Shown here: positions 1-64,000 of the stretch, one piece after another | Numbering within the stretch: the stretch's first letter is position 1 | Layout: each line of letters opens with the position of its first letter | Assembly: GCF_002025255.2 (NCBI RefSeq) | Contig: NZ_CP054587.1 | Span: forward strand, 310,001 to 374,000 | Direction: 5' to 3' | Origin: Halolamina sp. CBA1230 | GTDB lineage: Archaea; Halobacteriota; Halobacteria; Halobacteriales; Haloferacaceae | Length of the DNA stretch: 64,000 nucleotides | Notes under the pieces: model-generated | What the model saw: only the letters and a program-made list of their open reading frames with translations | Told to the model about the DNA's origin: nothing | Databases searched by the model: none | Position numbers and translations under genes: made by a program

Positions 1-764
1 AGAAACCCTCGACGCGGACTCGCACGTCGTTCGAGGCTGGCGTGACCGAACTCGGTGGCCACCCGACGTTCCTCGGTCAGGACGATATTCACCTCGGCCA
101 CGGCGAGCCGCTGAAGGACACCGCCCGCGCGCTCTCGCAGTACGTCGACGCGCTGGTGGCGCGGCTGAACAGCCACGACGACCTCGCGGAACTGGCCGCC
201 CACGCCGACGTGCCGGTCGTGAACGCGCTGACCGACCGCGCACACCCCTGCCAGACGCTCGCGGACCTGCTGACGCTGCGGGAGATCGCGGCCGAGGAGG
301 GGGGAGAACTGCAGGACCTGACGCTCGCGTGGGTCGGCGACGGGAACAACGTCGCGCGCTCGCTCGTCGTCGGCTGTGCGCTCGCGGGCGTGGAGCTACG
401 CGTCGCGACCCCCGAGGGGTACGGCGTCGACGACGAGGCGCTCGCGGCGGCGGCAGCGGCCGACGGCGAACCAACCCTGTTCGATAGCCCCGGCGCCGCC
501 GTCGCCGGTGCGGACGTCGTCTACACCGACGTCTGGGTCAGCATGGGCGACAGCGAGGCGAAAATCCCCGATTTCGAGGGGTTCCAGGTCGACGAAGCGC
601 TGCTCGGCGACGCGAAGCTGATGCACTGTCTCCCCGCGAACCGCGGGCAGGAGGTGACCGACGGCGCGCTGGAGAGCGAGCAGTCGGTGGTCTGGCAGCA
701 GGCCGGCAACCGCAAACCGACCCAACAGGCGCTGCTGCTGGAACTGATAACCGGCAGTCGGTAG
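1..764 (+). CDS. argF: ornithine carbamoyltransferase (5'-truncated at window edge)
   Basis: Transfers the carbamoyl group of carbamoyl phosphate to ornithine to give citrulline in cytosolic arginine synthesis. The frame is open from base 3 and already reads the carbamoyl-phosphate loop STRTRTSFE, so the N-terminal ~50 residues lie outside the window. An in-frame GTG at 42 is internal to the protein. Further on are HPCQTLADL, the ornithine-side VSMGD segment and the catalytic HCLPANRG near the C-terminus. These features separate it from the aspartate enzyme PyrB encoded near 55 kb. The gene ends intact with TAG and is followed by a convergent small membrane gene. Confidence 0.95.
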   Translation, partial: KPSTRTRTSFEAGVTELGGHPTFLGQDDIHLGHGEPLKDTARALSQYVDALVARLNSHDDLAELAAHADVPVVNALTDRAHPCQTLADLLTLREIAAEEGGELQDLTLAWVGDGNNVARSLVVGCALAGVELRVATPEGYGVDDEALAAAAAADGEPTLFDSPGAAVAGADVVYTDVWVSMGDSEAKIPDFEGFQVDEALLGDAKLMHCLPANRGQEVTDGALESEQSVVWQQAGNRKPTQQALLLELITGSR

Positions 765-800
765 CGGCTCTCGCGGTCAGTCCGACGCGGGCGATGTGGG

Positions 801-1058
801 TTACGTGCCGACGCGATCCCGGATCCGGGTGAAAACGTAGCTCAGACAGAAGTAGAGGGCGAGCAGAACGGTCAGCCCGGTGATGTACGTCATCAGCGAC
901 GAGTATCCCCACGTCTGCGTCCAGATATCGATCAGCGACCAGGTAATTGCCCAGCCCAGTACAGCGGTGGTTACGATAGTTACCGCTTTCACCCGTATCG
1001 AGTCGTGGTCGGTTGTCGTCGCCCACAGGTCTTTCAGTGACGCTAACGAGGAAGCCAT
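801..1058 (-). CDS. small membrane protein, unknown function
   Basis: 85 residues. A short polar N-terminus is followed by two hydrophobic helices, about residues 25-45 and 55-75, and a basic tail (TRIRDRVGT). The first helix, with KAVTIVTTAVLGWAITW before it, faintly resembles two-helix DUF2061-type proteins, but I would not assign it. The ATG at 1058 sits about 30 bases below a weak TATA-like ACTATTTTC and directly against a 16-base palindrome (listed separately). It converges on argF and has no partner gene. Confidence 0.6.
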   Translation of the reverse strand: MASSLASLKDLWATTTDHDSIRVKAVTIVTTAVLGWAITWSLIDIWTQTWGYSSLMTYITGLTVLLALYFCLSYVFTRIRDRVGT

Positions 1059-1074
1059 TAGTTGAAACCAACTA
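1059..1074. promoter_or_regulatory. 16-bp perfect palindrome abutting a start codon
   Basis: TAGTTG-AAAC-CAACTA is a perfect inverted repeat with a 4-base loop, directly upstream of the ATG of the minus-strand membrane gene. It lies between that start and a weak TATA-like element near 1088. The position fits a repressor operator over the transcription start or a short 5' hairpin. The role is inferred from position only. Confidence 0.35.
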
Positions 1075-1276
1075 TCCTAGGGTGAAAATAGTTCTGCCGT
1101 GGGGCGACCGAACTGTCACGCAACAGAAACTATTGCAGCGATCTCAGTCGCGTTATTACGAGACCTGCTCCTCTCTCGCGTTTCGCGGGCGGTCTGGACG
1201 GTGAATCCGTGGGACGGTCGGCTCACGCCCCCTCGAACGGCGGGGGGACGTGCTCGCCGGGTGGCAGTAGCGGCGT

Positions 1277-2356
1277 TCAGGCCGCGACGTCGCCGGCCAT
1301 CTCGACCGCCTCGTCGACGCCGACCTCTTCGTCCAGTTCGGCGAGCCGGGAGAGCAGTGCCTCGACACGGGCCTCGGTCGGCTCCCGTCCGGCGCGTTCG
1401 AGCAGCGTCCGGGCCGCACCCGCGCCCGTACTCGCGCCGAACAGGAGCCGTCGTTCCCCACCGAACCGCGCCGGGTCGAACGGCTCAAACGTCGACGGCT
1501 CGTCGAGCATCGCCGCGGTGTGGAGCCCCGACTCGTGGGAGAACACCTCGTCGCCGAGCAGCGGTTTCGTCGGTGAGACGTCCTCGTCCAGCGTCTCCAG
1601 CACGCGTCGGGCGACGGGGAGCAACGACGGCTCGTCGACCGCGAGGTCGATCGGCTCCACGCCGACGGCGGCCGCGGCGACGAACTCCTCGGTCGCCGTG
1701 TTCCCGGCACGCTCGCCGATCCCGCCGACGGAGACGTCGACTTTTCCCGCACCCACGCGGCCCGCCGCCAGCGCGTTCGCCGTGCCGACGCCGAGATCCT
1801 CGTGGAAATGAACCCCGACGGATCCGAGATCGGTGTCGAGGTCGGCGAGGAACTGCTGGACGCCCGCCGGCGTCCGCGAGCCGACCGTGTCCGCGACGGT
1901 GTACCAGTCGGCGTCGACGGCCGCGAACAGGTCGTCGAGGTGGCGGGGATCGGTGCGGAACCCGTCCATCGCGGTCAGGTGGACGTCGGCGTCCCCCGCC
2001 CGCGCGAGCGCCGCAGCCTCCCGGACGGATTCGACCATCGACTCCCGGGAGGAGCCAAGCACGGCATCGAGCTGTCGGTCGCTGGTCGGCGCGAACAGGT
2101 CGACCACGTCGACGCCGGCGTCGAGGGCGGCCTCGACGTCGCCCGGAACCGCGCGGGCGAGCCCCGTCACGTCGGCCGCCACGTCGAGTCGCTCACAGAC
2201 CTTTCGGGTCCGCTCGCCGGCGACGGGGAACCCGATCTGGAGGAAGTCGGCGCCGAGTTCGTCGAGTTCGCGGGCCGCCGCCACCTTCTGGTCGACCGTA
2301 TACTCGACGCCGGGGCGCTGCTCCCCCTCCCGAAGGGTCAGATCGAGCAGTTTCAC
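1277..2356 (-). CDS. LeuA / homocitrate / citramalate synthase-family enzyme, short form
   Basis: 359 residues of the DRE-TIM metallolyase family, whose members condense acetyl-CoA with a 2-oxoacid. Visible are the opening LLDLTLREGEQ, the metal-binding HxH in VHFHEDLG, and the LeuA-type VGGIGERAGNTA followed by FSHESGLHT. The ~130-residue C-terminal LeuA regulatory domain is absent, so the size fits homocitrate or citramalate synthase-like enzymes better than true isopropylmalate synthase. The start is GTG at 2356, overlapping the CoA transferase stop as GTGA; the longer upstream frame is Arg-rich shadow. It is the last gene of a six-gene operon with an ABC importer. The GERAGN motif argues against HMG-CoA lyase. 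Substrate unknown. Confidence 0.85.
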   Translation of the reverse strand: MKLLDLTLREGEQRPGVEYTVDQKVAAARELDELGADFLQIGFPVAGERTRKVCERLDVAADVTGLARAVPGDVEAALDAGVDVVDLFAPTSDRQLDAVLGSSRESMVESVREAAALARAGDADVHLTAMDGFRTDPRHLDDLFAAVDADWYTVADTVGSRTPAGVQQFLADLDTDLGSVGVHFHEDLGVGTANALAAGRVGAGKVDVSVGGIGERAGNTATEEFVAAAAVGVEPIDLAVDEPSLLPVARRVLETLDEDVSPTKPLLGDEVFSHESGLHTAAMLDEPSTFEPFDPARFGGERRLLFGASTGAGAARTLLERAGREPTEARVEALLSRLAELDEEVGVDEAVEMAGDVAA

Positions 2357-3630
2357 ACTGCACCCTCCTCCCGGAGCCGCTCGCGCTCCTGCTCGTCGTA
2401 GCCCAGCGCCTCGAGCACGGCGTCGGTGTCCTCGCCGAGCTCGGGCGGGTCGGTGTTCTCGACCCGTTCGAAGCCAGTCGAGCGCGCGGGGTAGCGGGGC
2501 ACGTCGATATCGCCGCCGTCGCCCTCGGTCGCGCGGACCGTCCCGAGCGCGTCGGTCTCCCGGAGGTGGCGGTCGTCGACCACGTCCTGTGTGTCGTTGA
2601 TCGGCGCGACCGGAACCCCGGCCTTCCGCAGCCGCTCGATCAGCTCCTCGGCGTCGAACTTCCCGCAAGCCGCGCCGACGCGCTCGTTCAGTGCGTCGCG
2701 GTTGGCCCGCCGGTCGTCGAGCGTGGCGAAACGCTCCTCCTCGTGGAGGTCGGTGTCGAGCGCTTCACACAGCGCCTCCCACTGCCCCTGCGAGGAGGGG
2801 CCGACGAACACCCACTCGTCGTCGGCGGACTGGTAGGCGTCGTAGGGGGCCCAGTTTGGGTGGCCGGCGCCGATCGGTTCGGGCACCTCGTCGTACGCCT
2901 GCGTGTACGCCAGCCAGTACCCCATCAGCGAGACGGTGCTCTCGTACAGCGGGACGGTGACGTGCTGCCCCTCGCCGCTCGCGTCGCGCTGGCGCACGCC
3001 GCCGAGCACCGAGATGGCGCCGTACAGCGAGGCGGCCATGTCCGCGAGGCTGGTGCCACACCGGACGGGCGGCTGGTCCGGATGCCCCGTGACGCTCATC
3101 ACGCCCGAGAGCGCCTCCGCCACGGGGTCGAGCGCGGGGTACTCCTGGTAGGGCCCCTCGTTGAACCCCTTGATCGAGCAGTAGACGAGCTCGTCGTTCA
3201 CCTGCTTCATGTCGTCGTAACCGACGCCGAGCCGGTCCGCGGTGCCGGCCGCGAAGTTCTCGATCAACACGTCAGCCTCCGCGACCAGATCCTCGAACAC
3301 CGCGCTCCCCTCGTCGGATTTCAGATCGAGGGTGACGCCCAGCTTGTTGCGGTTGACGTAGTTGAACGAGGCGTTCCCGGTGGGCGAGGAGTCACGGACA
3401 GCGTCGCCGCCGTTCGGATGCTCGACCTTGATCACCTCGGCGCCGAGGTCGGCCAGCAGCATCGAGCAGAACGGGCCGGCGATGATGTGGCCGAGTTCGA
3501 GCACAGTCACGTCCGAGAGCGGTCGGCCCTCGGTGCCGGGGAGTAGCCCCGGCACGACCCGGCCCCCGTCGGCGCGAGGTCGGTCTGGCTCGGACTGTGC
3601 GCCGTGCGTTGGATCATCGTGGCAGGTCAT
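2353..3630 (-). CDS. class III (CaiB/BaiF family) CoA transferase
   Basis: 425 residues. Family III enzymes move CoA between carboxylic acids through an aspartyl-CoA intermediate. The N-terminus reads VLELGHIIAGPFCSMLLADLG and VIKVEHPNGGD as in Frc/CaiB enzymes, and the catalytic Asp is most likely the one in ALDPVAEALSG (about residue 170). The first ~35 residues are low-complexity, so a shorter start is possible, but ATG 3630 forms an ATGA overlap with the ABC ATPase stop, which favours it. Its own stop overlaps the downstream GTG. Both overlaps imply translational coupling and a shared pathway. Haloarchaeal mesaconate CoA transferase is in this family, but no methylaspartate-cycle genes are adjacent. 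Confidence 0.88.
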   Translation of the reverse strand: MTCHDDPTHGAQSEPDRPRADGGRVVPGLLPGTEGRPLSDVTVLELGHIIAGPFCSMLLADLGAEVIKVEHPNGGDAVRDSSPTGNASFNYVNRNKLGVTLDLKSDEGSAVFEDLVAEADVLIENFAAGTADRLGVGYDDMKQVNDELVYCSIKGFNEGPYQEYPALDPVAEALSGVMSVTGHPDQPPVRCGTSLADMAASLYGAISVLGGVRQRDASGEGQHVTVPLYESTVSLMGYWLAYTQAYDEVPEPIGAGHPNWAPYDAYQSADDEWVFVGPSSQGQWEALCEALDTDLHEEERFATLDDRRANRDALNERVGAACGKFDAEELIERLRKAGVPVAPINDTQDVVDDRHLRETDALGTVRATEGDGGDIDVPRYPARSTGFERVENTDPPELGEDTDAVLEALGYDEQERERLREEGAV

Positions 3631-4754
3631 TGCGGGGGAGTAGTGGAGGTGACGAGTTCGTCGCCGTGGCAGATGGTCTCGCCGTCGCTGTCGAACACGA
3701 ACGCCTCGGCGGCGTCGAAGCCGACCGAGAGCTCGTCGCCGGGTTTGACGTCGCCGACGTCCTCGTCGACGATGTTGACGTGGGTGCCGGCCACGCTCGT
3801 CCCGTGGATCACGAACTCGGTGCCGAGCTGTTCGATCACGTCGGTGACAACCCGGATACGGTGGTCGCCGTGATCCGGCGAGAGGTACTGTGGACGGATC
3901 CCGACCGTGACCGAGTCGCCGACGCGGTCGTCGAACAGCTCCGGCGGCGCCGGGATCTCGAACTGCTCGCCCACCAGCGCCGGGCCGTCGTCGCCCGCCT
4001 CGACGGTCGCGGGGAGCGTGTTGGTCGAGGGTGTGCCGATGAACTCCGCGACGTACTGGGAGACCGGGCGGTCGAACAGATCCCCCGGCGGCGCGAACTG
4101 TGCGAGGCGACCCTCCTCGAGCAGGAGCACGTGGTCGCTCATCGTCATCGCCTCGGTCTGGTCGTGCGTGACGTACACCATCGTCGCGTCCATCTCCTTG
4201 TGGAGGCGCTGGACCTCCACCCGGAGTTCGGCTTTGAGTTTGGCGTCGAGGTCGGACATCGGCTCGTCGAGCAGGAGCACGTCGGGGTCCTGGACGAACG
4301 CGCTGCCCAGCGCGACGCGCTGCTGCTGGCCGCCGGAGAGCTCCGAGGGCATCTTCTCCAGCTGCTCGGTGATCTGGAGCGTCTCGGCAGCCTCGTCGAC
4401 GGCGGCGTCGCGCTCCGCCTTCGAGACGCCGGCGACTTTCAGCCCGTACGCGATGTTCTCCCGCACGCTCATGTGTGGGTAGAGCGCGATCGACTGGAAC
4501 ACCATCGCGGCGTTGCGGTCCTGCGGGCGCACCTCGGTCACGTCGCGGTCGCCGAAGTGGATGGTTCCCGAGGTCGGGCTCTCCAGGCCGGCGATCATCC
4601 GCAGCGTGGTGGTTTTCCCGCAGCCGGAGGGGCCGACGATGGTCGTGAACGACCCCTCCGGGATCTCGAGGGAGAGGTCGTCGACGGCAACGTGGGTCGT
4701 TCCGGCGGTGTGGTACTCCTTACAGACGTCGTCGAGTCGTATCGGTCGTGCCAT
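3627..4754 (-). CDS. ABC importer ATPase, MalK/UgpC type
   Basis: 375 residues; the ATP-hydrolysing subunit of a CUT1-type (sugar, polyol or glycerol-phosphate) importer. Walker A GPSGCGKTT is at residues 41-49, with Q-loop VFQSIALYPHM, signature LSGGQQQR, Walker B LLLDEP and H-loop THDQTEA, followed by a C-terminal TOBE/MalK-like domain from about residue 240. The usual Arg after the signature (ALGRA) is Ser here (ALGSA). ATG 4754 follows the permease stop by two bases; the longer upstream frame is shadow. Its stop overlaps the CoA transferase start, so it sits mid-operon. Confidence 0.93.
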   Translation of the reverse strand: MARPIRLDDVCKEYHTAGTTHVAVDDLSLEIPEGSFTTIVGPSGCGKTTTLRMIAGLESPTSGTIHFGDRDVTEVRPQDRNAAMVFQSIALYPHMSVRENIAYGLKVAGVSKAERDAAVDEAAETLQITEQLEKMPSELSGGQQQRVALGSAFVQDPDVLLLDEPMSDLDAKLKAELRVEVQRLHKEMDATMVYVTHDQTEAMTMSDHVLLLEEGRLAQFAPPGDLFDRPVSQYVAEFIGTPSTNTLPATVEAGDDGPALVGEQFEIPAPPELFDDRVGDSVTVGIRPQYLSPDHGDHRIRVVTDVIEQLGTEFVIHGTSVAGTHVNIVDEDVGDVKPGDELSVGFDAAEAFVFDSDGETICHGDELVTSTTPPQ

Positions 4755-4756
4755 AG

Positions 4757-5632
4757 TTATTCGAGGCCTCCGACGTTGAAGCCCTGCAGCAGGTAGTTCT
4801 GGAGGAACAGTGCGATCGCAAACGGCGGCAGCGACATCAGCACCGCGGCCGCCATCGTCTCCGACCAGCCGATGGTCACTCGGTCGAGGAACAGGCTGGC
4901 GCCGACGGTGATGGGGTACATCTCCTGTTGGCTCATCACCACCCGCGCCATCGTGAAGTCGTTCCACGCGACCGAGAACGCGAAGATCGCGGTCGCGATC
5001 GTGCCGGGCCGCGCGACCGGGAGGACCACCTCCCAGAGCGTGCGGGTCCGACTGGCGCCGCGGATCCACGCCGACTCCTCTAGCGCGATCGGCACCGTCT
5101 GGAAGTACTGCCACATCAACCAGATGCCGAACGGCGCGGAGATACCCGTCAGCGCCATCGTCAGCGCGAAGTAGCTGTCGAGCAGCCCCAGCGTGTAGAA
5201 GATCACGTACAGCGGGATCGCGAGCACGATCGGGCTGAACATGTACGCGAACAGCACCGCCCGCGCCGCCACCGTCTTCCCGCGGAAGTCGAACCGGGTC
5301 AGGCCGTAGCCCGCCGCGACCGACAGCGCCGTCGCCAGCAGCGTCGACGACGCCGTGACGACGAAGCTGTTGAACAGGTACCGGGGCGTGCCGGTCTCCG
5401 TGAACAGCAGCACGAAGTTGTCGATCGTGACCGAGTTCAGGAGGAGGTTCACGTCCCCGCCACGGAACGTGGTCGCCGACGGCTGGAACGCGATGGCGAT
5501 CATCACGTACACCGGGATGCTGACGAAGATCGAGACCAGCAGCGCCGTGAGGATCACCGCAACCCGGCGCACCCGCTCCTGGGTGTGCTGGCTGACGTAC
5601 GTCCCCGCGGCGCCCTCGCCGATACCGAACAT
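4757..5632 (-). CDS. ABC importer permease, MalG type
   Basis: 291 residues with about six membrane helices and the cytoplasmic coupling (EAA) loop EESAWIRGASRTRTLWEVVLP that docks on the ATPase. The C-terminus runs to LQNYLLQGFNVGGLE, typical of CUT1 MalG-like subunits. The ATG at 5632 shares a base with the stop of the partner permease (TGATG). It forms the transmembrane channel with the next gene. Substrate cannot be read from the sequence. Confidence 0.92.
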   Translation of the reverse strand: MFGIGEGAAGTYVSQHTQERVRRVAVILTALLVSIFVSIPVYVMIAIAFQPSATTFRGGDVNLLLNSVTIDNFVLLFTETGTPRYLFNSFVVTASSTLLATALSVAAGYGLTRFDFRGKTVAARAVLFAYMFSPIVLAIPLYVIFYTLGLLDSYFALTMALTGISAPFGIWLMWQYFQTVPIALEESAWIRGASRTRTLWEVVLPVARPGTIATAIFAFSVAWNDFTMARVVMSQQEMYPITVGASLFLDRVTIGWSETMAAAVLMSLPPFAIALFLQNYLLQGFNVGGLE

Positions 5633-6543
5633 CAGGCGGTCACCTCCTTCTCGGGCTTGAACGCCCAGAAGTAGACGACGGCCGTCGACGCCAGCAGCAG
5701 GAACATGATCCCCGCAAGCGCCGTCGCCGCCGCGAAGTCAGTCTCGAAGAAGGCCAGCTCGTACACCCGGATCGGGAGGGTAGTCGTGGCGTTCAGCGGT
5801 CCACCGCTTGTCGCGAGGTAGATGATGTCGAACTTGTTGAACATCCAGATCCCCCTGACGAGGATGATGATCAGGACCGCCCCACGGAGCTGCGGGGCGG
5901 TGATGTCACGGAACGCCTGCCACGTCGACGCCCCCTCGACGCGAGCGCGCTCGTAGAGGTTCGGGTCGATCGCCTGCAGCCGGGCCAACAGGATGAAGAA
6001 GGCGAACGAGCCGTACTTCCAGACGCTGGCGACGACGACCGCGGGCATCGCCCACTGCAGCGACGAGAAGAACGACAGCGGCTCCTGGATCAGCCCGTAG
6101 TCGAGCAGGAACTGGTTCACCGCGCCGACGTTGGGGTCGAGCAGGAACGTCCACATGAAGATGACCACCAGCGTCGGCAGCAGGTACGGGAAGATCATCA
6201 TCGTCCGCAGCGCGTTCCCACCCTTGATCTCGCGGTTGACCACCAGTGCGAGCCCCAGCCCCAGCGCGAGGCTGAGAAGCGTCGAGGAGAGCGCGTAGAG
6301 GACGCTGTTGAGCAGTGCTTTGCCGAATATCTCCGAGGAGAGAACCTGTGCGTAGTTCGCGAGCCCCGCGAACTCCGCAGCCCCGGTCGGGTCCGAGAAC
6401 AGGCTCATCCCCAGCGCGTAGCCGATGGGAACACCCCAGACGAGGACGAAAAACAGCGTGAACGGGACGAACGTCGCGAGCAACAGCAGCCGCTTCTCGT
6501 CGAACTCGCCGAGGCGCCCCTGCAGCGCACTAACTGCGGACAT
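5632..6543 (-). CDS. ABC importer permease, MalF type
   Basis: 303 residues with about six helices; the first begins near FVPFTLFFVLVWGVPIGYA. The coupling loop is YERARVEGASTWQAFRDITA. The short N-terminal region lacks the extra helices of enteric MalF, as in most CUT1 systems outside enterics. Nine bases separate it from the binding-protein gene upstream, and it overlaps the second permease by one base. Together they form the heterodimeric membrane pore. Confidence 0.92.
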   Translation of the reverse strand: MSAVSALQGRLGEFDEKRLLLLATFVPFTLFFVLVWGVPIGYALGMSLFSDPTGAAEFAGLANYAQVLSSEIFGKALLNSVLYALSSTLLSLALGLGLALVVNREIKGGNALRTMMIFPYLLPTLVVIFMWTFLLDPNVGAVNQFLLDYGLIQEPLSFFSSLQWAMPAVVVASVWKYGSFAFFILLARLQAIDPNLYERARVEGASTWQAFRDITAPQLRGAVLIIILVRGIWMFNKFDIIYLATSGGPLNATTTLPIRVYELAFFETDFAAATALAGIMFLLLASTAVVYFWAFKPEKEVTA

Positions 6544-6552
6544 CGAGGAGCG

Positions 6553-7866
6553 TTACTCCTCCTGAAGCCCGCGGAGCTCTTCTGCCACCCAGTCGACGGT
6601 CTCCTCGGGTGAACGGTTCCCCACGATGAGCTGTTCGGCCGACTGGCCGAACAGCTGTTCGCTGTAGGCGTTGGCGGCGGTGAGGTTGGGCGCACCCTCG
6701 TCGCCGGTCGCGAGCACCGTCGTGAACGCGTCCCAGTTGTTCCGGACCAGATCCACCGCCTCCTGGTGCTCCGACAACACCTCGTTCTCCTGCATCGCGT
6801 CGCTGTTCATCAGCTCTTCCGTCGGCGGCCACTGGAACAGCGGCGCCGACAGCACGAAGTCGAGGAACCGCTCGGACTCGCTGAAGAAGCGCGTGAACTC
6901 CTGAGCGCCCTCGGTGGCCTCGCCGTCGCTCCGGACGACGTGGCCCTCCATGTACGCCCACCACTTGTCCTGCTGGCCGCCCTCCGGCATCGGGTAGGCC
7001 GTCGGTGTGAGGTTCTCGACCAGATCGGGTCGGTTCTGACGGATCGTCAGGATCGGCAGGCCGCCGACGGACATCAGCGCCGCGGCGTTGCCCTGCTGGA
7101 GCGCCTGCGTGCCGTCGCCCCACTCCCAGCCGGAGCCGTTCGGCGCGTACTCGTTGATGTTCTGGAGCCACTGGTACGTCTCGACGGCCCGTTCGCGGTT
7201 CCCTCCCTGATCGATCGTGACCTCGATGTCGTCGGAGGGGCCGCTGTAGATGTCCACGTTGTTCTGCCAGAGGTACTGGGTCGCGGACGTGTCCGCGTTG
7301 TTGGTCTGGCCCGTCGGGACGACGAAGCCGTTGATGTCCTCCTCCTCGCTGACCCGCTGGGCCTCGCTGAGCCACGTGTCGAACGTCGTCGGGTTCTCCT
7401 CGTAGAGGTCGTTACGGTACCACCCCATCAGCGGTTCGACCATCGTCGGCGCGAAGTACGATTCGCCGCCGACGTTGACCGGATCCGGGAGACCGACGTC
7501 CTGGACGGCCTCGGTAACCGTCGCGAGGTTGCCGTTCTGCTGGTACCGGTACGCGTCGGCGGACGTGTCGAACACCAGATCCGGCGGGTTCCCCGCCGCG
7601 AGCATCTGCTGGAGCTCCTCGTCCGTCGACGTCCCGCGCGAGGTGTACGTTACCTCGACGGTGTAGTCGAACTCGTTCTCGAACTCGGTGATGATGTCGT
7701 CGACGACATCACTGGAGTCCCCTCGGTCCGAGAGATACCGGATCGTGTTCTCTCCGCCGCCGCCACCGCCCAGGCAGCCCGCGATTCCCAGCGTCGCTGT
7801 CGCCCCAGCGGCGCCGGCGAACCGTCGGCGTGTGAACTGTTTGCGTGCCATGTCTTCTATAACCAT
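6553..7866 (-). CDS. ABC importer substrate-binding lipoprotein (Tat-exported)
   Basis: 437 residues from ATG 7866, or 432 from the ATG at 7851 (MARKQF). It has a twin-arginine signal (RRRFAGAAGATATLGIAGC) whose lipobox Cys precedes a Gly-rich linker, as usual for haloarchaeal binding proteins. The rest is a cluster B / UgpB-like extracellular solute-binding domain (FETW-type segments, PTGQTNN, GVGG-like SVGGLPI). It captures the ligand outside the membrane for the two permeases. A TATA-like TTTAAG at about 7908-7913 overlaps the stop of the regulator gene and would start a transcript ~17 bases before ATG 7866, so the operon seems to have its own promoter. Confidence 0.93.
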   Translation of the reverse strand: MVIEDMARKQFTRRRFAGAAGATATLGIAGCLGGGGGGENTIRYLSDRGDSSDVVDDIITEFENEFDYTVEVTYTSRGTSTDEELQQMLAAGNPPDLVFDTSADAYRYQQNGNLATVTEAVQDVGLPDPVNVGGESYFAPTMVEPLMGWYRNDLYEENPTTFDTWLSEAQRVSEEEDINGFVVPTGQTNNADTSATQYLWQNNVDIYSGPSDDIEVTIDQGGNRERAVETYQWLQNINEYAPNGSGWEWGDGTQALQQGNAAALMSVGGLPILTIRQNRPDLVENLTPTAYPMPEGGQQDKWWAYMEGHVVRSDGEATEGAQEFTRFFSESERFLDFVLSAPLFQWPPTEELMNSDAMQENEVLSEHQEAVDLVRNNWDAFTTVLATGDEGAPNLTAANAYSEQLFGQSAEQLIVGNRSPEETVDWVAEELRGLQEE

Positions 7867-7904
7867 AGTTCGGGATGGTTGGCTTTCCCGCCTACACTCG
7901 TTGG

Positions 7905-7914
7905 CTCTTTAAGT
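7905..7914 (-). promoter_or_regulatory. putative TATA element of the ABC/CoA-transferase operon
   Basis: On the minus strand ACTTAAAGAG lies 40-45 bases before ATG 7866 and overlaps the TAA of the upstream regulator. Distance and composition fit an archaeal TATA box with a short leader. Not experimentally shown. Confidence 0.5.
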
Positions 7915-8598
7915 GCTAGTCGGGTCGGAAACCTGCTCGTCCTCCAGCATGAACGCCGCCTCGTCGGGGGTGGGTTCGTCACTCCGGTCGCCACGGCTGA
8001 GCGCGTCGGAGAGCAGCGCCCGTTCCGCCTTCCGGAGGTGTTCGAGGAACGTGGAGTGAGCGATGTCGAGCTCGTCGGCCAGCGTCTCCGCGTCGACCTC
8101 GCGGGGCCACTCGTAGTACCCCTGTCGGAGCGCGGTCGAGATCACCTCCGATTGGCGTTCGGAGAGCATGCTGTCGGGTTCGAGGTACGGGGTGAGTCGG
8201 CCGAGCCGGACCGTGCTGATGGCTCCGAGCTCCTCGATCATCTTCCGAAGGTCCGCCCGCCGGTACACCACCACGTCGAACACGCGCTGATCGCCGCTGA
8301 CCTGATCCCGGCCTTCGAGCATCCCGTGGTTCTCGCGGATGATCGGGAGCGCGCCACAGGCGTGCTTGGTCACCGCCAGCCGGCTGTCCTCGAGCCGGTC
8401 GAGCTCGATCACCTCCTCCGACGCTCGGAGCGCCGACGCGATCTCGTCGATCCGGTCCCCGGCGTCGAGCACGAACCGCACCCTGTCGCCGCCGATCACC
8501 TCCTCGCTGCTGACGGCGAAGGAGACGTTCCACTCGTCGGTCACGCGGCTGAGGATACAGTTCGCGTCGAGCTTGATGTAGATCTTGGCACGGTACAT
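7909..8598 (-). CDS. Bat-type HTH transcriptional regulator (HTH_10 family)
   Basis: 229 residues. The C-terminal ~55 residues (LSERQSEVISTALRQGYYEWPREV, then LADELDIAHSTFLEHLRKAE) form the helix-turn-helix typical of bacterio-opsin-activator-like haloarchaeal regulators. The N-terminal ~150 residues are a conserved ligand or sensor region without a PAS or GAF core that I can recognise. ATG 8598 (MYRAKIYIK) was chosen over the longer frame because the homologous region starts there. It is encoded directly upstream of the importer operon on the same strand, 42 bases before its first ATG, so it is the likely local regulator. That target is inferred. Confidence 0.85.
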   Translation of the reverse strand: MYRAKIYIKLDANCILSRVTDEWNVSFAVSSEEVIGGDRVRFVLDAGDRIDEIASALRASEEVIELDRLEDSRLAVTKHACGALPIIRENHGMLEGRDQVSGDQRVFDVVVYRRADLRKMIEELGAISTVRLGRLTPYLEPDSMLSERQSEVISTALRQGYYEWPREVDAETLADELDIAHSTFLEHLRKAERALLSDALSRGDRSDEPTPDEAAFMLEDEQVSDPTST

Positions 8599-8672
8599 GC
8601 CCGGGCGGAGGCAGTAAACGTACTTCAGTCTTGGTACCCGTTCACGACGCACAGGCGTGGTACTGACCCACA

Positions 8673-8680
8673 CATATATG
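8673..8680 (+). promoter_or_regulatory. TATA box of the cold shock gene
   Basis: The self-complementary octamer CATATATG lies about 39 bases before the cspA ATG, predicting a ~13-base leader. Being palindromic, it could also be read toward the divergent regulator gene, 75 bases away. Confidence 0.5.
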
Positions 8681-8715
8681 TTCGAGCACCCGTAACGGGC
8701 ACGCTGGAGATAGCG

Positions 8716-8910
8716 ATGGCGACAGGCAAGGTTGCGTTCTTCAACGACACTGGCGGGTACGGCTTCATCGAGACCGAGGACGCGGACGACGACGTGTTCT
8801 TCCACATGGAGGACGTCGGCGGCCCCGACCTCGAGGAAGGGCAGGAGGTGGAGTTCGACATCGAACAGGCAGACAAGGGTCCGCGCGCCACGAACCTGAA
8901 GCGGCTGTAG
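8716..8910 (+). CDS. cspA: cold shock domain protein (CspA family)
   Basis: 64 residues forming a single OB-fold cold shock domain that binds single-stranded RNA or DNA. RNP1-like GYGFIE and RNP2-like VFFHM are both present, and the length is that of a standalone Csp. ATG 8716 (MATGKVAFFND) starts directly at the domain; the much longer upstream frame is antisense shadow of the regulator. It is expressed divergently from that regulator. The many Asp and Glu residues are ordinary for haloarchaea. Confidence 0.96.
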   Translation: MATGKVAFFNDTGGYGFIETEDADDDVFFHMEDVGGPDLEEGQEVEFDIEQADKGPRATNLKRL

Positions 8911-8923
8911 TCGGCGCCGCGGA

Positions 8924-8945
8924 GCGATCGATTTTTTCGATGCGC
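8924..8945. terminator. putative bidirectional terminator
   Basis: Between the convergent cspA and minus-strand 8946-9359 gene, ATCGA-TTTTT-TCGAT forms a small stem with an uninterrupted T6 (A6 on the other strand). A T-run just after a stop codon fits haloarchaeal termination. The short stem gives only modest support. Confidence 0.4.
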
Positions 8946-9359
8946 TCAGTCCAGATAGGCGACCGTGACCTCGTGGTCCGTTGCTGGCGGGAGCGTGATC
9001 CGGTCCCGGAGTCGCTCGTCGACGCGCTCGCGCCACCGCTCGACCGCTCGCTGGTGGGCTTCCCGGTGGCGGTCGAGGTCGTACTCGCCGGCCTCGCGGA
9101 GTCGGTCCTCGGTTTCGTCGACGTCCGGGAACGCCGGCGGGTCGGCGACGAACGTCGACGGCGGAACGTGAATCTCATCCTCGCCGGCGTCCTGGTGGGC
9201 GACGTGGAGGCGCGCACGCATCCGGCCGGAGAACGGGGCGACGACACGGAGAACGGTCGGCTCGCGGCCGCGCTCCCGGGCTTCGAACGCCGCGAGCACG
9301 TCGTCGCGGTGGACCGCCAGCGAACTGATCCGGCGGGCGTCCGTCGCCCCGTCGGTCAC
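8946..9359 (-). CDS. conserved haloarchaeal protein, unknown function
   Basis: 137 residues, acidic, no membrane segment. The N-terminal half looks beta-rich (SSLAVHRDDVLAAFEA, VLRVVAPFSGRMRARLHV). The C-terminal half is helical with a DLDRHREAHQRAVERWRERV stretch, and the protein ends in EVTVAYLD. I recognise it as a recurrent haloarchaeal family without known function. The GTG start at 9359 overlaps the TGA of the zinc-ribbon gene (GTGA), so the two are almost certainly co-translated. Confidence 0.75.
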   Translation of the reverse strand: MTDGATDARRISSLAVHRDDVLAAFEARERGREPTVLRVVAPFSGRMRARLHVAHQDAGEDEIHVPPSTFVADPPAFPDVDETEDRLREAGEYDLDRHREAHQRAVERWRERVDERLRDRITLPPATDHEVTVAYLD

Positions 9360-9472
9360 GTCGCGCGGCGCTGCCGGTCGAGTTCGCCGCCGCAGTCGGG
9401 ACAGGCTGCGCGGTAGGAGAGGTTACTCACCGTCCGGGCACACTCCGCACAGACGAACTGGGGACCGACCAT
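9356..9472 (-). CDS. zinc-ribbon microprotein (38 aa)
   Basis: ATG 9472 opens a 38-codon frame: MVGPQFVCAECARTV, then SNLSYRAACPDCGGELD and a basic end RQRRAT. Two knuckles, CAEC and CPDC, spaced 13 residues apart make a complete rubredoxin-like zinc ribbon. A TTTACC element lies about 29 bases upstream. The TGA overlaps the GTG of the downstream conserved gene. Such tiny zinc fingers are common and usually under-annotated in haloarchaea; some act in regulation, but no role can be assigned here. Confidence 0.8.
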   Translation of the reverse strand: MVGPQFVCAECARTVSNLSYRAACPDCGGELDRQRRAT

Positions 9473-9613
9473 CGAGTAGCTCTGGTGGCTCTATTGTGGT
9501 AAATGTTGGCATAGGTGTGCTACACTCCCTCACTCGCCGTTCTTCACGCGTCGGCCACAGGGTCGACGGCCGTTGCCAAAACCCTTAGCGCGCTCCCGCT
9601 CCGAGAACGGGTG

Positions 9614-10306
9614 ATGGGTGACGACGAGCCCCAGGCGGCCACGTGTCGTGTGGGGCAGCAGACGACCGACGGACACTCGACGGCGCCTCACGCCGCCTCG
9701 TTCGACTGTTTCGGTACCCTCGTCTACCTCCCACGCCCGAACTCCCCGGCCGCGGCGATCGCCGAGGAGCTGACGGCACAGGGTATCGAGCTCCCGGCGG
9801 ACTGGGCGGCGGCGTACACCGAACCCCATCTCGATCGAGCCGAGGGGGCCGAACTCTCGCTGCCGAACCACGCCCGCGCGGCGCTCTCCAGTCGCGGCGT
9901 GGACGCGCCACAGTCCGTCGTCGAGGCTGCCGTCCTCGACGCCTTCGACCGCGAAGCGGAGATACTGCCGGGCGCCGTCGAGACGCTCGACGCAGTCGAC
10001 ACCCGGGCCGGCGTGCTCTCGAACTGTTCGATCCCCGGACTCGTCCCGCGAACGCTCTCCCAGGTCGATCTGTTCGACCGGTTCGACACGGTCGTCACGA
10101 GCGTCGAGGTCGGCTGGCGCAAACCCCACCGGCGGGCGTTCGCGGCGGTCGCCGACGAGCTCGACGTCGCCGTCGACGCGCTCGTCCACGTCGGCGACAA
10201 CCGCGAGGCCGACGGTGGGATCGAGCGCTACGGCGGCCGCTACCGCCACGTCGACGGCGACCTGACGGGGCTTGCCGAGCGGCTTGCCGACGCCGTCACG
10301 GGGTAA
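9614..10306 (+). CDS. HAD superfamily hydrolase
   Basis: 230 residues with a Rossmannoid HAD fold. Motif I is degenerate: SFDCFGTLV keeps the first Asp but has Cys where most HADs have the second Asp, as in the haloacid-dehalogenase and some phosphatase groups. Motif II is LSNCS, the motif III Lys is in GWRKPHRRAF, and motif IV is HVGDNREAD. A helical cap lies between motifs I and II. ATG 9614 is 28 bases from CCCTTAGC, consistent with a leaderless start, so the extra N-terminal frame is discarded. Substrate unknown. Confidence 0.85.
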   Translation: MGDDEPQAATCRVGQQTTDGHSTAPHAASFDCFGTLVYLPRPNSPAAAIAEELTAQGIELPADWAAAYTEPHLDRAEGAELSLPNHARAALSSRGVDAPQSVVEAAVLDAFDREAEILPGAVETLDAVDTRAGVLSNCSIPGLVPRTLSQVDLFDRFDTVVTSVEVGWRKPHRRAFAAVADELDVAVDALVHVGDNREADGGIERYGGRYRHVDGDLTGLAERLADAVTG

Positions 10307-10363
10307 CGCCGGCGACGGCGCCGCGTGGGAACCACTAAGGCGCTGGCCCGCCCGAGTCGGCGC

Positions 10364-11602
10364 ATGACCGACGACCCCACCGGACCGCTCGAGGGCGTCA
10401 CCGTGCTCGACGCCTCGCGCGTGCTCGCCGGCCCGTTCTGCGGGATGCAGCTCGGCGACCTTGGCGCCGACGTGATCAAGGTCGAACGACCCGACGGCGG
10501 CGACCAGACCCGCCACTGGACCCCGCCCGCCTTCGGCGACGACGTTGCCTCCTACTACGCGAGCATCAACCGCAACAAGCGCTCGATCACGCTGAACCTC
10601 ACCACGGAGGACGGCCGTGAGGCGTTCCGCGACCTCGCAGCGGAGGCCGACGTGCTGCTCGAGAACTTCCGAGTCGGGAAGGCGGCGGAGTGGAACCTCG
10701 ACTACGAGACGCTCAGTGAGGCGAACCCGGGGCTGGTGTACTGCTCCATCACGGGGTACGGCCAGACCGGCCCGAAGGCCGAACGACCGGCGTACGACCT
10801 GATGATGCAGGCGGAGGGCGGGATGATGAGCATCACCGGCGAGGAGGGCCGCCCGCCCGTGCGGGTCGGCGTCGCCGTCGCCGACCTCGCGGCGGGGATG
10901 TACGCGACCCAGTCGGTGCTCGCGGCGCTGTTCCGTCGCGAGTTCGACGGCGGCGCGGACCGAGCAGGCGCGCCGGACGCCGAGAAATCCGGTGATCGGA
11001 TCGACGTCGCGCTGTTCGACGCGCTACTGGGCTGGCTCTCCTACATGGCGACCGACGCGTTCGCCTCCGGCGAGGCGCCAGAGCGGATGGGCTCGCGCCA
11101 CCCCAATATCGCGCCGTACCAGGCGTTCGAGGCCGCGGACGGCTACGTCGTCGTCGCCTGCGCGAGCCAGGCGATCTGGTACCGACTCTGCGAGGCGATC
11201 GACCGGCCGGACCTCGTGGAGGACTCGCGCTTCGAGACCAACGAGAAACGCGTCGACAACCGCGACGAACTGGAGTCGATCCTCACCGACGCGTTCGCCG
11301 ACAGGACCGTCGACCAGGTGGTCGACCTGCTCCGGACCAACGACGTGCCGGTCGGCCGGATCCGGGACGTGCTGGAGGCGTTCGACGACCCGCAGGCCGA
11401 GGCGCGGGGGATGCGTCAGCGCGTTACCCACCCGACCGCGGGCGAGATCGAACTGCCCGGGTCGCCGATGCAGTTCGCGGAGTACGCGGCAACGGCGCGG
11501 CGTCACCCGCCGCTACTTGGTGAGCACACCGAGGAGGTGCTGGCGGAGCTGGGGTACAGCGAGAACGAGATCGATCGACTGCGGGAGGAAGGCGCCGTCT
11601 GA
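10364..11602 (+). CDS. class III (CaiB/BaiF family) CoA transferase
   Basis: 412 residues. The family signatures are VLDASRVLAGPFCGMQLGDLG, VIKVERPDGGD, INRNKRSITLNL and the catalytic-Asp segment AYDLMMQAEGG, followed by SITGEEGRPPVRVG. ATG 10364 is 27 bases from a CACTAAGGC element, so it is probably leaderless. It is clearly a paralogue of the enzyme at 2353-3630 (same C-terminal LGYxExExxRLREEGAV end) but stands alone rather than in the importer operon. Acyl specificity cannot be told from the sequence. Confidence 0.9.
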   Translation: MTDDPTGPLEGVTVLDASRVLAGPFCGMQLGDLGADVIKVERPDGGDQTRHWTPPAFGDDVASYYASINRNKRSITLNLTTEDGREAFRDLAAEADVLLENFRVGKAAEWNLDYETLSEANPGLVYCSITGYGQTGPKAERPAYDLMMQAEGGMMSITGEEGRPPVRVGVAVADLAAGMYATQSVLAALFRREFDGGADRAGAPDAEKSGDRIDVALFDALLGWLSYMATDAFASGEAPERMGSRHPNIAPYQAFEAADGYVVVACASQAIWYRLCEAIDRPDLVEDSRFETNEKRVDNRDELESILTDAFADRTVDQVVDLLRTNDVPVGRIRDVLEAFDDPQAEARGMRQRVTHPTAGEIELPGSPMQFAEYAATARRHPPLLGEHTEEVLAELGYSENEIDRLREEGAV

Positions 11603-11629
11603 ACCGCGGTTCGGGGGCGAACGCGACTC

Positions 11630-12115
11630 TCATTCTTCTTCTTCGTCGTTGTCGTCTTCGTCGCTACTGTTGGTCCCGTTCGTGTTGCACGTCGACTTCT
11701 CTTCGACCTCTACAGTCACGGTGGCGTCGAGCCCGTCGGTCACGACGACCGTCACCACCTCGTCGCCGAACGCGTTGAACGTGTCCCGATCGCCGGAATC
11801 GATACTCCTGCCGAACTGCTTCTCCTTCTCGCTCGAGTGTGCGGAGTCGCCCGCGGCGATCTTCTCGACGGTGAAGCTATCGGAGAACTGGTTCGTGACG
11901 GTGACGCGCACTGGGTTCGCGCCGTTTCCGTTCTCGTTCCCGTTCCCGTTGCTCTTCTCGCAGACGGAGACACCCACGTACGCGTTCTCGGAGTCGACGA
12001 CGTTGATGGAGACGCCACGGTCGGCGCTGACGCTCGTGAAACCGAAGCTGCCGGTAACGAGCATCGTCGCGGCGAGGACCGCGAACAGTACGCTGACCGT
12101 GCGTCGGGGGTTCAT
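11630..12115 (-). CDS. secreted protein of the SipW-associated (DUF1102-like) type, acidic tail
   Basis: 161 residues. The N-terminal signal/anchor is MNPRRTVSVLFAVLAATMLV, followed by GSFGFTSVSADRGVSINVV and then AYVGVSV, a pattern I associate with haloarchaeal proteins processed by SipW-like peptidases. A beta-sandwich-like region follows, with an Asn/Gly spacer (NGNGNENGNG), a VTVEVEEKSTC stretch and a C-terminal run of Ser, Asp and Glu ending EEEE. ATG 12115 overlaps the stop of the upstream regulator as ATGA. Likely a small exported beta-rich surface or matrix subunit; that role is inferred. Confidence 0.75.
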   Translation of the reverse strand: MNPRRTVSVLFAVLAATMLVTGSFGFTSVSADRGVSINVVDSENAYVGVSVCEKSNGNGNENGNGANPVRVTVTNQFSDSFTVEKIAAGDSAHSSEKEKQFGRSIDSGDRDTFNAFGDEVVTVVVTDGLDATVTVEVEEKSTCNTNGTNSSDEDDNDEEEE

Positions 12116-12759
12116 TCTTTCCTGAGCTCGGGGGGCTTGTCGGACTCGCCGATACGCTGGCCACGTGCGAAGTACGTGTGGGCGACGGCGGAGACGGCGA
12201 ACATCGCGGTGATCGCGGTGGCCCACGCGGCGTCCGGGAACAGCACGAACGGCCACGCGTCGAGCCACACGGAAGCCGTGAGCGCGGCGGCGACGCCGGA
12301 GAGCCCGAGGTAGTAGACACTCCAGGGGATCTCGTTCCCCTGGACGACCTCCATGTACACCTCGATATCGTTGAGGGAGGCGGTCGGCTCGACCACCCCC
12401 CGGTTCTTGTTGAACTCGACGATCCCGGCGTCGTCCATCATCGGCAGGTGTGACTGCTGGAGCGCTGTGTACACTCGCTTGCGCTCCTCGTACGACACCT
12501 CCTCGACGTCGACGTCGTACTCCCAGGCGGCCACCTGCTCGGCGACGTCACCGATCTCAGCGGCGCCATCCGTCGCCTCCAGCGCGTGGACCGCGTACCG
12601 ACGACGACGGTTCGATAGCACCTCGAACAGTTCGTCGTCGGAGAGGCTCGGCGACTGCTCGCCCTCAACCGGATCCGTGGTCACGTCGCCGGCAGCCTCC
12701 CCTTGCTGCTGGCGCGGAGTTGTGGATGACACATCGAGAGTGTTAGCACAGTGGCACAT
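12112..12759 (-). CDS. DUF7344-type HTH regulator with two C-terminal membrane helices
   Basis: 215 residues from ATG 12759. The region LSDDELFEVLSNRRRRYAVH to about residue 135 is the winged-helix-like DUF7344 domain (RVYTALQQSHLPMMDDAGIV is its recognition part), a haloarchaeal family. Two membrane helices follow (YLGLSGVAAALTASVWL and AWATAITAMFAVSAVAH), so it is probably a membrane-anchored regulator. TTAAACTATA lies 12-20 bases upstream of the ATG, close for a TATA box, so the GTG at 12732 could instead be the start. It is translationally coupled to the secreted protein gene and likely controls this surface cluster. Confidence 0.82.
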   Translation of the reverse strand: MCHCANTLDVSSTTPRQQQGEAAGDVTTDPVEGEQSPSLSDDELFEVLSNRRRRYAVHALEATDGAAEIGDVAEQVAAWEYDVDVEEVSYEERKRVYTALQQSHLPMMDDAGIVEFNKNRGVVEPTASLNDIEVYMEVVQGNEIPWSVYYLGLSGVAAALTASVWLDAWPFVLFPDAAWATAITAMFAVSAVAHTYFARGQRIGESDKPPELRKE

Positions 12760-13256
12760 AAAGCCATTGTATAGTTTAACAGACCAGTAGGACCACTGTA
12801 ATTCGCTCGAGCGACGAATATGGGGTATTTGGGAGCTAAAACCGAAGATTTCTGAATAGCGTTCTTGGAAGGTAATATGATACAAACGCGCTGACGCCGC
12901 CTGATATCGGGGGGTCAGGACGGGATTGTTGTATCGAAACGGGAGTTCAGGAAACGTCTGACGCGTATTCCTTTTCTGATAGTTTCGGTCGGCCGCTGTT
13001 CCGGGGTCCGCCCTGATCCCTGGATCGACCAGTTCGATCACGTCGAGCGCCGAACACCGAACCCTCCCCGGGTACGTCGATGGGTGACGCCAACCGATGT
13101 TTCTGGACGGGTCTGCCGACTACCGGACGCCTCGATCCGCGGGAAACCGCAGCGACAGGCTCCCCCTGAACCGACTCAGAGGTGCCAATACTACGGTACT
13201 TGCTGTTCAAAGACAGGTCACGCTCGGTCCACGTAGCTACACGAGCATGATCGATA
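12760..13256. other. 497-bp divergent intergenic region, no gene seen
   Basis: Separates the minus-strand regulator from the plus-strand surface protein. The part nearest the regulator (about 12765-12890) is noticeably AT-rich and holds TTAAACTATA on the minus strand and GGTAATATGATAC on the plus strand as possible TATA elements. I find no convincing ORF, tRNA or repeat here. The reading frames that cross it are Arg/Ser-rich shadows. Confidence 0.5.
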
Positions 13257-14696
13257 GTGAACCGCCGAACGCTCACCCTCGTCGTCGCACTCGTCCTCGC
13301 GGGAACGCTCACGTTCCCGTCGGCAGCAGCGCCGCTGTTCGACGGTCCCGTAGACAGCCTCGGCAGCGACGTGTCGCTCGCGCCGAGCAGCGACTACACG
13401 TATCTCGACGCCGACGACGAGCTGGTCGTCGACCTCTCGGCGTCGAACCCCCACCTCGACGGCGAGGGGGTCAACCCCGATAGCCGGACGACGATCGACG
13501 ACGTGTTCCGGGTTCAGTACAACGGCTCCCAGTACGCACACGTCTGGCTGACTCACGGCTCCGACACGGTGACGTTCGCCGTCGACGGCGAGCCGATCCA
13601 GTCGCAGGCGACCAACGTGACGCTGGCCCCCAACGAGTCCGTCTCCGTCTCGATGACCGTCGACACGACCGACGGCGTCGACGGCGGCCTCGTCGACGGC
13701 ATCACCGTCCACTCGCGGGTGGCAGAACCCGAGCCGGAAGCGACCGTCGAGGAAACCGGGGAGTTCGGCGCCGCCACGCAGTCCGTCGCGCCGACCGAGG
13801 GCTCACGGCGGTTCACCGCGCTCAGCACGGAGCCGGGTCAGCCCGTCGAGTTCGGGGCCGCCCCCCTCGAACTCGATCGTGTCGGCGAGGCGACGCTCAC
13901 CTTCGACGGGCTCTCGGCGACGAGCCCGAACCGGTCGTTCTCGGTGACCGCCGACACTACGGGAACGGGGGCGGCGCGGTCGCTAGTCGTCGACGCCGGC
14001 GCCGAGCCGCTTGGCGCGGTACGGATGACCGTGACCGAGGGGAACGTCTCCCGGGCCACGATGCGGTTCAGCGTCTCGGAGTCGTACTTCGAGAGCCGTG
14101 GCGTCGACCTCGCGAACCTCACGGTGTACCGCCACTCGGACGGCGAACTCTCACAGCTCCCCGTCACGGCGACGGGGGAACGCGACGGCCGGCTGACGTT
14201 CGAGGCGGAGACGCCCGGCTTCTCGACGTTCGTCGTCGCCGCCCAGCGACCGCGGCTCGAACTGGCGGACACGATAGTTGAGCCGACCACCGTCGCACCC
14301 GGCGAGGCCGTCGCGGTGAACGCCACCGTCGCGAACACCGGCACGGCGGCCGGCGAGCGAACCGTGGCGGTGGCCGTCGACGGGACCGTCGTCGCCGAAC
14401 GGACGGTCAGGGTACAGGCCGGCGAGAACGAGACGGTCTCCGTCCCGGTCGTCCGGAACGAGACCGGCGAGTACGCGGTCAGCGTCGACGACACCGACGC
14501 CGGGACGTTCAGCGTCGCCGCCGAGAGCACCGCGACGCCGGCATCGAACGACGACACCCCGTCGACGGATCGAGCCACCGAGACCCCGATCGGCGAAGCC
14601 AGCGGGTTCGGACTCCGCCCGCTGGCCGGCCTGCTGGGGCTGCTGATCGCCGTCGCCGCGACGCTGATGCTGGCCCGGCGGACGCCGCGGCCCTGA
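13257..14696 (+). CDS. secreted surface protein: DUF1102-like, PGF-pre-PGF-like and CARDB-like domains
   Basis: 479 residues. GTG 13257 gives a signal peptide (MNRRTLTLVVALVLAGTLTF). A DUF1102-like domain follows (ELVVDLSASNPHLDGEGVN, TIDDVFRVQYNGSQ). Around residues 200-330 is a PGF-pre-PGF-like domain with ATMRFSVSESYFESRGVDL and ETPGFSTFVVAA. Residues ~335-420 form a CARDB-like beta domain (VTVEPTTVAPGEAV-type). After a Thr/Ser-rich stalk one C-terminal helix ends in ARRTPRP. Probably an exported membrane-anchored surface protein and a substrate of the nearby peptidases. That relation is inferred from clustering. Confidence 0.8.
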   Translation: MNRRTLTLVVALVLAGTLTFPSAAAPLFDGPVDSLGSDVSLAPSSDYTYLDADDELVVDLSASNPHLDGEGVNPDSRTTIDDVFRVQYNGSQYAHVWLTHGSDTVTFAVDGEPIQSQATNVTLAPNESVSVSMTVDTTDGVDGGLVDGITVHSRVAEPEPEATVEETGEFGAATQSVAPTEGSRRFTALSTEPGQPVEFGAAPLELDRVGEATLTFDGLSATSPNRSFSVTADTTGTGAARSLVVDAGAEPLGAVRMTVTEGNVSRATMRFSVSESYFESRGVDLANLTVYRHSDGELSQLPVTATGERDGRLTFEAETPGFSTFVVAAQRPRLELADTIVEPTTVAPGEAVAVNATVANTGTAAGERTVAVAVDGTVVAERTVRVQAGENETVSVPVVRNETGEYAVSVDDTDAGTFSVAAESTATPASNDDTPSTDRATETPIGEASGFGLRPLAGLLGLLIAVAATLMLARRTPRP

Positions 14697-14738
14697 TCTG
14701 GAGGTAGCCTTTTGCCGTTCAACAACGACCGCTGACGT

Positions 14739-15587
14739 ATGGATCGACCGGACGGCTCCTTCTTCGCGGCGCTGCGTGCGGCCGTCCGGCTCCGGGACTG
14801 CCTCGTGCTGGCGGTCGTGCCCGCGTTCGCCGTCGTCGCCTTCGCGCTGCCGGTCGCGCGCCGCGAGTCGCTCGCGTTCGCGTACCGCGATCCGTCGCTG
14901 GTCACCGCCTACACCGCGCAGTTCGTCCACTTCGATATCGCCCATCTCGCGGCGAACGTGCTCGGCTACGTGTTAGTCGCGGGGTTCGGCTACGCCCTCG
15001 CGGCGCTCGCTGGCTACCGGCGGCTGTTCGGCGTCGCCGCGGTAACGTACCTGCTGGCGTTCCCGCCGGCGCTGTCGTGGCTGAACCTCGCGATCCCCCG
15101 GAACGCCGTTGGCTACGGGCTGTCGGGGCTAAACATGGCGTTCGCCGGCCTGCTCGCGCTCGTGCTCGTCGCGTACGCGGGCCGGCTGGACGATCGAGTT
15201 CGCGTCCGGCACGCCCCCGGCCTGTTCTTCGCGGTCGTAGCGCTGATCGCGCTGCTCGCGCCACGGAACGGCGGCGTTCCGGGCGTCGGTGCCGCGAGCG
15301 CGCTCGTCGCCGTCGGCTACGTGGTCTCGGCACGGCGTTGGGCCGCCGGCCGTTCGCGTGGTGGGAGCGTTCCCCTCCACCGCCGTGCCGGCTGGTTCGA
15401 CGCGCTGGTGCTCGGCGTCGTCACGCTGTTCGGCTACCAGTTCGTCGGGTTCGCGAGCCTCGCGATCCACGACGGGATCGTGAACGTTTACGTCCATCTC
15501 CTGGGTTTCTGTCTGGGGTTCATCGTCCCCTACACCGCGCTCGCGGCCGGCGTCGTCGACGCCGACCGAGGGTTTTTGTCAGACTAA
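14739..15587 (+). CDS. rhomboid-family intramembrane serine protease (putative)
   Basis: 282 residues with six or seven membrane helices. Rhomboid landmarks appear in order: an H-rich second helix, HFDIAHLAANVLGY (HxxHLxxN pattern); a GxSG nucleophile motif, GYGLSGLNMAF; and a late helix with a His followed by spaced Gly, VHLLGFCLGF. Thus the Ser/His dyad looks intact, although the family is divergent. The start ATG 14739 is 26 bases from AGCCTTTTGCC. It lies between the surface protein and signal peptidase genes, suggesting that both proteases act on exported membrane proteins. Proteolytic activity is untested. Confidence 0.72.
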   Translation: MDRPDGSFFAALRAAVRLRDCLVLAVVPAFAVVAFALPVARRESLAFAYRDPSLVTAYTAQFVHFDIAHLAANVLGYVLVAGFGYALAALAGYRRLFGVAAVTYLLAFPPALSWLNLAIPRNAVGYGLSGLNMAFAGLLALVLVAYAGRLDDRVRVRHAPGLFFAVVALIALLAPRNGGVPGVGAASALVAVGYVVSARRWAAGRSRGGSVPLHRRAGWFDALVLGVVTLFGYQFVGFASLAIHDGIVNVYVHLLGFCLGFIVPYTALAAGVVDADRGFLSD

Positions 15588-15608
15588 CTCCACCCCTCTC
15601 GTGACCGG

Positions 15609-16772
15609 ATGACTCCTCGACGATTCCTGACGATCAGTGCGGAGGTGGCCGTGGCGCTGATCGTCGCCTCCCTGCTGCTCGGGCAGGTGCTCGGGACGCC
15701 CGTGCTGCTGGGGTACGTCGAGACCGGGAGCATGGAGCCGACGCTCGAACCGGGCGACGGGTTCGTCGCGATCCCGGACGCCGTCGCGGGCGACGTCGAG
15801 GAGGGCGACGTGATCGTGTTCCGCGCCGAGGAGCTTCAGGGCGGGGGGTTGACGACCCACCGCGTCGTCGGGGAGACCGAACGGGGGTACGTCACACAGG
15901 GAGACGCGAACCCGTTCACCGATCAGGACGGCGACGAGCCGCCGGTGAAGGAGGGGCAGATCGTCGCGAAGGCGCTCCAGATCGGCGGCAGCGTTGTCGT
16001 GATCCCGAATCTCGGGACGGTGGTCACGGGGCTCCAGAGCTCCTTCGGCGCGATCCAGCAGCGCCTCGCGGTGCTCACCGGCTCGCGGGCGCTGCTCGGC
16101 ACGCAGGGGATCGCGTACGTCCTGCTGGGGCTGTCGGCGCTCCTCTACCTCTACGATCTCGTTGTCGGCGGCGGGAAGCTCCGGGATCGAGAGCGCGATC
16201 GTGACCGTGATCAGGGGATCTCCCCGGAGCTGGTCGTCGCCTTGCTCGCCGCGGTACTCGTGGCGTCGGCGACGGCGGCGATGGTCGTGCCGGCCGGCAC
16301 CCAGCAGTTCGGCGTCGTGAGCGCCGAGTTCGCCTCGGAGAATCCGACGGTGATCCAGCAGGGCGAGTCGTCGACGATCCCCTACACCGTCCCCAACGCC
16401 GGTCTGATCCCGGTCGTGGCCTACCTCGAACCGGGGAGCGAGGGAGTCGCGGTCTCACCCGAGCGCGTCCGGGTCGCCGGCAGGGGGGAGGCCACCGTCG
16501 ACATGACGCTGTCGGCGCCCGACGAGACGGGGTACTACCGTCGGTTCGTCACCGAACACCGCTATCTCGCGGTACTCCCCGGCGATATGATCGACGCGCT
16601 GTACGAGACCCACCCGTGGCTCCCGATCGTCGTCATCGACGCCGGCCTCGCGGGCGGGGTCGCACTGCTGGGGCTGCTGGTGATGGGTGGCCGCCGTGTC
16701 AGAGTCCGGAAACGCGAGTCCCGGCACGATCGGTCGACTTGGCACCGGCTGCTCCGGTATCTCACGCGATGA
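15609..16772 (+). CDS. signal peptidase I, archaeal SipW-like, with C-terminal extension
   Basis: 387 residues. The S26B catalytic parts are visible: nucleophile Ser in TGSMEPTLEPGD (about residue 41), His in TTHRVVG replacing the bacterial Lys, and Asp in TQGDANPFTD. One N-terminal helix anchors it. After helices near 175-190 and 215-235 comes an unusual ~120-residue extracellular beta domain (SAEFASENPTVIQQGESSTI) and a final helix before a basic tail. Ordinary haloarchaeal Sec11 proteins are shorter, so this is a specialised peptidase, probably for its neighbours. AGACTAACTCC overlapping the rhomboid gene's stop is a possible TATA element. Confidence 0.88.
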   Translation: MTPRRFLTISAEVAVALIVASLLLGQVLGTPVLLGYVETGSMEPTLEPGDGFVAIPDAVAGDVEEGDVIVFRAEELQGGGLTTHRVVGETERGYVTQGDANPFTDQDGDEPPVKEGQIVAKALQIGGSVVVIPNLGTVVTGLQSSFGAIQQRLAVLTGSRALLGTQGIAYVLLGLSALLYLYDLVVGGGKLRDRERDRDRDQGISPELVVALLAAVLVASATAAMVVPAGTQQFGVVSAEFASENPTVIQQGESSTIPYTVPNAGLIPVVAYLEPGSEGVAVSPERVRVAGRGEATVDMTLSAPDETGYYRRFVTEHRYLAVLPGDMIDALYETHPWLPIVVIDAGLAGGVALLGLLVMGGRRVRVRKRESRHDRSTWHRLLRYLTR

Positions 16773-16821
16773 CGGTTCGTTTCGAACGACCAATAGGTCT
16801 ATGTAACGGCATCCCACAGGG

Positions 16822-18087
16822 ATGGACATGACCGAGGGGACGAGCAGGCTCCGGGTACGTGCGCTCGTGGCGTCGTGGTTCGCCGTGTTGGCCGCCGTAC
16901 TGGTCGCGCTCGCGGTCGTCGGCGGTGCCGCGGCGTACACCGCCCACGTCGACCCGGGGACCGAGACCGAGCAGGTCGAGCGGACCCACTGGCGGGCCGA
17001 CGGGGCGTTCCACCACAGCGCCGAGGTGACCCGCGAGAACCCCGTGTTCCCGGTCGGGTCGACGCTCTCGAACCGTTCGACGTACTACGCCGAGCCGGCG
17101 CCGGTGCTGGACGGCCAGTTCGTGCTGACGTACACGGGGGCTGACGCCGAGCCGGCGGCGGTCGACCTCGACGCCGCGCTGGTGATCCAGTCGAGCGCCG
17201 ACGGCGAGGTGTTCTGGTCCGACCGGCGTTCGCTCGACACAGTCAGCGCCGAGTCGGTCGCGCCAGGGGAGTCGGCCCGGATCGAGTTCTCGCTGAACAC
17301 GACCGAGGTGGCCGACAGACAGTCGTCGATCCAGGAGAGCCTCGGCGACACCGGCGGGGAGCTCTCGACGTTCGTGGCGGTGACCGGGACGGTCGCCGGG
17401 AGCGTGGACGGCCAGCCGACCGAGCGCTCGTTCACCCACCGGCTCCCGATCACCGTCGGCGGGTCAACGTACACTGTCGGCCCCGAGGAGGCGGGGAGCG
17501 AGCCGGTGACGACGACGCGGACGGTCACAACGCCCCGGGAGTACGGCCCGTTCTGGTCGATCGGCGGGCCGCTGCTGGCGCTGCTGGGGGTGAGCGGGCT
17601 CGCGGCGCTGGTCGTCGGCCGCCGGCGGAACGGGTTCGCCCTCTCCGAGGCCGAGCGCGACCTGCTCGATTTCCGCGAGGAGCGCGCGGAGTTCGACGAG
17701 TGGGTCGTTCGGGCCCGGCTCTCGACCGAGTTCGACGACCGGGCCCGCGCGGACGCGGAGTCGCTCGGTGACGTCGTCGACTTCGCGATCGACGCGGACA
17801 CCGGCGTGATCGAGGACCCCGACACGGGGCTGTTCTACGCGGTCGCCGAGGAGCTGGTCGTGGTGTACGAACCCCCGGCGCTCGCCCGGCAGGAACTGCG
17901 CGCGGACGACGATGACGAGACGGCGGCGTTCCTCGGCGACGGCGTGACGATGGCCGACGAGGGGGATGGCGACGGCGAAGCGGCTAACGGCGAGGCGGCT
18001 GACGGGGCGCCGACGGACGAGCAGGACGAGGACGAGCGCTCGGCCGGGGCGGAGTCACCGCCGCCCCACCAGTCGTCCGAGGAGTGA
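16822..18087 (+). CDS. DUF5305-family membrane protein
   Basis: 421 residues. An N-terminal helix (residues ~15-38) leads to a ~200-residue outside domain beginning THWRADGAFHHSAEVTRENPVFP, the hallmark of DUF5305. A second helix (GGPLLALLGVSGLAALVVG) is followed by a cytoplasmic region (SEAERDLLDFREERAEFDEW) and a long acidic Asp/Glu/Ala tail. In haloarchaea this family sits next to SipW-like signal peptidases, as it does here 49 bases downstream. Function unknown; a partner or scaffold for the peptidase is plausible. The start ATG 16822 is preferred; a second ATG lies two codons later. Confidence 0.85.
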   Translation: MDMTEGTSRLRVRALVASWFAVLAAVLVALAVVGGAAAYTAHVDPGTETEQVERTHWRADGAFHHSAEVTRENPVFPVGSTLSNRSTYYAEPAPVLDGQFVLTYTGADAEPAAVDLDAALVIQSSADGEVFWSDRRSLDTVSAESVAPGESARIEFSLNTTEVADRQSSIQESLGDTGGELSTFVAVTGTVAGSVDGQPTERSFTHRLPITVGGSTYTVGPEEAGSEPVTTTRTVTTPREYGPFWSIGGPLLALLGVSGLAALVVGRRRNGFALSEAERDLLDFREERAEFDEWVVRARLSTEFDDRARADAESLGDVVDFAIDADTGVIEDPDTGLFYAVAEELVVVYEPPALARQELRADDDDETAAFLGDGVTMADEGDGDGEAANGEAADGAPTDEQDEDERSAGAESPPPHQSSEE

Positions 18088-18106
18088 GGGGACTGACCGA
18101 ACCGTG

Positions 18107-18427
18107 CTACTCCGCGACGAACCGCGTCTCCTCCTCCATGTACAGCACTTCGCCGGCGTCCTGATCCGAGAACTCCTCGGCGTCGGCCAGCAGCGCCTCG
18201 CCGGCCTCGGAGTCGAACGCGGCGCCGAGAGTTTCCATGTCCTCGAAGTACACCTCCGCGACGCCGTCGTAGACGCTCTGTTCCGGATCGGTGGGGTGGG
18301 AGGTGACGTAGCGCTCGACGCCCGGCAGCTCCTCGACCAGCGGGACGTGTTCCTCCTCCCAGTGGGTCAGGAACTCCTCGTAGCTGAGTGACGCCTTCCG
18401 CACCAGCAGCACGACCATCTTGACCAT
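18107..18427 (-). CDS. EthD-family protein
   Basis: 106 residues forming a ferredoxin-like alpha/beta dimeric barrel. The family signature is near the start: KMVVLLVRKASLSYEEFLTH followed by WEEEHVPLVEELPGVERYV. EthD relatives occur in ether and aromatic degradation and in several oxygenase-like small enzymes, but many have no known activity. It is convergent with the DUF5305 gene and not in an operon, so no pathway is suggested. Confidence 0.88.
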   Translation of the reverse strand: MVKMVVLLVRKASLSYEEFLTHWEEEHVPLVEELPGVERYVTSHPTDPEQSVYDGVAEVYFEDMETLGAAFDSEAGEALLADAEEFSDQDAGEVLYMEEETRFVAE

Positions 18428-18553
18428 GCGCCGCAGTGTGACTGGCGCCGCCTTCGATCTGTCGGTTCCGAGACCGATCCCGTCGCCTTCGGTCGATCGT
18501 TACCGGAGCCCGACCTTTCAAGTAGCTCCGCGTCAGTTGTTGACACACTCAAA

Positions 18554-19462
18554 ATGCCCGCTTCGTACGGTCTCGCGCCGGAGGTAGAGGGTGAAGTAGC
18601 GGCCTGCAGCGGCGCGTTCGGCTGTGCCGAGGCGCTCGCGGGCTCGATCGTCGCGCTCGTGCTGTGGGCCGGGCTCTCGACCGGCCTGCTGTTCGCCCCG
18701 CGGGCGAACGTGCGGGCGGCCCGGGAGGCGATCCGCGCGGAGTACGAGGCGATCACCGCCGAGCAGGACGCGCTGTCGGCGTTCGCGTCGCGGGTGAAAC
18801 AGCTCTCCGCGGCCGGGCCGACCTCGACCGTCGAGGGCGGCGGGGTCGGCGTCGTCGGCGCGACGAAGGGCGGCTCCGGCGGAATGGCGCAGGTGCGGGA
18901 GGCGTACCGCGAGACGGTGATGGACGTCGACCACTACGAGCGCGACTACGGGGAGTCGTTGCCGGTCAGCCTCGCCAAGGAGTTCGGCGACGGCGTCGCC
19001 GGCGCGGTGCTGGCCAACGACACGCTCTCCCCCCAGGTCAAGCGCGCGGTGATCGCGAGCGTCGACGAGGGCCACACCCGGCGGGAGCGGTATCTCGATA
19101 CGCTCGACACCGAGGCCGAGCGCCTCGCGGAGGCGGGCGAGGTGCTCGAAAGCGCCGCGTCACGCTCCGAGGCGGTCGACGGCGACCGACTCCGTCGGCG
19201 GTCCTTCGAGGAGCTGCAGGAGCGCTACGAGCGACTGGACGCGGAGCGTGACTCGCTGGAGGCGACGCTCGAACGCCGGCAGGAGCAGATCCAGGAGGGC
19301 GTGACGTTCGGCTGGCAGCGCCGCGACAGCGAGTCGGTGTACCGCTACCTCTACCGCGATGTCGACGCCACCTACCCCGTGCTCGCCGACGGCACGCGCG
19401 TGCTGGCGCGGATGGACGAGGTCGAGAGCCGCCTCACGACCGCGCTGACCGCGCGGGTCTGA
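18554..19462 (+). CDS. membrane-anchored coiled-coil protein (haloarchaeal DUF7260-like)
   Basis: 302 residues. One hydrophobic helix near residues 30-55 (AGSIVALVLWAGLSTGLLFA) is followed by a long, mostly helical cytoplasmic part with heptad-like charge patterns (ANVRAAREAIRAEYEAITAE, LQERYERLDAERDSLEATLE). A central SRVKQLSAAGP stretch and the later YRDTVMDVDHYERDYGES-like segment match a haloarchaea-restricted family I know only as a DUF. ATG 18554 lies ~33 bases below TTTCAAGTAG. The ending VLARMDEVESRLTTALTARV is amphipathic. Function unknown. Confidence 0.72.
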   Translation: MPASYGLAPEVEGEVAACSGAFGCAEALAGSIVALVLWAGLSTGLLFAPRANVRAAREAIRAEYEAITAEQDALSAFASRVKQLSAAGPTSTVEGGGVGVVGATKGGSGGMAQVREAYRETVMDVDHYERDYGESLPVSLAKEFGDGVAGAVLANDTLSPQVKRAVIASVDEGHTRRERYLDTLDTEAERLAEAGEVLESAASRSEAVDGDRLRRRSFEELQERYERLDAERDSLEATLERRQEQIQEGVTFGWQRRDSESVYRYLYRDVDATYPVLADGTRVLARMDEVESRLTTALTARV

Positions 19463-19509
19463 GCGGCGGTCGGCAGCAGACCCAAGTTTTCCGGGGGCCA
19501 ACGACGCCC

Positions 19510-20436
19510 ATGGTCTCGCGCCGTCAGTCCCTCCAGCTCGCCGGCTCCGCGGTGCTCGCCGCCCTCGCCGGCTGTTCGACCGACTTGACCGCGACGGACG
19601 GCCCGGAACGTTCCCTCCGTGTCGACCGTCTCGGCGACGATCCGGTCGAGTACGCGCTGTACGAGCCACCGAGCGACGAGCTGTTCGGCGGGCCCGCACG
19701 GGCCGCTCTCGACGAAATCCTGCCGGACGGTCGGTACAGTAGCTACGGGTACGTCCCCCTCGGAGACGGCGAGTACGTGGAACACGAGGGGACGTACTAC
19801 CGGACCGAACAGTTCGTCAGCGGCCGTGCGGAGCTGCGCCGTCCGGTCGTCCGAGTGGAGCCGATAGACGAGGAGACTGCCCCCGACGACGCGGTCCCGA
19901 TCACTGCGCTCCAGACGCCCAGCGCCAGGCCGCTGAAGATCCTCCAGTCCCACGAGATCACCAACGGCGACTCGACCACCACCGACCTGCTCCGTGGCGA
20001 CAGCTACGTGATGACGCGGCCGGCCGAACGGGAGAGCCGCCTCGCAGCCGGCGATCTCGACGGCCGAGTCGTCACGCGGACGGGCAGAGGGGAGCGGGCG
20101 TACCGCGTCGAGGTGCGAACCGAGCAGGTGCCGCTGACCGAACACACCGTCCTCGCGGTCGACGTCGCCGACTCCCGGGAGGCGTTCCGAGCGGTCGTGC
20201 TCGGCGCGGAAGCTCACGCGGTTCTCGACGCCGACGACCTCCCGTCGGCCGCGGGGGACGTACTGGACGACGCGATCGGACGGGACGCCTACCGGGAGAC
20301 CGGAGCGCCATCCGAGGCGTTCGAGACGCTGCTCGAACGGCTGGGTTTCGACGTCGACGAGTCCGCCAACGGCCATCTCCTGTGGTACGTCAACAGCCTC
20401 TTTCGGGCGGCGTACTACGTCGACCGGGACGGCTGA
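19510..20436 (+). CDS. Tat-type lipoprotein, unknown function
   Basis: 308 residues. The N-terminus SRRQSLQLAGSAVLAALAGC has a twin-arginine pair and a lipobox, so the mature protein should be tethered outside the cell membrane. The remainder is acidic, soluble, and has no domain I recognise; YALYEPPSDELFGGPARAAL and the C-terminal LLERLGFDVDESANGHLLWY look like conserved blocks. A CCCAAGTTTTCC element ~25 bases upstream suggests a leaderless transcript. It is isolated between the coiled-coil gene and the long tfb leader region. Confidence 0.7.
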   Translation: MVSRRQSLQLAGSAVLAALAGCSTDLTATDGPERSLRVDRLGDDPVEYALYEPPSDELFGGPARAALDEILPDGRYSSYGYVPLGDGEYVEHEGTYYRTEQFVSGRAELRRPVVRVEPIDEETAPDDAVPITALQTPSARPLKILQSHEITNGDSTTTDLLRGDSYVMTRPAERESRLAAGDLDGRVVTRTGRGERAYRVEVRTEQVPLTEHTVLAVDVADSREAFRAVVLGAEAHAVLDADDLPSAAGDVLDDAIGRDAYRETGAPSEAFETLLERLGFDVDESANGHLLWYVNSLFRAAYYVDRDG

Positions 20437-20774
20437 ACCACGTCACCCGGCCACCCCTTTCCGGACTGCCAGGCGAACTCGCCGGGCGAGATGGTTCCGG
20501 CTGGAGCGGTGATCGGCCGTTCCCACGAGCGAAACGCTCAATAAAGGGCCCCGATCGATCGCGACGAAACCCTCAAGTAGCCGTCGACGCCCATCTGCGG
20601 CGTTCTACCGACATCCGGGGATTCGGAGCAATTCGACTGTCTCAGCGGTTCTTCCTGATTCCTCTCCGTCCCTTCCGTCGGGAAATCAGCCGGCAGAGTT
20701 AAGTACTACGGCACGCTACCCGAACGTGAGACGACTGCAGTCCAGACGCATCTGTCTCTCCCCACCCACACCCA
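20437..20774 (+). promoter_or_regulatory. 338-bp region upstream of tfb; TATA element near its end
   Basis: No credible gene. GTTAAGTAC at about 20698-20706 is a good TATA candidate and would give tfb a leader of roughly 45 bases, longer than for most genes here. A second TATA-like CCCTCAAGTAG lies near 20570, so the region could carry two promoters or a small non-coding transcript. Only sequence resemblance supports this. Confidence 0.45.
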
Positions 20775-21758
20775 ATGAGCGACAAAGTACAAGCGTACAC
20801 CAGTGAGCGTGCCGAGGCCGCAGAGAGCGAGGAACAGACCGAGGAGGAGTCCGTCGACGAGCTTCAGTGTCCCGAGTGCGGCGGCAGCCTCGCGACCGAC
20901 ACCGAACACGGCGAGACGGTCTGTCAGGACTGTGGTCTCGTGGTCGACGAGGACAGCATCGACCACGGCCCCGAGTGGCGCGCGTTCGACTCCCGCGAGA
21001 AAGACGAGAAGTCCCGCGTCGGCGCCCCGACGACGAACATGATGCACGACAAGGGGCTGTCGACCAACATCGGCTGGCAGGACAAGGACGCCTACGGCAA
21101 CCAGCTGTCGGCCAGCCAGCGACAGAAGATGCAGCGGCTCCGGACCTGGAACGAGCGGTTCCGGACACGAGACTCCAAGGAGCGGAACCTCAAGCAGGCC
21201 CTCGGTGAGATCGACCGCATGGCCTCCGCGCTCGGCCTCCCGGAGAACGTCCGGGAGACCGCCTCCGTCATCTACCGACGCGCGCTCTCGGAGGACCTCC
21301 TGCCGGGACGCTCGATCGAGGGCGTCTCGACGGCCAGCCTCTACGCCGCCGCCCGGAAGGCCGGCACCCCGCGCAGCCTCGACGAGATTTCGGCCGTCTC
21401 CCGGGTCGAGAAGGACGAGATCGCCCGGACGTACCGCTACGTCGTCCGCGAGCTCAAGCTGGAGATCCAGCCCGCCGACCCCGAGCAGTACGTCCCCCGG
21501 TTCGCCAGCGACCTCGGCCTCTCCGACGAGGCCGAGCGCCGCGCGCGCCAGCTGCTCCAGACCGCGAAGGAGCAGGAAGTCCACTCGGGCAAGTCGCCGG
21601 TCGGCCTCGCGGCCGCCGCCGTCTACGCCGCCTCGCTGCTCACCAACGAGAAGGTGACCCAGTCCGAGGTCAGCGAGGTCGCCAACATCAGCGAGGTCAC
21701 GATCCGCAACCGCTACCACGAGCTGCTGGAGGCCGAGGAGAGCATCCACATGCCCTGA
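20775..21758 (+). CDS. tfb: transcription initiation factor TFB (TFIIB family)
   Basis: 327 residues. It bridges TBP-TATA DNA and RNA polymerase. The N-terminal zinc ribbon has Cys32, Cys35, Cys50 and Cys53 (CPECGG, CQDCGL), followed by the B-finger/reader region (PEWRAFDSREKDEKSRVGAP). Two cyclin-like repeats follow (about 125-215 and 225-320), the second ending in a helix-turn-helix (VSEVANISEVTIRNRYHEL). The acidic N-terminal ~30 residues are typical of haloarchaeal TFBs, which occur in several copies per genome and tune promoter choice. Which paralogue this is cannot be told. Confidence 0.97.
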   Translation: MSDKVQAYTSERAEAAESEEQTEEESVDELQCPECGGSLATDTEHGETVCQDCGLVVDEDSIDHGPEWRAFDSREKDEKSRVGAPTTNMMHDKGLSTNIGWQDKDAYGNQLSASQRQKMQRLRTWNERFRTRDSKERNLKQALGEIDRMASALGLPENVRETASVIYRRALSEDLLPGRSIEGVSTASLYAAARKAGTPRSLDEISAVSRVEKDEIARTYRYVVRELKLEIQPADPEQYVPRFASDLGLSDEAERRARQLLQTAKEQEVHSGKSPVGLAAAAVYAASLLTNEKVTQSEVSEVANISEVTIRNRYHELLEAEESIHMP

Positions 21759-21857
21759 GACGGGTTGGGAGGTTCCGCCGACTGATCGACTCGTTTTCCG
21801 CCGATCGCTCGTGTTCGAGCAGCGGCGCGTCTCACGGCCGCCGTGGCACACTGGCGC

Positions 21858-22145
21858 TCAGACCCAGTCCCGAACGGGCTGAATGACGCCGAGCGTCGAG
21901 GCGACGACGTAGAGCCCGATCGCGACCATCCAGACGCCGGCCGCGAGAACCGGGACCGAGAACCCCTGTTCGGTGGCCGTCCGGAGGAGGACGCTGGCGC
22001 CGGCGAGCAGGACTGCGCCACCGATGGTGACGAGTGCGATCGTCCCGACGGCGTCGAGGATCGCGTCCTGGACCGCCTGGCGGACCGTCCGGTAGAGCGC
22101 CTCTTGATCGAAGTCGGGCTGTTCGTTGTCGTGGTCGGAGGGCAT
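21858..22145 (-). CDS. small two-helix membrane protein
   Basis: 95 residues from ATG 22145. The hydrophilic N-terminus (DFDQEALYRTVRQAVQDAIL) is probably an amphipathic helix. Two membrane helices follow, AVGTIALVTIGGAVLLAGAS and FSVPVLAAGVWMVAIGLYVV. CGCTTAACAACG 27 bases upstream supports this start; the longer frame upstream is part of the repeat region. Haloarchaea-type hypothetical; no function. Confidence 0.68.
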   Translation of the reverse strand: MPSDHDNEQPDFDQEALYRTVRQAVQDAILDAVGTIALVTIGGAVLLAGASVLLRTATEQGFSVPVLAAGVWMVAIGLYVVASTLGVIQPVRDWV

Positions 22146-22247
22146 GGGCGGTGGGTCGGTCGCTTCGTTGTTAAGCGTACGTCCCGGGTTTTGTTCGTTG
22201 TGTCTTGGGGATCGGTTGTATCGTGGATCGACGACGGCGGTAACTGC

Positions 22248-22281
22248 AACAGCAGTCTCGATTGTTGGCCACTTGCGTTCG
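22248..22281 (+). repeat. solo half-site resembling an end of the 360-bp TIR element
   Basis: AACAGCAGTCTCGA followed by TTGTTGGCCACTTGCG is a direct, imperfect copy of the left terminal repeat that begins 73 bases further on (AACAGCAGTCTCGAAGCATG, then ACCACTTGTG). It may be a remnant of a second, nested or deleted element. Confidence 0.55.
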
Positions 22282-22314
22282 TCCGTGGCAGGAGTCGTCG
22301 ACGATGACGGCGGC

Positions 22315-22673
22315 AACCGCAACAGCAGTCTCGAAGCATGACCACTTGTGACTGCGAGGCGCCGGACACGGGGTCCGTCATCAGAAATCGGAGATTTCTG
22401 ATTGGCAGACGAGAGCCTGCGGCTCTCGTCAACGGCGCAGCGCCGAGTCCCCACCCCTCCCCCCGCGCTCGCCGACCGCTGGCGAGCGCGAGGCGTCCAC
22501 CGCCACCGCACCGCGCTGCGGTGGCGCGCGACGTGAGCGCGTCCCTGCGCGAACGAGCGTGCGAGGGACGACTGACCGAACGAAGTGAAGGAAGGAGTCG
22601 GTTGGGGAGGTGTGAGGGCCGTGCTGGGCGGTGCGGTCGCAAGTAGTCTAGCATCGAGATGCTGTGCTGTCGT
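22315..22673 (-). repeat. ~360-bp non-coding element A with terminal inverted repeats
   Basis: Ends in an imperfect ~35-bp inverted repeat: left AACCGCAACAGCAGTCTCGA to ACCACTTGT, right GCAAGTAGTCTAGCATCGAG to GCTGTCGTCG. Between lie several stacked palindromes: TCAGAAATC/GATTTCTGA at 22380-22400, ACGAGAGCC/GGCTCTCGT at 22409-22429, GCGCTCGCC/GGCGAGCGC near 22465-22490 and CGCCACCGCA/TGCGGTGGCG near 22500-22525. A related copy in the opposite orientation is at 27115-27474. No transposase frame is present. It occupies the divergent gap between the small membrane gene and the acyl-CoA dehydrogenase gene. Confidence 0.75.
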
Positions 22674-22897
22674 CGTCACAGAACCAATGACTCTCATCGC
22701 AGTCGGTCAACAGCGCCCACCTCGTCGAGCGTGACGGCGTAGTGCTCGGCAGCGTGGACGTAGACGCTGGCGACGTTCCGCGAACTCCCGCTCTACTGGG
22801 TCCACACGAAACAGCCCCTCGTGTGTTCGGACGACGGCACGGCACCATCGACGACGGACCGGCGGGGTTTTTGCCCGCCTCGCCCCAACGGCCGCGC

Positions 22898-24058
22898 ATG
22901 AGCGAGGAGGGTCTACTCGATATCGTCGACAGCGAGGAACACCGGATGATCCGCGACACGGTCCGGGAGTTCTGTGAAGCGGAGATCGAACCCATCGCAC
23001 AGGAGATCGAGAACGAGCACCGCTTCCCCGAGGAGATCTTCGACCAGCTGGGCGACCTGGACATGATGGGCGTCCCCGTCTCGATGGAGTACGGCGGCCT
23101 CGGCGGCGACCAGCTCATGTACTCCCTCGTCACCGAAGAACTCGGCCGCGTCTCCGGCGGCATCGGGCTCTCCTACGCCGCGCACGTCTCGCTAGGCTCG
23201 AAACCGATCGAGCTGTTCGGCACCGAGGCACAGAAGGAGGAGTGGCTGGAACCGCTCGCGAGCGGCGAGGGGCTGGGCGCGTGGGCGCTCACCGAACCCG
23301 GCAGCGGCTCCGACGCCTCGGACATGGACACGATGGCCGAGAAAGAGGGCGACGAGTACGTCCTGAACGGGACGAAGCAGTTCATCACCAACGCCAACGT
23401 CGCCAACAGCGTGCTCGTGAAGGCGGTCACCGACCCTGACGCGGGGTACGACGGCATCTCGACGTTCATCGTCGACCCCGAGAACGACGACGGGTTCGAG
23501 GTCACGACCGTCTGGGACAAGATGGGGCTGAACTGCTCGCCCACCTGTGAGATCCAACTGGACGACGTGCGCATTCCGGAGGACCGCCTGCTCGGCGAGG
23601 AGGGCGAGGGCTGGGAGCAGACGAAGAAAACCCTCGACGGCGGTCGGATCTCCATCGCCGCGCTGTCGACGGGGCTCGCCCAGGGCGCCTACGAGGCCGC
23701 GCGGGACTACTCCACCGAGCGCGAACAGTTCGGCCAGCCAATCTCGGAGTTCGACGCGATCCGGGACAAGGTCGTGGATATGCACCGCAAGATCGAGCGC
23801 GCTCGCCTGCTGACCCACAAGGCGGCGTGGACGTACGATCAGGGCGAGGAAGTCACCCGGGAGTCCGCGCTCGCAAAACTCGACGCCAGCGAGGCGGCCC
23901 GCGAGGTCGCCGAGGAGTCGGTCCAGACCCTCGGCGGCTACGGCTACACCGAGGACTTCGCGCCACAGCGCTTCTACCGCGACGCGAAGCTGATGGAGAT
24001 CGGCGAGGGGACCAGCGAGATCCAGCACCTCGTGATCGGCCGCGAGATCGGTCTGTAA
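22898..24058 (+). CDS. acyl-CoA dehydrogenase
   Basis: 386 residues with the standard all-alpha, beta, all-alpha layout. FAD/substrate landmarks: LTEPGSGSDASD (the TEPxAGSD-type loop), FITNANVANS, RYGxxR-like STEREQFGQPISEFDAI, TLGGYGYTEDF and YRDAKLMEIGEGTSEIQ, where the Glu of EGT is the expected catalytic base. It oxidises acyl-CoA to enoyl-CoA, passing electrons to ETF, in fatty or branched-chain acid breakdown. ATG 22898 is 27 bases from GGTTTTTGCC; the earlier in-frame region lies in the repeat zone. It converges on the MFS gene with an 8-base gap. Confidence 0.95.
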   Translation: MSEEGLLDIVDSEEHRMIRDTVREFCEAEIEPIAQEIENEHRFPEEIFDQLGDLDMMGVPVSMEYGGLGGDQLMYSLVTEELGRVSGGIGLSYAAHVSLGSKPIELFGTEAQKEEWLEPLASGEGLGAWALTEPGSGSDASDMDTMAEKEGDEYVLNGTKQFITNANVANSVLVKAVTDPDAGYDGISTFIVDPENDDGFEVTTVWDKMGLNCSPTCEIQLDDVRIPEDRLLGEEGEGWEQTKKTLDGGRISIAALSTGLAQGAYEAARDYSTEREQFGQPISEFDAIRDKVVDMHRKIERARLLTHKAAWTYDQGEEVTRESALAKLDASEAAREVAEESVQTLGGYGYTEDFAPQRFYRDAKLMEIGEGTSEIQHLVIGREIGL

Positions 24059-24066
24059 GCGGACGA

Positions 24067-25365
24067 TCAGGGACGCCCTCGTGTCGGGCGGATCGCGACC
24101 GCGGCGACGCCACAGCCGACGAGCACGGTCGCGGCCGCGAGGCCGAACGTCACGACCGGGTTCGTCGCCGCGGCGACGGCGCCGCCGACCGCGTTCCCGA
24201 CGCCAGCGCCGACTCCCGTGAGCGCGACGACCAGCCCCAGCGCCTCGCCGCGGAAGCGGTCGTCGGCGAGGCGGGCGACGATGCCGGTGGTCGTGACCGC
24301 GACGACCGCCCACGTCACGCCGATCGCGGCGAGCGCCCCGCCGATCAGGAACCGGCTCGCTAAAAAGGCCGTCACCACGAACAGCGCCGCACGGACGATC
24401 AGCGCGCCGAACTGGAGGTTCGCGGCCCGGTAGCGCTCCATCAGCCGACCGACGGGATCGTAGCAGACGGTCGCCCCTAGCGTGTTCGCGAGGAAGCAGA
24501 GGAACACGATTCCGTCGCCGAACCCGATCTCGGTGAGGTGGGCGGGCATCGGCCCCCAGAACACCGCAAAGCCCGCCGAGAACAGCGCCGTTCCGGCGAG
24601 GTAGCCGAGCAGGGGTCGCCCGAAGCGCTCCGAGAGTCGTCCCGACCGAAGCGAGCGCAGCGCCCAGTAAACCCGACTCGGGCCGTAGGGGATGCCACGG
24701 AGGAACCGGTCGCCGCGCCAACCCTCCCGCGACAGCGAACGGTAGCGACGCAGGAACCGCTCGTCCGAGGTGTGGGCGGCGTCGGGGTAGAACCGAACGA
24801 ACAGCACCGTCGCCAGCACGGCGAGCAGTCCGAAGCCAGTCAGGAGGGTCCGCTGCGCCGAGATCGGTGTGTAGCCGAGTCGCGGCGCGGCGGCGGTCCA
24901 GACGGTGCCGACGAGCAGCCCCGCCAGCCAGCCCCAGCCCTGGAGCGCGTTCAGGCGGGCGATCCGGCCGTCCCACGCCGACTGCTCGAACCCCTCGACG
25001 ACGACGAGGTTGAGCACCGGCGAGGCGGCGGTGACGGCGAACCAGAGCGCGGCGTTGGCGACGACCAGCGCGATCGTGCTCCGGAGCATCGGCGAGGCCA
25101 GCAGCACCGCCGCCGTCGCGATCAGCGCGAACAGCACGAACGGCCGCCGGCGGTTCGCTCGCCCAGCGATCCGTCCCCAGACGATCGCGCCCGGGACGCC
25201 GGCAAACGCGGCTGTCGACGCCATCAGGCCGACGAGGAAGGCGCCAGCGTCCAGACTCAGCGCGTACAGCGGGAGCAGCACCGACGACCCGCCGACGGCG
25301 GCGTATCCGACGGCCCACGCCCGGAGCCAGCGGTCGTCTCCCGGCGTGTCGGTGACGAACTCCAC
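24067..25365 (-). CDS. MFS transporter
   Basis: 432 residues with about 12 membrane helices. The helix 2-3 loop GRIAGRANRRRPF matches the major facilitator motif A (GxLaDrxGrrxxl), and FVLFALIATAAVLLASPML follows. A cytoplasmic loop of ~60 residues (DERFLRRYRSLSREGWRGDR) separates the two halves. The start is set at GTG 25365 because the frame above it would run into the gatC start; CGTCTTTGCC lies 28 bases upstream. Divergent from gatC. Transported compound unknown. Confidence 0.85.
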   Translation of the reverse strand: MEFVTDTPGDDRWLRAWAVGYAAVGGSSVLLPLYALSLDAGAFLVGLMASTAAFAGVPGAIVWGRIAGRANRRRPFVLFALIATAAVLLASPMLRSTIALVVANAALWFAVTAASPVLNLVVVEGFEQSAWDGRIARLNALQGWGWLAGLLVGTVWTAAAPRLGYTPISAQRTLLTGFGLLAVLATVLFVRFYPDAAHTSDERFLRRYRSLSREGWRGDRFLRGIPYGPSRVYWALRSLRSGRLSERFGRPLLGYLAGTALFSAGFAVFWGPMPAHLTEIGFGDGIVFLCFLANTLGATVCYDPVGRLMERYRAANLQFGALIVRAALFVVTAFLASRFLIGGALAAIGVTWAVVAVTTTGIVARLADDRFRGEALGLVVALTGVGAGVGNAVGGAVAAATNPVVTFGLAAATVLVGCGVAAVAIRPTRGRP

Positions 25366-25456
25366 ACCGATCCCCTCGATCGGTTCCGGCAAAGACGTTC
25401 CGGCAGCGTCGCGGCCCACCGAAACCCTTACTCCCGGTCCGCGGCGACCGAACGGT

Positions 25457-25744
25457 ATGAGCGACGGAGACGAGCCGGCAGTCACCAGCGAGGAGGTCCG
25501 GCGGGTGGCGGACCTCGCGCGGGTGGATCTGACCGACGAGGAGGTCGAGCAGTTCGCCGAGCAGTTCGAGGCGGTGCTCGCGGACTTCGAGACGCTGGAC
25601 GAGGTGCCCGAAGTCGAGAGCGAACCCGACCTCGTGAACGTGATGCGGGCCGACGAGATCGAGGAGGGGCTCAGCCAGGAGGAGGCGCTCCGGAACGCCA
25701 GCGAGACGGAGGACGGCTACTTCAAGGGCCCACGGGTGTCGTGA
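25457..25744 (+). CDS. gatC: Asp/Glu-tRNA amidotransferase subunit C
   Basis: 95 residues. The small GatC subunit wraps GatA and stabilises the GatCAB complex that converts misacylated Asp-tRNA(Asn) or Glu-tRNA(Gln) to the amide. The family pattern is clear: TSEEVRRVADLARVDLTDEE, VEQFAEQFEAVLADFETLDE, then VMRADEIEEGLSQEEAL and the conserved ending DGYFKGPRV. ATG 25457 is 27 bases from ACCCTTACTC. The stop shares a base with the gatA ATG (TGATG). gatB is not in the window. Confidence 0.95.
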   Translation: MSDGDEPAVTSEEVRRVADLARVDLTDEEVEQFAEQFEAVLADFETLDEVPEVESEPDLVNVMRADEIEEGLSQEEALRNASETEDGYFKGPRVS

Positions 25745-27042
25745 TGGCGGAGCTCAACGCCTACATCACCGAGGAGCGGATCGAGGGCGCCGACGACGGC
25801 CCGCTGGCGGGCAAGACCGTCGCGGTGAAGGACAACATCTCCACCGAGGGCGTCGAGACCACCTGCGGGTCGAAGATGCTCGAGGGGTACGTCCCGCCGT
25901 ACGACGCCACGGTCGTCGAGCGCTTGAAGGACGCGGGCGCGACGATCAACGGCAAGGCGAACATGGACGAGTTCGGGATGGGGACGACCACCGAGACGTC
26001 CCACTTCGGCGCGACGCTGAACCCGGTCGACACCGACCGCGTGCCCGGGGGTTCCTCCGGCGGCTCCGCTGCTGCTGTGGCGGCAGGTGAAGCCGACCTC
26101 GCGCTCGGCAGCGACACCGGCGGCTCGGTCCGCGCGCCGGCGGCGTTCTGTGGCGTCGTCGGGATCAAGCCCACTTACGGGCTCGTCTCCCGCTACGGCC
26201 TCGTGGCCTATGCGAACTCGCTGGAGCAGATCGGCCCCATCGCGCCGACCGTCGAGGAGGCTGCGGGCCTGCTGGACGTGATCGCGGGCTCGGACTCGCG
26301 GGACGCGACGACGGTCGAGGAGGGCGACGGCTCGAACTACGCGGCGGCGGCCGACGGCGACGTCGAGGGGATGACGATCGGTATTCCGAGCGAACTACTC
26401 GAGGGCGCCGACGAGGCCGTCGTCGAGGCGTTCCGGGACGCCGTGGAGGATCTGGAGGATCAGGGCGCCGAGACCGTCGAGGTGTCGATGCCCTCCGTCG
26501 AGAAAGCGGTCGCGGCGTACTACGTGATCGCGATGTCGGAGGCCTCCTCGAACCTCGCGCGCTTCGACGGCACGCGCTACGGGCTGAACGCCGTGGAGGC
26601 GGGCGAGTACGACGACCTCTCGGAGGCGGGCAACTGGAACGAGGCGTTCGCGACCGCCCGCGAGGAAGGGTTCGGCGAGGAGGTCAAGCGGCGGATCCTG
26701 CTCGGCACGTTCGCGCTCTCGGCGGGGTATCACGACAAGTACTACGCCAAGGCGCAGGACGCCCGCGAGTGGATCAAGCAGGACTTCGACGAGTCGCTGG
26801 AGCAGGCGGACGTGCTCGCGTCGCCGACGATGCCCGTCCCGCCGTTCGAACTCGGCGAGGGGCTCGAGGACCCGCGGACGATGTACCTCGCGGACGCGAA
26901 CACGGTGCCGGTGAACCTCGCGGATCTGCCCGCGATCTCGGTGCCTGCGGGCAAGGCTGACGGCCTGCCGGTGGGCCTGCAGTTCGTCGGACCGAAGTAC
27001 GGCGAGGAGACGATCGTTCGGGCGGCGAGCGCGTTGGAGTGA
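25744..27042 (+). CDS. gatA: Asp/Glu-tRNA amidotransferase subunit A
   Basis: 432 residues of the amidase-signature family; liberates ammonia from glutamine for tRNA transamidation by GatB. The Ser-cisSer-Lys triad is visible: Lys in TVAVKDNIS (about residue 29), cis-Ser in PGGSSGGSAAAVAAG, nucleophile Ser in GSDTGGSVRAPA. GIKPTYGLVSRYGLVAYANS is also diagnostic. The length is slightly below the bacterial ~480 residues. Translationally coupled to gatC. No gatB follows; element B is directly downstream. Confidence 0.97.
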   Translation: MAELNAYITEERIEGADDGPLAGKTVAVKDNISTEGVETTCGSKMLEGYVPPYDATVVERLKDAGATINGKANMDEFGMGTTTETSHFGATLNPVDTDRVPGGSSGGSAAAVAAGEADLALGSDTGGSVRAPAAFCGVVGIKPTYGLVSRYGLVAYANSLEQIGPIAPTVEEAAGLLDVIAGSDSRDATTVEEGDGSNYAAAADGDVEGMTIGIPSELLEGADEAVVEAFRDAVEDLEDQGAETVEVSMPSVEKAVAAYYVIAMSEASSNLARFDGTRYGLNAVEAGEYDDLSEAGNWNEAFATAREEGFGEEVKRRILLGTFALSAGYHDKYYAKAQDAREWIKQDFDESLEQADVLASPTMPVPPFELGEGLEDPRTMYLADANTVPVNLADLPAISVPAGKADGLPVGLQFVGPKYGEETIVRAASALE

Positions 27043-27114
27043 GTGGGTAGTTGGGTTTCGGTTTGTTGGGTTCTTTTCGAAGGGATTAGCGACATCTTGA
27101 CGAGTCCTAACCGG

Positions 27115-27474
27115 AACAGCAACCGCGACAGCATCTCGGTCGTAGACCACTTGCGACCGCACCGCCCCGCACAGCCCTCACACCTCCCCAACCGACTCGC
27201 TCCCTGCGGTCGCTCGTCCCTCGCGCTGACGTGCGCCACGAGAGCGTCGTACGGGCGACCCACGCGTCGCCCGTACTGCCCGCGAGAGCTTCGCTCTCGC
27301 CCTGCACGCGATTCGCGCCGACAGCCACAGCGGTGCGGTCGCGGTGGACGCCTCGCGGCCGCCAATCTGGCGGCCGCGGGGGGAGGGGTGGGGACACTGG
27401 GCTGTGCCGGGCCTTGTGCCCGGCACTTCGCGGTTACAAGTGGTCAACGATCGAGGTGCTGTCGCGGTTGCTGT
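27115..27474 (+). repeat. ~360-bp non-coding element B with terminal inverted repeats
   Basis: Left end AACAGCAACCGCGACAGCAT, then CTCGGTCGTAGACCACTTGC; right end is its inverted copy, ACAAGTGGTCAACGATCGAG then GTGCTGTCGCGGTTGCTGT. Matches element A in inverted orientation at several places: the GAGTCGGTTGGGGAGGTGTG block (reverse complement near 27179-27200), the ACTTGCGACCGCACCGC block, and GGGGGGAGGGGTGGGGAC at 27378-27395. Internal palindromes include GTACGGGCGAC/GTCGCCCGTAC and CGCGGCCGCC/GGCGGCCGCG. Lies between gatA and cdd; no open frame supports a protein. Confidence 0.75.
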
Positions 27475-27544
27475 CTCGTAGTCTACCAACGAAACCCAGC
27501 GAAACACCGGGAAACACTTACCAACCCACCCCGACCCGAACCGC

Positions 27545-27979
27545 ATGGACACGGCCCCGCTCACCGACGCCGACCAGTCCCTCCGCGACCACGCTGCCCA
27601 AGTGAACCGCGAATCGTTCGACCCCGAGTTCTTCGACGGCGGCCACATCGTCGCCGCGGCGGTCCGCACCGCCGACGGAGCGATCTACGACGGCGTCAGC
27701 CTCCCGACGAGCGTCGGTCGCATCTCCGCCTGCGCCGAGCAAGGTGCGGTGAGCGCGGCGATCGCCGACGGCCACGCCCACGACGAGATCGAAGCCTGCG
27801 TCGCCGTCTCCTACCCCCTCCCGAGTCACGATGCGGAGGACCACCGCGTCGTCCCACCCTGTGGCGCCTGCCGGGAGCTACTCGTGGACTACAATCCCGA
27901 GATGCGCGTGGTCGTCCCCGTCGACGGGGAGAACCGCACCGTCAGGGCGACCGAGTTGCTCTCGGTCAGACCGTGGTAG
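27545..27979 (+). CDS. cdd: cytidine deaminase
   Basis: 144 residues; zinc enzyme converting cytidine and deoxycytidine to uridine forms in pyrimidine salvage. The zinc/catalytic motifs are ISACAEQGAVSAA (Cys ligand followed by the proton-shuttling Glu) and VVPPCGACRELL. This small homotetramer-type arrangement matches the family length. CACTTACC lies about 28 bases above the ATG. Relatives include blasticidin-type deaminases, but salvage is the simplest reading. Convergent with a membrane gene one base downstream. Confidence 0.9.
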   Translation: MDTAPLTDADQSLRDHAAQVNRESFDPEFFDGGHIVAAAVRTADGAIYDGVSLPTSVGRISACAEQGAVSAAIADGHAHDEIEACVAVSYPLPSHDAEDHRVVPPCGACRELLVDYNPEMRVVVPVDGENRTVRATELLSVRPW

Positions 27980-27980
27980 G

Positions 27981-28595
27981 CTAGCCGGCCCGAGCCTGCC
28001 GGAGCACCCGCGAGACGTACACCTGCTTCCACACCAGCCAGCCGCCGACACCGACGGCTGCGAACCCCAGTAGCGTCAGACCGACCGCTGGCCAGTTCGT
28101 CGTCTCGATCGCGCAGGCGAGCGTCTCCTGGGCGCAGGACCCGAACAGCTCCTGCCGGAACGCGCCGACGTACACCAGCCCGGCGCCGACGAACACCGAC
28201 CCACCGCCCGCCAGCGCCCGCAGTAGGCGCGCTCGTACACTGGGCGCGTCCGCGAGGATACGTTCACGGACGCCTTCCCGCGGCCCGGCGGCCCGGCCGA
28301 CGACCGCGCTCCCGAGCAGCAGGACGGCCGTCGGCGCGAAGAACAGCCCGACCGAGAGCAGCCCGACGAGGGTGAGCCCCAGCGACAGCAGCGCGGCGAG
28401 CCAGATCGCCGCCGTTCGGTTCGTCCACGCGCCGGCGACGCCGGCGGTGGCGAAGAGGGGGTTCAGCAGGACGATGCCCGCGAAGAACACGTCCGCGAGC
28501 GGCGTCGGGAGCAGCAGTGCGGCCGACGCGAGGAGGGCGACGACGAGGGCGAGCGCGGCGAGCAGCCGGCTCGTTTCACGGGTGGAGGGGACCAT
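27981..28595 (-). CDS. multi-helix membrane protein, unknown function
   Basis: 204 residues with about five hydrophobic helices (for example LLAALALVVALLASAALLLP, FFAGIVLLNPLFATAGVAGA and VGLTLLGFAAVGVGGWLVWK). An Arg-rich loop lies between helices 3 and 4, and a periplasm-side loop has the pair GSCAQETLACAI, whose two Cys might be disulfide-linked. ATG 28595 lies 27 bases below TGATAAGTATCG, a good TATA element, which rules out the longer frame. No family recognised. Confidence 0.68.
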   Translation of the reverse strand: MVPSTRETSRLLAALALVVALLASAALLLPTPLADVFFAGIVLLNPLFATAGVAGAWTNRTAAIWLAALLSLGLTLVGLLSVGLFFAPTAVLLLGSAVVGRAAGPREGVRERILADAPSVRARLLRALAGGGSVFVGAGLVYVGAFRQELFGSCAQETLACAIETTNWPAVGLTLLGFAAVGVGGWLVWKQVYVSRVLRQARAG

Positions 28596-28711
28596 GGTGT
28601 GACAGTTCGGCCGTTCGATACTTATCAGTTCGCCAGCGTCGGTCGGAGCCACCGAGATCCGCCGCGACACGGAGTTCTTTACCCCGCCGCGCCCAGTCTC
28701 CCGCCACAGCC

Positions 28712-29512
28712 ATGAGTCTCGACCTCCCCGACATCGGTCTCGGCACCTCGGGCACGAAGGGCCACGAGTGCGCCGACGCGGTCCGCACGGCGCTCGACGC
28801 CGGCTACCACTTCGTCGACACCGCACAGATGTACGACAACGAGCCCGCGGTCGGCGCGGGCATCCGCCTCTCCGGAGTGGACCGCGAGGACGTCGTGCTC
28901 GCGAGCAAGATCCTCCCGGACAACCTCGGCTACGAGGACGCCAAGCGCACGAGCCGGGAGAGCCTGGACCGGCTGGGCGTCGACGAACTCGACCTGCTGT
29001 ACGTCCACTGGCCGACGGGCGCGTACGACCCCGAGGAGAGCCTGCGCGCGCTCCAGGAGCTCCAGGACGAGGGCGTCACCCGCAACGTCGCGGTGTCGAA
29101 CTTCACGCCCGAACTGCTCGACGAGGCCCGGGAGATCCTCGACAGCGAGCTCGTCGCCCACCAGGTGGAGTGTCACCCGCTGCTCCCGCAGACGGAACTC
29201 CGGGAGTACGCCGCCCAACACGGTCACACGCTGGTGGGCTACTGCCCGATCGGTCAGGGCGAGATCTTCGACACGCCCGAACTACAGGAAGTCGCCGATC
29301 GTCACGACACCACCCCCGCTGCGATCTGCATCGCGTGGGCCGTCGCGAAGGAGGCGCTTGTACCGATTCCGAAGTCAGCGACCGAGGAGCACATCCGCGC
29401 GAACCGCGAGGCCGCGAGCCTCGAACTCACCGGCGAGGATATCGCCACTATCGACGGGATCGAGACGGAGGAGCGCCTGATCGACCCAGATTCTGCCGCG
29501 TGGAATCGCTAA
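28712..29512 (+). CDS. aldo/keto reductase
   Basis: 266 residues, an NAD(P)H-dependent (alpha/beta)8 barrel reducing aldehydes or ketones. The catalytic tetrad is present: Asp and Tyr in FVDTAQMYDNE, Lys in VLASKILP, His in YVHWPTG. VSNFTPELLDEA and the cofactor-binding IPKSATEEHIRAN near the C-terminus complete the family pattern. It resembles the 2,5-diketogluconate-reductase-like group. Physiological substrate not inferable. Divergent from the membrane protein gene. Confidence 0.95.
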   Translation: MSLDLPDIGLGTSGTKGHECADAVRTALDAGYHFVDTAQMYDNEPAVGAGIRLSGVDREDVVLASKILPDNLGYEDAKRTSRESLDRLGVDELDLLYVHWPTGAYDPEESLRALQELQDEGVTRNVAVSNFTPELLDEAREILDSELVAHQVECHPLLPQTELREYAAQHGHTLVGYCPIGQGEIFDTPELQEVADRHDTTPAAICIAWAVAKEALVPIPKSATEEHIRANREAASLELTGEDIATIDGIETEERLIDPDSAAWNR

Positions 29513-29583
29513 CCAACCACGGCGCATGACCTATCGCGCGCTCTGTCGCGCGACCACGGAACCGATACTGCGGTTGTATCGGA

Positions 29584-30015
29584 CTACGCCTCCCGCGCGA
29601 TCGAGACTTCGACCGTCCTGTTTCCCACTCGAACGGGGAACGTCCCGCCCGTCGCGTTCGAATGGTCGTCAACGAACGCGTCGATCGCCTCGAGTTCCTC
29701 AGACGAGAGATCCGCGGTCACGGTGTCGTTCGTTCGCGCCGCCGCGACGACCGTCTCGTTCAGCGTCGGCACCTCGCCGAAGTCGTCCGGGTCGTACTCG
29801 ACTGCCGGCTGCTCGGTTTCGTTCGTCGGCGAGACAATGAGCAGGCCACCGCGCCACTGGGGTGTGGCGGTCACGGTTTCGGTGGTCGTCGACGGCGCTT
29901 CCGTTGGCGTCGCAGTCTCCTCTGACTGCGTTTCAGTTGCGCCCGGGGCGCCGCCACAGCCGGCGAAAACGAGCAACAGGGCGACCACGACCACTCGAGG
30001 GAGGGAATCGGTCAT
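29584..30015 (-). CDS. small secreted lipoprotein, unknown function
   Basis: 143 residues. The signal TDSLPRVVVVALLLVFAGC ends in a lipobox Cys without a twin-arginine pair, so Sec export is likely. A Thr/Glu/Ser-rich spacer (TETQSEETATPTEAPSTTTE) precedes an ~80-residue folded part (LLIVSPTNETEQPAVEYDPD, FPVRVGNRTVEVSIAREA) with several N-glycosylation sequons. AAACTTACTCC lies 30 bases upstream of ATG 30015. Convergent with the reductase gene. No family recognised. Confidence 0.75.
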   Translation of the reverse strand: MTDSLPRVVVVALLLVFAGCGGAPGATETQSEETATPTEAPSTTTETVTATPQWRGGLLIVSPTNETEQPAVEYDPDDFGEVPTLNETVVAAARTNDTVTADLSSEELEAIDAFVDDHSNATGGTFPVRVGNRTVEVSIAREA

Positions 30016-30126
30016 CACGTATCCGGGTCGGGACGGGCGCTCGGAGTAAGTTTTGTGGCGCTGACGGTGACCACTCACGAACGTGAAGTGGCGACAGTTC
30101 GACGTGAAACGGAATCTCGGGACGCC

Positions 30127-30360
30127 TCAGCGACTCCGGTCAATCCCCATCTCGCGAAGTTCCTCGTCGGTGGGTTCGTGACCGATTTCGCCTTTTTGTG
30201 CAGCGCGACCGCTTCGTCCAGCATCTCCAAGGCCTCCTCGCGGGTCTCGCCCTGCGAGGCGACGACGGTGTCCTCGTCGCGGGCGACCCACCCGTCGTCG
30301 TCTTCCATCCGGGTGAGCGTGATGGTCTCGACGGCGTTCTCGTCGTCGCTGTCGACGGTA
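30127..30360 (-). pseudogene. HicB-family antitoxin-like gene, frameshifted
   Basis: Read on the minus strand, NAVETITLTRMEDDDGWVAR and SQGETREEALEMLDEAVALH are a standard HicB core (HicB_lk_antitox fold). At an A5 run near 30197-30201 the frame is lost. The expected ending GEIGHEPTDEELREMGIDRS followed by R and stop continues in the frame shifted by one base. In-frame, the only ATG (30308) lies inside the conserved first strand, and a TAG sits 17 codons above it, so the 5' end is also damaged. No HicA-like toxin gene is adjacent. Either a decayed orphan antitoxin or a homopolymer sequencing error. Confidence 0.7.
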
Positions 30361-30465
30361 TCGGCGCTCGTCTTCCTCTACCGTGGGTTCGGTCGCTACG
30401 ACTGATAAGGGTTCGGTGGCCCCGAGTGAGGTACAGTTTTCCCCTCGCCAGCCGGTTACTGACCC

Positions 30466-32100
30466 ATGACGCTCGCCGCCGCCGTGATCGACCGACTCGT
30501 CGAGCACGGGATCGACACCGTGTTCGGCATCCCCGGCAAGCAGACGCTGCCGCTGAACGAGGCCATCGACGGCCGCGACGACGTGCGGTTCGTGATGGCG
30601 CGCCACGAGACCGCCGTCTCCCAGCAGGCGTGGGGGTACGCCGAAACATCCGGCCGCCCCGCCGCGACCGTCGTCGTCCCCGGCCCGGGCGATATGAACG
30701 CGATGAACGGGCTGAAGAACGCGTACAACGACAACACGCCGCTGGTCCACATCGCCGTCGAAACCGACCCCGAGGTCCGGGGCCGCGACGGCATCCACGA
30801 GACGCCGCCCGAGACGTACGACACCGTCACCAAAGCCAACCGCGTGGTGAAGAACCCCGACGGCGTGCTCGCGGAGGTCGAACGCGCGGTCGAGACGGCA
30901 ACGACGGCGCCGAAGGGGCCGGTTCGGCTCGGCATCCCGAAGTCGTACCTGCCCGCGGCGGAACCGACCGGCGGCGTCGGGTCGCTCGACTCGGGGGAGC
31001 TGACCCGGCCGCCGGCTGACACCGTCGCCGACGCGGCGGCCATACTCTCGGATGCCGACACGCCGGTGGTCATCGCCGGTGGCGGCGTCCGCAGCGCGGC
31101 GGCGACCGAGGAGCTCGTCAGCTTCGCCGAGCGCTACGACGCCCCCGTCCTCACGACGTACAAGGGGAAGGGCGTGATCCCGGAGGACCACCCCCTCTCG
31201 GCGGGCGTACTCTGTGGCGCGACGACGCCGGAGATGCACGAGTACGTCGCCGAGGCCGACGCCGCGCTGGCGGTGGGGACCGACTTCGACGAACTGGTCA
31301 CCCGCGGGCGAACGCTCGAGATGCCCGACTCGCTGGTCCACGTCACGCTCTCCCCCGACGATCTGGGGACGAACTACGAGCCGGCGGTCGGCATCGTCGC
31401 CGACGCGAAGCCGACGCTCGCGGCGCTGAACGGGAAGCTCCCGATCTCGGATCACGACGCGGAGGCGGTCGTCGACAGACTGCGCGACTCGGTCGCTCGG
31501 CGCGTCGAGGAGCTCGTGGACGGCGAGCCGCCGCTGACCTCCCCCGGCGCGCTGCGGGCCGTCCGGGAGGGAGTACCCGACGACGCGATCGTCGCCGCCG
31601 ACGCCGGCGGCTTCCGGATCTGGACGCTCGCGACGTTCCCCGTCGCGGGGCCGCGATCGTACGTCAACCCCGGGTCGTGGGCGACGATGGGGAGCGGCCT
31701 CCCCTCGGCGCTGGGCGCGCAGGCTGCCAACCCCGACAGCGACGTGGTCGCGCTGACGGGCGACGGCGGCCTGATGATGGCGGTTCACGAGCTCCACACC
31801 GCCGCCGACGAGGCGCTCCCGGTGACGACGGTCGTGTTCCGCAACGAGGACTACGCGATCATCAGCGACGGCGCCGAGCGCGACCACGGCCTCCCCCAAG
31901 GCGCGTACGCGTGGGCGGACTCCCCCATCGACTTCGTCGCGCTCGCGGAGTCGATGGGCGTCGGCGCGACCCGCGCCGAGACGCCAGAGGAGGTTCGCGA
32001 GGCGATTGAAGCGGCTGTCAACGCCGACGAACCGCGCCTGGTTGAGGTGCCGACCGATCCCGAGGAGCCGCAGGCGAGCGACTACCTCTCGGGGAACTGA
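30466..32100 (+). CDS. thiamine-diphosphate-dependent enzyme, acetolactate-synthase-like
   Basis: 544 residues in three domains: N-terminal PYR domain with the cofactor-activating Glu in MARHETAVSQQA, central DHAP-like domain (PVVIAGGGVRSAAATEELV), and C-terminal PP domain with GDGGLMMAVHEL and the trailing RNEDYAI that bind ThDP and Mg. It lacks the FAD-linked regulatory partner IlvN nearby, so it could be a decarboxylase or a catabolic acetolactate/2-oxoacid enzyme rather than IlvB. ATG 30466 follows ACAGTTTTCCCC by 28 bases. The stop codon sits inside the first unit of the tandem hairpin array. Confidence 0.85.
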   Translation: MTLAAAVIDRLVEHGIDTVFGIPGKQTLPLNEAIDGRDDVRFVMARHETAVSQQAWGYAETSGRPAATVVVPGPGDMNAMNGLKNAYNDNTPLVHIAVETDPEVRGRDGIHETPPETYDTVTKANRVVKNPDGVLAEVERAVETATTAPKGPVRLGIPKSYLPAAEPTGGVGSLDSGELTRPPADTVADAAAILSDADTPVVIAGGGVRSAAATEELVSFAERYDAPVLTTYKGKGVIPEDHPLSAGVLCGATTPEMHEYVAEADAALAVGTDFDELVTRGRTLEMPDSLVHVTLSPDDLGTNYEPAVGIVADAKPTLAALNGKLPISDHDAEAVVDRLRDSVARRVEELVDGEPPLTSPGALRAVREGVPDDAIVAADAGGFRIWTLATFPVAGPRSYVNPGSWATMGSGLPSALGAQAANPDSDVVALTGDGGLMMAVHELHTAADEALPVTTVVFRNEDYAIISDGAERDHGLPQGAYAWADSPIDFVALAESMGVGATRAETPEEVREAIEAAVNADEPRLVEVPTDPEEPQASDYLSGN

Positions 32101-32281
32101 TCGACACGGCACGCGGTCAGCCGTGTCGGGCGACTGATCTCGCCGGCGATGGTCGGCCGGCGAGGGCAACTGATCGACACGGCACGCTGTCAGCCGTGTC
32201 GGGCAACTGATCGACACGGTACGCTGTCAGCCGTATCGGGCAACTGATCTCGCCGGCACGCTGTCAGCCGTGTCGGGCAGC
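32095..32281 (+). repeat. five-unit tandem hairpin array (36-37 bp period)
   Basis: Contiguous units start at 32095, 32132, 32168, 32205 and 32242, each opening with (A)ACTGATC. Units 1, 3 and 4 carry the stem CGACACGGC...GCCGTGTCG (unit 4 with one change in each arm). Unit 2 carries a different stem, CTCGCCGGC...GCCGGCGAG. Unit 5 is a hybrid with the left arm of unit 2 type and the right arm of unit 1 type. There are no spacers. The first unit includes the stop of the preceding gene. Possible roles are transcription ending, mRNA 3' protection or protein binding. Confidence 0.8.
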
Positions 32282-32329
32282 TAATCGGTCGCCATCAGGG
32301 ATTTCCCCGCGAGGCGCCTGGGCTCAACT

Positions 32330-32728
32330 ATGAGTTCGACCACGGATAGCACCGACGACGCCCCCTCGTTCGCGGTCCGTTCGGTCTGGTTCCTGCTCGT
32401 GGGCTGGTGGGCGACGGGGATCTGGCTGGGGATCGCGTGGTTCCTCAACGTCACGATCATCGGCCTCCCGCTGGGGATCAAGATGATCAACGCGACGCCG
32501 AAGGTGCTCTCGCTGAAGGAGCGCGACTTCGTCGACCACGAAGGCAACCCCGGGGAGCAGCGCTACGGGCTCGCTGTCCGGGGCGTCTGGTTCCTGCTCG
32601 TGGGCTGGTGGGCCAGCGGCCTCTGGACTGCAGTCGCCTACGCGTTCACGGTCAGCATCGTCGGCATCCCGATCGCGGTGATGATGTACAACAAACTGCC
32701 GTTCGTGGTGTCGCTGTACGAGTACTGA
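32330..32728 (+). CDS. YccF-domain membrane protein (two tandem domains)
   Basis: 132 residues. Two YccF repeats are obvious: VRSVWFLLVGWWATGIWLGI (from residue ~17) and VRGVWFLLVGWWASGLWTAV (from ~83). Each is followed by a second helix ending in a Gly/Pro turn (TIIGLPLGIKMINATP, SIVGIPIAVMMYNKLP). That gives four helices in an internally duplicated inner-membrane protein of unknown biochemical role. GGGATTTCCCC is ~26 bases upstream. Its stop lies four bases from the convergent transporter stop. Confidence 0.9.
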   Translation: MSSTTDSTDDAPSFAVRSVWFLLVGWWATGIWLGIAWFLNVTIIGLPLGIKMINATPKVLSLKERDFVDHEGNPGEQRYGLAVRGVWFLLVGWWASGLWTAVAYAFTVSIVGIPIAVMMYNKLPFVVSLYEY

Positions 32729-32732
32729 GCGT

Positions 32733-33818
32733 TCACAGCAGTTTTTCGCGGGCAGTCCACCAGACGATCCCGGCGACGAACGCGACGCCGACGTTGGTGA
32801 GGAGGCCGACCGCGCCGACGGCGACCGTCGTCGGGAGGTGGTCGGTGCCCAGCGCCGACTGCCCAAGTTCGACCGCGACCAGCGCGAGCACGACGCCGAG
32901 CACCGCCATCGGGAACGCCGTCACGACGGCGGTCCCCAACGCGGCGACGCCGTACAGCCCGCCGAGTATGACGTTCGACCCCGCGGTCCGGGCGCCGAAG
33001 GCGTACTTCCCCGCGACGCCGCCGCTGCCGTGACACATCGGCAGCGCGCCGAACGGGATCGCCGCGAGGTTCATCGCCCCCATGCTGGTCGCGAGGTCGT
33101 CGGGCGTCACGTCGGCATCGTAGTACTCCGAGAGTAGGAGCGCGGTCGCGACGGCGGCGTTGCCCACGGTCATCGCCAACTGCGCGGCGGTCGCCTCCGC
33201 GGCCGCGCGGCTGAGCCCGTTCGCGTCCGGGAGCGCGAGCGCGACGCTGGGCAGCGTCGGCTGGGGGAGGCCGGTGGCCGCGAGCGCGATCGCCAGCCCG
33301 AGCCCGAGCACGACCAGCGCGCTCGCCCGGCGGTACCCCACGGCGATAACGACCACGGCCGCGACGACGCCGGCGAGCGCGAGCGTCGGGTCGCCGAGGC
33401 TCAGCTCCACGCCGGTCTCGAGCAGGATCAGCGCGACCGCGAGCTGGATCCCGCGCGTAACTGGTTCGCCGACGTACCGTGCGATCCGGCCGAGCGCGCC
33501 CGTCGTCCCCACGCCGAGCAGCACTACGCCGGAGAGCAGCCCGGCGACCAGGAGCTCGTCGACGCCGAGCGCGCCGCCGATGGTCAGCGCGGCCAACGCC
33601 TTCATCGGCTCGACGGAGATCGGGAGCCCGTACCGGAGCCCCCAGACGATCTGGAACGCCCCGAACCCCAGCAGCATCCGCCCCAGCGATAGCTCCGTGA
33701 GCGCGCCGACCGCCACGACGATGGGGAGAACCGTAACCGAATCTCCTAACGCGCCGGTCAGCTCGTTCGAGGCGAACGAAACGTCGACGTGATTTCGGAA
33801 CCGTGAAACCGCTCCCAC
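32733..33818 (-). CDS. MOT1-like molybdate/sulfate transporter
   Basis: 361 residues with about 10 helices. The MOT1 family signature is near the start: NELTGALGDSVTVLPIVVAV followed by RYGLPISVEPMKALAALTI. The second conserved block is ALPMCHGSGGVAGKYAFGAR followed by TAGSNVILGG. It imports molybdate, or in some members sulfate, at the cell membrane. The GTG at 33818 is my best start, just ahead of the conserved FRNHVDVSFASNELTG; the longer frame enters an AT-rich promoter region and lacks family similarity. No molybdenum cofactor genes are adjacent. Confidence 0.82.
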   Translation of the reverse strand: MGAVSRFRNHVDVSFASNELTGALGDSVTVLPIVVAVGALTELSLGRMLLGFGAFQIVWGLRYGLPISVEPMKALAALTIGGALGVDELLVAGLLSGVVLLGVGTTGALGRIARYVGEPVTRGIQLAVALILLETGVELSLGDPTLALAGVVAAVVVIAVGYRRASALVVLGLGLAIALAATGLPQPTLPSVALALPDANGLSRAAAEATAAQLAMTVGNAAVATALLLSEYYDADVTPDDLATSMGAMNLAAIPFGALPMCHGSGGVAGKYAFGARTAGSNVILGGLYGVAALGTAVVTAFPMAVLGVVLALVAVELGQSALGTDHLPTTVAVGAVGLLTNVGVAFVAGIVWWTAREKLL

Positions 33819-33854
33819 TACCCGATATCTCCCCGGCGAGCGTATCAATCTTGG

Positions 33855-34013
33855 CACGGCGTCACGCTCACCGATCTCCTTCGAGTAATTGAATATAGTT
33901 ACTTTCCTGGCGATGCGACACCGGTCACGAAAAACTTCGTGTCGGCACTTTCGATCGATGATGTAACTATCGTAAATATTATATGTGTCTGACGAACGTT
34001 TTTCCGTTACTAC
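33855..34013. promoter_or_regulatory. AT-rich divergent promoter region with hairpin and TATA box
   Basis: Much lower GC than its surroundings. TAAATATTATATG at 33973-33985 is a strong plus-strand TATA box, predicting a start near 34005 for the HalOD1 gene. CACGAA-AAAC-TTCGTG at 33926-33941 is a perfect inverted repeat extended by GACAC/GTGTC. The minus-strand transporter promoter must also lie here, but I cannot pick one element. Confidence 0.55.
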
Positions 34014-34028
34014 GTGGATGAGTACCAC

Positions 34029-34292
34029 ATGGATCGGGACAACCAGGGAGTCGCCGAACGAGTTGTGGGGGCGGTCGCAACCGTGAGCGGCGTTGATCCC
34101 CTGGTGCTACCACCGCTGTACGACGCAATCGACCCGGACGCGCTGGACGCGCTAGTCGAGGGGATGACCGACGGTGAGGTCGTGTTCACGTACGCGGAGT
34201 GCGAGATCACTGTCACGGCGGCCGGAGTGATCGACGTCGAAGGGAGCGGTCCAGCTACCCGAAGCGCGGAGACGGTCCCGACGTCGAACTGA
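34029..34292 (+). CDS. HalOD1 output-domain protein
   Basis: 87 residues (92 if the in-frame GTG 34014 is used). The HalOD1 pattern is plain: AERVVGAVATVSGVDPLVLP followed by PLYDAIDPDALDALVEGM, then VVFTYAECEITVTAAGVIDV. The domain is an uncharacterised haloarchaeal signalling output module. A strong TATA box ends about 45 bases upstream. The last base of its TGA touches the TCA of the convergent DICT gene (a TGATCA palindrome). Confidence 0.9.
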   Translation: MDRDNQGVAERVVGAVATVSGVDPLVLPPLYDAIDPDALDALVEGMTDGEVVFTYAECEITVTAAGVIDVEGSGPATRSAETVPTSN

Positions 34293-34997
34293 TCAGTCGC
34301 AGCCGGTTTCGAGTTGCCGGCGTATCGCCGCGACAGTCGCCGAGTCGTCCGTCCAGAACCCGGTGTAGCCGTCCGCCTCCTCCCGGGCGAGCAGGCCACA
34401 GCTGTGGGCTCCCTCCTCGCCGCCGTCGAACGCGAGCGCCCAGTAGCGACCCAGTTGGTCGTCGGCACAGGCGTGATAGCTCACGCCCGGGATATCCGGG
34501 GGCGTCCAGTCCTCGATCCCGTAGACGTGGATGTCGAGGTCCGTCGCCGCGAGGCGACGGTACTCGGGGAGTTCCGTCCGGAACACCGAGAGCCGCTGGA
34601 ACCCGACGTGGAGCGTTCCCGTGCCGACGCGGTGGGCGCGGTCCTCGATCTCGCGGCTGATCGCGGTCAGTTCGCGCCGCTCCATCGACGTGTACACGGT
34701 CTCGTCGAGCACCTCGAACAGCGCCGCGTACGCCGGGGAGAGCCCGTCGTGGCGCTCCGGCCTGACGATCGGCGGTTCGAGCAGCCGCTCGACCGTCGCG
34801 AGCGGGAGCACCCCCGCGAACTCGTCGTCGCGTTCGACGGTCAGGAACGGTGCCGGCACGCCGGGCGGGAGTGGTCGACGCTCGACGTCGACGCTGTGGT
34901 TAGCGAACCAGCCGTCGACGATCGCTGCCCCGTCGTTAGCGTACACCGTGAATCGGTGATCCGTCTTCCGGACCCGCGCGAGCAACGACTCGAACAT
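34293..34997 (-). CDS. DICT sensory-domain protein
   Basis: 234 residues. The N-terminal ~150 residues resemble the DICT sensory domain (DGLSPAYAALFEVLDETVYT, ELTAISREIEDRAHRVGTGT, LHVGFQRLSVF), associated with haloarchaeal light and stress signalling proteins. The C-terminal part HVYGIEDWTPPDIPGVSYHA and FWTDDSATVAAIRRQLETG is conserved with it. No DNA-binding or kinase domain is fused. It starts two bases after the DUF7344 regulator stop, so regulator and sensor form an operon. Confidence 0.82.
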   Translation of the reverse strand: MFESLLARVRKTDHRFTVYANDGAAIVDGWFANHSVDVERRPLPPGVPAPFLTVERDDEFAGVLPLATVERLLEPPIVRPERHDGLSPAYAALFEVLDETVYTSMERRELTAISREIEDRAHRVGTGTLHVGFQRLSVFRTELPEYRRLAATDLDIHVYGIEDWTPPDIPGVSYHACADDQLGRYWALAFDGGEEGAHSCGLLAREEADGYTGFWTDDSATVAAIRRQLETGCD

Positions 34998-34999
34998 CC

Positions 35000-35380
35000 C
35001 TACCTCGGTGGCTCACCCTCGGTGTCGACGCCCCGTTCGATCAACTCGACCGTGGCGGTGTCGAGCGGCTCGGCCCGGACTGTCCCGCTGTCGGGGTCGT
35101 AGCTCACTACCCCGATCTCGTCGAGTATCGGCAGGTGGGAGTGTCTGAGCCGGAGGATCGTCCGCCACCGGTCGTCGGGGTCGCCGACCGTCCCCGACGC
35201 CGTCACGTCCCAGCCGAGGAGCAGGGTTGCGAGCTCCTCGACGGTCCGTTCCTCCTCGTCGAGCAGCAGGGAGAGGAGCCGTCGACGCTCCCGCGACGCG
35301 AGGGCCCGATAGAGCTCGTCGTCGAACGCCAGTGCGGGCTCACCCGACGCCTCGTCCGACTGCGGTCCGTTCTCGCTCAT
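35000..35380 (-). CDS. DUF7344-type HTH regulator (soluble)
   Basis: 126 residues. LAFDDELYRALASRERRRLL, TVEELATLLLGWDV and TILRLRHSHLPILDEIGVVS are the DUF7344 winged-helix signature, as in the membrane-anchored relative at 12112-12759, but the membrane helices are absent. ATG 35380 is directly abutted by a perfect inverted repeat that may be its own operator. It leads the operon with the DICT gene and is a candidate regulator of this signalling cluster. Confidence 0.85.
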   Translation of the reverse strand: MSENGPQSDEASGEPALAFDDELYRALASRERRRLLSLLLDEEERTVEELATLLLGWDVTASGTVGDPDDRWRTILRLRHSHLPILDEIGVVSYDPDSGTVRAEPLDTATVELIERGVDTEGEPPR

Positions 35381-35399
35381 CTGTCCACCTAACGGACAG
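35381..35399. promoter_or_regulatory. 19-bp inverted repeat abutting a regulator start codon
   Basis: CTGTCC-ACCTAAC-GGACAG lies directly against the ATG of the DUF7344 regulator, with a TATA-like TTATTATCG about 37 bases above the start. The predicted transcription start falls inside the repeat, as expected for an autorepression operator. Alternatively it forms a small 5' hairpin. Positional inference only. Confidence 0.45.
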
Positions 35400-35527
35400 T
35401 ATGCCACGTATCGATAATAACGTTTCTGTCGGTTGACGTGAATGTCCACGAAACGGGTGGACTGGCCCGTGGCCACGAGATCGATCCGCGACGAAGCACC
35501 TATGCCGTCGGGCGGCAACGCCGAACT

Positions 35528-36613
35528 ATGCAACTCGCCGTCCTGGGAGTCGGCGGCGCGGGCGGTCGGTTGGCGGCACGCCTCGCCGCCGCGGAGTCCG
35601 ACGACCGGCCGTACGTCGACACAGTCGCCGCCTTCGACACCGACCCCGAAGCGATCGGCAGTCTCGACGTGCCACAGGAGCACCGCCACGCGTTCGGCAC
35701 GACCTCGCGCTCGACCGGCGACGCCGACGCCGTCCGCGCGGCCGCCGAGGAGAACGCCCGCGAACTCAGCCACGCGGCCACCGATGCCGTCCCCTCGACG
35801 GCCGACGGCGTGCTCGTCGCCGTCGGCGTCGGCGGCGCGACCGGCGCGGGCGCCGCGCCGGTGCTGGTCGACACGCTCCGGGAGACGATCGAGCGCCCGG
35901 TGTACGCGCTGACCGTGCTGCCAGCCCCGGGCGAGGAAGGTGTCGTCGCGAATGCGCGTGCGGGCTTGCGCGGGCTCGAAGCGACAGTCGACGCCCAACT
36001 GCTGTTCGACAACGGGCGCCTCGACGCGCCCGAGGAACGCCCACCTGATGCGGAGGCCGCCGACGCGTACGATGCCGCGAACGGGACGATCGCGGAGTGG
36101 GTAGGTGCGCTGTTCGGCGCCGGCGAGGCGACCGACGCCGCCGCGGTGGGCGAGACGGTCGTCGACGCCAGCGAGATCATCGCCACGCTGGGCGAAGGCG
36201 GGTACACGACGCTAGGGTACTGGCGCCAGCAGGTCCGTGAGGAGCCCTCGTTCCTGGATCGCCTGCGATCGAAGACCGAGACACCCGACGAGATCGAGAG
36301 CTACAGCACGATCGAGACGGCGGTGCAGCGCTCGCTGTTCCGCCAGCGCTCGGCCGAGGCGGATCTCTCGCGGGCGACGCGGGCGCTACTGGTGACGATG
36401 GGGCCGCCCGAGTGGCTCAACCGCGAGGCGATCGCCGACGCCCGGCGCACGCTCGACGAGACGATCGGCGGCGGCGCGGTCCGTGGCGGCGACACGCCGA
36501 TCGAGGGCGGACTCGATCTGACTGTGCTGTCGGTCTGTGCCGGGATGGACCGTCCCAAGCGGGTGGCGTCGCTGATCGAGGCGGGGATCGGACCGGCGGA
36601 GCGCGGCGACTAG
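35528..36613 (+). CDS. divergent tubulin/FtsZ superfamily protein (CetZ/FtsZ-like)
   Basis: 361 residues. The N-terminal Rossmann loop VLGVGGAGGRLAARL and the tubulin-signature-like loop VGVGGATGAGAAPVL (canonical GGGTGTG) show a tubulin-fold GTPase. In the T7 region, ETVVDASEIIATLGEGGYTT aligns with FtsZ NVDFADV but the Asn is lost and the second Asp is Glu, so GTP hydrolysis may be altered. It is far from canonical FtsZ1/FtsZ2. Such divergent haloarchaeal members are linked to cell shape rather than division. GCACCTATGCC lies 26 bases above ATG 35528. Its stop TAG overlaps the convergent HMA gene stop. Confidence 0.75.
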   Translation: MQLAVLGVGGAGGRLAARLAAAESDDRPYVDTVAAFDTDPEAIGSLDVPQEHRHAFGTTSRSTGDADAVRAAAEENARELSHAATDAVPSTADGVLVAVGVGGATGAGAAPVLVDTLRETIERPVYALTVLPAPGEEGVVANARAGLRGLEATVDAQLLFDNGRLDAPEERPPDAEAADAYDAANGTIAEWVGALFGAGEATDAAAVGETVVDASEIIATLGEGGYTTLGYWRQQVREEPSFLDRLRSKTETPDEIESYSTIETAVQRSLFRQRSAEADLSRATRALLVTMGPPEWLNREAIADARRTLDETIGGGAVRGGDTPIEGGLDLTVLSVCAGMDRPKRVASLIEAGIGPAERGD

Positions 36614-36810
36614 CCGAGGACCGTGTAGCCAGCCGCCTCGATCGCCTCCGTGACGTCGTCGGGGTCGACCGATCCCTCGATCTCGACGGTGTCGGTCGCG
36701 TTGTCGGCCTCGACTGACTCCGCGCCGTCGAGCGCCGCGACCGCCGACTCGACGGTCTCCTCACAGCTGCCACACGCCATTCCTTCGACGGAGAGCGTCT
36801 CCCGTGCCAT
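36610..36810 (-). CDS. heavy-metal-associated (HMA) domain protein, copper chaperone-like
   Basis: 66 residues: a single HMA ferredoxin-like fold with the metal-binding CxxC in SVEGMACGSCEETVESAV. It probably carries Cu(I) to a P-type ATPase or a regulator, neither of which is in the window. The length is typical of CopZ-like chaperones. Its TAG and the TAG of the convergent tubulin-like gene share a CTAG tetramer. Confidence 0.92.
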   Translation of the reverse strand: MARETLSVEGMACGSCEETVESAVAALDGAESVEADNATDTVEIEGSVDPDDVTEAIEAAGYTVLG

Positions 36811-36873
36811 GCTCGATGGTTCGTGTGGTAGACCCGAGAACGTTTCGCCCGAGGCAGGCGGGGGTTTGCCGCC

Positions 36874-37218
36874 TCAGTCCCGGTCGGTCCAGAACTCGAA
36901 GCCGCGGCCGGGCGCGAACACGTCGAGCCCGACCGCGCGCTCGTCGGTCTCGTTCTCGACGCGGTGGGACTCCCAGGCGTCGAGATGGACGGAGTCGTTC
37001 TTCGACAGCGTCACCGACTCCTCTTCGGTGTGGACGGTGAGTTCACCCTCGAGACAGAGACAGACCTGCTCGTTCTCGTGGTCGTGCATCGGCGACGAGT
37101 GGCCCGGCGGCTTCTCGAACCACTCGAAAGTGAACCGATCGCTGCCGGCGAGGGCGCGGCGTTGCCAGCCCTCGTCGGGTTCGTACGTCTCGGCCTCGTC
37201 GAACGCCACGTACTCCAT
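36874..37218 (-). CDS. cupin-domain protein
   Basis: 114 residues from ATG 37218, a single cupin beta-barrel. Cupin motif 1 is GHSSPMHDHENEQVCLCLEG (metal ligands His, His, Glu), and motif 2 lies around HLDAWESHRVEN. GGTAATGTGG ~28 bases above this ATG supports the short start; the extra 36 codons upstream have no cupin similarity. Small cupins may be isomerases, dioxygenases or ligand binders; no specific reaction is suggested. Confidence 0.85.
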   Translation of the reverse strand: MEYVAFDEAETYEPDEGWQRRALAGSDRFTFEWFEKPPGHSSPMHDHENEQVCLCLEGELTVHTEEESVTLSKNDSVHLDAWESHRVENETDERAVGLDVFAPGRGFEFWTDRD

Positions 37219-37373
37219 ACCCGACCGGTGGGCGAGGGGCCACATTACCGTTCCGCGTGACGGTGAGAACCCCGCCCTCGCGAAATCGCCCGACTCGTTC
37301 ACTTTCGCCGTATCCTTCACTTTCACTCCGGGGATGGCTCACTCCCTTTACCCTGCAGTGCCGACCGTGAAGT

Positions 37374-37712
37374 ATGGCTACTCGAACGCGCACCACGACG
37401 CCGTTCGACGCGCTCGTCCGGGCGCTACGCCCGCGAACCCCCGACGTGTCGGTCCGGAAGCGGACCGCCGACCTGCTGTACGACGCCGACGTCGGCAACC
37501 GCACGCTGATCGGCGTGCTGGCGAGTGCGGACGAGGCGGTGTACTACTCGACGCGAACGCGCTGTGTCGCCGCAGTGCCGATCACGGACGTCGGCCCGGA
37601 TCTGGGCAGCGCCCGCCCGCTGGGGCAGGCCGTCGACGATCCGACCCGCGCGTTCGACCACGTCGACGCCGACTGGGCGTGGACGAACCCCGAACTCGAC
37701 GGACGTCGGTAA
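37374..37712 (+). CDS. conserved haloarchaeal protein, unknown function
   Basis: 112 residues, soluble. A basic N-terminus is followed by VSVRKRTADLLYDADVGNRT and LIGVLASADEAVYYSTRTRC, ending ADWAWTNPELDGRR. I recognise no fold. CCCTTTACCC 25 bases above ATG 37374 suggests a leaderless transcript, so the gene is probably real. It is divergent from the cupin gene and nearly touches the convergent DnaJ-ferredoxin stop. Confidence 0.65.
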   Translation: MATRTRTTTPFDALVRALRPRTPDVSVRKRTADLLYDADVGNRTLIGVLASADEAVYYSTRTRCVAAVPITDVGPDLGSARPLGQAVDDPTRAFDHVDADWAWTNPELDGRR

Positions 37713-37713
37713 C

Positions 37714-38361
37714 TCAGAACTGCTGGGAGGGAAGCCGGAGCTCGTCGAGTCCGGGCAGGTGTTTCACGTTGTACACCACCTGGAGCTCGTCGCTCCGCGG
37801 GCGACAGAGACAGGAGAGCCTGATCCCCTCCTCGACCATCCCCTCCGGGAGCACGTGGCTGTCGGCCATCTCGACCTCGCCCTCGCGCAGTAACACCGCA
37901 CAGTTCGCACAGGCGCCGCCCCGGCAGGCGTACGGCCACGCGAACCCACAGCGCTCGGCCGCCTCCAGCAGCGTCTCGTCCCGATCGACGAGCAGGCGGC
38001 CGTACTCCCCGGGGGCGAGGTCGGCCTCGGCCGCCACCTCGAACAGGTCGTCGTCGTCGATCTCCCAGCCGTAATCCCCGAGCACCTCGAAGTCGAGATA
38101 CTCCATCCGGGCGGTCCCCGGCGGCGGCCCCTGATCGCGGGGCTGAGCTGCCTCAGCCGCGTCGTCGACGTCGACCGACCCGTCCTCGGCGACCTCGACG
38201 TTCCCGTCCCGCAGCGCGGCGTACGCCTGCTGGACGCGCATGAACTCGTCGCGGGAGCCACCCTGATCCGGATGGGTCTCCTTCACGCGTTGTCGATAAG
38301 CCCGGGAGATTTCGGCGTCGTCGGCGTCGGTCTCGACGCCCAGAACGTCGAACGGATCCAC
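37714..38361 (-). CDS. DnaJ-domain / [2Fe-2S] ferredoxin fusion protein
   Basis: 215 residues. Residues 1-50 form a J domain: FDVLGVETDADDAEISRAYR followed by VKETHPDQGG with the HPD tripeptide that stimulates DnaK/Hsp70. After an acidic linker, residues ~110-205 are a plant-type [2Fe-2S] ferredoxin with CRGGACANC and a downstream Cys in RLSCLCRP, giving the four cluster ligands. The start is GTG 38361, with GCTTAACTCC 27 bases upstream. The fusion suggests an electron carrier that recruits Hsp70, perhaps for cluster assembly or transfer. That role is inferred. Confidence 0.88.
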   Translation of the reverse strand: MDPFDVLGVETDADDAEISRAYRQRVKETHPDQGGSRDEFMRVQQAYAALRDGNVEVAEDGSVDVDDAAEAAQPRDQGPPPGTARMEYLDFEVLGDYGWEIDDDDLFEVAAEADLAPGEYGRLLVDRDETLLEAAERCGFAWPYACRGGACANCAVLLREGEVEMADSHVLPEGMVEEGIRLSCLCRPRSDELQVVYNVKHLPGLDELRLPSQQF

Positions 38362-38487
38362 AGAGAGCGTTACAGGCCCGCGGAGTTAAGCGGACCGAAA
38401 ACGGGGTTCGATATCCCTTCTCACGGTCGGCGCCGTCGAATCAGACGTCGTTGCCCCGGATCGCACGCAGGAAACGGTACGCCCGCC

Positions 38488-39327
38488 TCAGGCAGTCGCC
38501 ACCGCGAGCAGATGCCCCGAGAGGTCGGCGACCCCCGGGTCACCCCGCAGCGCCGCGACGGTCTCCCGGATCGCCTCGCGGTGGTCGTCGCCGAGCGCGT
38601 CGAACTCGTCGCGGCGCTGGGACGCGACGCTCTCCAGCCCAGTGAGCGTGTGCACCGCGAGTCCGGCACGCTGGAGCAGTTCGCGGAGCTCGTGGGCTCT
38701 GAACAGGTGCATCGGCGGCCCGGACGGGTCGAGACCGAACTCGTCGAGCAGATCGGCGTCGTAGTCGCCCGTCCGGGCGAGCCGTGGCAGGAGCTCGGTC
38801 TCGTCGACCTCGGGGTCGACCCGACCCGCCATTCGGGCGATCGTCTGGAGCGCGGCGAGACGGCCCATCACCGAGACGAACACTGGTCCGCCCGGCGCGG
38901 TGACGCGATGCAGTTCCGCGGCCGCATCCCGGCGTTCCTCGGCGTCGAGGACGTGCGAGAGGGGGCCGCCCAGACAGAGCGTCGCGTCGAAGCTGTCGGG
39001 GTCGGCCGCGAGATCCCGTACGTCCCCGACCCGCACCGTCGTTCGGCCCGCGACGCCGTGATCGTCGGCGTTCTCCCGGGCGAGCGCGACCTGCTCGGAG
39101 CTCGGGTCGACGAGCGTCACGTCGTAGCCGCGTTCGGCGAGTTCGACGCTGTACCGCCCGGCACCGCCGCCGACGTCGAGGACGCGCCCCACCCCGGGAA
39201 GCTCCCGGTCGAGAAAGTGCCAGGTCTCCTCGTACTCCAGCCGACCGTAGAAGTCCCGGTCGAGCCGTTCCCATTCGGTCTCGCCGTACTCGTCGTAGTA
39301 CGCTTCCGGGGTGAACTCCTCGGGCAT
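38488..39327 (-). CDS. SAM-dependent class I methyltransferase
   Basis: 279 residues. SAM motif I is VLDVGGGAGRYSVEL (about residue 55), motif II VTLVDPSSEQVALARE, then TTVRVGDVRDL and LCLGGPLSHVLDAEER. The C-terminal third (MHLFRAHELRELLQRAGLAV and onward) is a substrate-side lid region. ATG 39327 (MPEEFTPEAYYDEYGETEW) was preferred to the longer frame because conserved family text begins there. Target (small molecule, lipid or protein) unknown; isolated between unrelated genes. Confidence 0.88.
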   Translation of the reverse strand: MPEEFTPEAYYDEYGETEWERLDRDFYGRLEYEETWHFLDRELPGVGRVLDVGGGAGRYSVELAERGYDVTLVDPSSEQVALARENADDHGVAGRTTVRVGDVRDLAADPDSFDATLCLGGPLSHVLDAEERRDAAAELHRVTAPGGPVFVSVMGRLAALQTIARMAGRVDPEVDETELLPRLARTGDYDADLLDEFGLDPSGPPMHLFRAHELRELLQRAGLAVHTLTGLESVASQRRDEFDALGDDHREAIRETVAALRGDPGVADLSGHLLAVATA

Positions 39328-39393
39328 ACTCGCTCGATGGGGTGGCTCCCCAATCGCGGTACCGATCACGCAGCGGGGCTGTCGGACCGCGAC

Positions 39394-40227
39394 CTACCGG
39401 CCGATCCCACAGCCCGAAACCGTGTCGCAGTCCAGTCCCGCCGCCTCCAGCGCGTCGACGAACTCGTTCATCCCGATGGCGTCGCTGGCGATGTGGCCCG
39501 TGACGACGAGGTTCTTCCCCTCGCCGCCGTACGCCTCCTGCAGTTCGGCCGTGTCGCCGGCGCCGACGTGGATGTAGAGGACGGTGTCGACGCCGTGGTC
39601 GAAGTAGGCGCTGGCAACGTCGCTGCCGCCGTTCGTGCCGGCGGCGTGGTGGATCGCGACCTCGCCGAGATCGTTTTCCCGGTCGCCGACGCGGAGCTCC
39701 ACGTCGGTGATCGCCTCGTCGATCTCGGGGATCTCGCCCAGCGCGTCCGCGAACGCGCCGACGGTCGCGCCGTCAGCGAGGCCATCCGCGATCTCGCGGA
39801 ACCGCCGGCGGCCGAGTTCGTCCGGGGCGAGGTGGACGTTCATGTACGGCTGGTCGAGGTGTTCGGCGATGCTGGGGTCGTGGCGGTAGTTCGCGCTGTG
39901 GCCCGCGTGCTCCATGCCGGAGACGATCGACGACGACGCCGCCTCGACGCGCTCCTCGGGCACGCCGTGGGCGGTCATGAACTCGACTTGCTTGTCCAGC
40001 ACCGGCGCGAAGTTCACGCGCGGGTCGCCGCCCGGCGGGTGGTGGGCGAGCACGAGGTCGTACCCCTCGCGGTGGGCCAGCTGGATCTCCGGCGACTCGA
40101 GATCGATCCCCACCAGCGCGGTCTCGAGGCTCTCGCCGGGAACGTGGATACCGCTGTCTGCCGGCACCTCGTCCCAGCCGACGAGGTCGAGGCTGATCTG
40201 CATGATCTCCGCAGTCGAGAGTGCCAT
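39394..40227 (-). CDS. NIF3-family metal-binding protein
   Basis: 277 residues. The NIF3 fold binds a dinuclear metal centre; probable ligands are the His pair in VLAHHPPGG, later residues in HVGAGDTAELQEAYGG and the His in VVTGHIASDAIGMNEF. The central ~100-residue insertion (SMxHAGHSANYRHDPS-type) is typical of a haloarchaeal branch. The biochemical role of NIF3 proteins is unsettled; some members are linked to GTP cyclohydrolase-like activity. CTTTTCACTAC is 25 bases above ATG 40227. Confidence 0.82.
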   Translation of the reverse strand: MALSTAEIMQISLDLVGWDEVPADSGIHVPGESLETALVGIDLESPEIQLAHREGYDLVLAHHPPGGDPRVNFAPVLDKQVEFMTAHGVPEERVEAASSSIVSGMEHAGHSANYRHDPSIAEHLDQPYMNVHLAPDELGRRRFREIADGLADGATVGAFADALGEIPEIDEAITDVELRVGDRENDLGEVAIHHAAGTNGGSDVASAYFDHGVDTVLYIHVGAGDTAELQEAYGGEGKNLVVTGHIASDAIGMNEFVDALEAAGLDCDTVSGCGIGR

Positions 40228-40409
40228 GGGTTCGATCCCCACGGTAGTAGTGAAAAGCTCCCGAAGCCGGCACGGCACGCCGGAACGCGCGACAACGAGC
40301 CAACGTCACGGGAATCGGCGATCCGGGCACCGGGCATCGGCGGGTCCCGGAAATCGGCAATCCGGGCACCGGCCGACAGCGCCTTTTCCCGCCCCGCCGT
40401 GGTCCCGGT

Positions 40410-41555
40410 GTGAACGCCGCACTGTTCGAACCACTCACGCTACGTGAGACGACGATCCCGAACCGCGTGATGGTGTCGCCGATGTGCCAGTACTCCTGTG
40501 ACGCCCGCGACGGGCTGGCGACCGACTGGCACCAGGTCCACCTCGGCAGCCGCGCCGTCGGCGGCGCCGGCGTCGTGATCGCCGAGGCGACCGCCGTCGA
40601 GCCGCGCGGGCGCATCTCGCCCGAGGATCTGGGTCTCTGGAGTCAGGAACACGCCGACGCGCTCGCCCCGACCGCACAGTTCATCCGCGAGCAGGGTAGC
40701 GTCCCGGCGATCCAGCTGGCCCACGCCGGCCGGAAAGCCAGCACTCGCCGGCCGTGGGAGGACGGCCCCCGCCTCGTCACGGAGGACGAGGGTGGGTGGA
40801 CCCCGAAAGGGCCCACCGAGACGCCCTACCCGCGTGACGAGGAGAACACTGCCCCCACGGAGCGCATGGACGAGGACGACATCGCGGAGGTCGTGGAGGC
40901 GTTCGAGCAGTCCGCGAAGTACGCGCTCGACGCCGGCTTCGAGGTGCCGGAGATCCACGCCGCCCACGGCTACCTGCTCCACGAGTTCCTCTCGCCGGTC
41001 ACCAACGACCGCGACGACGCCTACGGCGGCGACTTCGAGGGGCGGACGAAGCTCCTCCGGGAGGTCTGTGAGGCCGTCCGCGCGGTCTGGCCGGACGAGA
41101 AGCCGATCTTCGTCCGCATCTCCGCGACCGACTGGCTGCCCGCCCGCGAGTCCTGGGACGTGGCGCAGTCGGCCCGCCTCGCTGGCGATCTGGCGGAGAT
41201 CGGCGTTGACTTCCTCGACGTCTCCTCGGGCGGCATCCACCCCGACCAGCAGGTGCCGCGCACGGGGCCGGGCTACCAGGCCACGTACGCCGAGACGATC
41301 CGGGAGGTGCTGGCCGAGGACGGCCAGACGCTCTCGGGCGACGAACTCGACGCCGGCAGCGACGAGATCGCGGTCGGCACCGTCGGCGGGATCACCGAGG
41401 CCGAACACGCCGAGGCGCTGGTGGGCAACGAGCGCGCCGACGCGGTGCTGCTCGCGCGTGAACACCTTCGTGACCCGTACTTCACGCTGCACGCCGGCCG
41501 GGAACTCGACGCCGAGAACGCGCCGGAGTGGCCGGACCAGTACAAACGGGCCTGA
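40410..41555 (+). CDS. Old Yellow Enzyme family NADH:flavin oxidoreductase (YqjM-like)
   Basis: 381 residues, an FMN-binding TIM barrel. NRVMVSPMCQYS has the active-site Cys typical of YqjM-type ene-reductases, LAHAGRKAS bears the substrate-binding His, and DRDDAYGGDFEGRTKLLREV is the conserved barrel segment. It reduces activated C=C bonds with NAD(P)H. GTG 40410 is the start, 25 bases below CGCCTTTTCCC. The upstream 40310-40370 stretch holds two direct copies of ATCGGC(G/A)ATCCGGGCACCGG. Confidence 0.92.
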   Translation: MNAALFEPLTLRETTIPNRVMVSPMCQYSCDARDGLATDWHQVHLGSRAVGGAGVVIAEATAVEPRGRISPEDLGLWSQEHADALAPTAQFIREQGSVPAIQLAHAGRKASTRRPWEDGPRLVTEDEGGWTPKGPTETPYPRDEENTAPTERMDEDDIAEVVEAFEQSAKYALDAGFEVPEIHAAHGYLLHEFLSPVTNDRDDAYGGDFEGRTKLLREVCEAVRAVWPDEKPIFVRISATDWLPARESWDVAQSARLAGDLAEIGVDFLDVSSGGIHPDQQVPRTGPGYQATYAETIREVLAEDGQTLSGDELDAGSDEIAVGTVGGITEAEHAEALVGNERADAVLLAREHLRDPYFTLHAGRELDAENAPEWPDQYKRA

Positions 41556-41617
41556 GCGGACGAACGAGCGGCCGTTTCGGGGGCAGACTTTTCCAGCCGG
41601 TTCACGACGGCTCGACC

Positions 41618-42259
41618 ATGCCGACGCTCGAGACGTGGTCGCTATGGCTGCATATCGCCGCGGGAACGGTGGCGGTGCTCGCCGGCGTCGGCGCGCTGGT
41701 GACGAAGAAAGGCGGCCGTCGACACCGCGGCGCCGGGAAGCTGTTCCTCGCCGCGATGGCTGTCACCGTGGCGACGGTGTTCGTGCTGCTCGCCGCCGCG
41801 GTGACGACGTTCCGGATCGTCCTCACGCTGGTCGCGGTGTTCAGCGGCTACCTCGCGTTCTCGGGCTACCGCGTGCTGTCGCGGAAACGGCCGAGCGAGA
41901 CGCCGGCGACGGTCGACTGGCTGGCCGCCGGCACGGTCGTCGTCGCGTGTCTGGTGCTGGGTAGCTGGGGCGTCGCTTGGTTCCTCGACGGGAGCTCCTT
42001 CGGCGTCGTGATGGCGGTCTTCGGCGGTATCGGCGTCGCGTTCGGCGGGCAGGAGCTACGGTCGTTCCGCCGGGGCGAGAGCGGCGAGTGGCTGGTCGGC
42101 CACCTCCAACGGATGATCGCGGCCTTTATCGCGACGATCAGCGCCGTCTCGGCGGTGAACCTCACGCCGGTGATCGGCGTCTCGGCGTGGCTCTGGCCGA
42201 CGGTCGTCGGCACGCCGCTGATCGCGTACTGGTCGCGGAAGTACGAGTCGGACCGATAG
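41618..42259 (+). CDS. DUF2306-like membrane protein
   Basis: 213 residues, six or seven helices. LWLHIAAGTVAVLAGVGALV is followed by KKGGRRHRGAGKLFLAAMAV, the conserved His-bearing opening of the DUF2306-like family. A second block is RKRPSETPATVDWLAAGTVV. His residues (LWLHI, RRHRGAG, VGHLQRM) could be ligands, but no haem or metal site is clear. Downstream lies the SRP RNA in convergent orientation, 29 bases away. Function unknown. Confidence 0.75.
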   Translation: MPTLETWSLWLHIAAGTVAVLAGVGALVTKKGGRRHRGAGKLFLAAMAVTVATVFVLLAAAVTTFRIVLTLVAVFSGYLAFSGYRVLSRKRPSETPATVDWLAAGTVVVACLVLGSWGVAWFLDGSSFGVVMAVFGGIGVAFGGQELRSFRRGESGEWLVGHLQRMIAAFIATISAVSAVNLTPVIGVSAWLWPTVVGTPLIAYWSRKYESDR

Positions 42260-42287
42260 AGCGGTCGCTCGCGAACTGAGAACGGAA

Positions 42288-42596
42288 TGAATGGCGGACG
42301 CCCGGGGTTGCCCGGCGTTCCGACACGGGGAGTCTCGGTTGCCTCCTCCACCCCGCGACCCGACGAGCGACGGGCGTCCGACGGTGGGCTGCTCGCTTCC
42401 GCGCCTGACCCGGTGCCGTCGACCAACCGCGACGGATCGCCCCTGCGGGCGGGCGTCGCGGACCGCTGTCCCCGGCGGACGAGGCTTCCACGTCGGCTCC
42501 CGAGGCCCGCGCCGGTCTGACCGGACGCGCCCGGGGTTCGGTCCCCCCTGAAGACTATCTCGGGGGTGACGAGCGGGGCCTAACCGCCCGACCTAG
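42288..42596 (-). ncRNA. ffs: signal recognition particle 7S RNA
   Basis: On the minus strand, positions 42411-42386 read GGGTCAGGCGCGGAAGCGAG followed by CAGCCC, the helix-8 core (GGUCAGG...GGAAG...AGCAGCC) that binds SRP54. The 5' end TAGGTCGGGCGGTTAGGCC and the 3' end GGGCGTCCGCC can pair (GGCGG/CCGCC), closing archaeal helix 1, and the ~308-nt length fits. Long complementary arms between them match helix 5. It scaffolds SRP19 and SRP54 for co-translational targeting. Ends are accurate to a few bases. Reading frames across it are not genes. Confidence 0.93.
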
Positions 42597-42619
42597 TCCA
42601 CTCCGGAGTAACGGGGTGC

Positions 42620-42640
42620 GACTTAAGGCCCTTTCGGGTC
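42620..42640 (-). promoter_or_regulatory. SRP RNA promoter
   Basis: On the minus strand CCGAAAGGGCCTTAAGTCG combines a BRE-like CGAAAG with a TTAA-centred TATA element. Its centre lies 27-30 bases before the 7S RNA 5' end at ~42596, the expected archaeal spacing for a stable RNA promoter. Confidence 0.7.
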
Positions 42641-42677
42641 GGGCATCTCGACGCCGGCGTTCGACCCCTCGCCCGTT

Positions 42678-43400
42678 TCAGAGTTCGACCCGCGAGAGCG
42701 TCTCGGTCAGATCGGCGACCGTCTCGTTGTAGTCGTCGACAAAGGCCGGGAACTTCGGGACGTACTGCCGGATGTCGGCGGCGTCCGGCGGCGCGTACTG
42801 CGAGAGCAGGTAGACGCCGTCGCTCCCGCCGATCCGGAGGTAGGAGACGCCGTCGCGGTCCCAGTTGAGCTCCCACCGTTGTCCCTCGATCCGCGCCTCG
42901 TAGGTGCCGTACTCGCCGCCCTCGAAGCGGTGGAGTTGGCCCGCGATCTCGTCGCAGACTGCCTCCACGCGGTCGAGCACGCGCCGGCGTTCGGTCACGG
43001 CCTCGTCGGTACTCGCCGGCTCCGGGAACTCGGTCGGCACGTCTTCCAACTGCGCCTCGACGGCAGCGACGTGGTCGTTGAACGCTCGGACGAACGCGGG
43101 GTAGTCCGCGAGTGCCTTGGCGAGCGCCGACGGCTCGGGCTGGCGTTTCGTCGAGACGACGTACACCTCCGAGCCACTGTTCGGGTCGTAGCGGAGGTAC
43201 TCCAGATCGCCGGCCTCGTACTTCACGGTCCACTCACCGGCGTCGGTCTCGAAGTCGACGCGGCCGTAGTCTCCGCCCTCCAGCAGCGCGAGTTCGTAAG
43301 CGACCTGGCCCGCGTGGTCGCGCACGGCGTCGACCACCTCGTCGCGGCGTTCGGCGGCGGCCGACGCGTCCGTGGGGTCGACGGGTGGCCAGTCGGTCAC
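42678..43400 (-). CDS. haloarchaeal protein with internally duplicated ~100-residue domain
   Basis: 240 residues, acidic and soluble. Two copies of one unit are visible. The first is QVAYELALLEGGDYGRVDFE through DLEYLRYDPNSGSEVYVVS to YPAFVRAFNDHVAAVEAQLE. The second is EIAGQLHRFEGGEYGTYEAR through GVSYLRIGGSDGVYLLSQY to FPAFVDDYNETVADLTETLS. Each looks like an alpha-beta unit with a long C-terminal helix. GTG 43400 overlaps the stop of the upstream membrane gene (GTGA). Function unknown; the coupling suggests a peripheral partner of that membrane protein. Confidence 0.75.
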   Translation of the reverse strand: MTDWPPVDPTDASAAAERRDEVVDAVRDHAGQVAYELALLEGGDYGRVDFETDAGEWTVKYEAGDLEYLRYDPNSGSEVYVVSTKRQPEPSALAKALADYPAFVRAFNDHVAAVEAQLEDVPTEFPEPASTDEAVTERRRVLDRVEAVCDEIAGQLHRFEGGEYGTYEARIEGQRWELNWDRDGVSYLRIGGSDGVYLLSQYAPPDAADIRQYVPKFPAFVDDYNETVADLTETLSRVEL

Positions 43401-43816
43401 AGCGCTGTCCGGGCTTGGAACCCGGAGACGGCGGTCAGCAGCACCGCGCCGCCGATCACGACCCAGCGGTGGTGTTCGATCCAGGCGTACTCGGCGGGGA
43501 AACTGAACAGCAGCGTCGAGTCGAGCGTGAACACCCAGATGACCGCCGTCAGCAGCGTACCGAGGGCGACGACGACGCCGACCCCCGACAGCGTCAGCGG
43601 GTCGGTGTGGGGCTGGCCGACCGAGAGGAACACGACCGCGGCCACGACCGCCAGCAGGCCGACCGCGGTGAGGCCGAACGGGCCGGCCGCGTAGTAGGCG
43701 CCGAGGGTGTTCCCGGTCCCGGTCACCAGTACGAGCGGCGCGAACGCGACGACGGCGAGCAGCGCGGCGACGACCGCAGTCAGTTTGCCGGTGTCTGCGG
43801 GGTCCGCGAGATCCAT
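43397..43816 (-). CDS. four-helix membrane protein, unknown function
   Basis: 139 residues from ATG 43816. Helices: LTAVVAALLAVVAFAPLVLV, GLTAVGLLAVVAAVVFLSVG, VVALGTLLTAVIWVFTL and WVVIGGAVLLTAVSGFQA. A loop with AEYAWIEHHRW is the only conspicuous polar patch. CGATTTATGCC lies 29 bases upstream, so the long upstream frame is rejected. Co-translated with the duplicated-domain protein; divergent from the thiolase gene. Confidence 0.72.
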   Translation of the reverse strand: MDLADPADTGKLTAVVAALLAVVAFAPLVLVTGTGNTLGAYYAAGPFGLTAVGLLAVVAAVVFLSVGQPHTDPLTLSGVGVVVALGTLLTAVIWVFTLDSTLLFSFPAEYAWIEHHRWVVIGGAVLLTAVSGFQARTAL

Positions 43817-43901
43817 GGCCGGCAGTCGCGCCGGCGCGGGCATAAATCGCTCGTGTTCGACGAAGGGAAACGCGTAAGCGACCCGCGTCCGGGCAACGGG
43901 T

Positions 43902-45068
43902 ATGGACCGAGTCGCCATCGTTGGCGCGTCGATGACCCCCTTCGGCGACCGCGAGGGGGAGTGGCTGCGCGACCTGCTCGCGGCGGCCGGCGCCGACTGC
44001 CTCGACGACGCCGGCGTCGCGGCCGACGCCGTCGACCACCTGTACGTCTCGAACATGGCCAGCGGCGAACTCGAGGGGCAGACGGGCGCGCCGAACATGC
44101 TCGCCCACGACCTCGCCGCGCAGCCGGCCTACACCGCCAGGATCGACCAGACCTCCTCCTCCGGCGGCGCCGGCATCTACGCCGCGTGGCAGTCGATCGC
44201 CTCCGAGGCCAGCGAGATGACGCTGCTCGTCGGCGGGGAGAAGATGACCCACAAGACCACGGGCGAGGCGACGGACGTGATCGCCTCGCTCACCCACCCC
44301 GTGGAGTACAAACACGGCGTCACACTCCCCTCCTTCGCCGGCCTCACGGCGCGACTCTACCTCGACGAGTACGACGCGCCACGCGAGAGCCTCGGGAAAG
44401 TCGCGGTGAAGAACCACAAGAACGGCGTCGACAACCCGAAAGCGCAGTTTCGGAAGGAGGTCGATCTCGACACCGTCCTCGAGTCGCCGATCGTCGCCGA
44501 CCCGCTCCGCCTCTACGACTTCTGCCCGATCACCGACGGCTCCGCCGCGCTACTGTTCTGCCCGGAGTCCGTCGCCCGGGAGATCACGGACGAGTACGTC
44601 GTCGTGGGCGGCGTCGCGGGCGCGACGGACACCCACGTCGTCCACGAGCGCCCGGACCCGACGACGATGCGCGGCGTCGTTGAGTCGAGCGATCAGGCGT
44701 ACGAGATGGCCGACCGCGGCCCCGAAGACATCGACTTCGCGGAACTCCACGACATGTTCACGATCCTCGAGTTCCTGCAGTTCGAGGACCTCGGCTTCGC
44801 AGAGAAGGGCGAGGGCTGGAAAGCGATCGAGGAAGGCCGTACCGAACGCGACGGCGACCTCCCGATCAACACCTCCGGCGGCCTGAAGTCGAAGGGCCAC
44901 CCACTCGGCGCATCCGGCGTCGCCCAGGCGGTGGAGGTGTACGAACAGCTACTCGGCGAGGCCGGCGCCCGACAGTTGGACGGCCCCGAGATCGGCCTCG
45001 CGTGCAACGTCGGCGGCTTCGGCAACTGCGTGACCACAACCATCCTCGAAACGCCGGAGGCAGAATGA
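43902..45068 (+). CDS. haloarchaeal-type beta-ketothiolase, alpha (catalytic) subunit
   Basis: 388 residues of the thiolase/SCP2-thiolase fold. The position normally held by the nucleophilic Cys reads DQTSSSGGAGIYAAW, so Ser replaces Cys, while the two catalytic His segments AELHDMFT and SKGHPLGASG remain. The expected second Cys segment is CNVGGFGNCV. Haloarchaeal ketothiolases with a Ser-His-His site and a separate OB-fold subunit have been described in polyhydroxyalkanoate-making Haloferax. This pair matches that architecture, though its in vivo role could equally be acyl-CoA breakdown. GCGTAAGCG 25 bases upstream. Confidence 0.88.
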   Translation: MDRVAIVGASMTPFGDREGEWLRDLLAAAGADCLDDAGVAADAVDHLYVSNMASGELEGQTGAPNMLAHDLAAQPAYTARIDQTSSSGGAGIYAAWQSIASEASEMTLLVGGEKMTHKTTGEATDVIASLTHPVEYKHGVTLPSFAGLTARLYLDEYDAPRESLGKVAVKNHKNGVDNPKAQFRKEVDLDTVLESPIVADPLRLYDFCPITDGSAALLFCPESVAREITDEYVVVGGVAGATDTHVVHERPDPTTMRGVVESSDQAYEMADRGPEDIDFAELHDMFTILEFLQFEDLGFAEKGEGWKAIEEGRTERDGDLPINTSGGLKSKGHPLGASGVAQAVEVYEQLLGEAGARQLDGPEIGLACNVGGFGNCVTTTILETPEAE

Positions 45069-45463
45069 GCGACCAGACCGAACCCACGGAGAGCGACGAA
45101 CCGGAGATGACCGCGTACCGCTACCCCGACGGGAGCATCACCTACCCCGGCCACCCGCGGGGGCCGGGCGGCGAGGAGCCAGTGGGCACTGTCGACCTCA
45201 GCGAGTACACTGCCGAGGTGGTGACGTGGACTACCTCGACGGCGACGCCGCCGGGCGTCCGCCAACCGAACCACCTCGCTATCGTGGAGTTCGACGTGGA
45301 CGGCAGGCCGGTCCGCGCGCTGGGTCAACTCGAGGACGGGAATGTCGACATCGGTGACACGGTCGAACCGTTCCACGTCGACCAACTCCGCGACCCCGAA
45401 AAGGGGATCCGCGAGCCGGAGAGTCAGGAGTGGGACGGGTTCCGCTTCCGCCCCGTCGAGTAG
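45065..45463 (+). CDS. OB-fold (DUF35-type) beta subunit of the ketothiolase
   Basis: 132 residues. GSITYPGHPRGPGGEEPVGT, TAEVVTWTTSTATPPGVRQP and ALGQLEDGNVDIGDTVEPFH are an OB-fold of the acyl-CoA-associated DUF35 type. The usual N-terminal rubredoxin-like zinc ribbon has no Cys at all here. ATG 45065 overlaps the thiolase stop (ATGA), so it should be made stoichiometrically with it. The family acts as the second subunit in archaeal thiolases, helping CoA-substrate binding. Confidence 0.87.
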   Translation: MSDQTEPTESDEPEMTAYRYPDGSITYPGHPRGPGGEEPVGTVDLSEYTAEVVTWTTSTATPPGVRQPNHLAIVEFDVDGRPVRALGQLEDGNVDIGDTVEPFHVDQLRDPEKGIREPESQEWDGFRFRPVE

Positions 45464-46234
45464 CTACTCCAGCGCGGTGCCGTCGGCGTCGTCGCCCGGT
45501 TCCTCGTCTTCGTCCCCGTCGCCGGCGTCGTCGTCGCCCACTTCCTCGTCCGCCTCGGAACCCCTGATCTCGTCCCGGATCGAGTCGAGTTCGGCGTCGA
45601 CGTCCGGTTCGGGGTTCCCGTCAGACTGCTCGTCCGCGTTCTCACCCTCGCCCGCATCCGCCACGTCGATGGAGACCGTGTCGTCCGCTTCGACGCCGTC
45701 GGCCGCGCCTCCCGATCGCTCCCGTCGCGTGTCGGCCGACTCCGTCGCGTCCCGGAGGCGGTCCTGGATCTCCGCGGAGAGCTCCTCGGCCTCCGAAAGG
45801 AGTTCGCGTGCCTCGGGGTCGGGCGCCTCGGTCCCGGCGATCGCGTCGTTCAACTCCTCGAGCGTGCTCGCGAGTCGGTCCGTCGAGAGGCCGCGCCCGG
45901 CGTCGATCGCCCGCCGGACCGCGCCGTCGTCCGACGGGGTCGCCGAGCGCTCCGGGTCGAGCGCGCGCAGCGCCGCGCCGGTGAGCCGGAGCAGCCGGAC
46001 GTTCGTCTCCAGGATCGAGATCAGCGTCGGGATGGTGTACTCCTCGGTGAAGCGCAGCACCTCCCGCAGCCGCGGCGGGCGCGGCGGTCGTCGCCCGCTG
46101 CCCGGGAGCCCACGGGGGATCGTCGGCCGCGAGGGCTCGGCGTCGAGTTGGTCGCGGAGTTCGGTCAGCGTCGACTCGAGTTCGTCGAGGCGGGCGCGAA
46201 GGTCCTCCTCCGAGGGGTCCCGACGGTCGGTCAT
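45464..46234 (-). CDS. acidic helical protein, unknown function
   Basis: 256 residues. The N-terminal SEEDLRARLDELESTLTELR is a coiled coil. A Pro/Arg-rich linker (GSGRRPPRPPRLREVLRFTE) leads to a conserved helical core FTEEYTIPTLISILETNVRL LRLTG-type around residues 70-95. The C-terminal ~80 residues are almost only Asp, Glu, Gly and Ala and are likely disordered. Recognisable as a recurrent haloarchaeal family without function. GGCTTATAGG lies 27 bases above ATG 46234. Convergent with the OB-fold gene, with no spacer. Confidence 0.7.
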   Translation of the reverse strand: MTDRRDPSEEDLRARLDELESTLTELRDQLDAEPSRPTIPRGLPGSGRRPPRPPRLREVLRFTEEYTIPTLISILETNVRLLRLTGAALRALDPERSATPSDDGAVRRAIDAGRGLSTDRLASTLEELNDAIAGTEAPDPEARELLSEAEELSAEIQDRLRDATESADTRRERSGGAADGVEADDTVSIDVADAGEGENADEQSDGNPEPDVDAELDSIRDEIRGSEADEEVGDDDAGDGDEDEEPGDDADGTALE

Positions 46235-46324
46235 GCCCCCCCGTTGGGGCGGGCGACCTATAAGCCTGCACTGCGACCCGCCGACACCGATGAGCCTTAC
46301 ACCGGGGCGGTCGAACCGCCGGTC

Positions 46325-46606
46325 ATGAGCGACCGCGAGACCGAACTGACGGCGGGCGACGTGACCGCCCACTACGTCGAGGCGGCGGGCGAGCGCCGAC
46401 TCGACTTCGAGCGCGAGGGGCGAACCGCCTCGATCGCCCAGAACGTCGACGGCTACGCGATGCTGAAGGTCCGAACCGCCCCGGACGGCGACGAACTCGA
46501 ACGCTACTACGGGTTCGACATGGCGCTGGATCACGCCGCCGAACTGCTCGGCGTGGCCGTCGACGACCTCCCCGTCCCCGACCCCGCGGAAGACATGGGG
46601 ATGTAG
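46325..46606 (+). CDS. small conserved haloarchaeal protein
   Basis: 93 residues, acidic and soluble. VTAHYVEAAGERRLDFEREG and RTASIAQNVDGYAMLKVRTA, then LERYYGFDMALDHAAELLGV, suggest a small alpha/beta fold ending PDPAEDMGM. AGCCTTACACC is 28 bases upstream of ATG 46325, a leaderless arrangement divergent from the preceding gene. A haloarchaeal DUF with no known activity. Confidence 0.72.
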   Translation: MSDRETELTAGDVTAHYVEAAGERRLDFEREGRTASIAQNVDGYAMLKVRTAPDGDELERYYGFDMALDHAAELLGVAVDDLPVPDPAEDMGM

Positions 46607-46654
46607 CGTCCGACCCGGCGAGAGTTTATCACTGATAGCGGGACCAGCCGTCCC

Positions 46655-48349
46655 GTGGCGCGACAGCACCGATCACGGGATCGACGGATCCGGAGCGCGC
46701 TGGCCGTGCAGCTGCTCCTCGCGAGCCTGTTGCTCGTCTCGTTCGCCGGCGTCGGCGTCGGTCACGCTGCCACGACCCCAACCCACGACACGGCGGGGAT
46801 CGCAGTCAGCGACGAACCTGACTCAAACGCGACTGCCGCTGTCGTCGAACTCTACCCGGACCCAGTGCGGGACGGCGACACGGGGGAGTACGTGGTCGTC
46901 CGACTCCCTGAACACGGTAACTGGAGCCTCTCGGACGGCGAGTCGACGACACGGCTCCGGAACCGCACCGGCAGGCTGCTGATCACGCCCGATCCTGAGG
47001 TCGTCTCCGACAGTGCGGGCGACGGTGCGACCGTCGTCGAGGGATCGTTCGCGCTCGCGAACACGGGCGAGACGGTCGTCCTCCGGCGAGGCAGGGAGAT
47101 CGTCCATCGCGTTCGCTACGCCGAGACGACCGAGGGCGAGCGCTACCTCCCCGCCGTCGCCGAGTGGCGGCCGCGCGGGCTCGACCCCCGACCGGCGATT
47201 ACGACCGGGCCGGCCAACGCCACCGCGTTCCTGCTCCCCGACTCGCCCGGCGTCCCGATCGAGACGCTCCGCAGCGCCGAGGACTGCCTCCTGATCGGCG
47301 GGTACAGCTTCACGTCCGAGCGTGTCACCGAAGCGCTGCTCGCCGCGGAATCGCGCGGTGTCGACGTGCGGGTGCTGGTCGAAGCGGAGCCGGTCAACGG
47401 CGCCTCCGCACGGCAAGCCCGACTGCTCGACCGTCTTGCCGACGCAGGGATCGAGGTTCGGGTCGTCGGCGTCGGTGCGAACCGGTTCGCGTTCCACCAC
47501 CCAAAATACGCCGTCGCTGACGGCCGCGCGCTCGTCCTCTCGGAGAACTGGAAACCATCCGGCGTCGGCGGCGCGTCGAGCCGTGGCTGGGGGGTCAGGA
47601 CCGAGAACGGGACGACGGCCGACGAGCTCGCGGCGCTGTTCCGGAACGACAGCACTGCGGCGGACACTCAGCCCTGGGCGGCGTTCCGCGAGAACCGCCG
47701 ATTCGAGTCGGTGCCGGCCGCGAACGGCAGCTACCCGACCCAGTTCGCTCCCGAACACGTCACGGCCAGGAACGTCACGCTGCTGACCGCCCCCGGCAAC
47801 GCGGAGTCGGAGCTCGTCTCGGCTATCGACGCCGCCGAGACGCGCGTCGACGTGCTCCAGCCCAGCCTCGGCCGGCAGGACAACACGCTCGTGCGGGCGA
47901 CGCTGCGGGCCGCCCAGCGCGGCGTCGAGGTCCGGATCCTGCTCTCGGGGGCGTGGTACTCGGCCGAGGAGAACGAGGCGCTGGTGTCGTGGCTGAACGA
48001 CTGGGCCGACCGCAACGACGCGCCGCTCTCGGCACGGATCTCCGAACCCGAGGGGCGCTACGAGAAGATCCACGCGAAGGGGCTGCTGGTCGACGACGAC
48101 CTCGCGGTCGTGGGGTCGCTGAACTGGAACGAGAACAGCGCGACCCGGAACCGCGAGGTCGCGCTCGCGCTCCACGGGCCGGAGCCGGTCGCCTACTACC
48201 GCGAGAGCTTCGATGCCGACTGGCAAGGCGGGAGCGGTGCCGGGCGGACGTGGCTGTTCGCCGCCGGTGCCGTCGCCGCGGTGCTGGTGGCGGGGCTGGT
48301 CGCGACACGGTCGCTGAACTTCGCGGCGGTGGAGAAGTGGGAGGAGTGA
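46655..48349 (+). CDS. secreted/membrane-anchored phospholipase D-like protein
   Basis: 564 residues. A signal sequence ([20 protein letters not shown]) is followed by a beta-rich domain at ~50-165 ([20 protein letters not shown]), perhaps lamin-tail-like. The PLD core has two HKD motifs: [20 protein letters not shown] and [20 protein letters not shown]; in the first, His-x-Lys with a downstream Asp and Asn is complete. A C-terminal helix ([20 protein letters not shown]) anchors it. It would hydrolyse phosphodiester bonds (lipid or nucleic acid) outside the cell. GTG 46655 is ~26 bases below AGTTTATCAC. Confidence 0.87.
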
Positions 48350-48356
48350 GCGAAAG

Positions 48357-50297
48357 TTAGTCGTCCAGCGCGGCGGCGGTCGAGGAGAGCTCCTCGTCGA
48401 TCTCGGCGTCGGCCATCTTCTCGACCAGCGCGTCGATCACCTGCTCGCGCCGACCCTTCACGAACTTGATCGAGCCGACGACGAGGTGGCCCCCGCCGGA
48501 GACGCCGGCGCCCGGAAGCTCGTCGTTCAGCTCCTCGACCATCTCGGGGATGTCCAGCCGCACGCCGTCGCTCCGGAGGACGGCGAAGTCCGGCCCGTAG
48601 CCGATCGTGATCACGGGGTCGCCCGTCTCCTCGACCTTCGTGTCGTGGAGTTCGCCGGTGGTCTTCCCCGGCGCGGGGTAGGTGAAGCGGTGGGCCCACC
48701 GATCGAGGTCGATCCGGTAGAGGTGGGCGTCGCTCTCGAGGGTCTCGTGTTCGACGTGGTCCTCGACGGCGTCGAGCTGTTCGTCCACGTCGCGCTCGGC
48801 GCGGCTGGAGAGGAACTCCACCAGCTCCTCGTGGCGATCGCGGTCGTCACAGCCGACGTTGAGCACGTCGTTCACGACCGAGTGGCCGCTGGAGTAGCGC
48901 AGGAAGTGGGCCGCGTAGTCCAGCGCCTCGCCGACGTCGTCGAGGTCGTCGCGGTCGTACCCCTCCGCCTCGGCGAGTTCGACGTAGTCGCTCATCGCGT
49001 CGGCCCGCGAGCGGTCCGAGACCCCCGCGACCGCCGGGACGTGGCGGAGCTCTTCCGTGATCTCCGGGTCGATCATCCGCGCGAGTTCGACACACATCAT
49101 CCCCGTCGTGATGCTGTAGTCCTCGTCGTACAGGTAGGGGTTGACGTGGGCGTCGAGCAGCGGGTTCACCGCCTCGGGGTCGGGATGGTGGTGGTCGACG
49201 ACCGCGATGGGCATGTCGTAGTGGGCGAGGTTTCGGTACGCCGGCGTGTCCTCCTCGGTGCTCCCGTTATCGAGCATCAGCAGGAACGGGAGCTGCTGGC
49301 CGTGGCGGGCCCGCCCCTCCAGCGCGAAGTTGAGGTCGCGGGTCACGTCCTCCATCTCGTAGAACGGCGCCTTCGAGGGGAGCCGCTTGAACAGGTGGCG
49401 ACTCGCGTCGGGATCGGCGTGGACCTCCTGGATGAAGCTCTCAAGCGCGCGCTGAACGGGGACGGCCGCACACATCCCGTCGCCGTCGGCGTGGTGGCGC
49501 ACCCGGATCGGCCGGCCTTCGAGCACCGTCCGGCGCAGGAGTCGGGCGAGCTCTTCGAGATCCTCCCGGAGCTTCTCGAACTCGGGCCACTCGACCAGCG
49601 GCTCGACCGACTCGGGGCCGGCGCGGTGGGTTCGGGCCTCGTCGAGCCGCTCGCGGGCGGCCTCCGCCGTCTCGCCCTCGAGGACGGTGACGTCGTCGAC
49701 CTCCAGCTGGCGGACGCCGTCGTGGAGGCCGACCTCGCCGCTGACGCGGACGATGTCGTCGATTTCGGCCTCCGGGTAGGCGCGCACGCCGGCCTCCTCG
49801 AACGCGGCGGCGGCGACGATCCCGGTCTCGTCGCCGACGTGGAAGATCGTCGGGCCGCCGGTCTGTTTGATCTGTGTGAGTTCGCCCTCGACGGTGACCG
49901 CCTCGCCGCGGCGGAGCTCGTCGACGAGGGTGATCTCCGGTTCGTGTTCGACGCTGACGACACGGTTCTCGGCGGGGTCGACCTCCTCGAACGCGATGTC
50001 GCCGTTCTCCCGGATCTCGGTCAGGCGGACGACCAGCTCGTCGCCCTCCTCGTACTCGCCGTCGAGACCGGACTCGTGGACCAGCCCCGAGACGGCGTCG
50101 GAGACGTCGACGAAGACGCCGTAGTCGACCACGCCGTTGACGGTCACGAGGTAGCGCGCGCCCTCGGCGACGTCGTCCATCGTGCAGTCGTCGTCGAGGT
50201 CGTAAACCACGGTCGCGTCGTCGGGAACATCCCGACGGGCCGAAGGCGAACCGCCCTCGGCGGTGCCGGCGTCCTCGCCGGCGGAGTGCTCTGTCAT
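48357..50297 (-). CDS. archaeal RecJ-like DHH phosphoesterase with S1 and OB domains
   Basis: 646 residues. After an acidic leader, residues ~55-110 are an S1-type OB-fold ([24 protein letters not shown]-type), and ~125-210 a nucleic-acid OB-fold ([20 protein letters not shown]). The DHH catalytic domain follows: [15 protein letters not shown], an [10 protein letters not shown] Asp, and [11 protein letters not shown]. The DHHA1 end carries [15 protein letters not shown]. Archaeal RecJ/GAN proteins are 5'-exonucleases associated with the replisome or RNA processing. ATG 50297 is 27 bases below GACTTAACACC, so the longer frame is not used. Confidence 0.9.
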
Positions 50298-50439
50298 ACT
50301 GAAAACTCGGCGGTCGCGGGTGTTAAGTCTTCCAGTTCGGCCGTCGTGACGAACTGGTCGCCGAGCGGGGGCGACGCCGGCTGGGGCCGCCGAGCGCGTC
50401 CCGGAATCCTTAGTTGGCGCCGCCTCCGAGTACCGGGAG

Positions 50440-50940
50440 ATGGGACTGTTCCGGTCGGGCGATGTGGTCGGCATCGCCGACGACGCCCTCACGTTCGCGC
50501 TCGAAGCGTCCCGCGAGACCCACCCCGACGAGTACATGGGGCTGCTGCGCGGGGAGCCGGCCAGCGAGTACGACGTCGACCACGACGGCCTGCTCGTGAC
50601 GGACGTGCTGATCATCCCCGGCACCGAGTCCAACCCCGTGAGCGCGACGGTCAAGACCAGCATGATCCCCAACGACTTCTCCTCGGTCGGCTCGATCCAC
50701 TCCCACCCCAACGGCGTGCTCCAGCCCTCCCAGGCCGACCTCGCGACGTTCGGCAAGGGGCAGGTCCACATCATCGTCGGCCACCCCTACGGCCGCGACG
50801 ACTGGGTCGCGCTGGATCGCGAGGGGAAACGCCGCAGCCTCCCGGTGTACGACGTCGAGATGGACGACCCCGAGGACTTCTTCGACTTCACGCAGGAGGA
50901 TATCGACGCCGAACTCGGTATCGACGAGGACGAGCTATGA
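50440..50940 (+). CDS. JAMM/MPN+ metalloprotease (desampylase-like)
   Basis: 166 residues. The JAMM zinc motif is [17 protein letters not shown] (HxH with downstream SxxD), with the upstream catalytic Glu in [12 protein letters not shown]. Archaeal members of this family remove ubiquitin-like SAMP proteins from targets, as HvJAMM1 does in Haloferax; the extended C-terminus here ([20 protein letters not shown]) is acidic. ATG 50440 is 27 bases below TCCTTAGTTGG. Overlaps ribL by four bases (ATGA), a pairing whose logic is unclear. Confidence 0.87.
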
Positions 50941-51401
50941 ACGGCGACGTCTCGAGCGACGCTGACGGGGAACGGACCAGAGCAGTCGCACAGGGCACCT
51001 TCGACCTGCTCCACCCGGGGCACGTCCACTACCTCCGGGAGGCCGCCGCGATGGCCGACGAGCTCCACGTGATCGTCGCCCGGAGTTCGAACGTCTCGCA
51101 CAAGGCCGAGCCCGTGCTACCCGCGCGCCAGCGCCGGGACGTGGTCGAGGCCATCGACGCCGTCGACGAGGCTCACCTGGGCCACGAGTCGGACATCTTC
51201 GTTCCCATCGAGCGCATCGACCCGAGCGTGATCGTGCTCGGGTACGACCAGCACCACGACGAAGACGCGTTGCGGGCCGCACTTGACGATCGCGGGATCG
51301 ACTGCGACGTGGCACGTGCGGGGCCACGGGAGCCGAAGTACGAGGACGAACTGCTCTCGACCGGCCGGATCGTCGAGCGGATCCTGGACCGACGCGGGTA
51401 G
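50937..51401 (+). CDS. ribL: FAD synthetase (FMN adenylyltransferase), archaeal RibL type
   Basis: 154 residues of the cytidylyltransferase-like nucleotidyltransferase fold. Motifs: [20 protein letters not shown] (HxGH), then [15 protein letters not shown] and [15 protein letters not shown], ending [15 protein letters not shown]. Archaeal RibL adenylates FMN to FAD and lacks the riboflavin kinase half of bacterial RibF. Length and single-domain layout agree. Coupled to the JAMM gene by ATGA. Confidence 0.9.
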
Positions 51402-51474
51402 GCAGGTCTCAGCTCTTCCCCACGCGTTGGGCAAACGCGAAGCGGATAAGTATCGCGGCGCGTTAGTCCGCGTA

Positions 51475-52875
51475 GTGACTTCGGACCGCCAGTTCGCCGG
51501 CTTGCTCGCGGCGGCCGCGATGGGGGTGTACCTGCTCGTCGCGGTCGGCGCGACGTCGGCAGTGACCGACGCCGCCGCAGCGTGTCACGGCTGGCCCGCC
51601 TGTGGCGGCGGCTTCGCCCTCCCGACCTCCGCCGACGGCTGGTTCGCCCTCGGCCACCGGATCGGCGCCGGCGTCGTCGGCCTGCTGCTCGTCGGCGCCA
51701 CCGTCCTCGCCGTCCGCCGCGGCGAGTCCCGGCGCGTGAAAGGTGCGCTCCTGTTCGCACTCGCGCTGTTCCCGCTCCAGTCCGGCGTGGGCGCCGTGAT
51801 CGCCACCACGACCGTGGCGCCGACGGCCGCCGTCTCGGCGATCCACCTCGCCGTGGGCGTCGTCATCTTCGGCGGCGTGCTCGCCGCGCTCGCGTGGACG
51901 CTCGAAGCCGCGACCGGCGACCCCGACGACGAACCCGAGGACCCGCTCGACGACGAGCTCCCCCCTGTCGAGGACGCTCCCTCCCCGGAACTTCCCGAAC
52001 CGGGCTGGCCGCGAACGAAAGCGAAACTCGCGGCGTACGCTCGCCTGACCAAGCCGCGACTGATGTGGCTGCTCTGTCTCGTCGCGTCGGCGGCGATGGC
52101 GCTGGCCGGCGGCCAGCAGTTCACCGCCCCCGTCGTCGCCAAGACGCTGGTCGGCGGCGCGCTCGCCATCGGCGCCTCGGGGACGTTCAACCACGTGCTC
52201 GAACGCGACGTCGACCGGAAGATGCAGCGCACCAGCGACCGCCCGCTTGCGGTCGATCTCGTGCCGGTTCGGAACGCCGTCGCGTTCGGCCTCACGCTCG
52301 CGGCGATCTCGGTCGGGCTGTTCGCCTCGATCAACCTCCTCGCGGCGGTGCTCGGGCTGACCGCGATCGCGTTCTACAGCGTCGTCTACACGCTGATCCT
52401 CAAGCCCAACACCGTCCAGAACACCGTCATCGGCGGCGCGGCCGGCGCACTCCCCGCGCTGATCGGCTGGGCGGCCGTCACGGGTGAGATCGGCTGGGGC
52501 GGCGTCGGCCTCGCGACGGTCGTGTTCCTCTGGACGCCGGCGCACTTCTACAACCTCGCGCTGGCGTACAAGGACGACTACGCGGCCGGCGGCTTCCCGA
52601 TGATGCCCGTCGTGCGCGGCGAGACGACGACGCGGCGCCACATCGTCTGGTACCTCGGCGCGACGCTTTCGGCGACGGCCGCGCTGGCGCTGGCCGCACG
52701 GCTCGACTGGCTGTTCGTCGCCTTCGGCATCGCGCTGGCCGGCCTGTTCCTCTGGGCGGTCGTCCGCCTCCACTTCGAGCGCACCGAGCAGGCGGCGTTC
52801 CGCGCGTTCCACGCCTCGAACGCCTACCTCGGCGGCGTACTGCTCGCCGTCGTGCTCGACACGCTGGCGCTGTGA
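51475..52875 (+). CDS. ctaB: heme O synthase (CtaB) with N-terminal CtaA-like half-domain
   Basis: 466 residues. Residues ~190-466 are protoheme IX farnesyltransferase: ARLTKPRLMWL, FNHVLERDVDRKMQRTSDRP and FLWTPAHFYNLALAYKDDY are the prenyl-diphosphate and heme-binding motifs. Residues 1-145 form four helices with GHRIGAGVVGLLL and SAIHLAVGVVIFGG, each with an intramembrane His, like one half of heme A synthase CtaA/Cox15; an acidic linker joins the two. Makes heme O for terminal oxidases. GTG 51475 is 26 bases below GATAAGTATC. Overlaps the next gene by GTGA. Confidence 0.9.
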   Translation: MTSDRQFAGLLAAAAMGVYLLVAVGATSAVTDAAAACHGWPACGGGFALPTSADGWFALGHRIGAGVVGLLLVGATVLAVRRGESRRVKGALLFALALFPLQSGVGAVIATTTVAPTAAVSAIHLAVGVVIFGGVLAALAWTLEAATGDPDDEPEDPLDDELPPVEDAPSPELPEPGWPRTKAKLAAYARLTKPRLMWLLCLVASAAMALAGGQQFTAPVVAKTLVGGALAIGASGTFNHVLERDVDRKMQRTSDRPLAVDLVPVRNAVAFGLTLAAISVGLFASINLLAAVLGLTAIAFYSVVYTLILKPNTVQNTVIGGAAGALPALIGWAAVTGEIGWGGVGLATVVFLWTPAHFYNLALAYKDDYAAGGFPMMPVVRGETTTRRHIVWYLGATLSATAALALAARLDWLFVAFGIALAGLFLWAVVRLHFERTEQAAFRAFHASNAYLGGVLLAVVLDTLAL

Positions 52876-53546
52876 CGATGTCGGTCATCGACCGCGTCGA
52901 CGCCGACGCCTTCCCCGAACCCCGGACGATCCTCCTCTGGACGGGGATCCTCTACGTCGAGGTGATGGCGCTGACCGGCTACTGGCTGTTCGGCGACACC
53001 GTCGCGGTCAGCGCGCCACGCTTTGCGCTGTACGGTCTGCTCTGGATCAACGTCGCGATCTGGGTGTTCCTCCGGACCGACGTGCCCGACGCGAGCGGGT
53101 CGACCGTTCGCCGGGCGGGGGTACTCGCGGTCGGCTACCTCGCGGTGCTGGCCTACACTGGCGGAATGATCGGCCCCGGCGGGCACGCTCACGGACTCTC
53201 GGTGCTCTGGCTCCCGCCGGGCTGGGGGCCGGCGGTGACGTACCACGGCGAGTTCCTCCGGCTGGTGCTGATGCCGGCCCGGGTGCTGGGCTATCTCGCG
53301 CTCGCCTATCTCGTGTTCGTCACGGTGCTGGACGTCTCCCGCTCGGCGGTCTCGGGGCTGCTGGGGCTGTTCTCCTGTGTCTCCTGTTCGTGGCCGATCC
53401 TCGCCTCGATCGGGACGGCGGTGTTCGGCGGCGGTTCGTTCGTCGCGGTGGCGACGACGACGTACGCCTACGACGTGTCGACGGCGGTGTTCCTGCTGAC
53501 GGTGGCGCTGCTGGCGTGGCGGCCGTCGCTGGGGTCGCTGCGGTGA
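52872..53546 (+). CDS. seven-helix membrane protein linked to ctaB
   Basis: 224 residues from GTG 52872 (ATG 52878 is an alternative). Helices include ILLWTGILYVEVMALTGYWL, YGLLWINVAIWVFL, VLAVGYLAVLAYTGGMIG and VLGYLALAYLVFVTVLDVS. Late in the protein LLGLFSCVSCSWPILASIGT holds a CxxC that could bind copper or be redox-active. A haloarchaeal family found beside heme-synthase genes. Its overlap with ctaB suggests a role in oxidase assembly, which is inference. Confidence 0.78.
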   Translation: MTMSVIDRVDADAFPEPRTILLWTGILYVEVMALTGYWLFGDTVAVSAPRFALYGLLWINVAIWVFLRTDVPDASGSTVRRAGVLAVGYLAVLAYTGGMIGPGGHAHGLSVLWLPPGWGPAVTYHGEFLRLVLMPARVLGYLALAYLVFVTVLDVSRSAVSGLLGLFSCVSCSWPILASIGTAVFGGGSFVAVATTTYAYDVSTAVFLLTVALLAWRPSLGSLR

Positions 53547-53657
53547 GAGGTCGGAGCTCTGGTGGGTCCAGATTTACCCAGCCCCGGAGGCGCTCTCCCG
53601 GGATCTCTCGGGAAACGGGCGACGAGTATCGATTGGCACCGCTCCCGCCTACTGTGT

Positions 53658-53891
53658 TCATACCTCTTTCTCGATTACCGTCTTGAGGATCCACCCAGCC
53701 ACCGCTGCTGCAACGAGGGCGAACCCGATTTCGGGCAGTATGCCCGGTGGGAAAATTATCAGGAGGATTCCGGCGCCGAGAAGTATGGCTAACAGCCAGA
53801 AATGCCATTCAGTCTCTACCTGCTCCTCGTCGGTCGGATGATCCTCGTCGCCGGCTTCGTCGTCGTTCCGTGAGTCGGTTGCCGGGTCCAT
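53658..53891 (-). CDS. small two-helix membrane protein
   Basis: 77 residues. The acidic N-terminal third (TDSRNDDEAGDEDHPTDEEQ) precedes two helices, HFWLLAILLGAGILLIIFPP and LPEIGFALVAAAVAGWILKT. GGTATAACC about 30 bases above ATG 53891 supports expression. Its codon use is less GC-rich than its neighbours (ATT, ATA and CCA codons), which hints at a less adapted or recently acquired gene. Function unknown. Confidence 0.65.
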   Translation of the reverse strand: MDPATDSRNDDEAGDEDHPTDEEQVETEWHFWLLAILLGAGILLIIFPPGILPEIGFALVAAAVAGWILKTVIEKEV

Positions 53892-54047
53892 ACGTACGTT
53901 ACGTCTGCCATCTGGTTATACCTTTGTTACGCGCACGACTGTCTCGGTCGGATCAGCGGTCCGCGACGGCTCTGATCGAAGGCAAGTGCCGAATCTGCCG
54001 TTCCAGTTTCTCACCGGTAGCGCACGGACTGCCTCCCAACGGACCCG

Positions 54048-54509
54048 TCAGCCCACGTCCAGATGCGCCGCGATCCCTTCGCGGATGATCTCCTCGCAGT
54101 AGCCACACCGAACGCCGTCGTCGAGCACGTCGAACCGGCTCTCGACCGGCTCCTCGGCGTTGGTGATACAGCTACTGTTCGGGCAGGCCAGCACGCCGAC
54201 GACGGTGTCGGGGCGCTCGGCCTGTTTCTTCTCCTGTACCTCGTACTCCCGGACGATGTTCACCGTCGCCCGCGGGGCGATCAGCGAGAGCACGTCCACC
54301 TCCGCCTGGGAGAGTTCGCGTTCCTCGACTTTCACCACGTCTTTCGTGCCGAGACGTTCGGAGGGGACGTTCATCGCGACGCTGACGCCGGTGCCCTCGC
54401 TGCCGTCGATCCCCAGCATCGCGAGCACGTTCAGCGCGCTCCCGCCCGGGAGGTGGTCGAGCACGGTGCCGTCGCGGATCTTCGAGACGCGGAGTTCGTG
54501 GTCACTCAT
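54048..54509 (-). CDS. pyrI: aspartate carbamoyltransferase regulatory subunit
   Basis: 153 residues. The allosteric domain ([40 protein letters not shown]) binds nucleotides. The zinc domain near the C-terminus has the four Cys in [11 protein letters not shown] and [10 protein letters not shown] and contacts PyrB. Its ATG 54509 lies inside the last codons of pyrB (8-base overlap), ensuring balanced synthesis of the hexamer-trimer complex. Confidence 0.97.
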
Positions 54510-55425
54510 GGTTGGCAAAGAGGAGGTCGAGCAGCGCCATCCGGACGGGGACGCCGTTGTGGGCCTGCTCGAAGTAGTTCGCGTGGTCGGTGTCGTCGAT
54601 CGCGGGGTCGATCTCGTCGACGCGTGGCAGCGGATGCATCACGGTCAGATCCTCGCGGGCGGCCTCGAGCGTCTCGGCGTCGATCTGGAACTCCCCCGCG
54701 ACTTTGCGGTACTCGTCCTCGTCGGGGAACCGTTCGCGCTGGATCCGGGTCACGTACAGCACGTCGAGTTCGGGCAGCACCTCGTCGAGTTGCGTGTGTT
54801 CTCGCACTTGCGCGCCCGCCTCGTGGAGGTCGAAGCGGACAGATCGAGGGAGCCGGAGCGACTCGGGGCTGACGAAATGCATCCGGGTGTCGAACTCCGT
54901 CAGCGCGGTCGCCAGCGAGTGGACCGTCCGGCCGTACTTCAGATCGCCGACGATGCCGATCGTGAGATCGTCCAGTCCTGCGGCCTCCCGGATCGTGTAC
55001 AGGTCGAGTAGCGTCTGACTCGGGTGGTGGCCCGCACCGTCGCCGGCGTTGACTACCGGGGCGTCGACGAACTCCGCGGCCATCTTGGCGGCGCCCTCGC
55101 GGGGGTGACGGAGCACGAGCCCGTCGGCGTACCCCTCGATCACCCGGACCGTGTCCGCGAGGCTCTCGCCTTTCTTCACCGAGGAGGCGTCGACGCCGCC
55201 CATGTCGACGACGTCGCCGCCGAGACGCTTCATCGCGGTCTCGAACGACATCTTGGTGCGCGTGCTGGGTTCGTAGAAACAGAGCGCGAGCAGCTTCTCG
55301 GGGTACCGGGCGGGGAGGTCGTCGCCGGCGTCGAGCGCGGCGTCGAACTCGGCGGCGCGGTCGAGCACCCGCTCGACGTCCGCCCGCGAGAGCTGGCCCG
55401 CGGCGACGAGGTGGTCCTGACGCAT
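54502..55425 (-). CDS. pyrB: aspartate carbamoyltransferase catalytic subunit
   Basis: 307 residues; condenses carbamoyl phosphate with aspartate, the committed step of pyrimidine synthesis. Diagnostic: [20 protein letters not shown] (carbamoyl phosphate loop), [42 protein letters not shown] and [14 protein letters not shown] 55425 is 28 bases below GGATTCAAGG; a GTG codon directly before it is possible but less likely. Heads the pyrBI operon. Confidence 0.97.
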
Positions 55426-55581
55426 CACTCGAGAGCGGGATGGGCACGACCTTGAATCCCTCGGCTCCGTCCCCCGCGGCAGTGTACACGTCGATGGGTC
55501 GCAGAACGGGGGGCGTTACGAATCTCGAAGCGCGCGGCCGGCTGCCGGACTCCCCTCCGCCGGCGGGGGTGCGGAACCGAG

Positions 55582-57348
55582 CTACGGCGACCACTCCGCG
55601 TCCGAGAGCGTCCGCTGGACCGCCTCCTCCCCCACCGCGGCCGCGATCGAGCGGAACGCCGCGCGCTCGTCGCGGTCGCCGGCGTTCGCGACCAGCCGCG
55701 AGACGATGAACTCCGGCGTCGAGCGCCCGACAGTGCCGAACCGTGGTTGGTAGTCGACCCGAAGGTCGAGTTCGTCGGTCAGCCCCTCCGCGAAGATCCC
55801 GTCGACGCGGGCGGCGCCGGGCAGCGGCGAGAGGTCCTCCGCGAGGTGGGTGACGAACACGCCCAGCGCGCCGCGGTCGACGGTCAGGTCGACCAGTCCG
55901 TTCAGCAGGTCCGCCGCGCGGCCGGGTTCGGTGATCGCCTCGAACTCGTCGACGAGCATCAGCGCCCGCCCCTCGCCGGTCAGCGGCGGCACGACCGAGC
56001 GCAGCGTCGACTCCAGCACGCCGGCGTTGAACGAGGCGTGCCGGCGGTGGAACACGACCGTGTCGAACCGCCCGACTTCCGCGTCCTCGGCCGGAACTGG
56101 CAGCCCCATCGACGCCAGCAGCGCGACACCACACAGCGTCTCCAGCAGCGTCGTCTTCCCGCCGGAGTTCGCGCCCGTCAGCACCGCGACGCGGTCGCCG
56201 GAGGGCGGGTCGGCGTCGTCACCCGCGACCGAGTGCGTCCCGACGCCGTAGGTGACTGGCTGGACGTCACCGTCGAGAAAGAGGTTCCGCGCGCCACGGA
56301 CCGCCAGCCCGTCCTCGACCAGCTCAGGCCGCGTGAGGTCGTGTTTCGCGGCGAAGCGCGCGAGCGAGAGGTCGAAGGCGAGCTCGTCCACCGCGTCGAC
56401 CGCGGCCTCGATCCCCTCGCCGGCGTCGTCGAGCGTCTCCCGGAGGTCGGCCGCGACCGCCGCCTCGCGGTCGGCGACCTGTCCCTCCAGATCGGCGACC
56501 AGCGCGCGCAGCGTCGCGGAGACGAAGTCGGTCTCGTCGCGGGCCTCGTCGGGTGCGACCGACCGGATCTCCCCCGCGGTCACGCCCGTCTCCTCGGCGA
56601 CGTAGGAGATCACCGCGCTCTGGAACGCCTCCAGCGAGCGTACGCCCTGTCCGCGGACGGTCTCCAGCACGTCGAGCGCCGCGTCGTTCAGTCGCCGCGC
56701 GGCGGCCAGCTGGGTCCGGAGTTCGTCGAGGCGTTCGTCCGCCCCCTCGCCGACCGAGAGCGGCTCGTCCTCGTCGCCGAACTCACCCTCGACCGCCGCG
56801 AGCGCGTCCACCGCGTCCTCGAGCCCGTCGGCATCCAGATCGGCCAGTCGCTCGAACGGGCCGCCCTCGCTGCTACCGACCGCCCGGAGTTCGAGCGCCG
56901 CTTCCACGGCCGCGCGGCGGCCGCCGCCGGCGTCGTCGTAGCCGGCGAACGCGTCGATCACCGACTCCCGGCCGTCGTCGTCGAGGCCGGTCCACACCTC
57001 GCGTGCCTGGTCGATGCGGTCGAGCCGTTCGGCTGCGGCCTCGTGGCTCGACAGCGGCGTGAGCACGCGGATCCGGTCGGCGGCCCCGCCGGTCAGCGCG
57101 TCGCCCGCCGCGAGTTCGAGCAGGTCGCCGTACACGTCGCGGGCGTCGCCGGTGCCCAGCGTGTCCAGCCCCGCCGCCCCCGTTGCCCGCCGGAGGATGC
57201 GCGTCGCGCGCCCCCGTGGCAGGCCGGCGTCGACCAGCGTGCTCACGTCCGCAGACTCGATGGCGCGAACCGCACGCTCGACGCCCAACTCGGCTTCGAG
57301 CAGGTCGGCCGTCTTCGGGCCGACGCCCCAGTACTCCTGCAGTCGCAT
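55582..57348 (-). CDS. MutS-like ATPase with N-terminal helix-hairpin-helix region
   Basis: 588 residues. The N-terminus RLQEYWGVGPKTADLLEAEL is helix-hairpin-helix-like. A long helical lever/clamp region occupies ~130-340. The C-terminal ABC-type ATPase has Walker A VLTGANSGGKTTLLETL, LMLVDEFEAITEPGRAADLL (Walker B) and FVTHLAEDLS (switch His). No mismatch-recognition Phe-x-Glu domain and no Smr nuclease domain are visible, so it belongs with archaeal MutS-related proteins of unclear role rather than MutS1/MutS2. CCCTGAAGAGC lies 27 bases upstream. Confidence 0.85.
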   Translation of the reverse strand: MRLQEYWGVGPKTADLLEAELGVERAVRAIESADVSTLVDAGLPRGRATRILRRATGAAGLDTLGTGDARDVYGDLLELAAGDALTGGAADRIRVLTPLSSHEAAAERLDRIDQAREVWTGLDDDGRESVIDAFAGYDDAGGGRRAAVEAALELRAVGSSEGGPFERLADLDADGLEDAVDALAAVEGEFGDEDEPLSVGEGADERLDELRTQLAAARRLNDAALDVLETVRGQGVRSLEAFQSAVISYVAEETGVTAGEIRSVAPDEARDETDFVSATLRALVADLEGQVADREAAVAADLRETLDDAGEGIEAAVDAVDELAFDLSLARFAAKHDLTRPELVEDGLAVRGARNLFLDGDVQPVTYGVGTHSVAGDDADPPSGDRVAVLTGANSGGKTTLLETLCGVALLASMGLPVPAEDAEVGRFDTVVFHRRHASFNAGVLESTLRSVVPPLTGEGRALMLVDEFEAITEPGRAADLLNGLVDLTVDRGALGVFVTHLAEDLSPLPGAARVDGIFAEGLTDELDLRVDYQPRFGTVGRSTPEFIVSRLVANAGDRDERAAFRSIAAAVGEEAVQRTLSDAEWSP

Positions 57349-57382
57349 AGCCGATCATGCGGCCGGGGGCTCTTCAGGGTTG

Positions 57383-58966
57383 TCAGAACTCCACGGGCAC
57401 CTCGATCAGCGTGGGCCGGTCGCGGTCGAACGCCGCCGCGAGCGCGTCGGGCAGTTCGTCGGCGACCGCGTCGAACTCGATCCGGCGCGCCGCGGCGCCG
57501 AAGCTCTCGGCCAACTCGACGAAGTCGGGGTTCTCGATGTCGGTCGCCATCGTCCGGCCGTACCGCTGGCGCTGGACGTCCTCGAGGATGTCGTAGGAGT
57601 CGTCGTTGGGAACGACGATCGGTACGCCGAGGTCGTACTGCACCGCGGTCGCGAGGTCGCCGATCGTGAACAGCGAGCCGCCGTCGCCGACCAGCGACAC
57701 CACCTGTCGGTCGCTCCCGATCGCGGCGCCGAACGCCGCGGGCGGGCTGAACCCCAGCGTCCCGAACCCGCGCGGGAAGAGGAACGTCCGCGGCGCGCCG
57801 GTCGGGAACCGCGTCCGCGCGGTGTAGCAGAGCTTCGTCATGTCGTTGACGACCACTGCGTCGTCGGCAAGCGCCTCCCTGAGCACCGCGAGCAGGTGGA
57901 GGCGGTCGTCCGAGGCGTCGACCGAGAGCGGTTCGGGGCCGGCGTCGGCCGCCGCCGCTGGACCGTCGAACGCGAGGCCACGCTCGCTGGCGCGCTCCCG
58001 GAGCGCGTCGAGCGTCGTGCCCGCGTCGCCGACGATCCCGAGCGCCGTCTCGTGGTTGTTCCCGACGTTCGTCGGGTCGATGTCGACGTGGATCAGGTCG
58101 TCGGGGAACGGCGTGTCCGCGGTGTCCTGCGCGCTCAGCTCCGTCCCAACCGCGAGCACGAGGTCGCGGTCCGCGACGAACGCGTCGGCCGGCTCGTGGC
58201 CCAGCGCCGTCGCGACACAGCAGCGGTGATCCGCGGGGAGGACACCTTTCCCCGCGGCCGTGGTGATCGTGGGGATTTCGGTCTCGTCGACGAACGTTCG
58301 CACCGCGTCGGCGGCGTCGACGGTGCCGCCCCCGACAACCAGTAGCGGGCGCTCGGCGTCGACGAGCAGGTCGACTGCTTCTGCGACGCGTTCGGTGTCC
58401 GGCCCCGGCGGCGCTGCTGGCTCCCGGTCGACGAGTTCGACGGGCTCGGCGCGTTCGAGCACGTCCGTCGGGAGCTGGACGTGGATCGGTCGCGGTCGCT
58501 CCCGATCGAACGTCTCGAACGCGTCGGCGATCACTCCGGGCACGTCGGCGACGCGGTCGACGTGGTGGCTCTCCGCGGCGATCGATTCCATCGCGCCCTG
58601 TTGGTCCTTGAGTTCGTGGAGGTGGCCCTTCCCGCGATCGGCCTCGTTGGTCGCGTTGGTCGTCGAGATCACCAGCAGCGGCGAGGAGTCGGAGTACGCC
58701 TGCCCGACCGCCGTGGCGACGTTCGTGAGGCCGGGCCCGGTGATGACGAGACAGACGCCGACGCGGCCGGTCGCTCGCGCGTAGCCGTCGGCCGCGAAGC
58801 CGGCGCCCTGCTCGTGGCGGGTGGTGACGTGGTCGATCCCGCTGTCCAGCAGCGCGTCGTAGATCTCCAGGGTGTGCACACCCGGGATGCCGAAGGCGAC
58901 GTCGACGCCCTCGCGTTCGAGCTGTGCGACGACCGCCTCGCCGCCGGTGAGTCGCTCCATGGCCAT
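57383..58966 (-). CDS. thiamine-diphosphate-dependent enzyme, acetolactate-synthase-like
   Basis: 527 residues. The PYR-domain Glu is in TTRHEQGAGFAADGYARATG, a central LLVVGGGTVDAADAV domain follows, and the PP domain has LVGDGGSLFTIGDL with VPNDDSYDIL. The loop DQQGAMESIAAES after GHLHELK is as in oxalyl-CoA decarboxylase and IlvB-like enzymes. It is only distantly similar to the TPP enzyme at 30466-32100, and neither has a regulatory subunit nearby. Two ATGs (58966, 58960) are possible starts. AAGAACTACGG ~25 bases above. Confidence 0.85.
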   Translation of the reverse strand: MAMERLTGGEAVVAQLEREGVDVAFGIPGVHTLEIYDALLDSGIDHVTTRHEQGAGFAADGYARATGRVGVCLVITGPGLTNVATAVGQAYSDSSPLLVISTTNATNEADRGKGHLHELKDQQGAMESIAAESHHVDRVADVPGVIADAFETFDRERPRPIHVQLPTDVLERAEPVELVDREPAAPPGPDTERVAEAVDLLVDAERPLLVVGGGTVDAADAVRTFVDETEIPTITTAAGKGVLPADHRCCVATALGHEPADAFVADRDLVLAVGTELSAQDTADTPFPDDLIHVDIDPTNVGNNHETALGIVGDAGTTLDALRERASERGLAFDGPAAAADAGPEPLSVDASDDRLHLLAVLREALADDAVVVNDMTKLCYTARTRFPTGAPRTFLFPRGFGTLGFSPPAAFGAAIGSDRQVVSLVGDGGSLFTIGDLATAVQYDLGVPIVVPNDDSYDILEDVQRQRYGRTMATDIENPDFVELAESFGAAARRIEFDAVADELPDALAAAFDRDRPTLIEVPVEF

Positions 58967-59050
58967 ATCGGGCGCGTAACCACCGTAGTTCTTTCTCCGA
59001 TCGGCGCGGTCGACACGGAGCTTTTTGGGTTGGCGGGGACAGCCCCCGCT

Positions 59051-59431
59051 ATGAACGATATCGACGCCGACGCGATCCACGCCGCACTCGCGGACCGGCT
59101 GGGGACTGCGCTCCGGGGCGTGATCAGGTACGACGGCGAGGCACTCGACTACTCCCTCAGGGAGGACGTGGCGGAGGCGTACGGCGACGACGAGATCCGG
59201 GAGTTCGTCGACAACAACATCGTCCACCAGCTCGACGCGCCGGCCGTCGAGTCGTCGTTCCGGCTGGGAAGCCTGGAGGCGGTCGTCCGCACGTTCGAGC
59301 GCTCGTGGGTCGCACGGGTGCCCGACGGTCCGAAGAAAGGCTGCCTGTTCTCCGTCGAGCGCGACGAGTCGGTGACGATGGTGGCCGTCGAGGACGGGAT
59401 CGAGATCGTCCGGGAGGAACTCGGCGTCTGA
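59051..59431 (+). CDS. conserved haloarchaeal protein, unknown function
   Basis: 126 residues, acidic, soluble. LRGVIRYDGEALDYSLREDV and AEAYGDDEIREFVDNNIVHQ followed by FRLGSLEAVVRTFERSWVAR suggest an alpha/beta domain seen widely in haloarchaea as a DUF. ATG 59051 was chosen where conserved text begins; the long frame upstream is antisense to the TPP enzyme. No partner gene. Confidence 0.7.
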   Translation: MNDIDADAIHAALADRLGTALRGVIRYDGEALDYSLREDVAEAYGDDEIREFVDNNIVHQLDAPAVESSFRLGSLEAVVRTFERSWVARVPDGPKKGCLFSVERDESVTMVAVEDGIEIVREELGV

Positions 59432-59441
59432 ACGCCGTCGG

Positions 59442-60050
59442 TCAGTCGGCACTCGCGTCGAGCAGCAGGGAGCCGGTCAGGACGGCCGCGCCGCCGACGA
59501 AAAACAGCAGCCCGGGCGCCGCGACAGCCTCGGCGAGCATCGGGAGGAGCGCGCCGTCGCCGACGCCGGGCGACGCCGGTTCGAACACGCCCACCCCGGA
59601 GCCGACGAGCCGCGCGGTCAGCAGCTGGATCGCCACGCTCACCATCGCGATCGCGGCGACGCCGGTCGCCCAGTCCGCCACCAGCCGGCGGAGGCGGGAC
59701 CGCTGGTCGCCCGAGGCGTCGGCCGCGAACACGATCGGGTCGGCGGCGACGCCGTAGACGTCCATCTCGTTACCCTTCTCGGAGTAGCGCTGGCCGACCA
59801 CCTCGACGAGGCCGGCGCCCTCGAGGTTCGAGAGGTGGTAGTGGACGTTCTGGACGGAGCTGTCCAGCCGGCGCGCCAGCACCGACGGCGGCGCCGGCTC
59901 CTCGTGGACTGTTCGGTACAGATCGCGGGCAGTGTCCGAGCCCAGCGCGTCGAGCACCGCGTCGACGTCCTCGTCGCCGACGTCGAAGACGGCCGGGTCG
60001 GCCTCGACGGACGGGGTGTCCGCGCGGAGGCGTCCGATCGGTGAGGCCAT
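59442..60050 (-). CDS. ArsR-type winged-helix regulator with two membrane helices
   Basis: 202 residues. DVDAVLDALGSDTARDLYRT, PPSVLARRLDSSVQNVHYHL and LEGAGLVEVVGQRYSEKGNE form a winged-helix domain at ~20-100. Two helices follow (WATGVAAIAMVSVAIQLLTA and APGLLFFVGGAAVLTGSLLL), so it is a membrane-bound transcription regulator, a layout common in haloarchaea. GGATTGATGTGG 28 bases upstream supports ATG 60050 over an earlier ATG. Target genes unknown; the divergent or adjacent subtilase is a candidate. Confidence 0.82.
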   Translation of the reverse strand: MASPIGRLRADTPSVEADPAVFDVGDEDVDAVLDALGSDTARDLYRTVHEEPAPPSVLARRLDSSVQNVHYHLSNLEGAGLVEVVGQRYSEKGNEMDVYGVAADPIVFAADASGDQRSRLRRLVADWATGVAAIAMVSVAIQLLTARLVGSGVGVFEPASPGVGDGALLPMLAEAVAAPGLLFFVGGAAVLTGSLLLDASAD

Positions 60051-60106
60051 ACCTCCCACTGTGACGACCAGCCACATCAATCCCGCCCGTTGCTCAAAAC
60101 GTGGTT

Positions 60107-61375
60107 TTAGTCGTCCGGAAGCGCCTGCCGGACGGCGGCAGCCGCGTCGAGCGCGCCGTAGCCGGCTGCCGGCCCCGGACTCCCCGCACGGCTCGCAGTC
60201 ACGCGAAGCGACGCCGCGGGCTCGTCGGTTGCCGACTCGGAGGCCACCCCGGCGACGAGCGCGGCGACGCCGGCGACGTACGCGGCCGCGCCGGACGTTC
60301 CGGGATCGGTAGCCCCTGGCCAGCGACGCGGCCGGGCGACGAGGTCGACCCCGCGGCGGCCGTCCGGCGTCGGCCCACGACCGCTGTACGCCGCGACGCG
60401 GCCGTCCAGTAGTCGGCCGACGGCGAACACGCCCGGCGCGCTCGCCGGGGCGGCGATGCTGCCGCGCGGACTCCCCCCTCGCAGCCGGTGTGTCGGCGTC
60501 ACCAGCGAGACGGTCGACCCTGTCGCCTCGTCGCGCAGGCGGTCGGGGAGTCGGATCTCGACCGTGTACTCGCCGGGCGCGAGCGTCACGTCCAGGCGTT
60601 CGACGCCCGCCTGCTCCCCCCGTTCCGAGAGCGCGGTCAGCCTCCGTCCCTCGTCTCGTCGATCGGTGCGGACGAGCGCGAGCGAGAGCTCCGGGGGGTC
60701 GTCGTCAGGCGATCCGGCCCACGCGAGGAGTCGGCCGTCGACGCCCTCGCCGTCGGCTCCCCCGAGCCGCAGTCGTCTCCGGCCGGGCGCCGGCTCGATC
60801 GTCCCCGTCCAGTGGCCGCGTGCGGCGTTCCCGGTCGGGGCGACGACTGTCACGCCGGCGTCGGCGGCTGCTGCTGCGGTCCGCGTGACCACGCTCCGGC
60901 CCACGACGCTCGCCCCGTACGCCGCGACGGGTGCGAGCACCACGTCCACGCCCGTCCGGTGGAACCACGCGAGCCCGCGACGGAACCCCGCCGGCCGCTC
61001 GAACGACGCCAACAGGAGATCCGCGTCGGGCGCGGCGCGGGCAACCGTCGTCGTCGCCGCGGTACCGTGTGTCGTCCCGTCGGCGACGACGGGGACGCCG
61101 TCGAACGACCGACGGCCGACGACGGCGTCCTCGAACGCGGCGTCGGTGGCGAACCCGGTCGTATCGAGCACGCCGATCCGGACGCCGTCGCCGGTGATCC
61201 CCTGGGCGTGGAGCCCCTGGACCGGGTCGTCCTGCGCGGGGGAGGCCGGTTCGGTCCCCCGGTTCGTAGGGAGTCCCGTCGCGGATAGCGCGGTGACGGC
61301 GGCGGCGCCACCGAGGGTGAGCGCACGACGGCGGGAGAGCCCGCCGCCCGACTCCGGGTTCCAATCGCCCGACAT
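60107..61375 (-). CDS. Tat-exported subtilisin-like (S8) serine protease
   Basis: 422 residues. The twin-arginine signal is SRRRALTLGGAAAVTALSAT. S8 triad: Asp in RIGVLDTTGF, His in DGTTHGTAATTTVA, Ser in PGTSGAAAYVAGVAALVAG; the oxyanion Asn is in VAPTGNAARGHW. The usual GTSMAAPHVAG is altered to GTSGAAAYVAG, and the His motif is HGTA rather than HGTH, so activity may be unusual. An inserted domain (residues ~200-310) holds beta-strands like LDVTLAPGEYTVEIRLPDRL. GGTTGATACG lies 26 bases upstream. Confidence 0.85.
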   Translation of the reverse strand: MSGDWNPESGGGLSRRRALTLGGAAAVTALSATGLPTNRGTEPASPAQDDPVQGLHAQGITGDGVRIGVLDTTGFATDAAFEDAVVGRRSFDGVPVVADGTTHGTAATTTVARAAPDADLLLASFERPAGFRRGLAWFHRTGVDVVLAPVAAYGASVVGRSVVTRTAAAAADAGVTVVAPTGNAARGHWTGTIEPAPGRRRLRLGGADGEGVDGRLLAWAGSPDDDPPELSLALVRTDRRDEGRRLTALSERGEQAGVERLDVTLAPGEYTVEIRLPDRLRDEATGSTVSLVTPTHRLRGGSPRGSIAAPASAPGVFAVGRLLDGRVAAYSGRGPTPDGRRGVDLVARPRRWPGATDPGTSGAAAYVAGVAALVAGVASESATDEPAASLRVTASRAGSPGPAAGYGALDAAAAVRQALPDD

Positions 61376-61541
61376 CGCCTTCCTGTCACGCCGGCGGGCG
61401 TATCAACCCCCCGATCGGTCGAAGTAGCGTAAAACCGCGTCGAAGCTATCGGTCGTTTTTCTACCTCCCGTGAGAACGTGTTGACGATGCCCTCCAGCAC
61501 CGAGCTGACGACGGCGGAACCGTTCGCGAACCGAACCCGGG

Positions 61542-62858
61542 GTGAGCGCCGTGGGTAGTCCACGCGGTGTTGCCGCGGTAATCGCACTCCTGCTCGCGGC
61601 GGCGCTGCTCTCCCCTGCCGGTGCCGCCACCGGCGCCGATCCCGCGGTCACGATCGACTACGACGGCGAGGCGGTGACGGTCGCGAACGCCGAGACACAG
61701 ATCGTCTCGGGGAGCGCCGAGCTCGCCCCCGGCACGTCGATCTCGGTCCGGATCCGCTCGACCGGGGATACCCAGCCCCGATTCCTCCAGTCGAAAACCG
61801 TGACGGTCGACCGGAACGGAACGTGGGCGGCCGCGTTCGACTTCTCCGAGCAGTCGCCCGGGGACACGTTCGAGGTGACCGTCAGAACTGACGCCGGCGA
61901 ACTGACCGCTGACGGCGAAGTCGTCGCGTGCGAGACGGACTGTGAGGACGACGAACCGGAGCCAGTGGAGACGGTGCGGATCGACACCACCGACGGGAAC
62001 GTGGTCGTCAACGACACCGCCTCGCAGGTGGTCTCCGGGTCGGCGCTGGCGCCGACCGGGACGGAGGTGTCGCTCCGGCTCCGCAGCACCGACAGCGAGA
62101 TCCGATTTTTCAAGGCCGCCACCGCGGTCGTGACCGACGACGGCAGCTGGGCCAGCGCGTTCAACTTCTCGACGATCCCTCCCGGCAGCGCGTTCTCCGT
62201 CGAGGCGACGATCGACGGCGGCTACGTTGCCGAGACCGAGGGTGAGGTCGTCGACTGCGAGTCGGACTGCCGCGACGACCCGCCGACGGACACCCCGACA
62301 CCGATCCCCGACGCGACGCCGGAGCCGACGGCGACGCCCGCGGCCACCAGCGTGGAGTTCTCCCGTAACGTGGTTCACGTCCGGCAGGGGACGACCGCCC
62401 GGATGGAGCTCGCGTTCGACGACACCGACACGACCGACCTCGTGATCGGCGGACAGTCGGCCGGATACACCCTCGAAGCGACCGTCCGCGACGCCGACGG
62501 CGACGGGGAGGCGACCGTCCGCTTCGACACCGCGGCCGCCGGCGACGGCGGCAGTCCCCTAGGCGTATCTGACGGCGACGAACTGACGCTGGAGTCGGAG
62601 ACCGACCTGGGGAGCGACCTCGACCCCGGCGACTACGATCTGCGGCTACTTCCCGAGGATCGGGGCGAGGCGTCCGATATCGGATCGCTCTACGTTGCGG
62701 AGCCGGGCACGGCCACGCCCCAGGGCGACACCCCGACCGCGGCGCCGACGCTGACGGGATCGCCGACCAACGGCGGCGACGTGCCCGTGGAGATCGCGGT
62801 CAGCGGCGCGCTCGTTCTCGGCGGCGGCGGGCTGGCGCTCCTGCTGCGCCGTGGGTAG
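61542..62858 (+). CDS. secreted repeat surface protein with C-terminal anchor
   Basis: 438 residues from GTG 61542. The signal is VAAVIALLLAAALLSPAGAA. Two ~95-residue repeats follow: the first has VTVANAETQIVSGSAELAPG and ends VVACETDC, the second VVVNDTASQVVSGSALAPTG and ends VVDCESDC, each probably closing a disulfide. A Thr/Pro stalk (TDTPTPIPDATPEPTATPAA) precedes a third beta domain (VVHVRQGTTARMELAFDDTD). The final helix VEIAVSGALVLGGGGLALLL ends in RRG. Resembles haloarchaeal BGTF/DUF7827-type cell-surface glycoproteins. Confidence 0.8.
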   Translation: MSAVGSPRGVAAVIALLLAAALLSPAGAATGADPAVTIDYDGEAVTVANAETQIVSGSAELAPGTSISVRIRSTGDTQPRFLQSKTVTVDRNGTWAAAFDFSEQSPGDTFEVTVRTDAGELTADGEVVACETDCEDDEPEPVETVRIDTTDGNVVVNDTASQVVSGSALAPTGTEVSLRLRSTDSEIRFFKAATAVVTDDGSWASAFNFSTIPPGSAFSVEATIDGGYVAETEGEVVDCESDCRDDPPTDTPTPIPDATPEPTATPAATSVEFSRNVVHVRQGTTARMELAFDDTDTTDLVIGGQSAGYTLEATVRDADGDGEATVRFDTAAAGDGGSPLGVSDGDELTLESETDLGSDLDPGDYDLRLLPEDRGEASDIGSLYVAEPGTATPQGDTPTAAPTLTGSPTNGGDVPVEIAVSGALVLGGGGLALLLRRG

Positions 62859-62894
62859 GCACGGCTCGCGGCCCTCTCGATTCGCCGCAGCCGG

Positions 62895-63251
62895 TCAGCC
62901 CCCGTCACGGTAGTGTGCGGCGAACAGTTCGACGAAGACACCGACGATCGGGACGAACTGGGCGACCGTCGCGCCGAGTTCCCCCATCGGGACGAGCAGG
63001 TACGAGGCGTAGGTGAACCCACCGAGCAGTAGCAGGCAGCCGGCGGCAGCGGTCAGGGGATCCCCCACCCCGTCGAGGAGGCGGGAGGCGCCCCAGAGAA
63101 CGAACCCGACCGGGAGGGACCACCTGACGACGGGGACGAGTCCCGGGCGCAGCGTCAGCACGCCGGCCAGGAGCCCACAGCCGACGAGGAGGACCGCGAG
63201 ACGGCCGATCGGCCTCCTCCAGACCGTCCGAACCGCTCGATCGACGTTCAT
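62895..63251 (-). CDS. four-helix membrane protein, unknown function
   Basis: 118 residues. Helices: RLAVLLVGCGLLAGVLTLRP, WSLPVGFVLWGASRLL, AAGCLLLLGGFTYASYLLVP and VAQFVPIVGVFVELFAAHY. The N-terminus is basic (RTVWRRPIGR), as expected inside. CAGTTATTGTC 28 bases above ATG 63251 supports a leaderless transcript. No family recognised. Confidence 0.68.
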   Translation of the reverse strand: MNVDRAVRTVWRRPIGRLAVLLVGCGLLAGVLTLRPGLVPVVRWSLPVGFVLWGASRLLDGVGDPLTAAAGCLLLLGGFTYASYLLVPMGELGATVAQFVPIVGVFVELFAAHYRDGG

Positions 63252-63316
63252 CGACGGGATCTCAGGCCGACAGACAATAACTGTGCCGCTGGGTTCCCAG
63301 TTCGGGCGAGCCCCGA

Positions 63317-64000
63317 TCAGCGCGGCGTCTGTCGGTAGATCAGGTTCCGCTGGATCTCGTTGGCCCCCTCGTAGATCACGGGGATCCGCGCGTCGCGGTA
63401 CGCCCGCGCGATCCGGCGGTCGGTGAAGATCGAGCGGCCGCCGTGGAGCTGCATCCCGCGCTCGGCGACGTCGACGGCGACCTCCGTCGATTTGGTCTTG
63501 GCCATCGCGGCCCAGTAGCCGGGGTTGTCGTGCTTTTTCACCTTCTCGGCGGCGCGCCAGTTCAGCGCGCGGGCTGCCTGGAACTCGGTCTGCATGTCCG
63601 CGAGGGTGTGCTGGACGGCCTGGAACTCGTTGATCGTGCGCCCGAACCCCTCGCGGTCGTGGACGAACGCCTCGGCCTCCTCGATGGCCGCGGCGGCGAT
63701 CCCCAGCCCGTGACCGCCGACGACGACGCGGCCGTGGTTGAAGAAGTCCGCGAGCGCGTAGAAGCCGCCGCCCTCGCTGCCGACGAGGTTCGCCTCCGGG
63801 ATCCGGCAGTCGTCGAACACGATGTGGCCCTGCTTGGAGGCGCGCATCCCCATCTTCTCGGGGATGTGCTCGGCCTCGTACCCGGGGGCATCGGTGGGGA
63901 CGATAAAGAGCGAGTAGTTGCCGTAGCGGTCGTCGCGGTCGCCGGTTTTGGCGTAGACGGTGAGCCAGTCGGCCTCGACGGCGTTGCCGACCCAGTACTT
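63317..64000 (-). CDS. acyl-CoA dehydrogenase (5'-truncated at window edge)
   Basis: The C-terminal ~227 residues of an acyl-CoA dehydrogenase; the frame is open to the window end (KYWVGNAVEADWLTVYAKTG), so the N-terminal FAD region lies outside. EKMGMRASKQGHIVFDDCRI, EGFGRTINEFQAVQHTLADM, ERGMQLHGGRSIF and YEGANEIQRNLIYRQ are family motifs, with Glu of YEG the expected base position. It differs from the enzyme at 22898-24058 (longer LFIVPTDAPG loop), so specificity probably differs. The stop is intact. Confidence 0.93.
   Translation of the reverse strand, partial: KYWVGNAVEADWLTVYAKTGDRDDRYGNYSLFIVPTDAPGYEAEHIPEKMGMRASKQGHIVFDDCRIPEANLVGSEGGGFYALADFFNHGRVVVGGHGLGIAAAAIEEAEAFVHDREGFGRTINEFQAVQHTLADMQTEFQAARALNWRAAEKVKKHDNPGYWAAMAKTKSTEVAVDVAERGMQLHGGRSIFTDRRIARAYRDARIPVIYEGANEIQRNLIYRQTPR

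Follow-up and report, generated by a model that had tools for sequence, protein, structure and literature searches.

A six-gene operon and its promoter

The window analysed here is a stretch of 64,000 nucleotides from Halolamina sp. CBA1230. On its minus strand, from position 7866 to 1277, the sequence read directly contains six genes in one tightly joined run. The first encodes a solute-binding lipoprotein of the SBP_bac_1 family (6553..7866; PF01547, E=5.7e-17) with a Tat-type RR motif and a lipobox, as seen in the family alignment. It is followed by two ABC permeases, namely, permease 1, which is UgpA/MalF-like (5632..6543; PF00528 (BPD_transp_1), E=7.8e-20), and permease 2, which is GlcU/MalG-like (4757..5632; PF00528 (BPD_transp_1), E=1.3e-13); a MalK/UgpC-type ATPase with ABC_tran, OB_MalK and TOBE_2 domains (3627..4754); a class III CoA transferase of the CaiB/BaiF family (hereafter CaiB; 2353..3630; PF02515 (CoA_transf_3), E=4e-116, 388 bits, full length); and a LeuA-derived DRE-TIM enzyme of 359 amino acids with HMGL-like and HCS_D2 domains (1277..2356), which we denote LeuL and propose to be an acyl-CoA lyase. 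These domain matches bear out the gene families named in the initial annotation of this locus.

The stop codon of the binding protein gene at 6553 is separated by 9 nt from the ATG of permease 1 at 6543; base 5632 is common to the end of permease 1 and the start of permease 2 (TGATG); and 2 nt lie between the stop codon of permease 2 at 4757 and the ATG of the ATPase at 4754. The ATPase and CaiB genes share an ATGA overlap (3627-3630) that leaves no space for a terminator at this junction, and the GTGA overlap of CaiB and LeuL (2353-2356) places the start of LeuL at GTG 2356. All five junctions agree with those listed initially, and the six genes form one operon. The synteny is conserved across haloarchaea: Halorubrum, Haloferax, Haladaptatus and Halorussus, among others, have the genes in the same order, which thus is not a chance arrangement. 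A second class III CoA transferase (10325-11602) and a HAD protein were rejected as parts of the system because they adjoin the operon in Halolamina only.

Directly upstream lies a gene for a regulator of 229 amino acids (7912..8598, minus strand; PF04967, E=2e-19), the candidate regulator of the module. The bacterio-opsin activator Bat carries sensor domains besides HTH_10. The gene had been described as Bat-type, and the HTH_10 domain is indeed present, but the other domains of Bat are absent; HTH_10 being the sole domain matched in the 229 amino acids, the protein is an HTH_10 family regulator rather than Bat itself. The stop codon of this gene is overlapped by a conserved promoter/operator on the same strand (7890..7913; motif score 35.5 bits), which consists of a TATA box, CTTAAAGAG, followed by an imperfect palindrome, CCAACGAGTGTAGG, and ends 23 nt ahead of the ATG of the binding protein. 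The six-gene operon therefore has its own promoter, and co-transcription with the regulator is not required.

The CaiB-LeuL pair, its operator and its transporters

The LeuL gene is present in about 56 of 292 Halobacteria genomes, with a scattered distribution, and often is carried by plasmids. Among 66 distinct LeuL loci, a CaiB-type gene is found in 62 and adjoins LeuL (within 150 nt) in 57; the remaining 4 contain LeuL without a nearby CaiB. None of the 4 haloarchaeal LeuA control loci contains a CaiB gene, and a scan of contigs from outside the haloarchaea yielded only ordinary synthase types, without CaiB. The distances among LeuL and CaiB sequences are correlated (Mantel r 0.72, 0 of 2000 permutations). 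The genome's own LeuA lies in an ilvBNC-leuCD cluster, apart from LeuL. LeuCD genes adjoin LeuL in three loci (L053, L071 and L083) and are not found beside the operon in the window.

The variable part of the module is the front end, which is of five types, mostly importers, whereas the CaiB-LeuL pair is kept. The importer in the window, with its SBP_bac_1 lipoprotein, two MalFG-type permeases and MalK-type ATPase with OB/TOBE domains, belongs to the CUT1 type, which is found in 22 of the 66 loci; elsewhere, its place is taken by TctABC, an NMT1-type ABC transporter, an SSF symporter, or HyuAB together with an isochorismatase-family amidase. The initial annotation took the CUT1 class to suggest a polyol, sugar acid or phosphoester ligand, but the class is no pointer to a polyol or sugar, given that the same enzyme pair and the same operator serve TctABC, SSF, NMT1-type ABC and HyuAB modules, which points to a carboxylate substrate instead. 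Unlinking of the importer from the enzymes, named at the outset as an observation that would count against a single module, does occur in two Halolamina genomes (L033 and L035) and wherever another front end takes its place; the linkage of CaiB with LeuL itself generally stands. In the PDB, the binding protein has by sequence only weak, MBP-type matches, and its structure model (pLDDT 47) is too poor for a ligand to be read from it.

One TATA-plus-palindrome operator unites the loci with different front ends. The element is present in 20 of the 21 upstream regions extracted from CUT1 loci, and the extracted end of the other region cuts through it. In 46 loci outside the motif training, the motif has 23 matches compared to 0.7 expected, and 21 of these are located directly upstream of a module gene. 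An HTH_10 gene is encoded within 8.5 kb in 49 of the 66 LeuL loci.

Sequence features of LeuL and CaiB

LeuL shares with the LeuA, NifV and CimA synthases the fold, the HMGL catalytic domain and the post-HMGL HCS_D2 domain, and, as mapped from methylthioalkylmalate synthase (MAMS, 6E1J), retains the metal ligands, Arg9, Gln13, Thr157 and the general base His279. The structure model of LeuL (pLDDT 92.5) has methylthioalkylmalate and homocitrate synthases as the best PDB matches, and many copies are named 'citramalate synthase' by NCBI, with 'LeuA family protein' as another database name. Unlike these synthases, LeuL lacks the LeuA regulatory domain, is linked to CaiB and transporter genes, and scores below every curated LeuA/CimA/NifV cut-off (at best, 273.5 bits against 517). 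The score with the HMG-CoA lyase model is 32.9 bits (cut-off 246). LeuL is 41% identical to the ilv-linked LeuA and forms a separate monophyletic clade with residues of its own. In particular, position 40 is Gln in 39 of 41 LeuL sequences and Glu in the LeuA, NifV and HCS-type sequences compared; the four basal members of the clade retain Glu40 and Tyr290. The synthase Glu-Tyr pair that supports the general-base His corresponds to Met130 and Phe290 in LeuL. This loss was discarded as proof of lyase activity because the ilv-linked haloarchaeal LeuA, including the one in the genome's own ilvBNC cluster, has the same Met and Phe.

In the CaiB protein of the window, alignment with YfdE and 4ed9 shows that the catalytic Asp is retained as Asp168 (ALDPVAEALSG; Asp169 of Frc). 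Glu172 occupies the position four residues on (Asp+4). CoA transferases supply the best matches of the protein both in NCBIfam and among PDB chains, with all NCBIfam scores below cut-off, including those of the known Mct, succinate-glutarate, Frc and CaiB subfamilies. The best NCBIfam match is the succinyl-CoA:mesaconate CoA-transferase Mct of Haloarcula hispanica, likewise a haloarchaeal class III enzyme (PMC5592240), from which the window protein differs in its score (270 bits, cut-off 700), in having GAGH for the GNxH loop, and in having no mesaconyl-CoA hydratase gene beside it. Whether their partner is LeuL or HMG-CoA lyase, the CaiB proteins share Glu at Asp+4; in unlinked haloarchaeal CaiBs, this position is Gln. 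In the wider group, which spans archaea and Burkholderiales, the window protein combines this Glu with Asp, whereas the sister groups combine it with Gly or Ala; among sister CaiB proteins, Gly replaces the catalytic Asp in all 30 aligned. In three genomes, the Asp-less CaiB of the largest sister group is the sole class III gene, so that CoA transfer there is not assured, and rescue by a partner in a BbsEF-like heterodimer is excluded for these three genomes.

The same CaiB type occurs next to a different DRE-TIM enzyme. In L215 and in Halorubrum, Natrinema and Haloferax plasmids, it is paired with a true HMG-CoA lyase (285 bits with the NCBIfam model, whose cut-off is 246), and LeuC and LeuD come next; the gene order in Cupriavidus necator N-1 is CaiB - HMG-CoA lyase - LeuC - LeuD - TctC. 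These operons resemble that of the window in the juxtaposition of a class III CoA-transferase-like gene with a DRE-TIM enzyme and in the Glu at Asp+4; they differ in the true lyase in place of LeuL, in LeuCD (and, in Cupriavidus, the TctC binding protein), in lacking a CUT1 importer, and in the Gly or Ala at the catalytic Asp. The initial statement that no standard pathway combines the three functions thus finds no support, in view of the combination of CoA transferase, DRE-TIM lyase and carboxylate transporter in Cupriavidus and of the haloarchaeal CaiB/HMG-CoA lyase/LeuCD operons. For these operons, no biochemical description was found in the literature searched, and neither was any account of the LeuL module.

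A probable dissimilatory role and its alternatives

From the operon structure, gene families, conservation and shared operator, we infer a substrate and a direction of catalysis. On balance, the operon probably serves the dissimilation of a carboxylic acid, which would be imported, converted to a CoA thioester by CaiB and cleaved by LeuL to acetyl-CoA and a 2-oxoacid. The exported binding protein and the CUT1-type importer would bring the carboxylate in; CaiB would load it with CoA taken from either succinyl-CoA or acetyl-CoA; LeuL, which descends from the LeuA lineage by duplication, would reverse the condensation on the CoA thioester in a retro-Claisen reaction; and the HTH_10 regulator would switch the operon via the palindrome beside the TATA box. 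In sister modules, other transporters, LeuCD hydratases, or ring-opening and amide hydrolases may supply the same pair. The acid most likely is a C2-substituted malate derivative, of which (R)-citramalate and the 2-alkylmalates that can be formed from an alkyl-maleate are examples. Synthases of the LeuA type release free CoA, so that reversal requires the acid to be re-activated first, a seeming paradox that the CoA transferase resolves. The HMG-CoA lyase in the place of LeuL in L215 and Cupriavidus argues for a lyase-like role. Uptake, CoA activation and a LeuA-like enzyme, as initially proposed, are supported, with the reverse of condensation, also named there, as the better direction. Counted against this reading are the Asp-less CaiB of the largest sister group, the low score of LeuL with the HMG-CoA lyase model, its synthase-type HCS_D2, the 4 of 66 loci without CaiB, the basal Glu40/Tyr290 group and the lack of LeuCD beside the window operon.

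The logic of CoA transfer followed by carbon-carbon cleavage to acetyl-CoA and a 2-oxoacid is familiar, with lyases of a family other than that of LeuL: citramalyl-CoA lyase is CitE-like. Itaconate and (S)-citramalate degradation (PMC12290011) proceeds by CoA transfer to a dicarboxylate (itaconate CoA transferase), a hydratase and (S)-citramalyl-CoA lyase, and the 3-hydroxypropionate bi-cycle pairs succinyl-CoA:malate CoA transferase with malyl-CoA lyase, which also is CitE-like (PMC3832036) and not a DRE-TIM enzyme. Cleavage looks new for the family of LeuL.

In the opposite direction, CaiB would activate the imported acid and LeuL would join the resulting acyl-CoA (or acetyl-CoA) to a 2-oxoacid such as glyoxylate or pyruvate, giving an alkylmalate that is then processed as in routes of the methylcitrate or malate synthase type. 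The fold and closest relatives of LeuL are those of condensing synthases, with HCS_D2 and its general-base His, and the adjoining LeuCD at some loci would suit chain elongation; still, we consider synthesis unlikely, given the replacement of LeuL by a true HMG-CoA lyase beside the same CaiB type, the Gln in place of a Glu40 that is constant in the synthases compared, and the fact that condensation of acetyl-CoA would require no dedicated CoA transferase. It is less probable still that the acid is activated elsewhere and that CaiB instead converts the substrate or product of LeuL, as a racemase or some other enzyme of CoA esters: the window protein retains Asp168 and has CoA transferases as its best, albeit sub-cut-off, matches, although the family includes racemases and isomerases, and the Asp-less sister proteins, including the sole class III proteins of three genomes, are strongly conserved and paired. 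Finally, that LeuL is an auxiliary 2-isopropylmalate or citramalate synthase for amino acids, with CaiB and the importer nearby by chance or for another purpose, is suggested by its database names and its 41% identity to LeuA but is highly improbable in view of the sub-cut-off scores, separate clade, CaiB linkage in 62 of 66 loci, scattered and often plasmid-borne distribution, the LeuA already encoded in the ilvBNC-leuCD cluster, and the curated annotation of Haloferax volcanii, which denies LeuA/CimA function to the third paralogue HVO_A0489 (PMC8305020), by our inference the LeuL orthologue.

Returning to cleavage, a bolder, rather doubtful proposal is that LeuL is an acyl-CoA lyase that originated among the Claisen-condensing DRE-TIM enzymes (the LeuA branch) and, jointly, that in the partner CaiB group the catalytic carboxylate has moved from Asp to the Glu about one helical turn on. 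If true, this would be a new mechanistic class of CoA transferases tied to carbon-carbon lyases; the Asp-less CaiB group makes it less safe, in archaea and bacteria alike, to assume the class III mechanism from family membership. On the dissimilatory reading, a LeuA-like gene that is carried by about one fifth of the sampled Halobacteria genomes, often under the name 'citramalate synthase', acquires a catabolic role that can be tested, and the operator motif makes the whole regulon findable. If correct, it would mean that enzymes of the leucine pathway (the LeuA lineage and LeuCD) degrade in reverse, and that a CoA transferase covers the cost of the CoA which a synthase would release.

Operon, family and distribution

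The tightly joined six-gene operon described in the initial annotation (1277-7866, minus strand: binding protein, two permeases, ATPase, CaiB and LeuL) is real: the junctions match when the DNA sequence is read directly, and Pfam and NCBIfam uphold the family call for each gene. In this 3.47 Mb genome (window at C1:310001-374000), the gene for LeuL, a LeuA-like DRE-TIM protein of 359 amino acids, starts with GTG at 2356. Two plus-strand genes lie nearby. One, at 8719-8910, separates the regulator gene from the gene that follows and encodes a small cold-shock-domain-like protein (KVAFFNDTGGYGFIETED); the other, at 10325-11602, divergent from the operon, encodes another class III CoA transferase, the genome's second, which has the classical Asp and Gln, gives a top NCBIfam match of succinate-glutarate type, and keeps this adjacency only within Halolamina.

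Relatives of LeuL (E < 1e-85) are present in about 56 of the 292 Halobacteria genomes and in 10 of 15 Haloferax species. They form a single clade, separate from both ilv-linked LeuA and bacterial synthases. Haloferax volcanii HVO_A0489 (PMC8305020), the third LeuA-family paralogue there, carries the label "general function only" and is probably the LeuL orthologue. CaiB, of the class III CoA-transferase family, is encoded at 62 of the 66 distinct LeuL loci, no more than 150 nt from LeuL in 57, and at none of four haloarchaeal LeuA control loci. LeuL and CaiB distances are correlated (Mantel r 0.72; 0 of 2000 permutations as high). NCBI annotation of the plasmid LeuL copies agrees in gene content and order. 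Near LeuL, the importer is absent from two genomes of the window's genus (loci L033 and L035), one of which also lacks CaiB.

Interchangeable front ends and a common cis element

The transporter or hydrolase genes beside CaiB-LeuL vary: a CUT1 importer (22/66 loci), HyuAB with an isochorismatase-family amidase (14/66), TctABC (7/66), an NMT1-type ABC system (5/66, three of these with LeuCD) or SSF (4/66). For the 14 of 66 loci with no recognised front end the count is a maximum, as the search covered homologues of these types only. The gene order HyuA-HyuB-isochorismatase-CaiB-LeuL-HTH_10 is found at L066 (3058-8983) and 13 similar loci, where the top NCBIfam match is caprolactamase, below the cut-off, and where the front end may open a ring.

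Upstream of the binding-protein gene (6553-7866), at 7890-7913 on the minus strand, lies a promoter element missing from the initial annotation (CTTAAAGAGCCAACGAGTGTAGGC), in which a palindrome with the pattern CCWACANNTGTAGG comes after a TATA box of archaeal type. The element is conserved ahead of the binding-protein gene across CUT1 loci. A matrix trained on CUT1 loci only gave 23 matches of at least 16.5 bits in the 46 other LeuL loci; the expectation, taken from Markov-1 resampled sequence, is 0.7. Given that 21 of these 23 lie immediately 5' of a gene belonging to the module (binding protein, TctC, SSF, HyuA, CaiB, LeuL or regulator), modules with differing front ends share one cis element. 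An HTH_10 regulator gene, located at 7912-8598 (minus strand) in the window, was found at 49 of the 66 loci, and its product may be the binder of the TATA-linked palindrome.

Active-site residues and the direction of the reaction

The predicted LeuL structure (pLDDT 92.5) combines an HMGL barrel with HCS_D2, with 6e1j and 6ktq as top matches. Mapping onto the catalytic residues of methylthioalkylmalate synthase (MAMS, PDB 6E1J; PMC11532901) shows that LeuL retains Arg9, Gln13, Thr157, His183 and His185 as well as His279, the general base; its metal ligand is Glu10. Most of the clade is set apart by Gln40, Glu10, His126 and Met283, position 40 being Glu in the synthases compared. MAMS Glu227 and Tyr399 correspond to Met130 and Phe290; these replacements were dropped as lyase evidence since LeuA of the ilvBNC-leuCD cluster in the same genome has the identical Met and Phe, so that the loss is a lineage trait. 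The ilv-linked haloarchaeal LeuA proteins (L158, 8516-9757, in this genome; L160-L175) carry this Met and Phe, unlike other 2-isopropylmalate synthases, in which Glu and Tyr support the catalytic His.

All 56 aligned LeuL-linked CaiBs have Glu at catalytic position +4; Gln occupies it in 20 of the 21 unlinked CaiBs from haloarchaea. The odd one out (L210) pointed to locus L215, whose operon (6190-16418) runs LLM oxidoreductase, isochorismatase-family amidase, dihydropyrimidinase-like amidohydrolase, CaiB, HMG-CoA lyase (285 bits, cut-off 246), LeuC, LeuD and ABC transporter genes. This operon, whose core recurs on Halorubrum, Natrinema and Haloferax plasmids (L216-L218), has the look of a pathway that breaks down a cyclic amide or imide. 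Cupriavidus necator N-1 has the order LysR-CaiB-HMG-CoA lyase-LeuC-LeuD-TctC, and the lyase-linked CaiBs of both lineages share the Glu at +4. The initial annotation knew of no standard pathway combining uptake, CoA transfer and condensation or its reverse; these operons are a precedent. What speaks most strongly for cleavage is that HMG-CoA lyase takes the place of LeuL beside a like CaiB.

The window-group CaiB retains the catalytic Asp (Asp168), which is Gly in all 30 aligned CaiBs of sister LeuL groups and Gly or Ala in the HMG-CoA-lyase-linked ones. Asp-less CaiBs with the conserved Glu (PGFGTxAE; L053, L066, L050 and 27 other LeuL loci, and L216-L220) occur in both archaea and Burkholderiales, next to a DRE-TIM enzyme that is either LeuL, the putative lyase, or an HMG-CoA lyase. 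Three genomes, G035 and G228 (both 99% complete) and G183 (93%), have such a gene as their sole class III gene, so that a catalytic partner subunit is unavailable in them. Either Glu substitutes for Asp, or these proteins have a function other than classical CoA transfer.

A putative acid-cleavage pathway

Judging from families, context and the replacement by HMG-CoA lyase, an acid would be imported, receive CoA by transfer and undergo retro-Claisen cleavage to acetyl-CoA and a 2-oxoacid, with the HTH_10 protein putatively controlling the module. The presence of LeuCD at several LeuL loci, with LeuD of the LeuD/DmdB type, points to a 2-alkylmalate, formed by hydration of an alkyl-maleate, as one possible acid, and the HyuAB/amidase front ends suggest that the alkyl-maleate can derive from a cyclic amide or imide. 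The window operon has neither LeuCD nor such a front end; (R)-citramalate or a similar acid would suit it, the identity being our guess. We found no published description of the CaiB-LeuL module in the open-access literature. In outline it resembles the itaconate and malate/citramalate routes, in which acids are degraded by a CoA transferase and a lyase; its novel departures from this scheme are a putative lyase derived from LeuA and a CaiB without the catalytic Asp.
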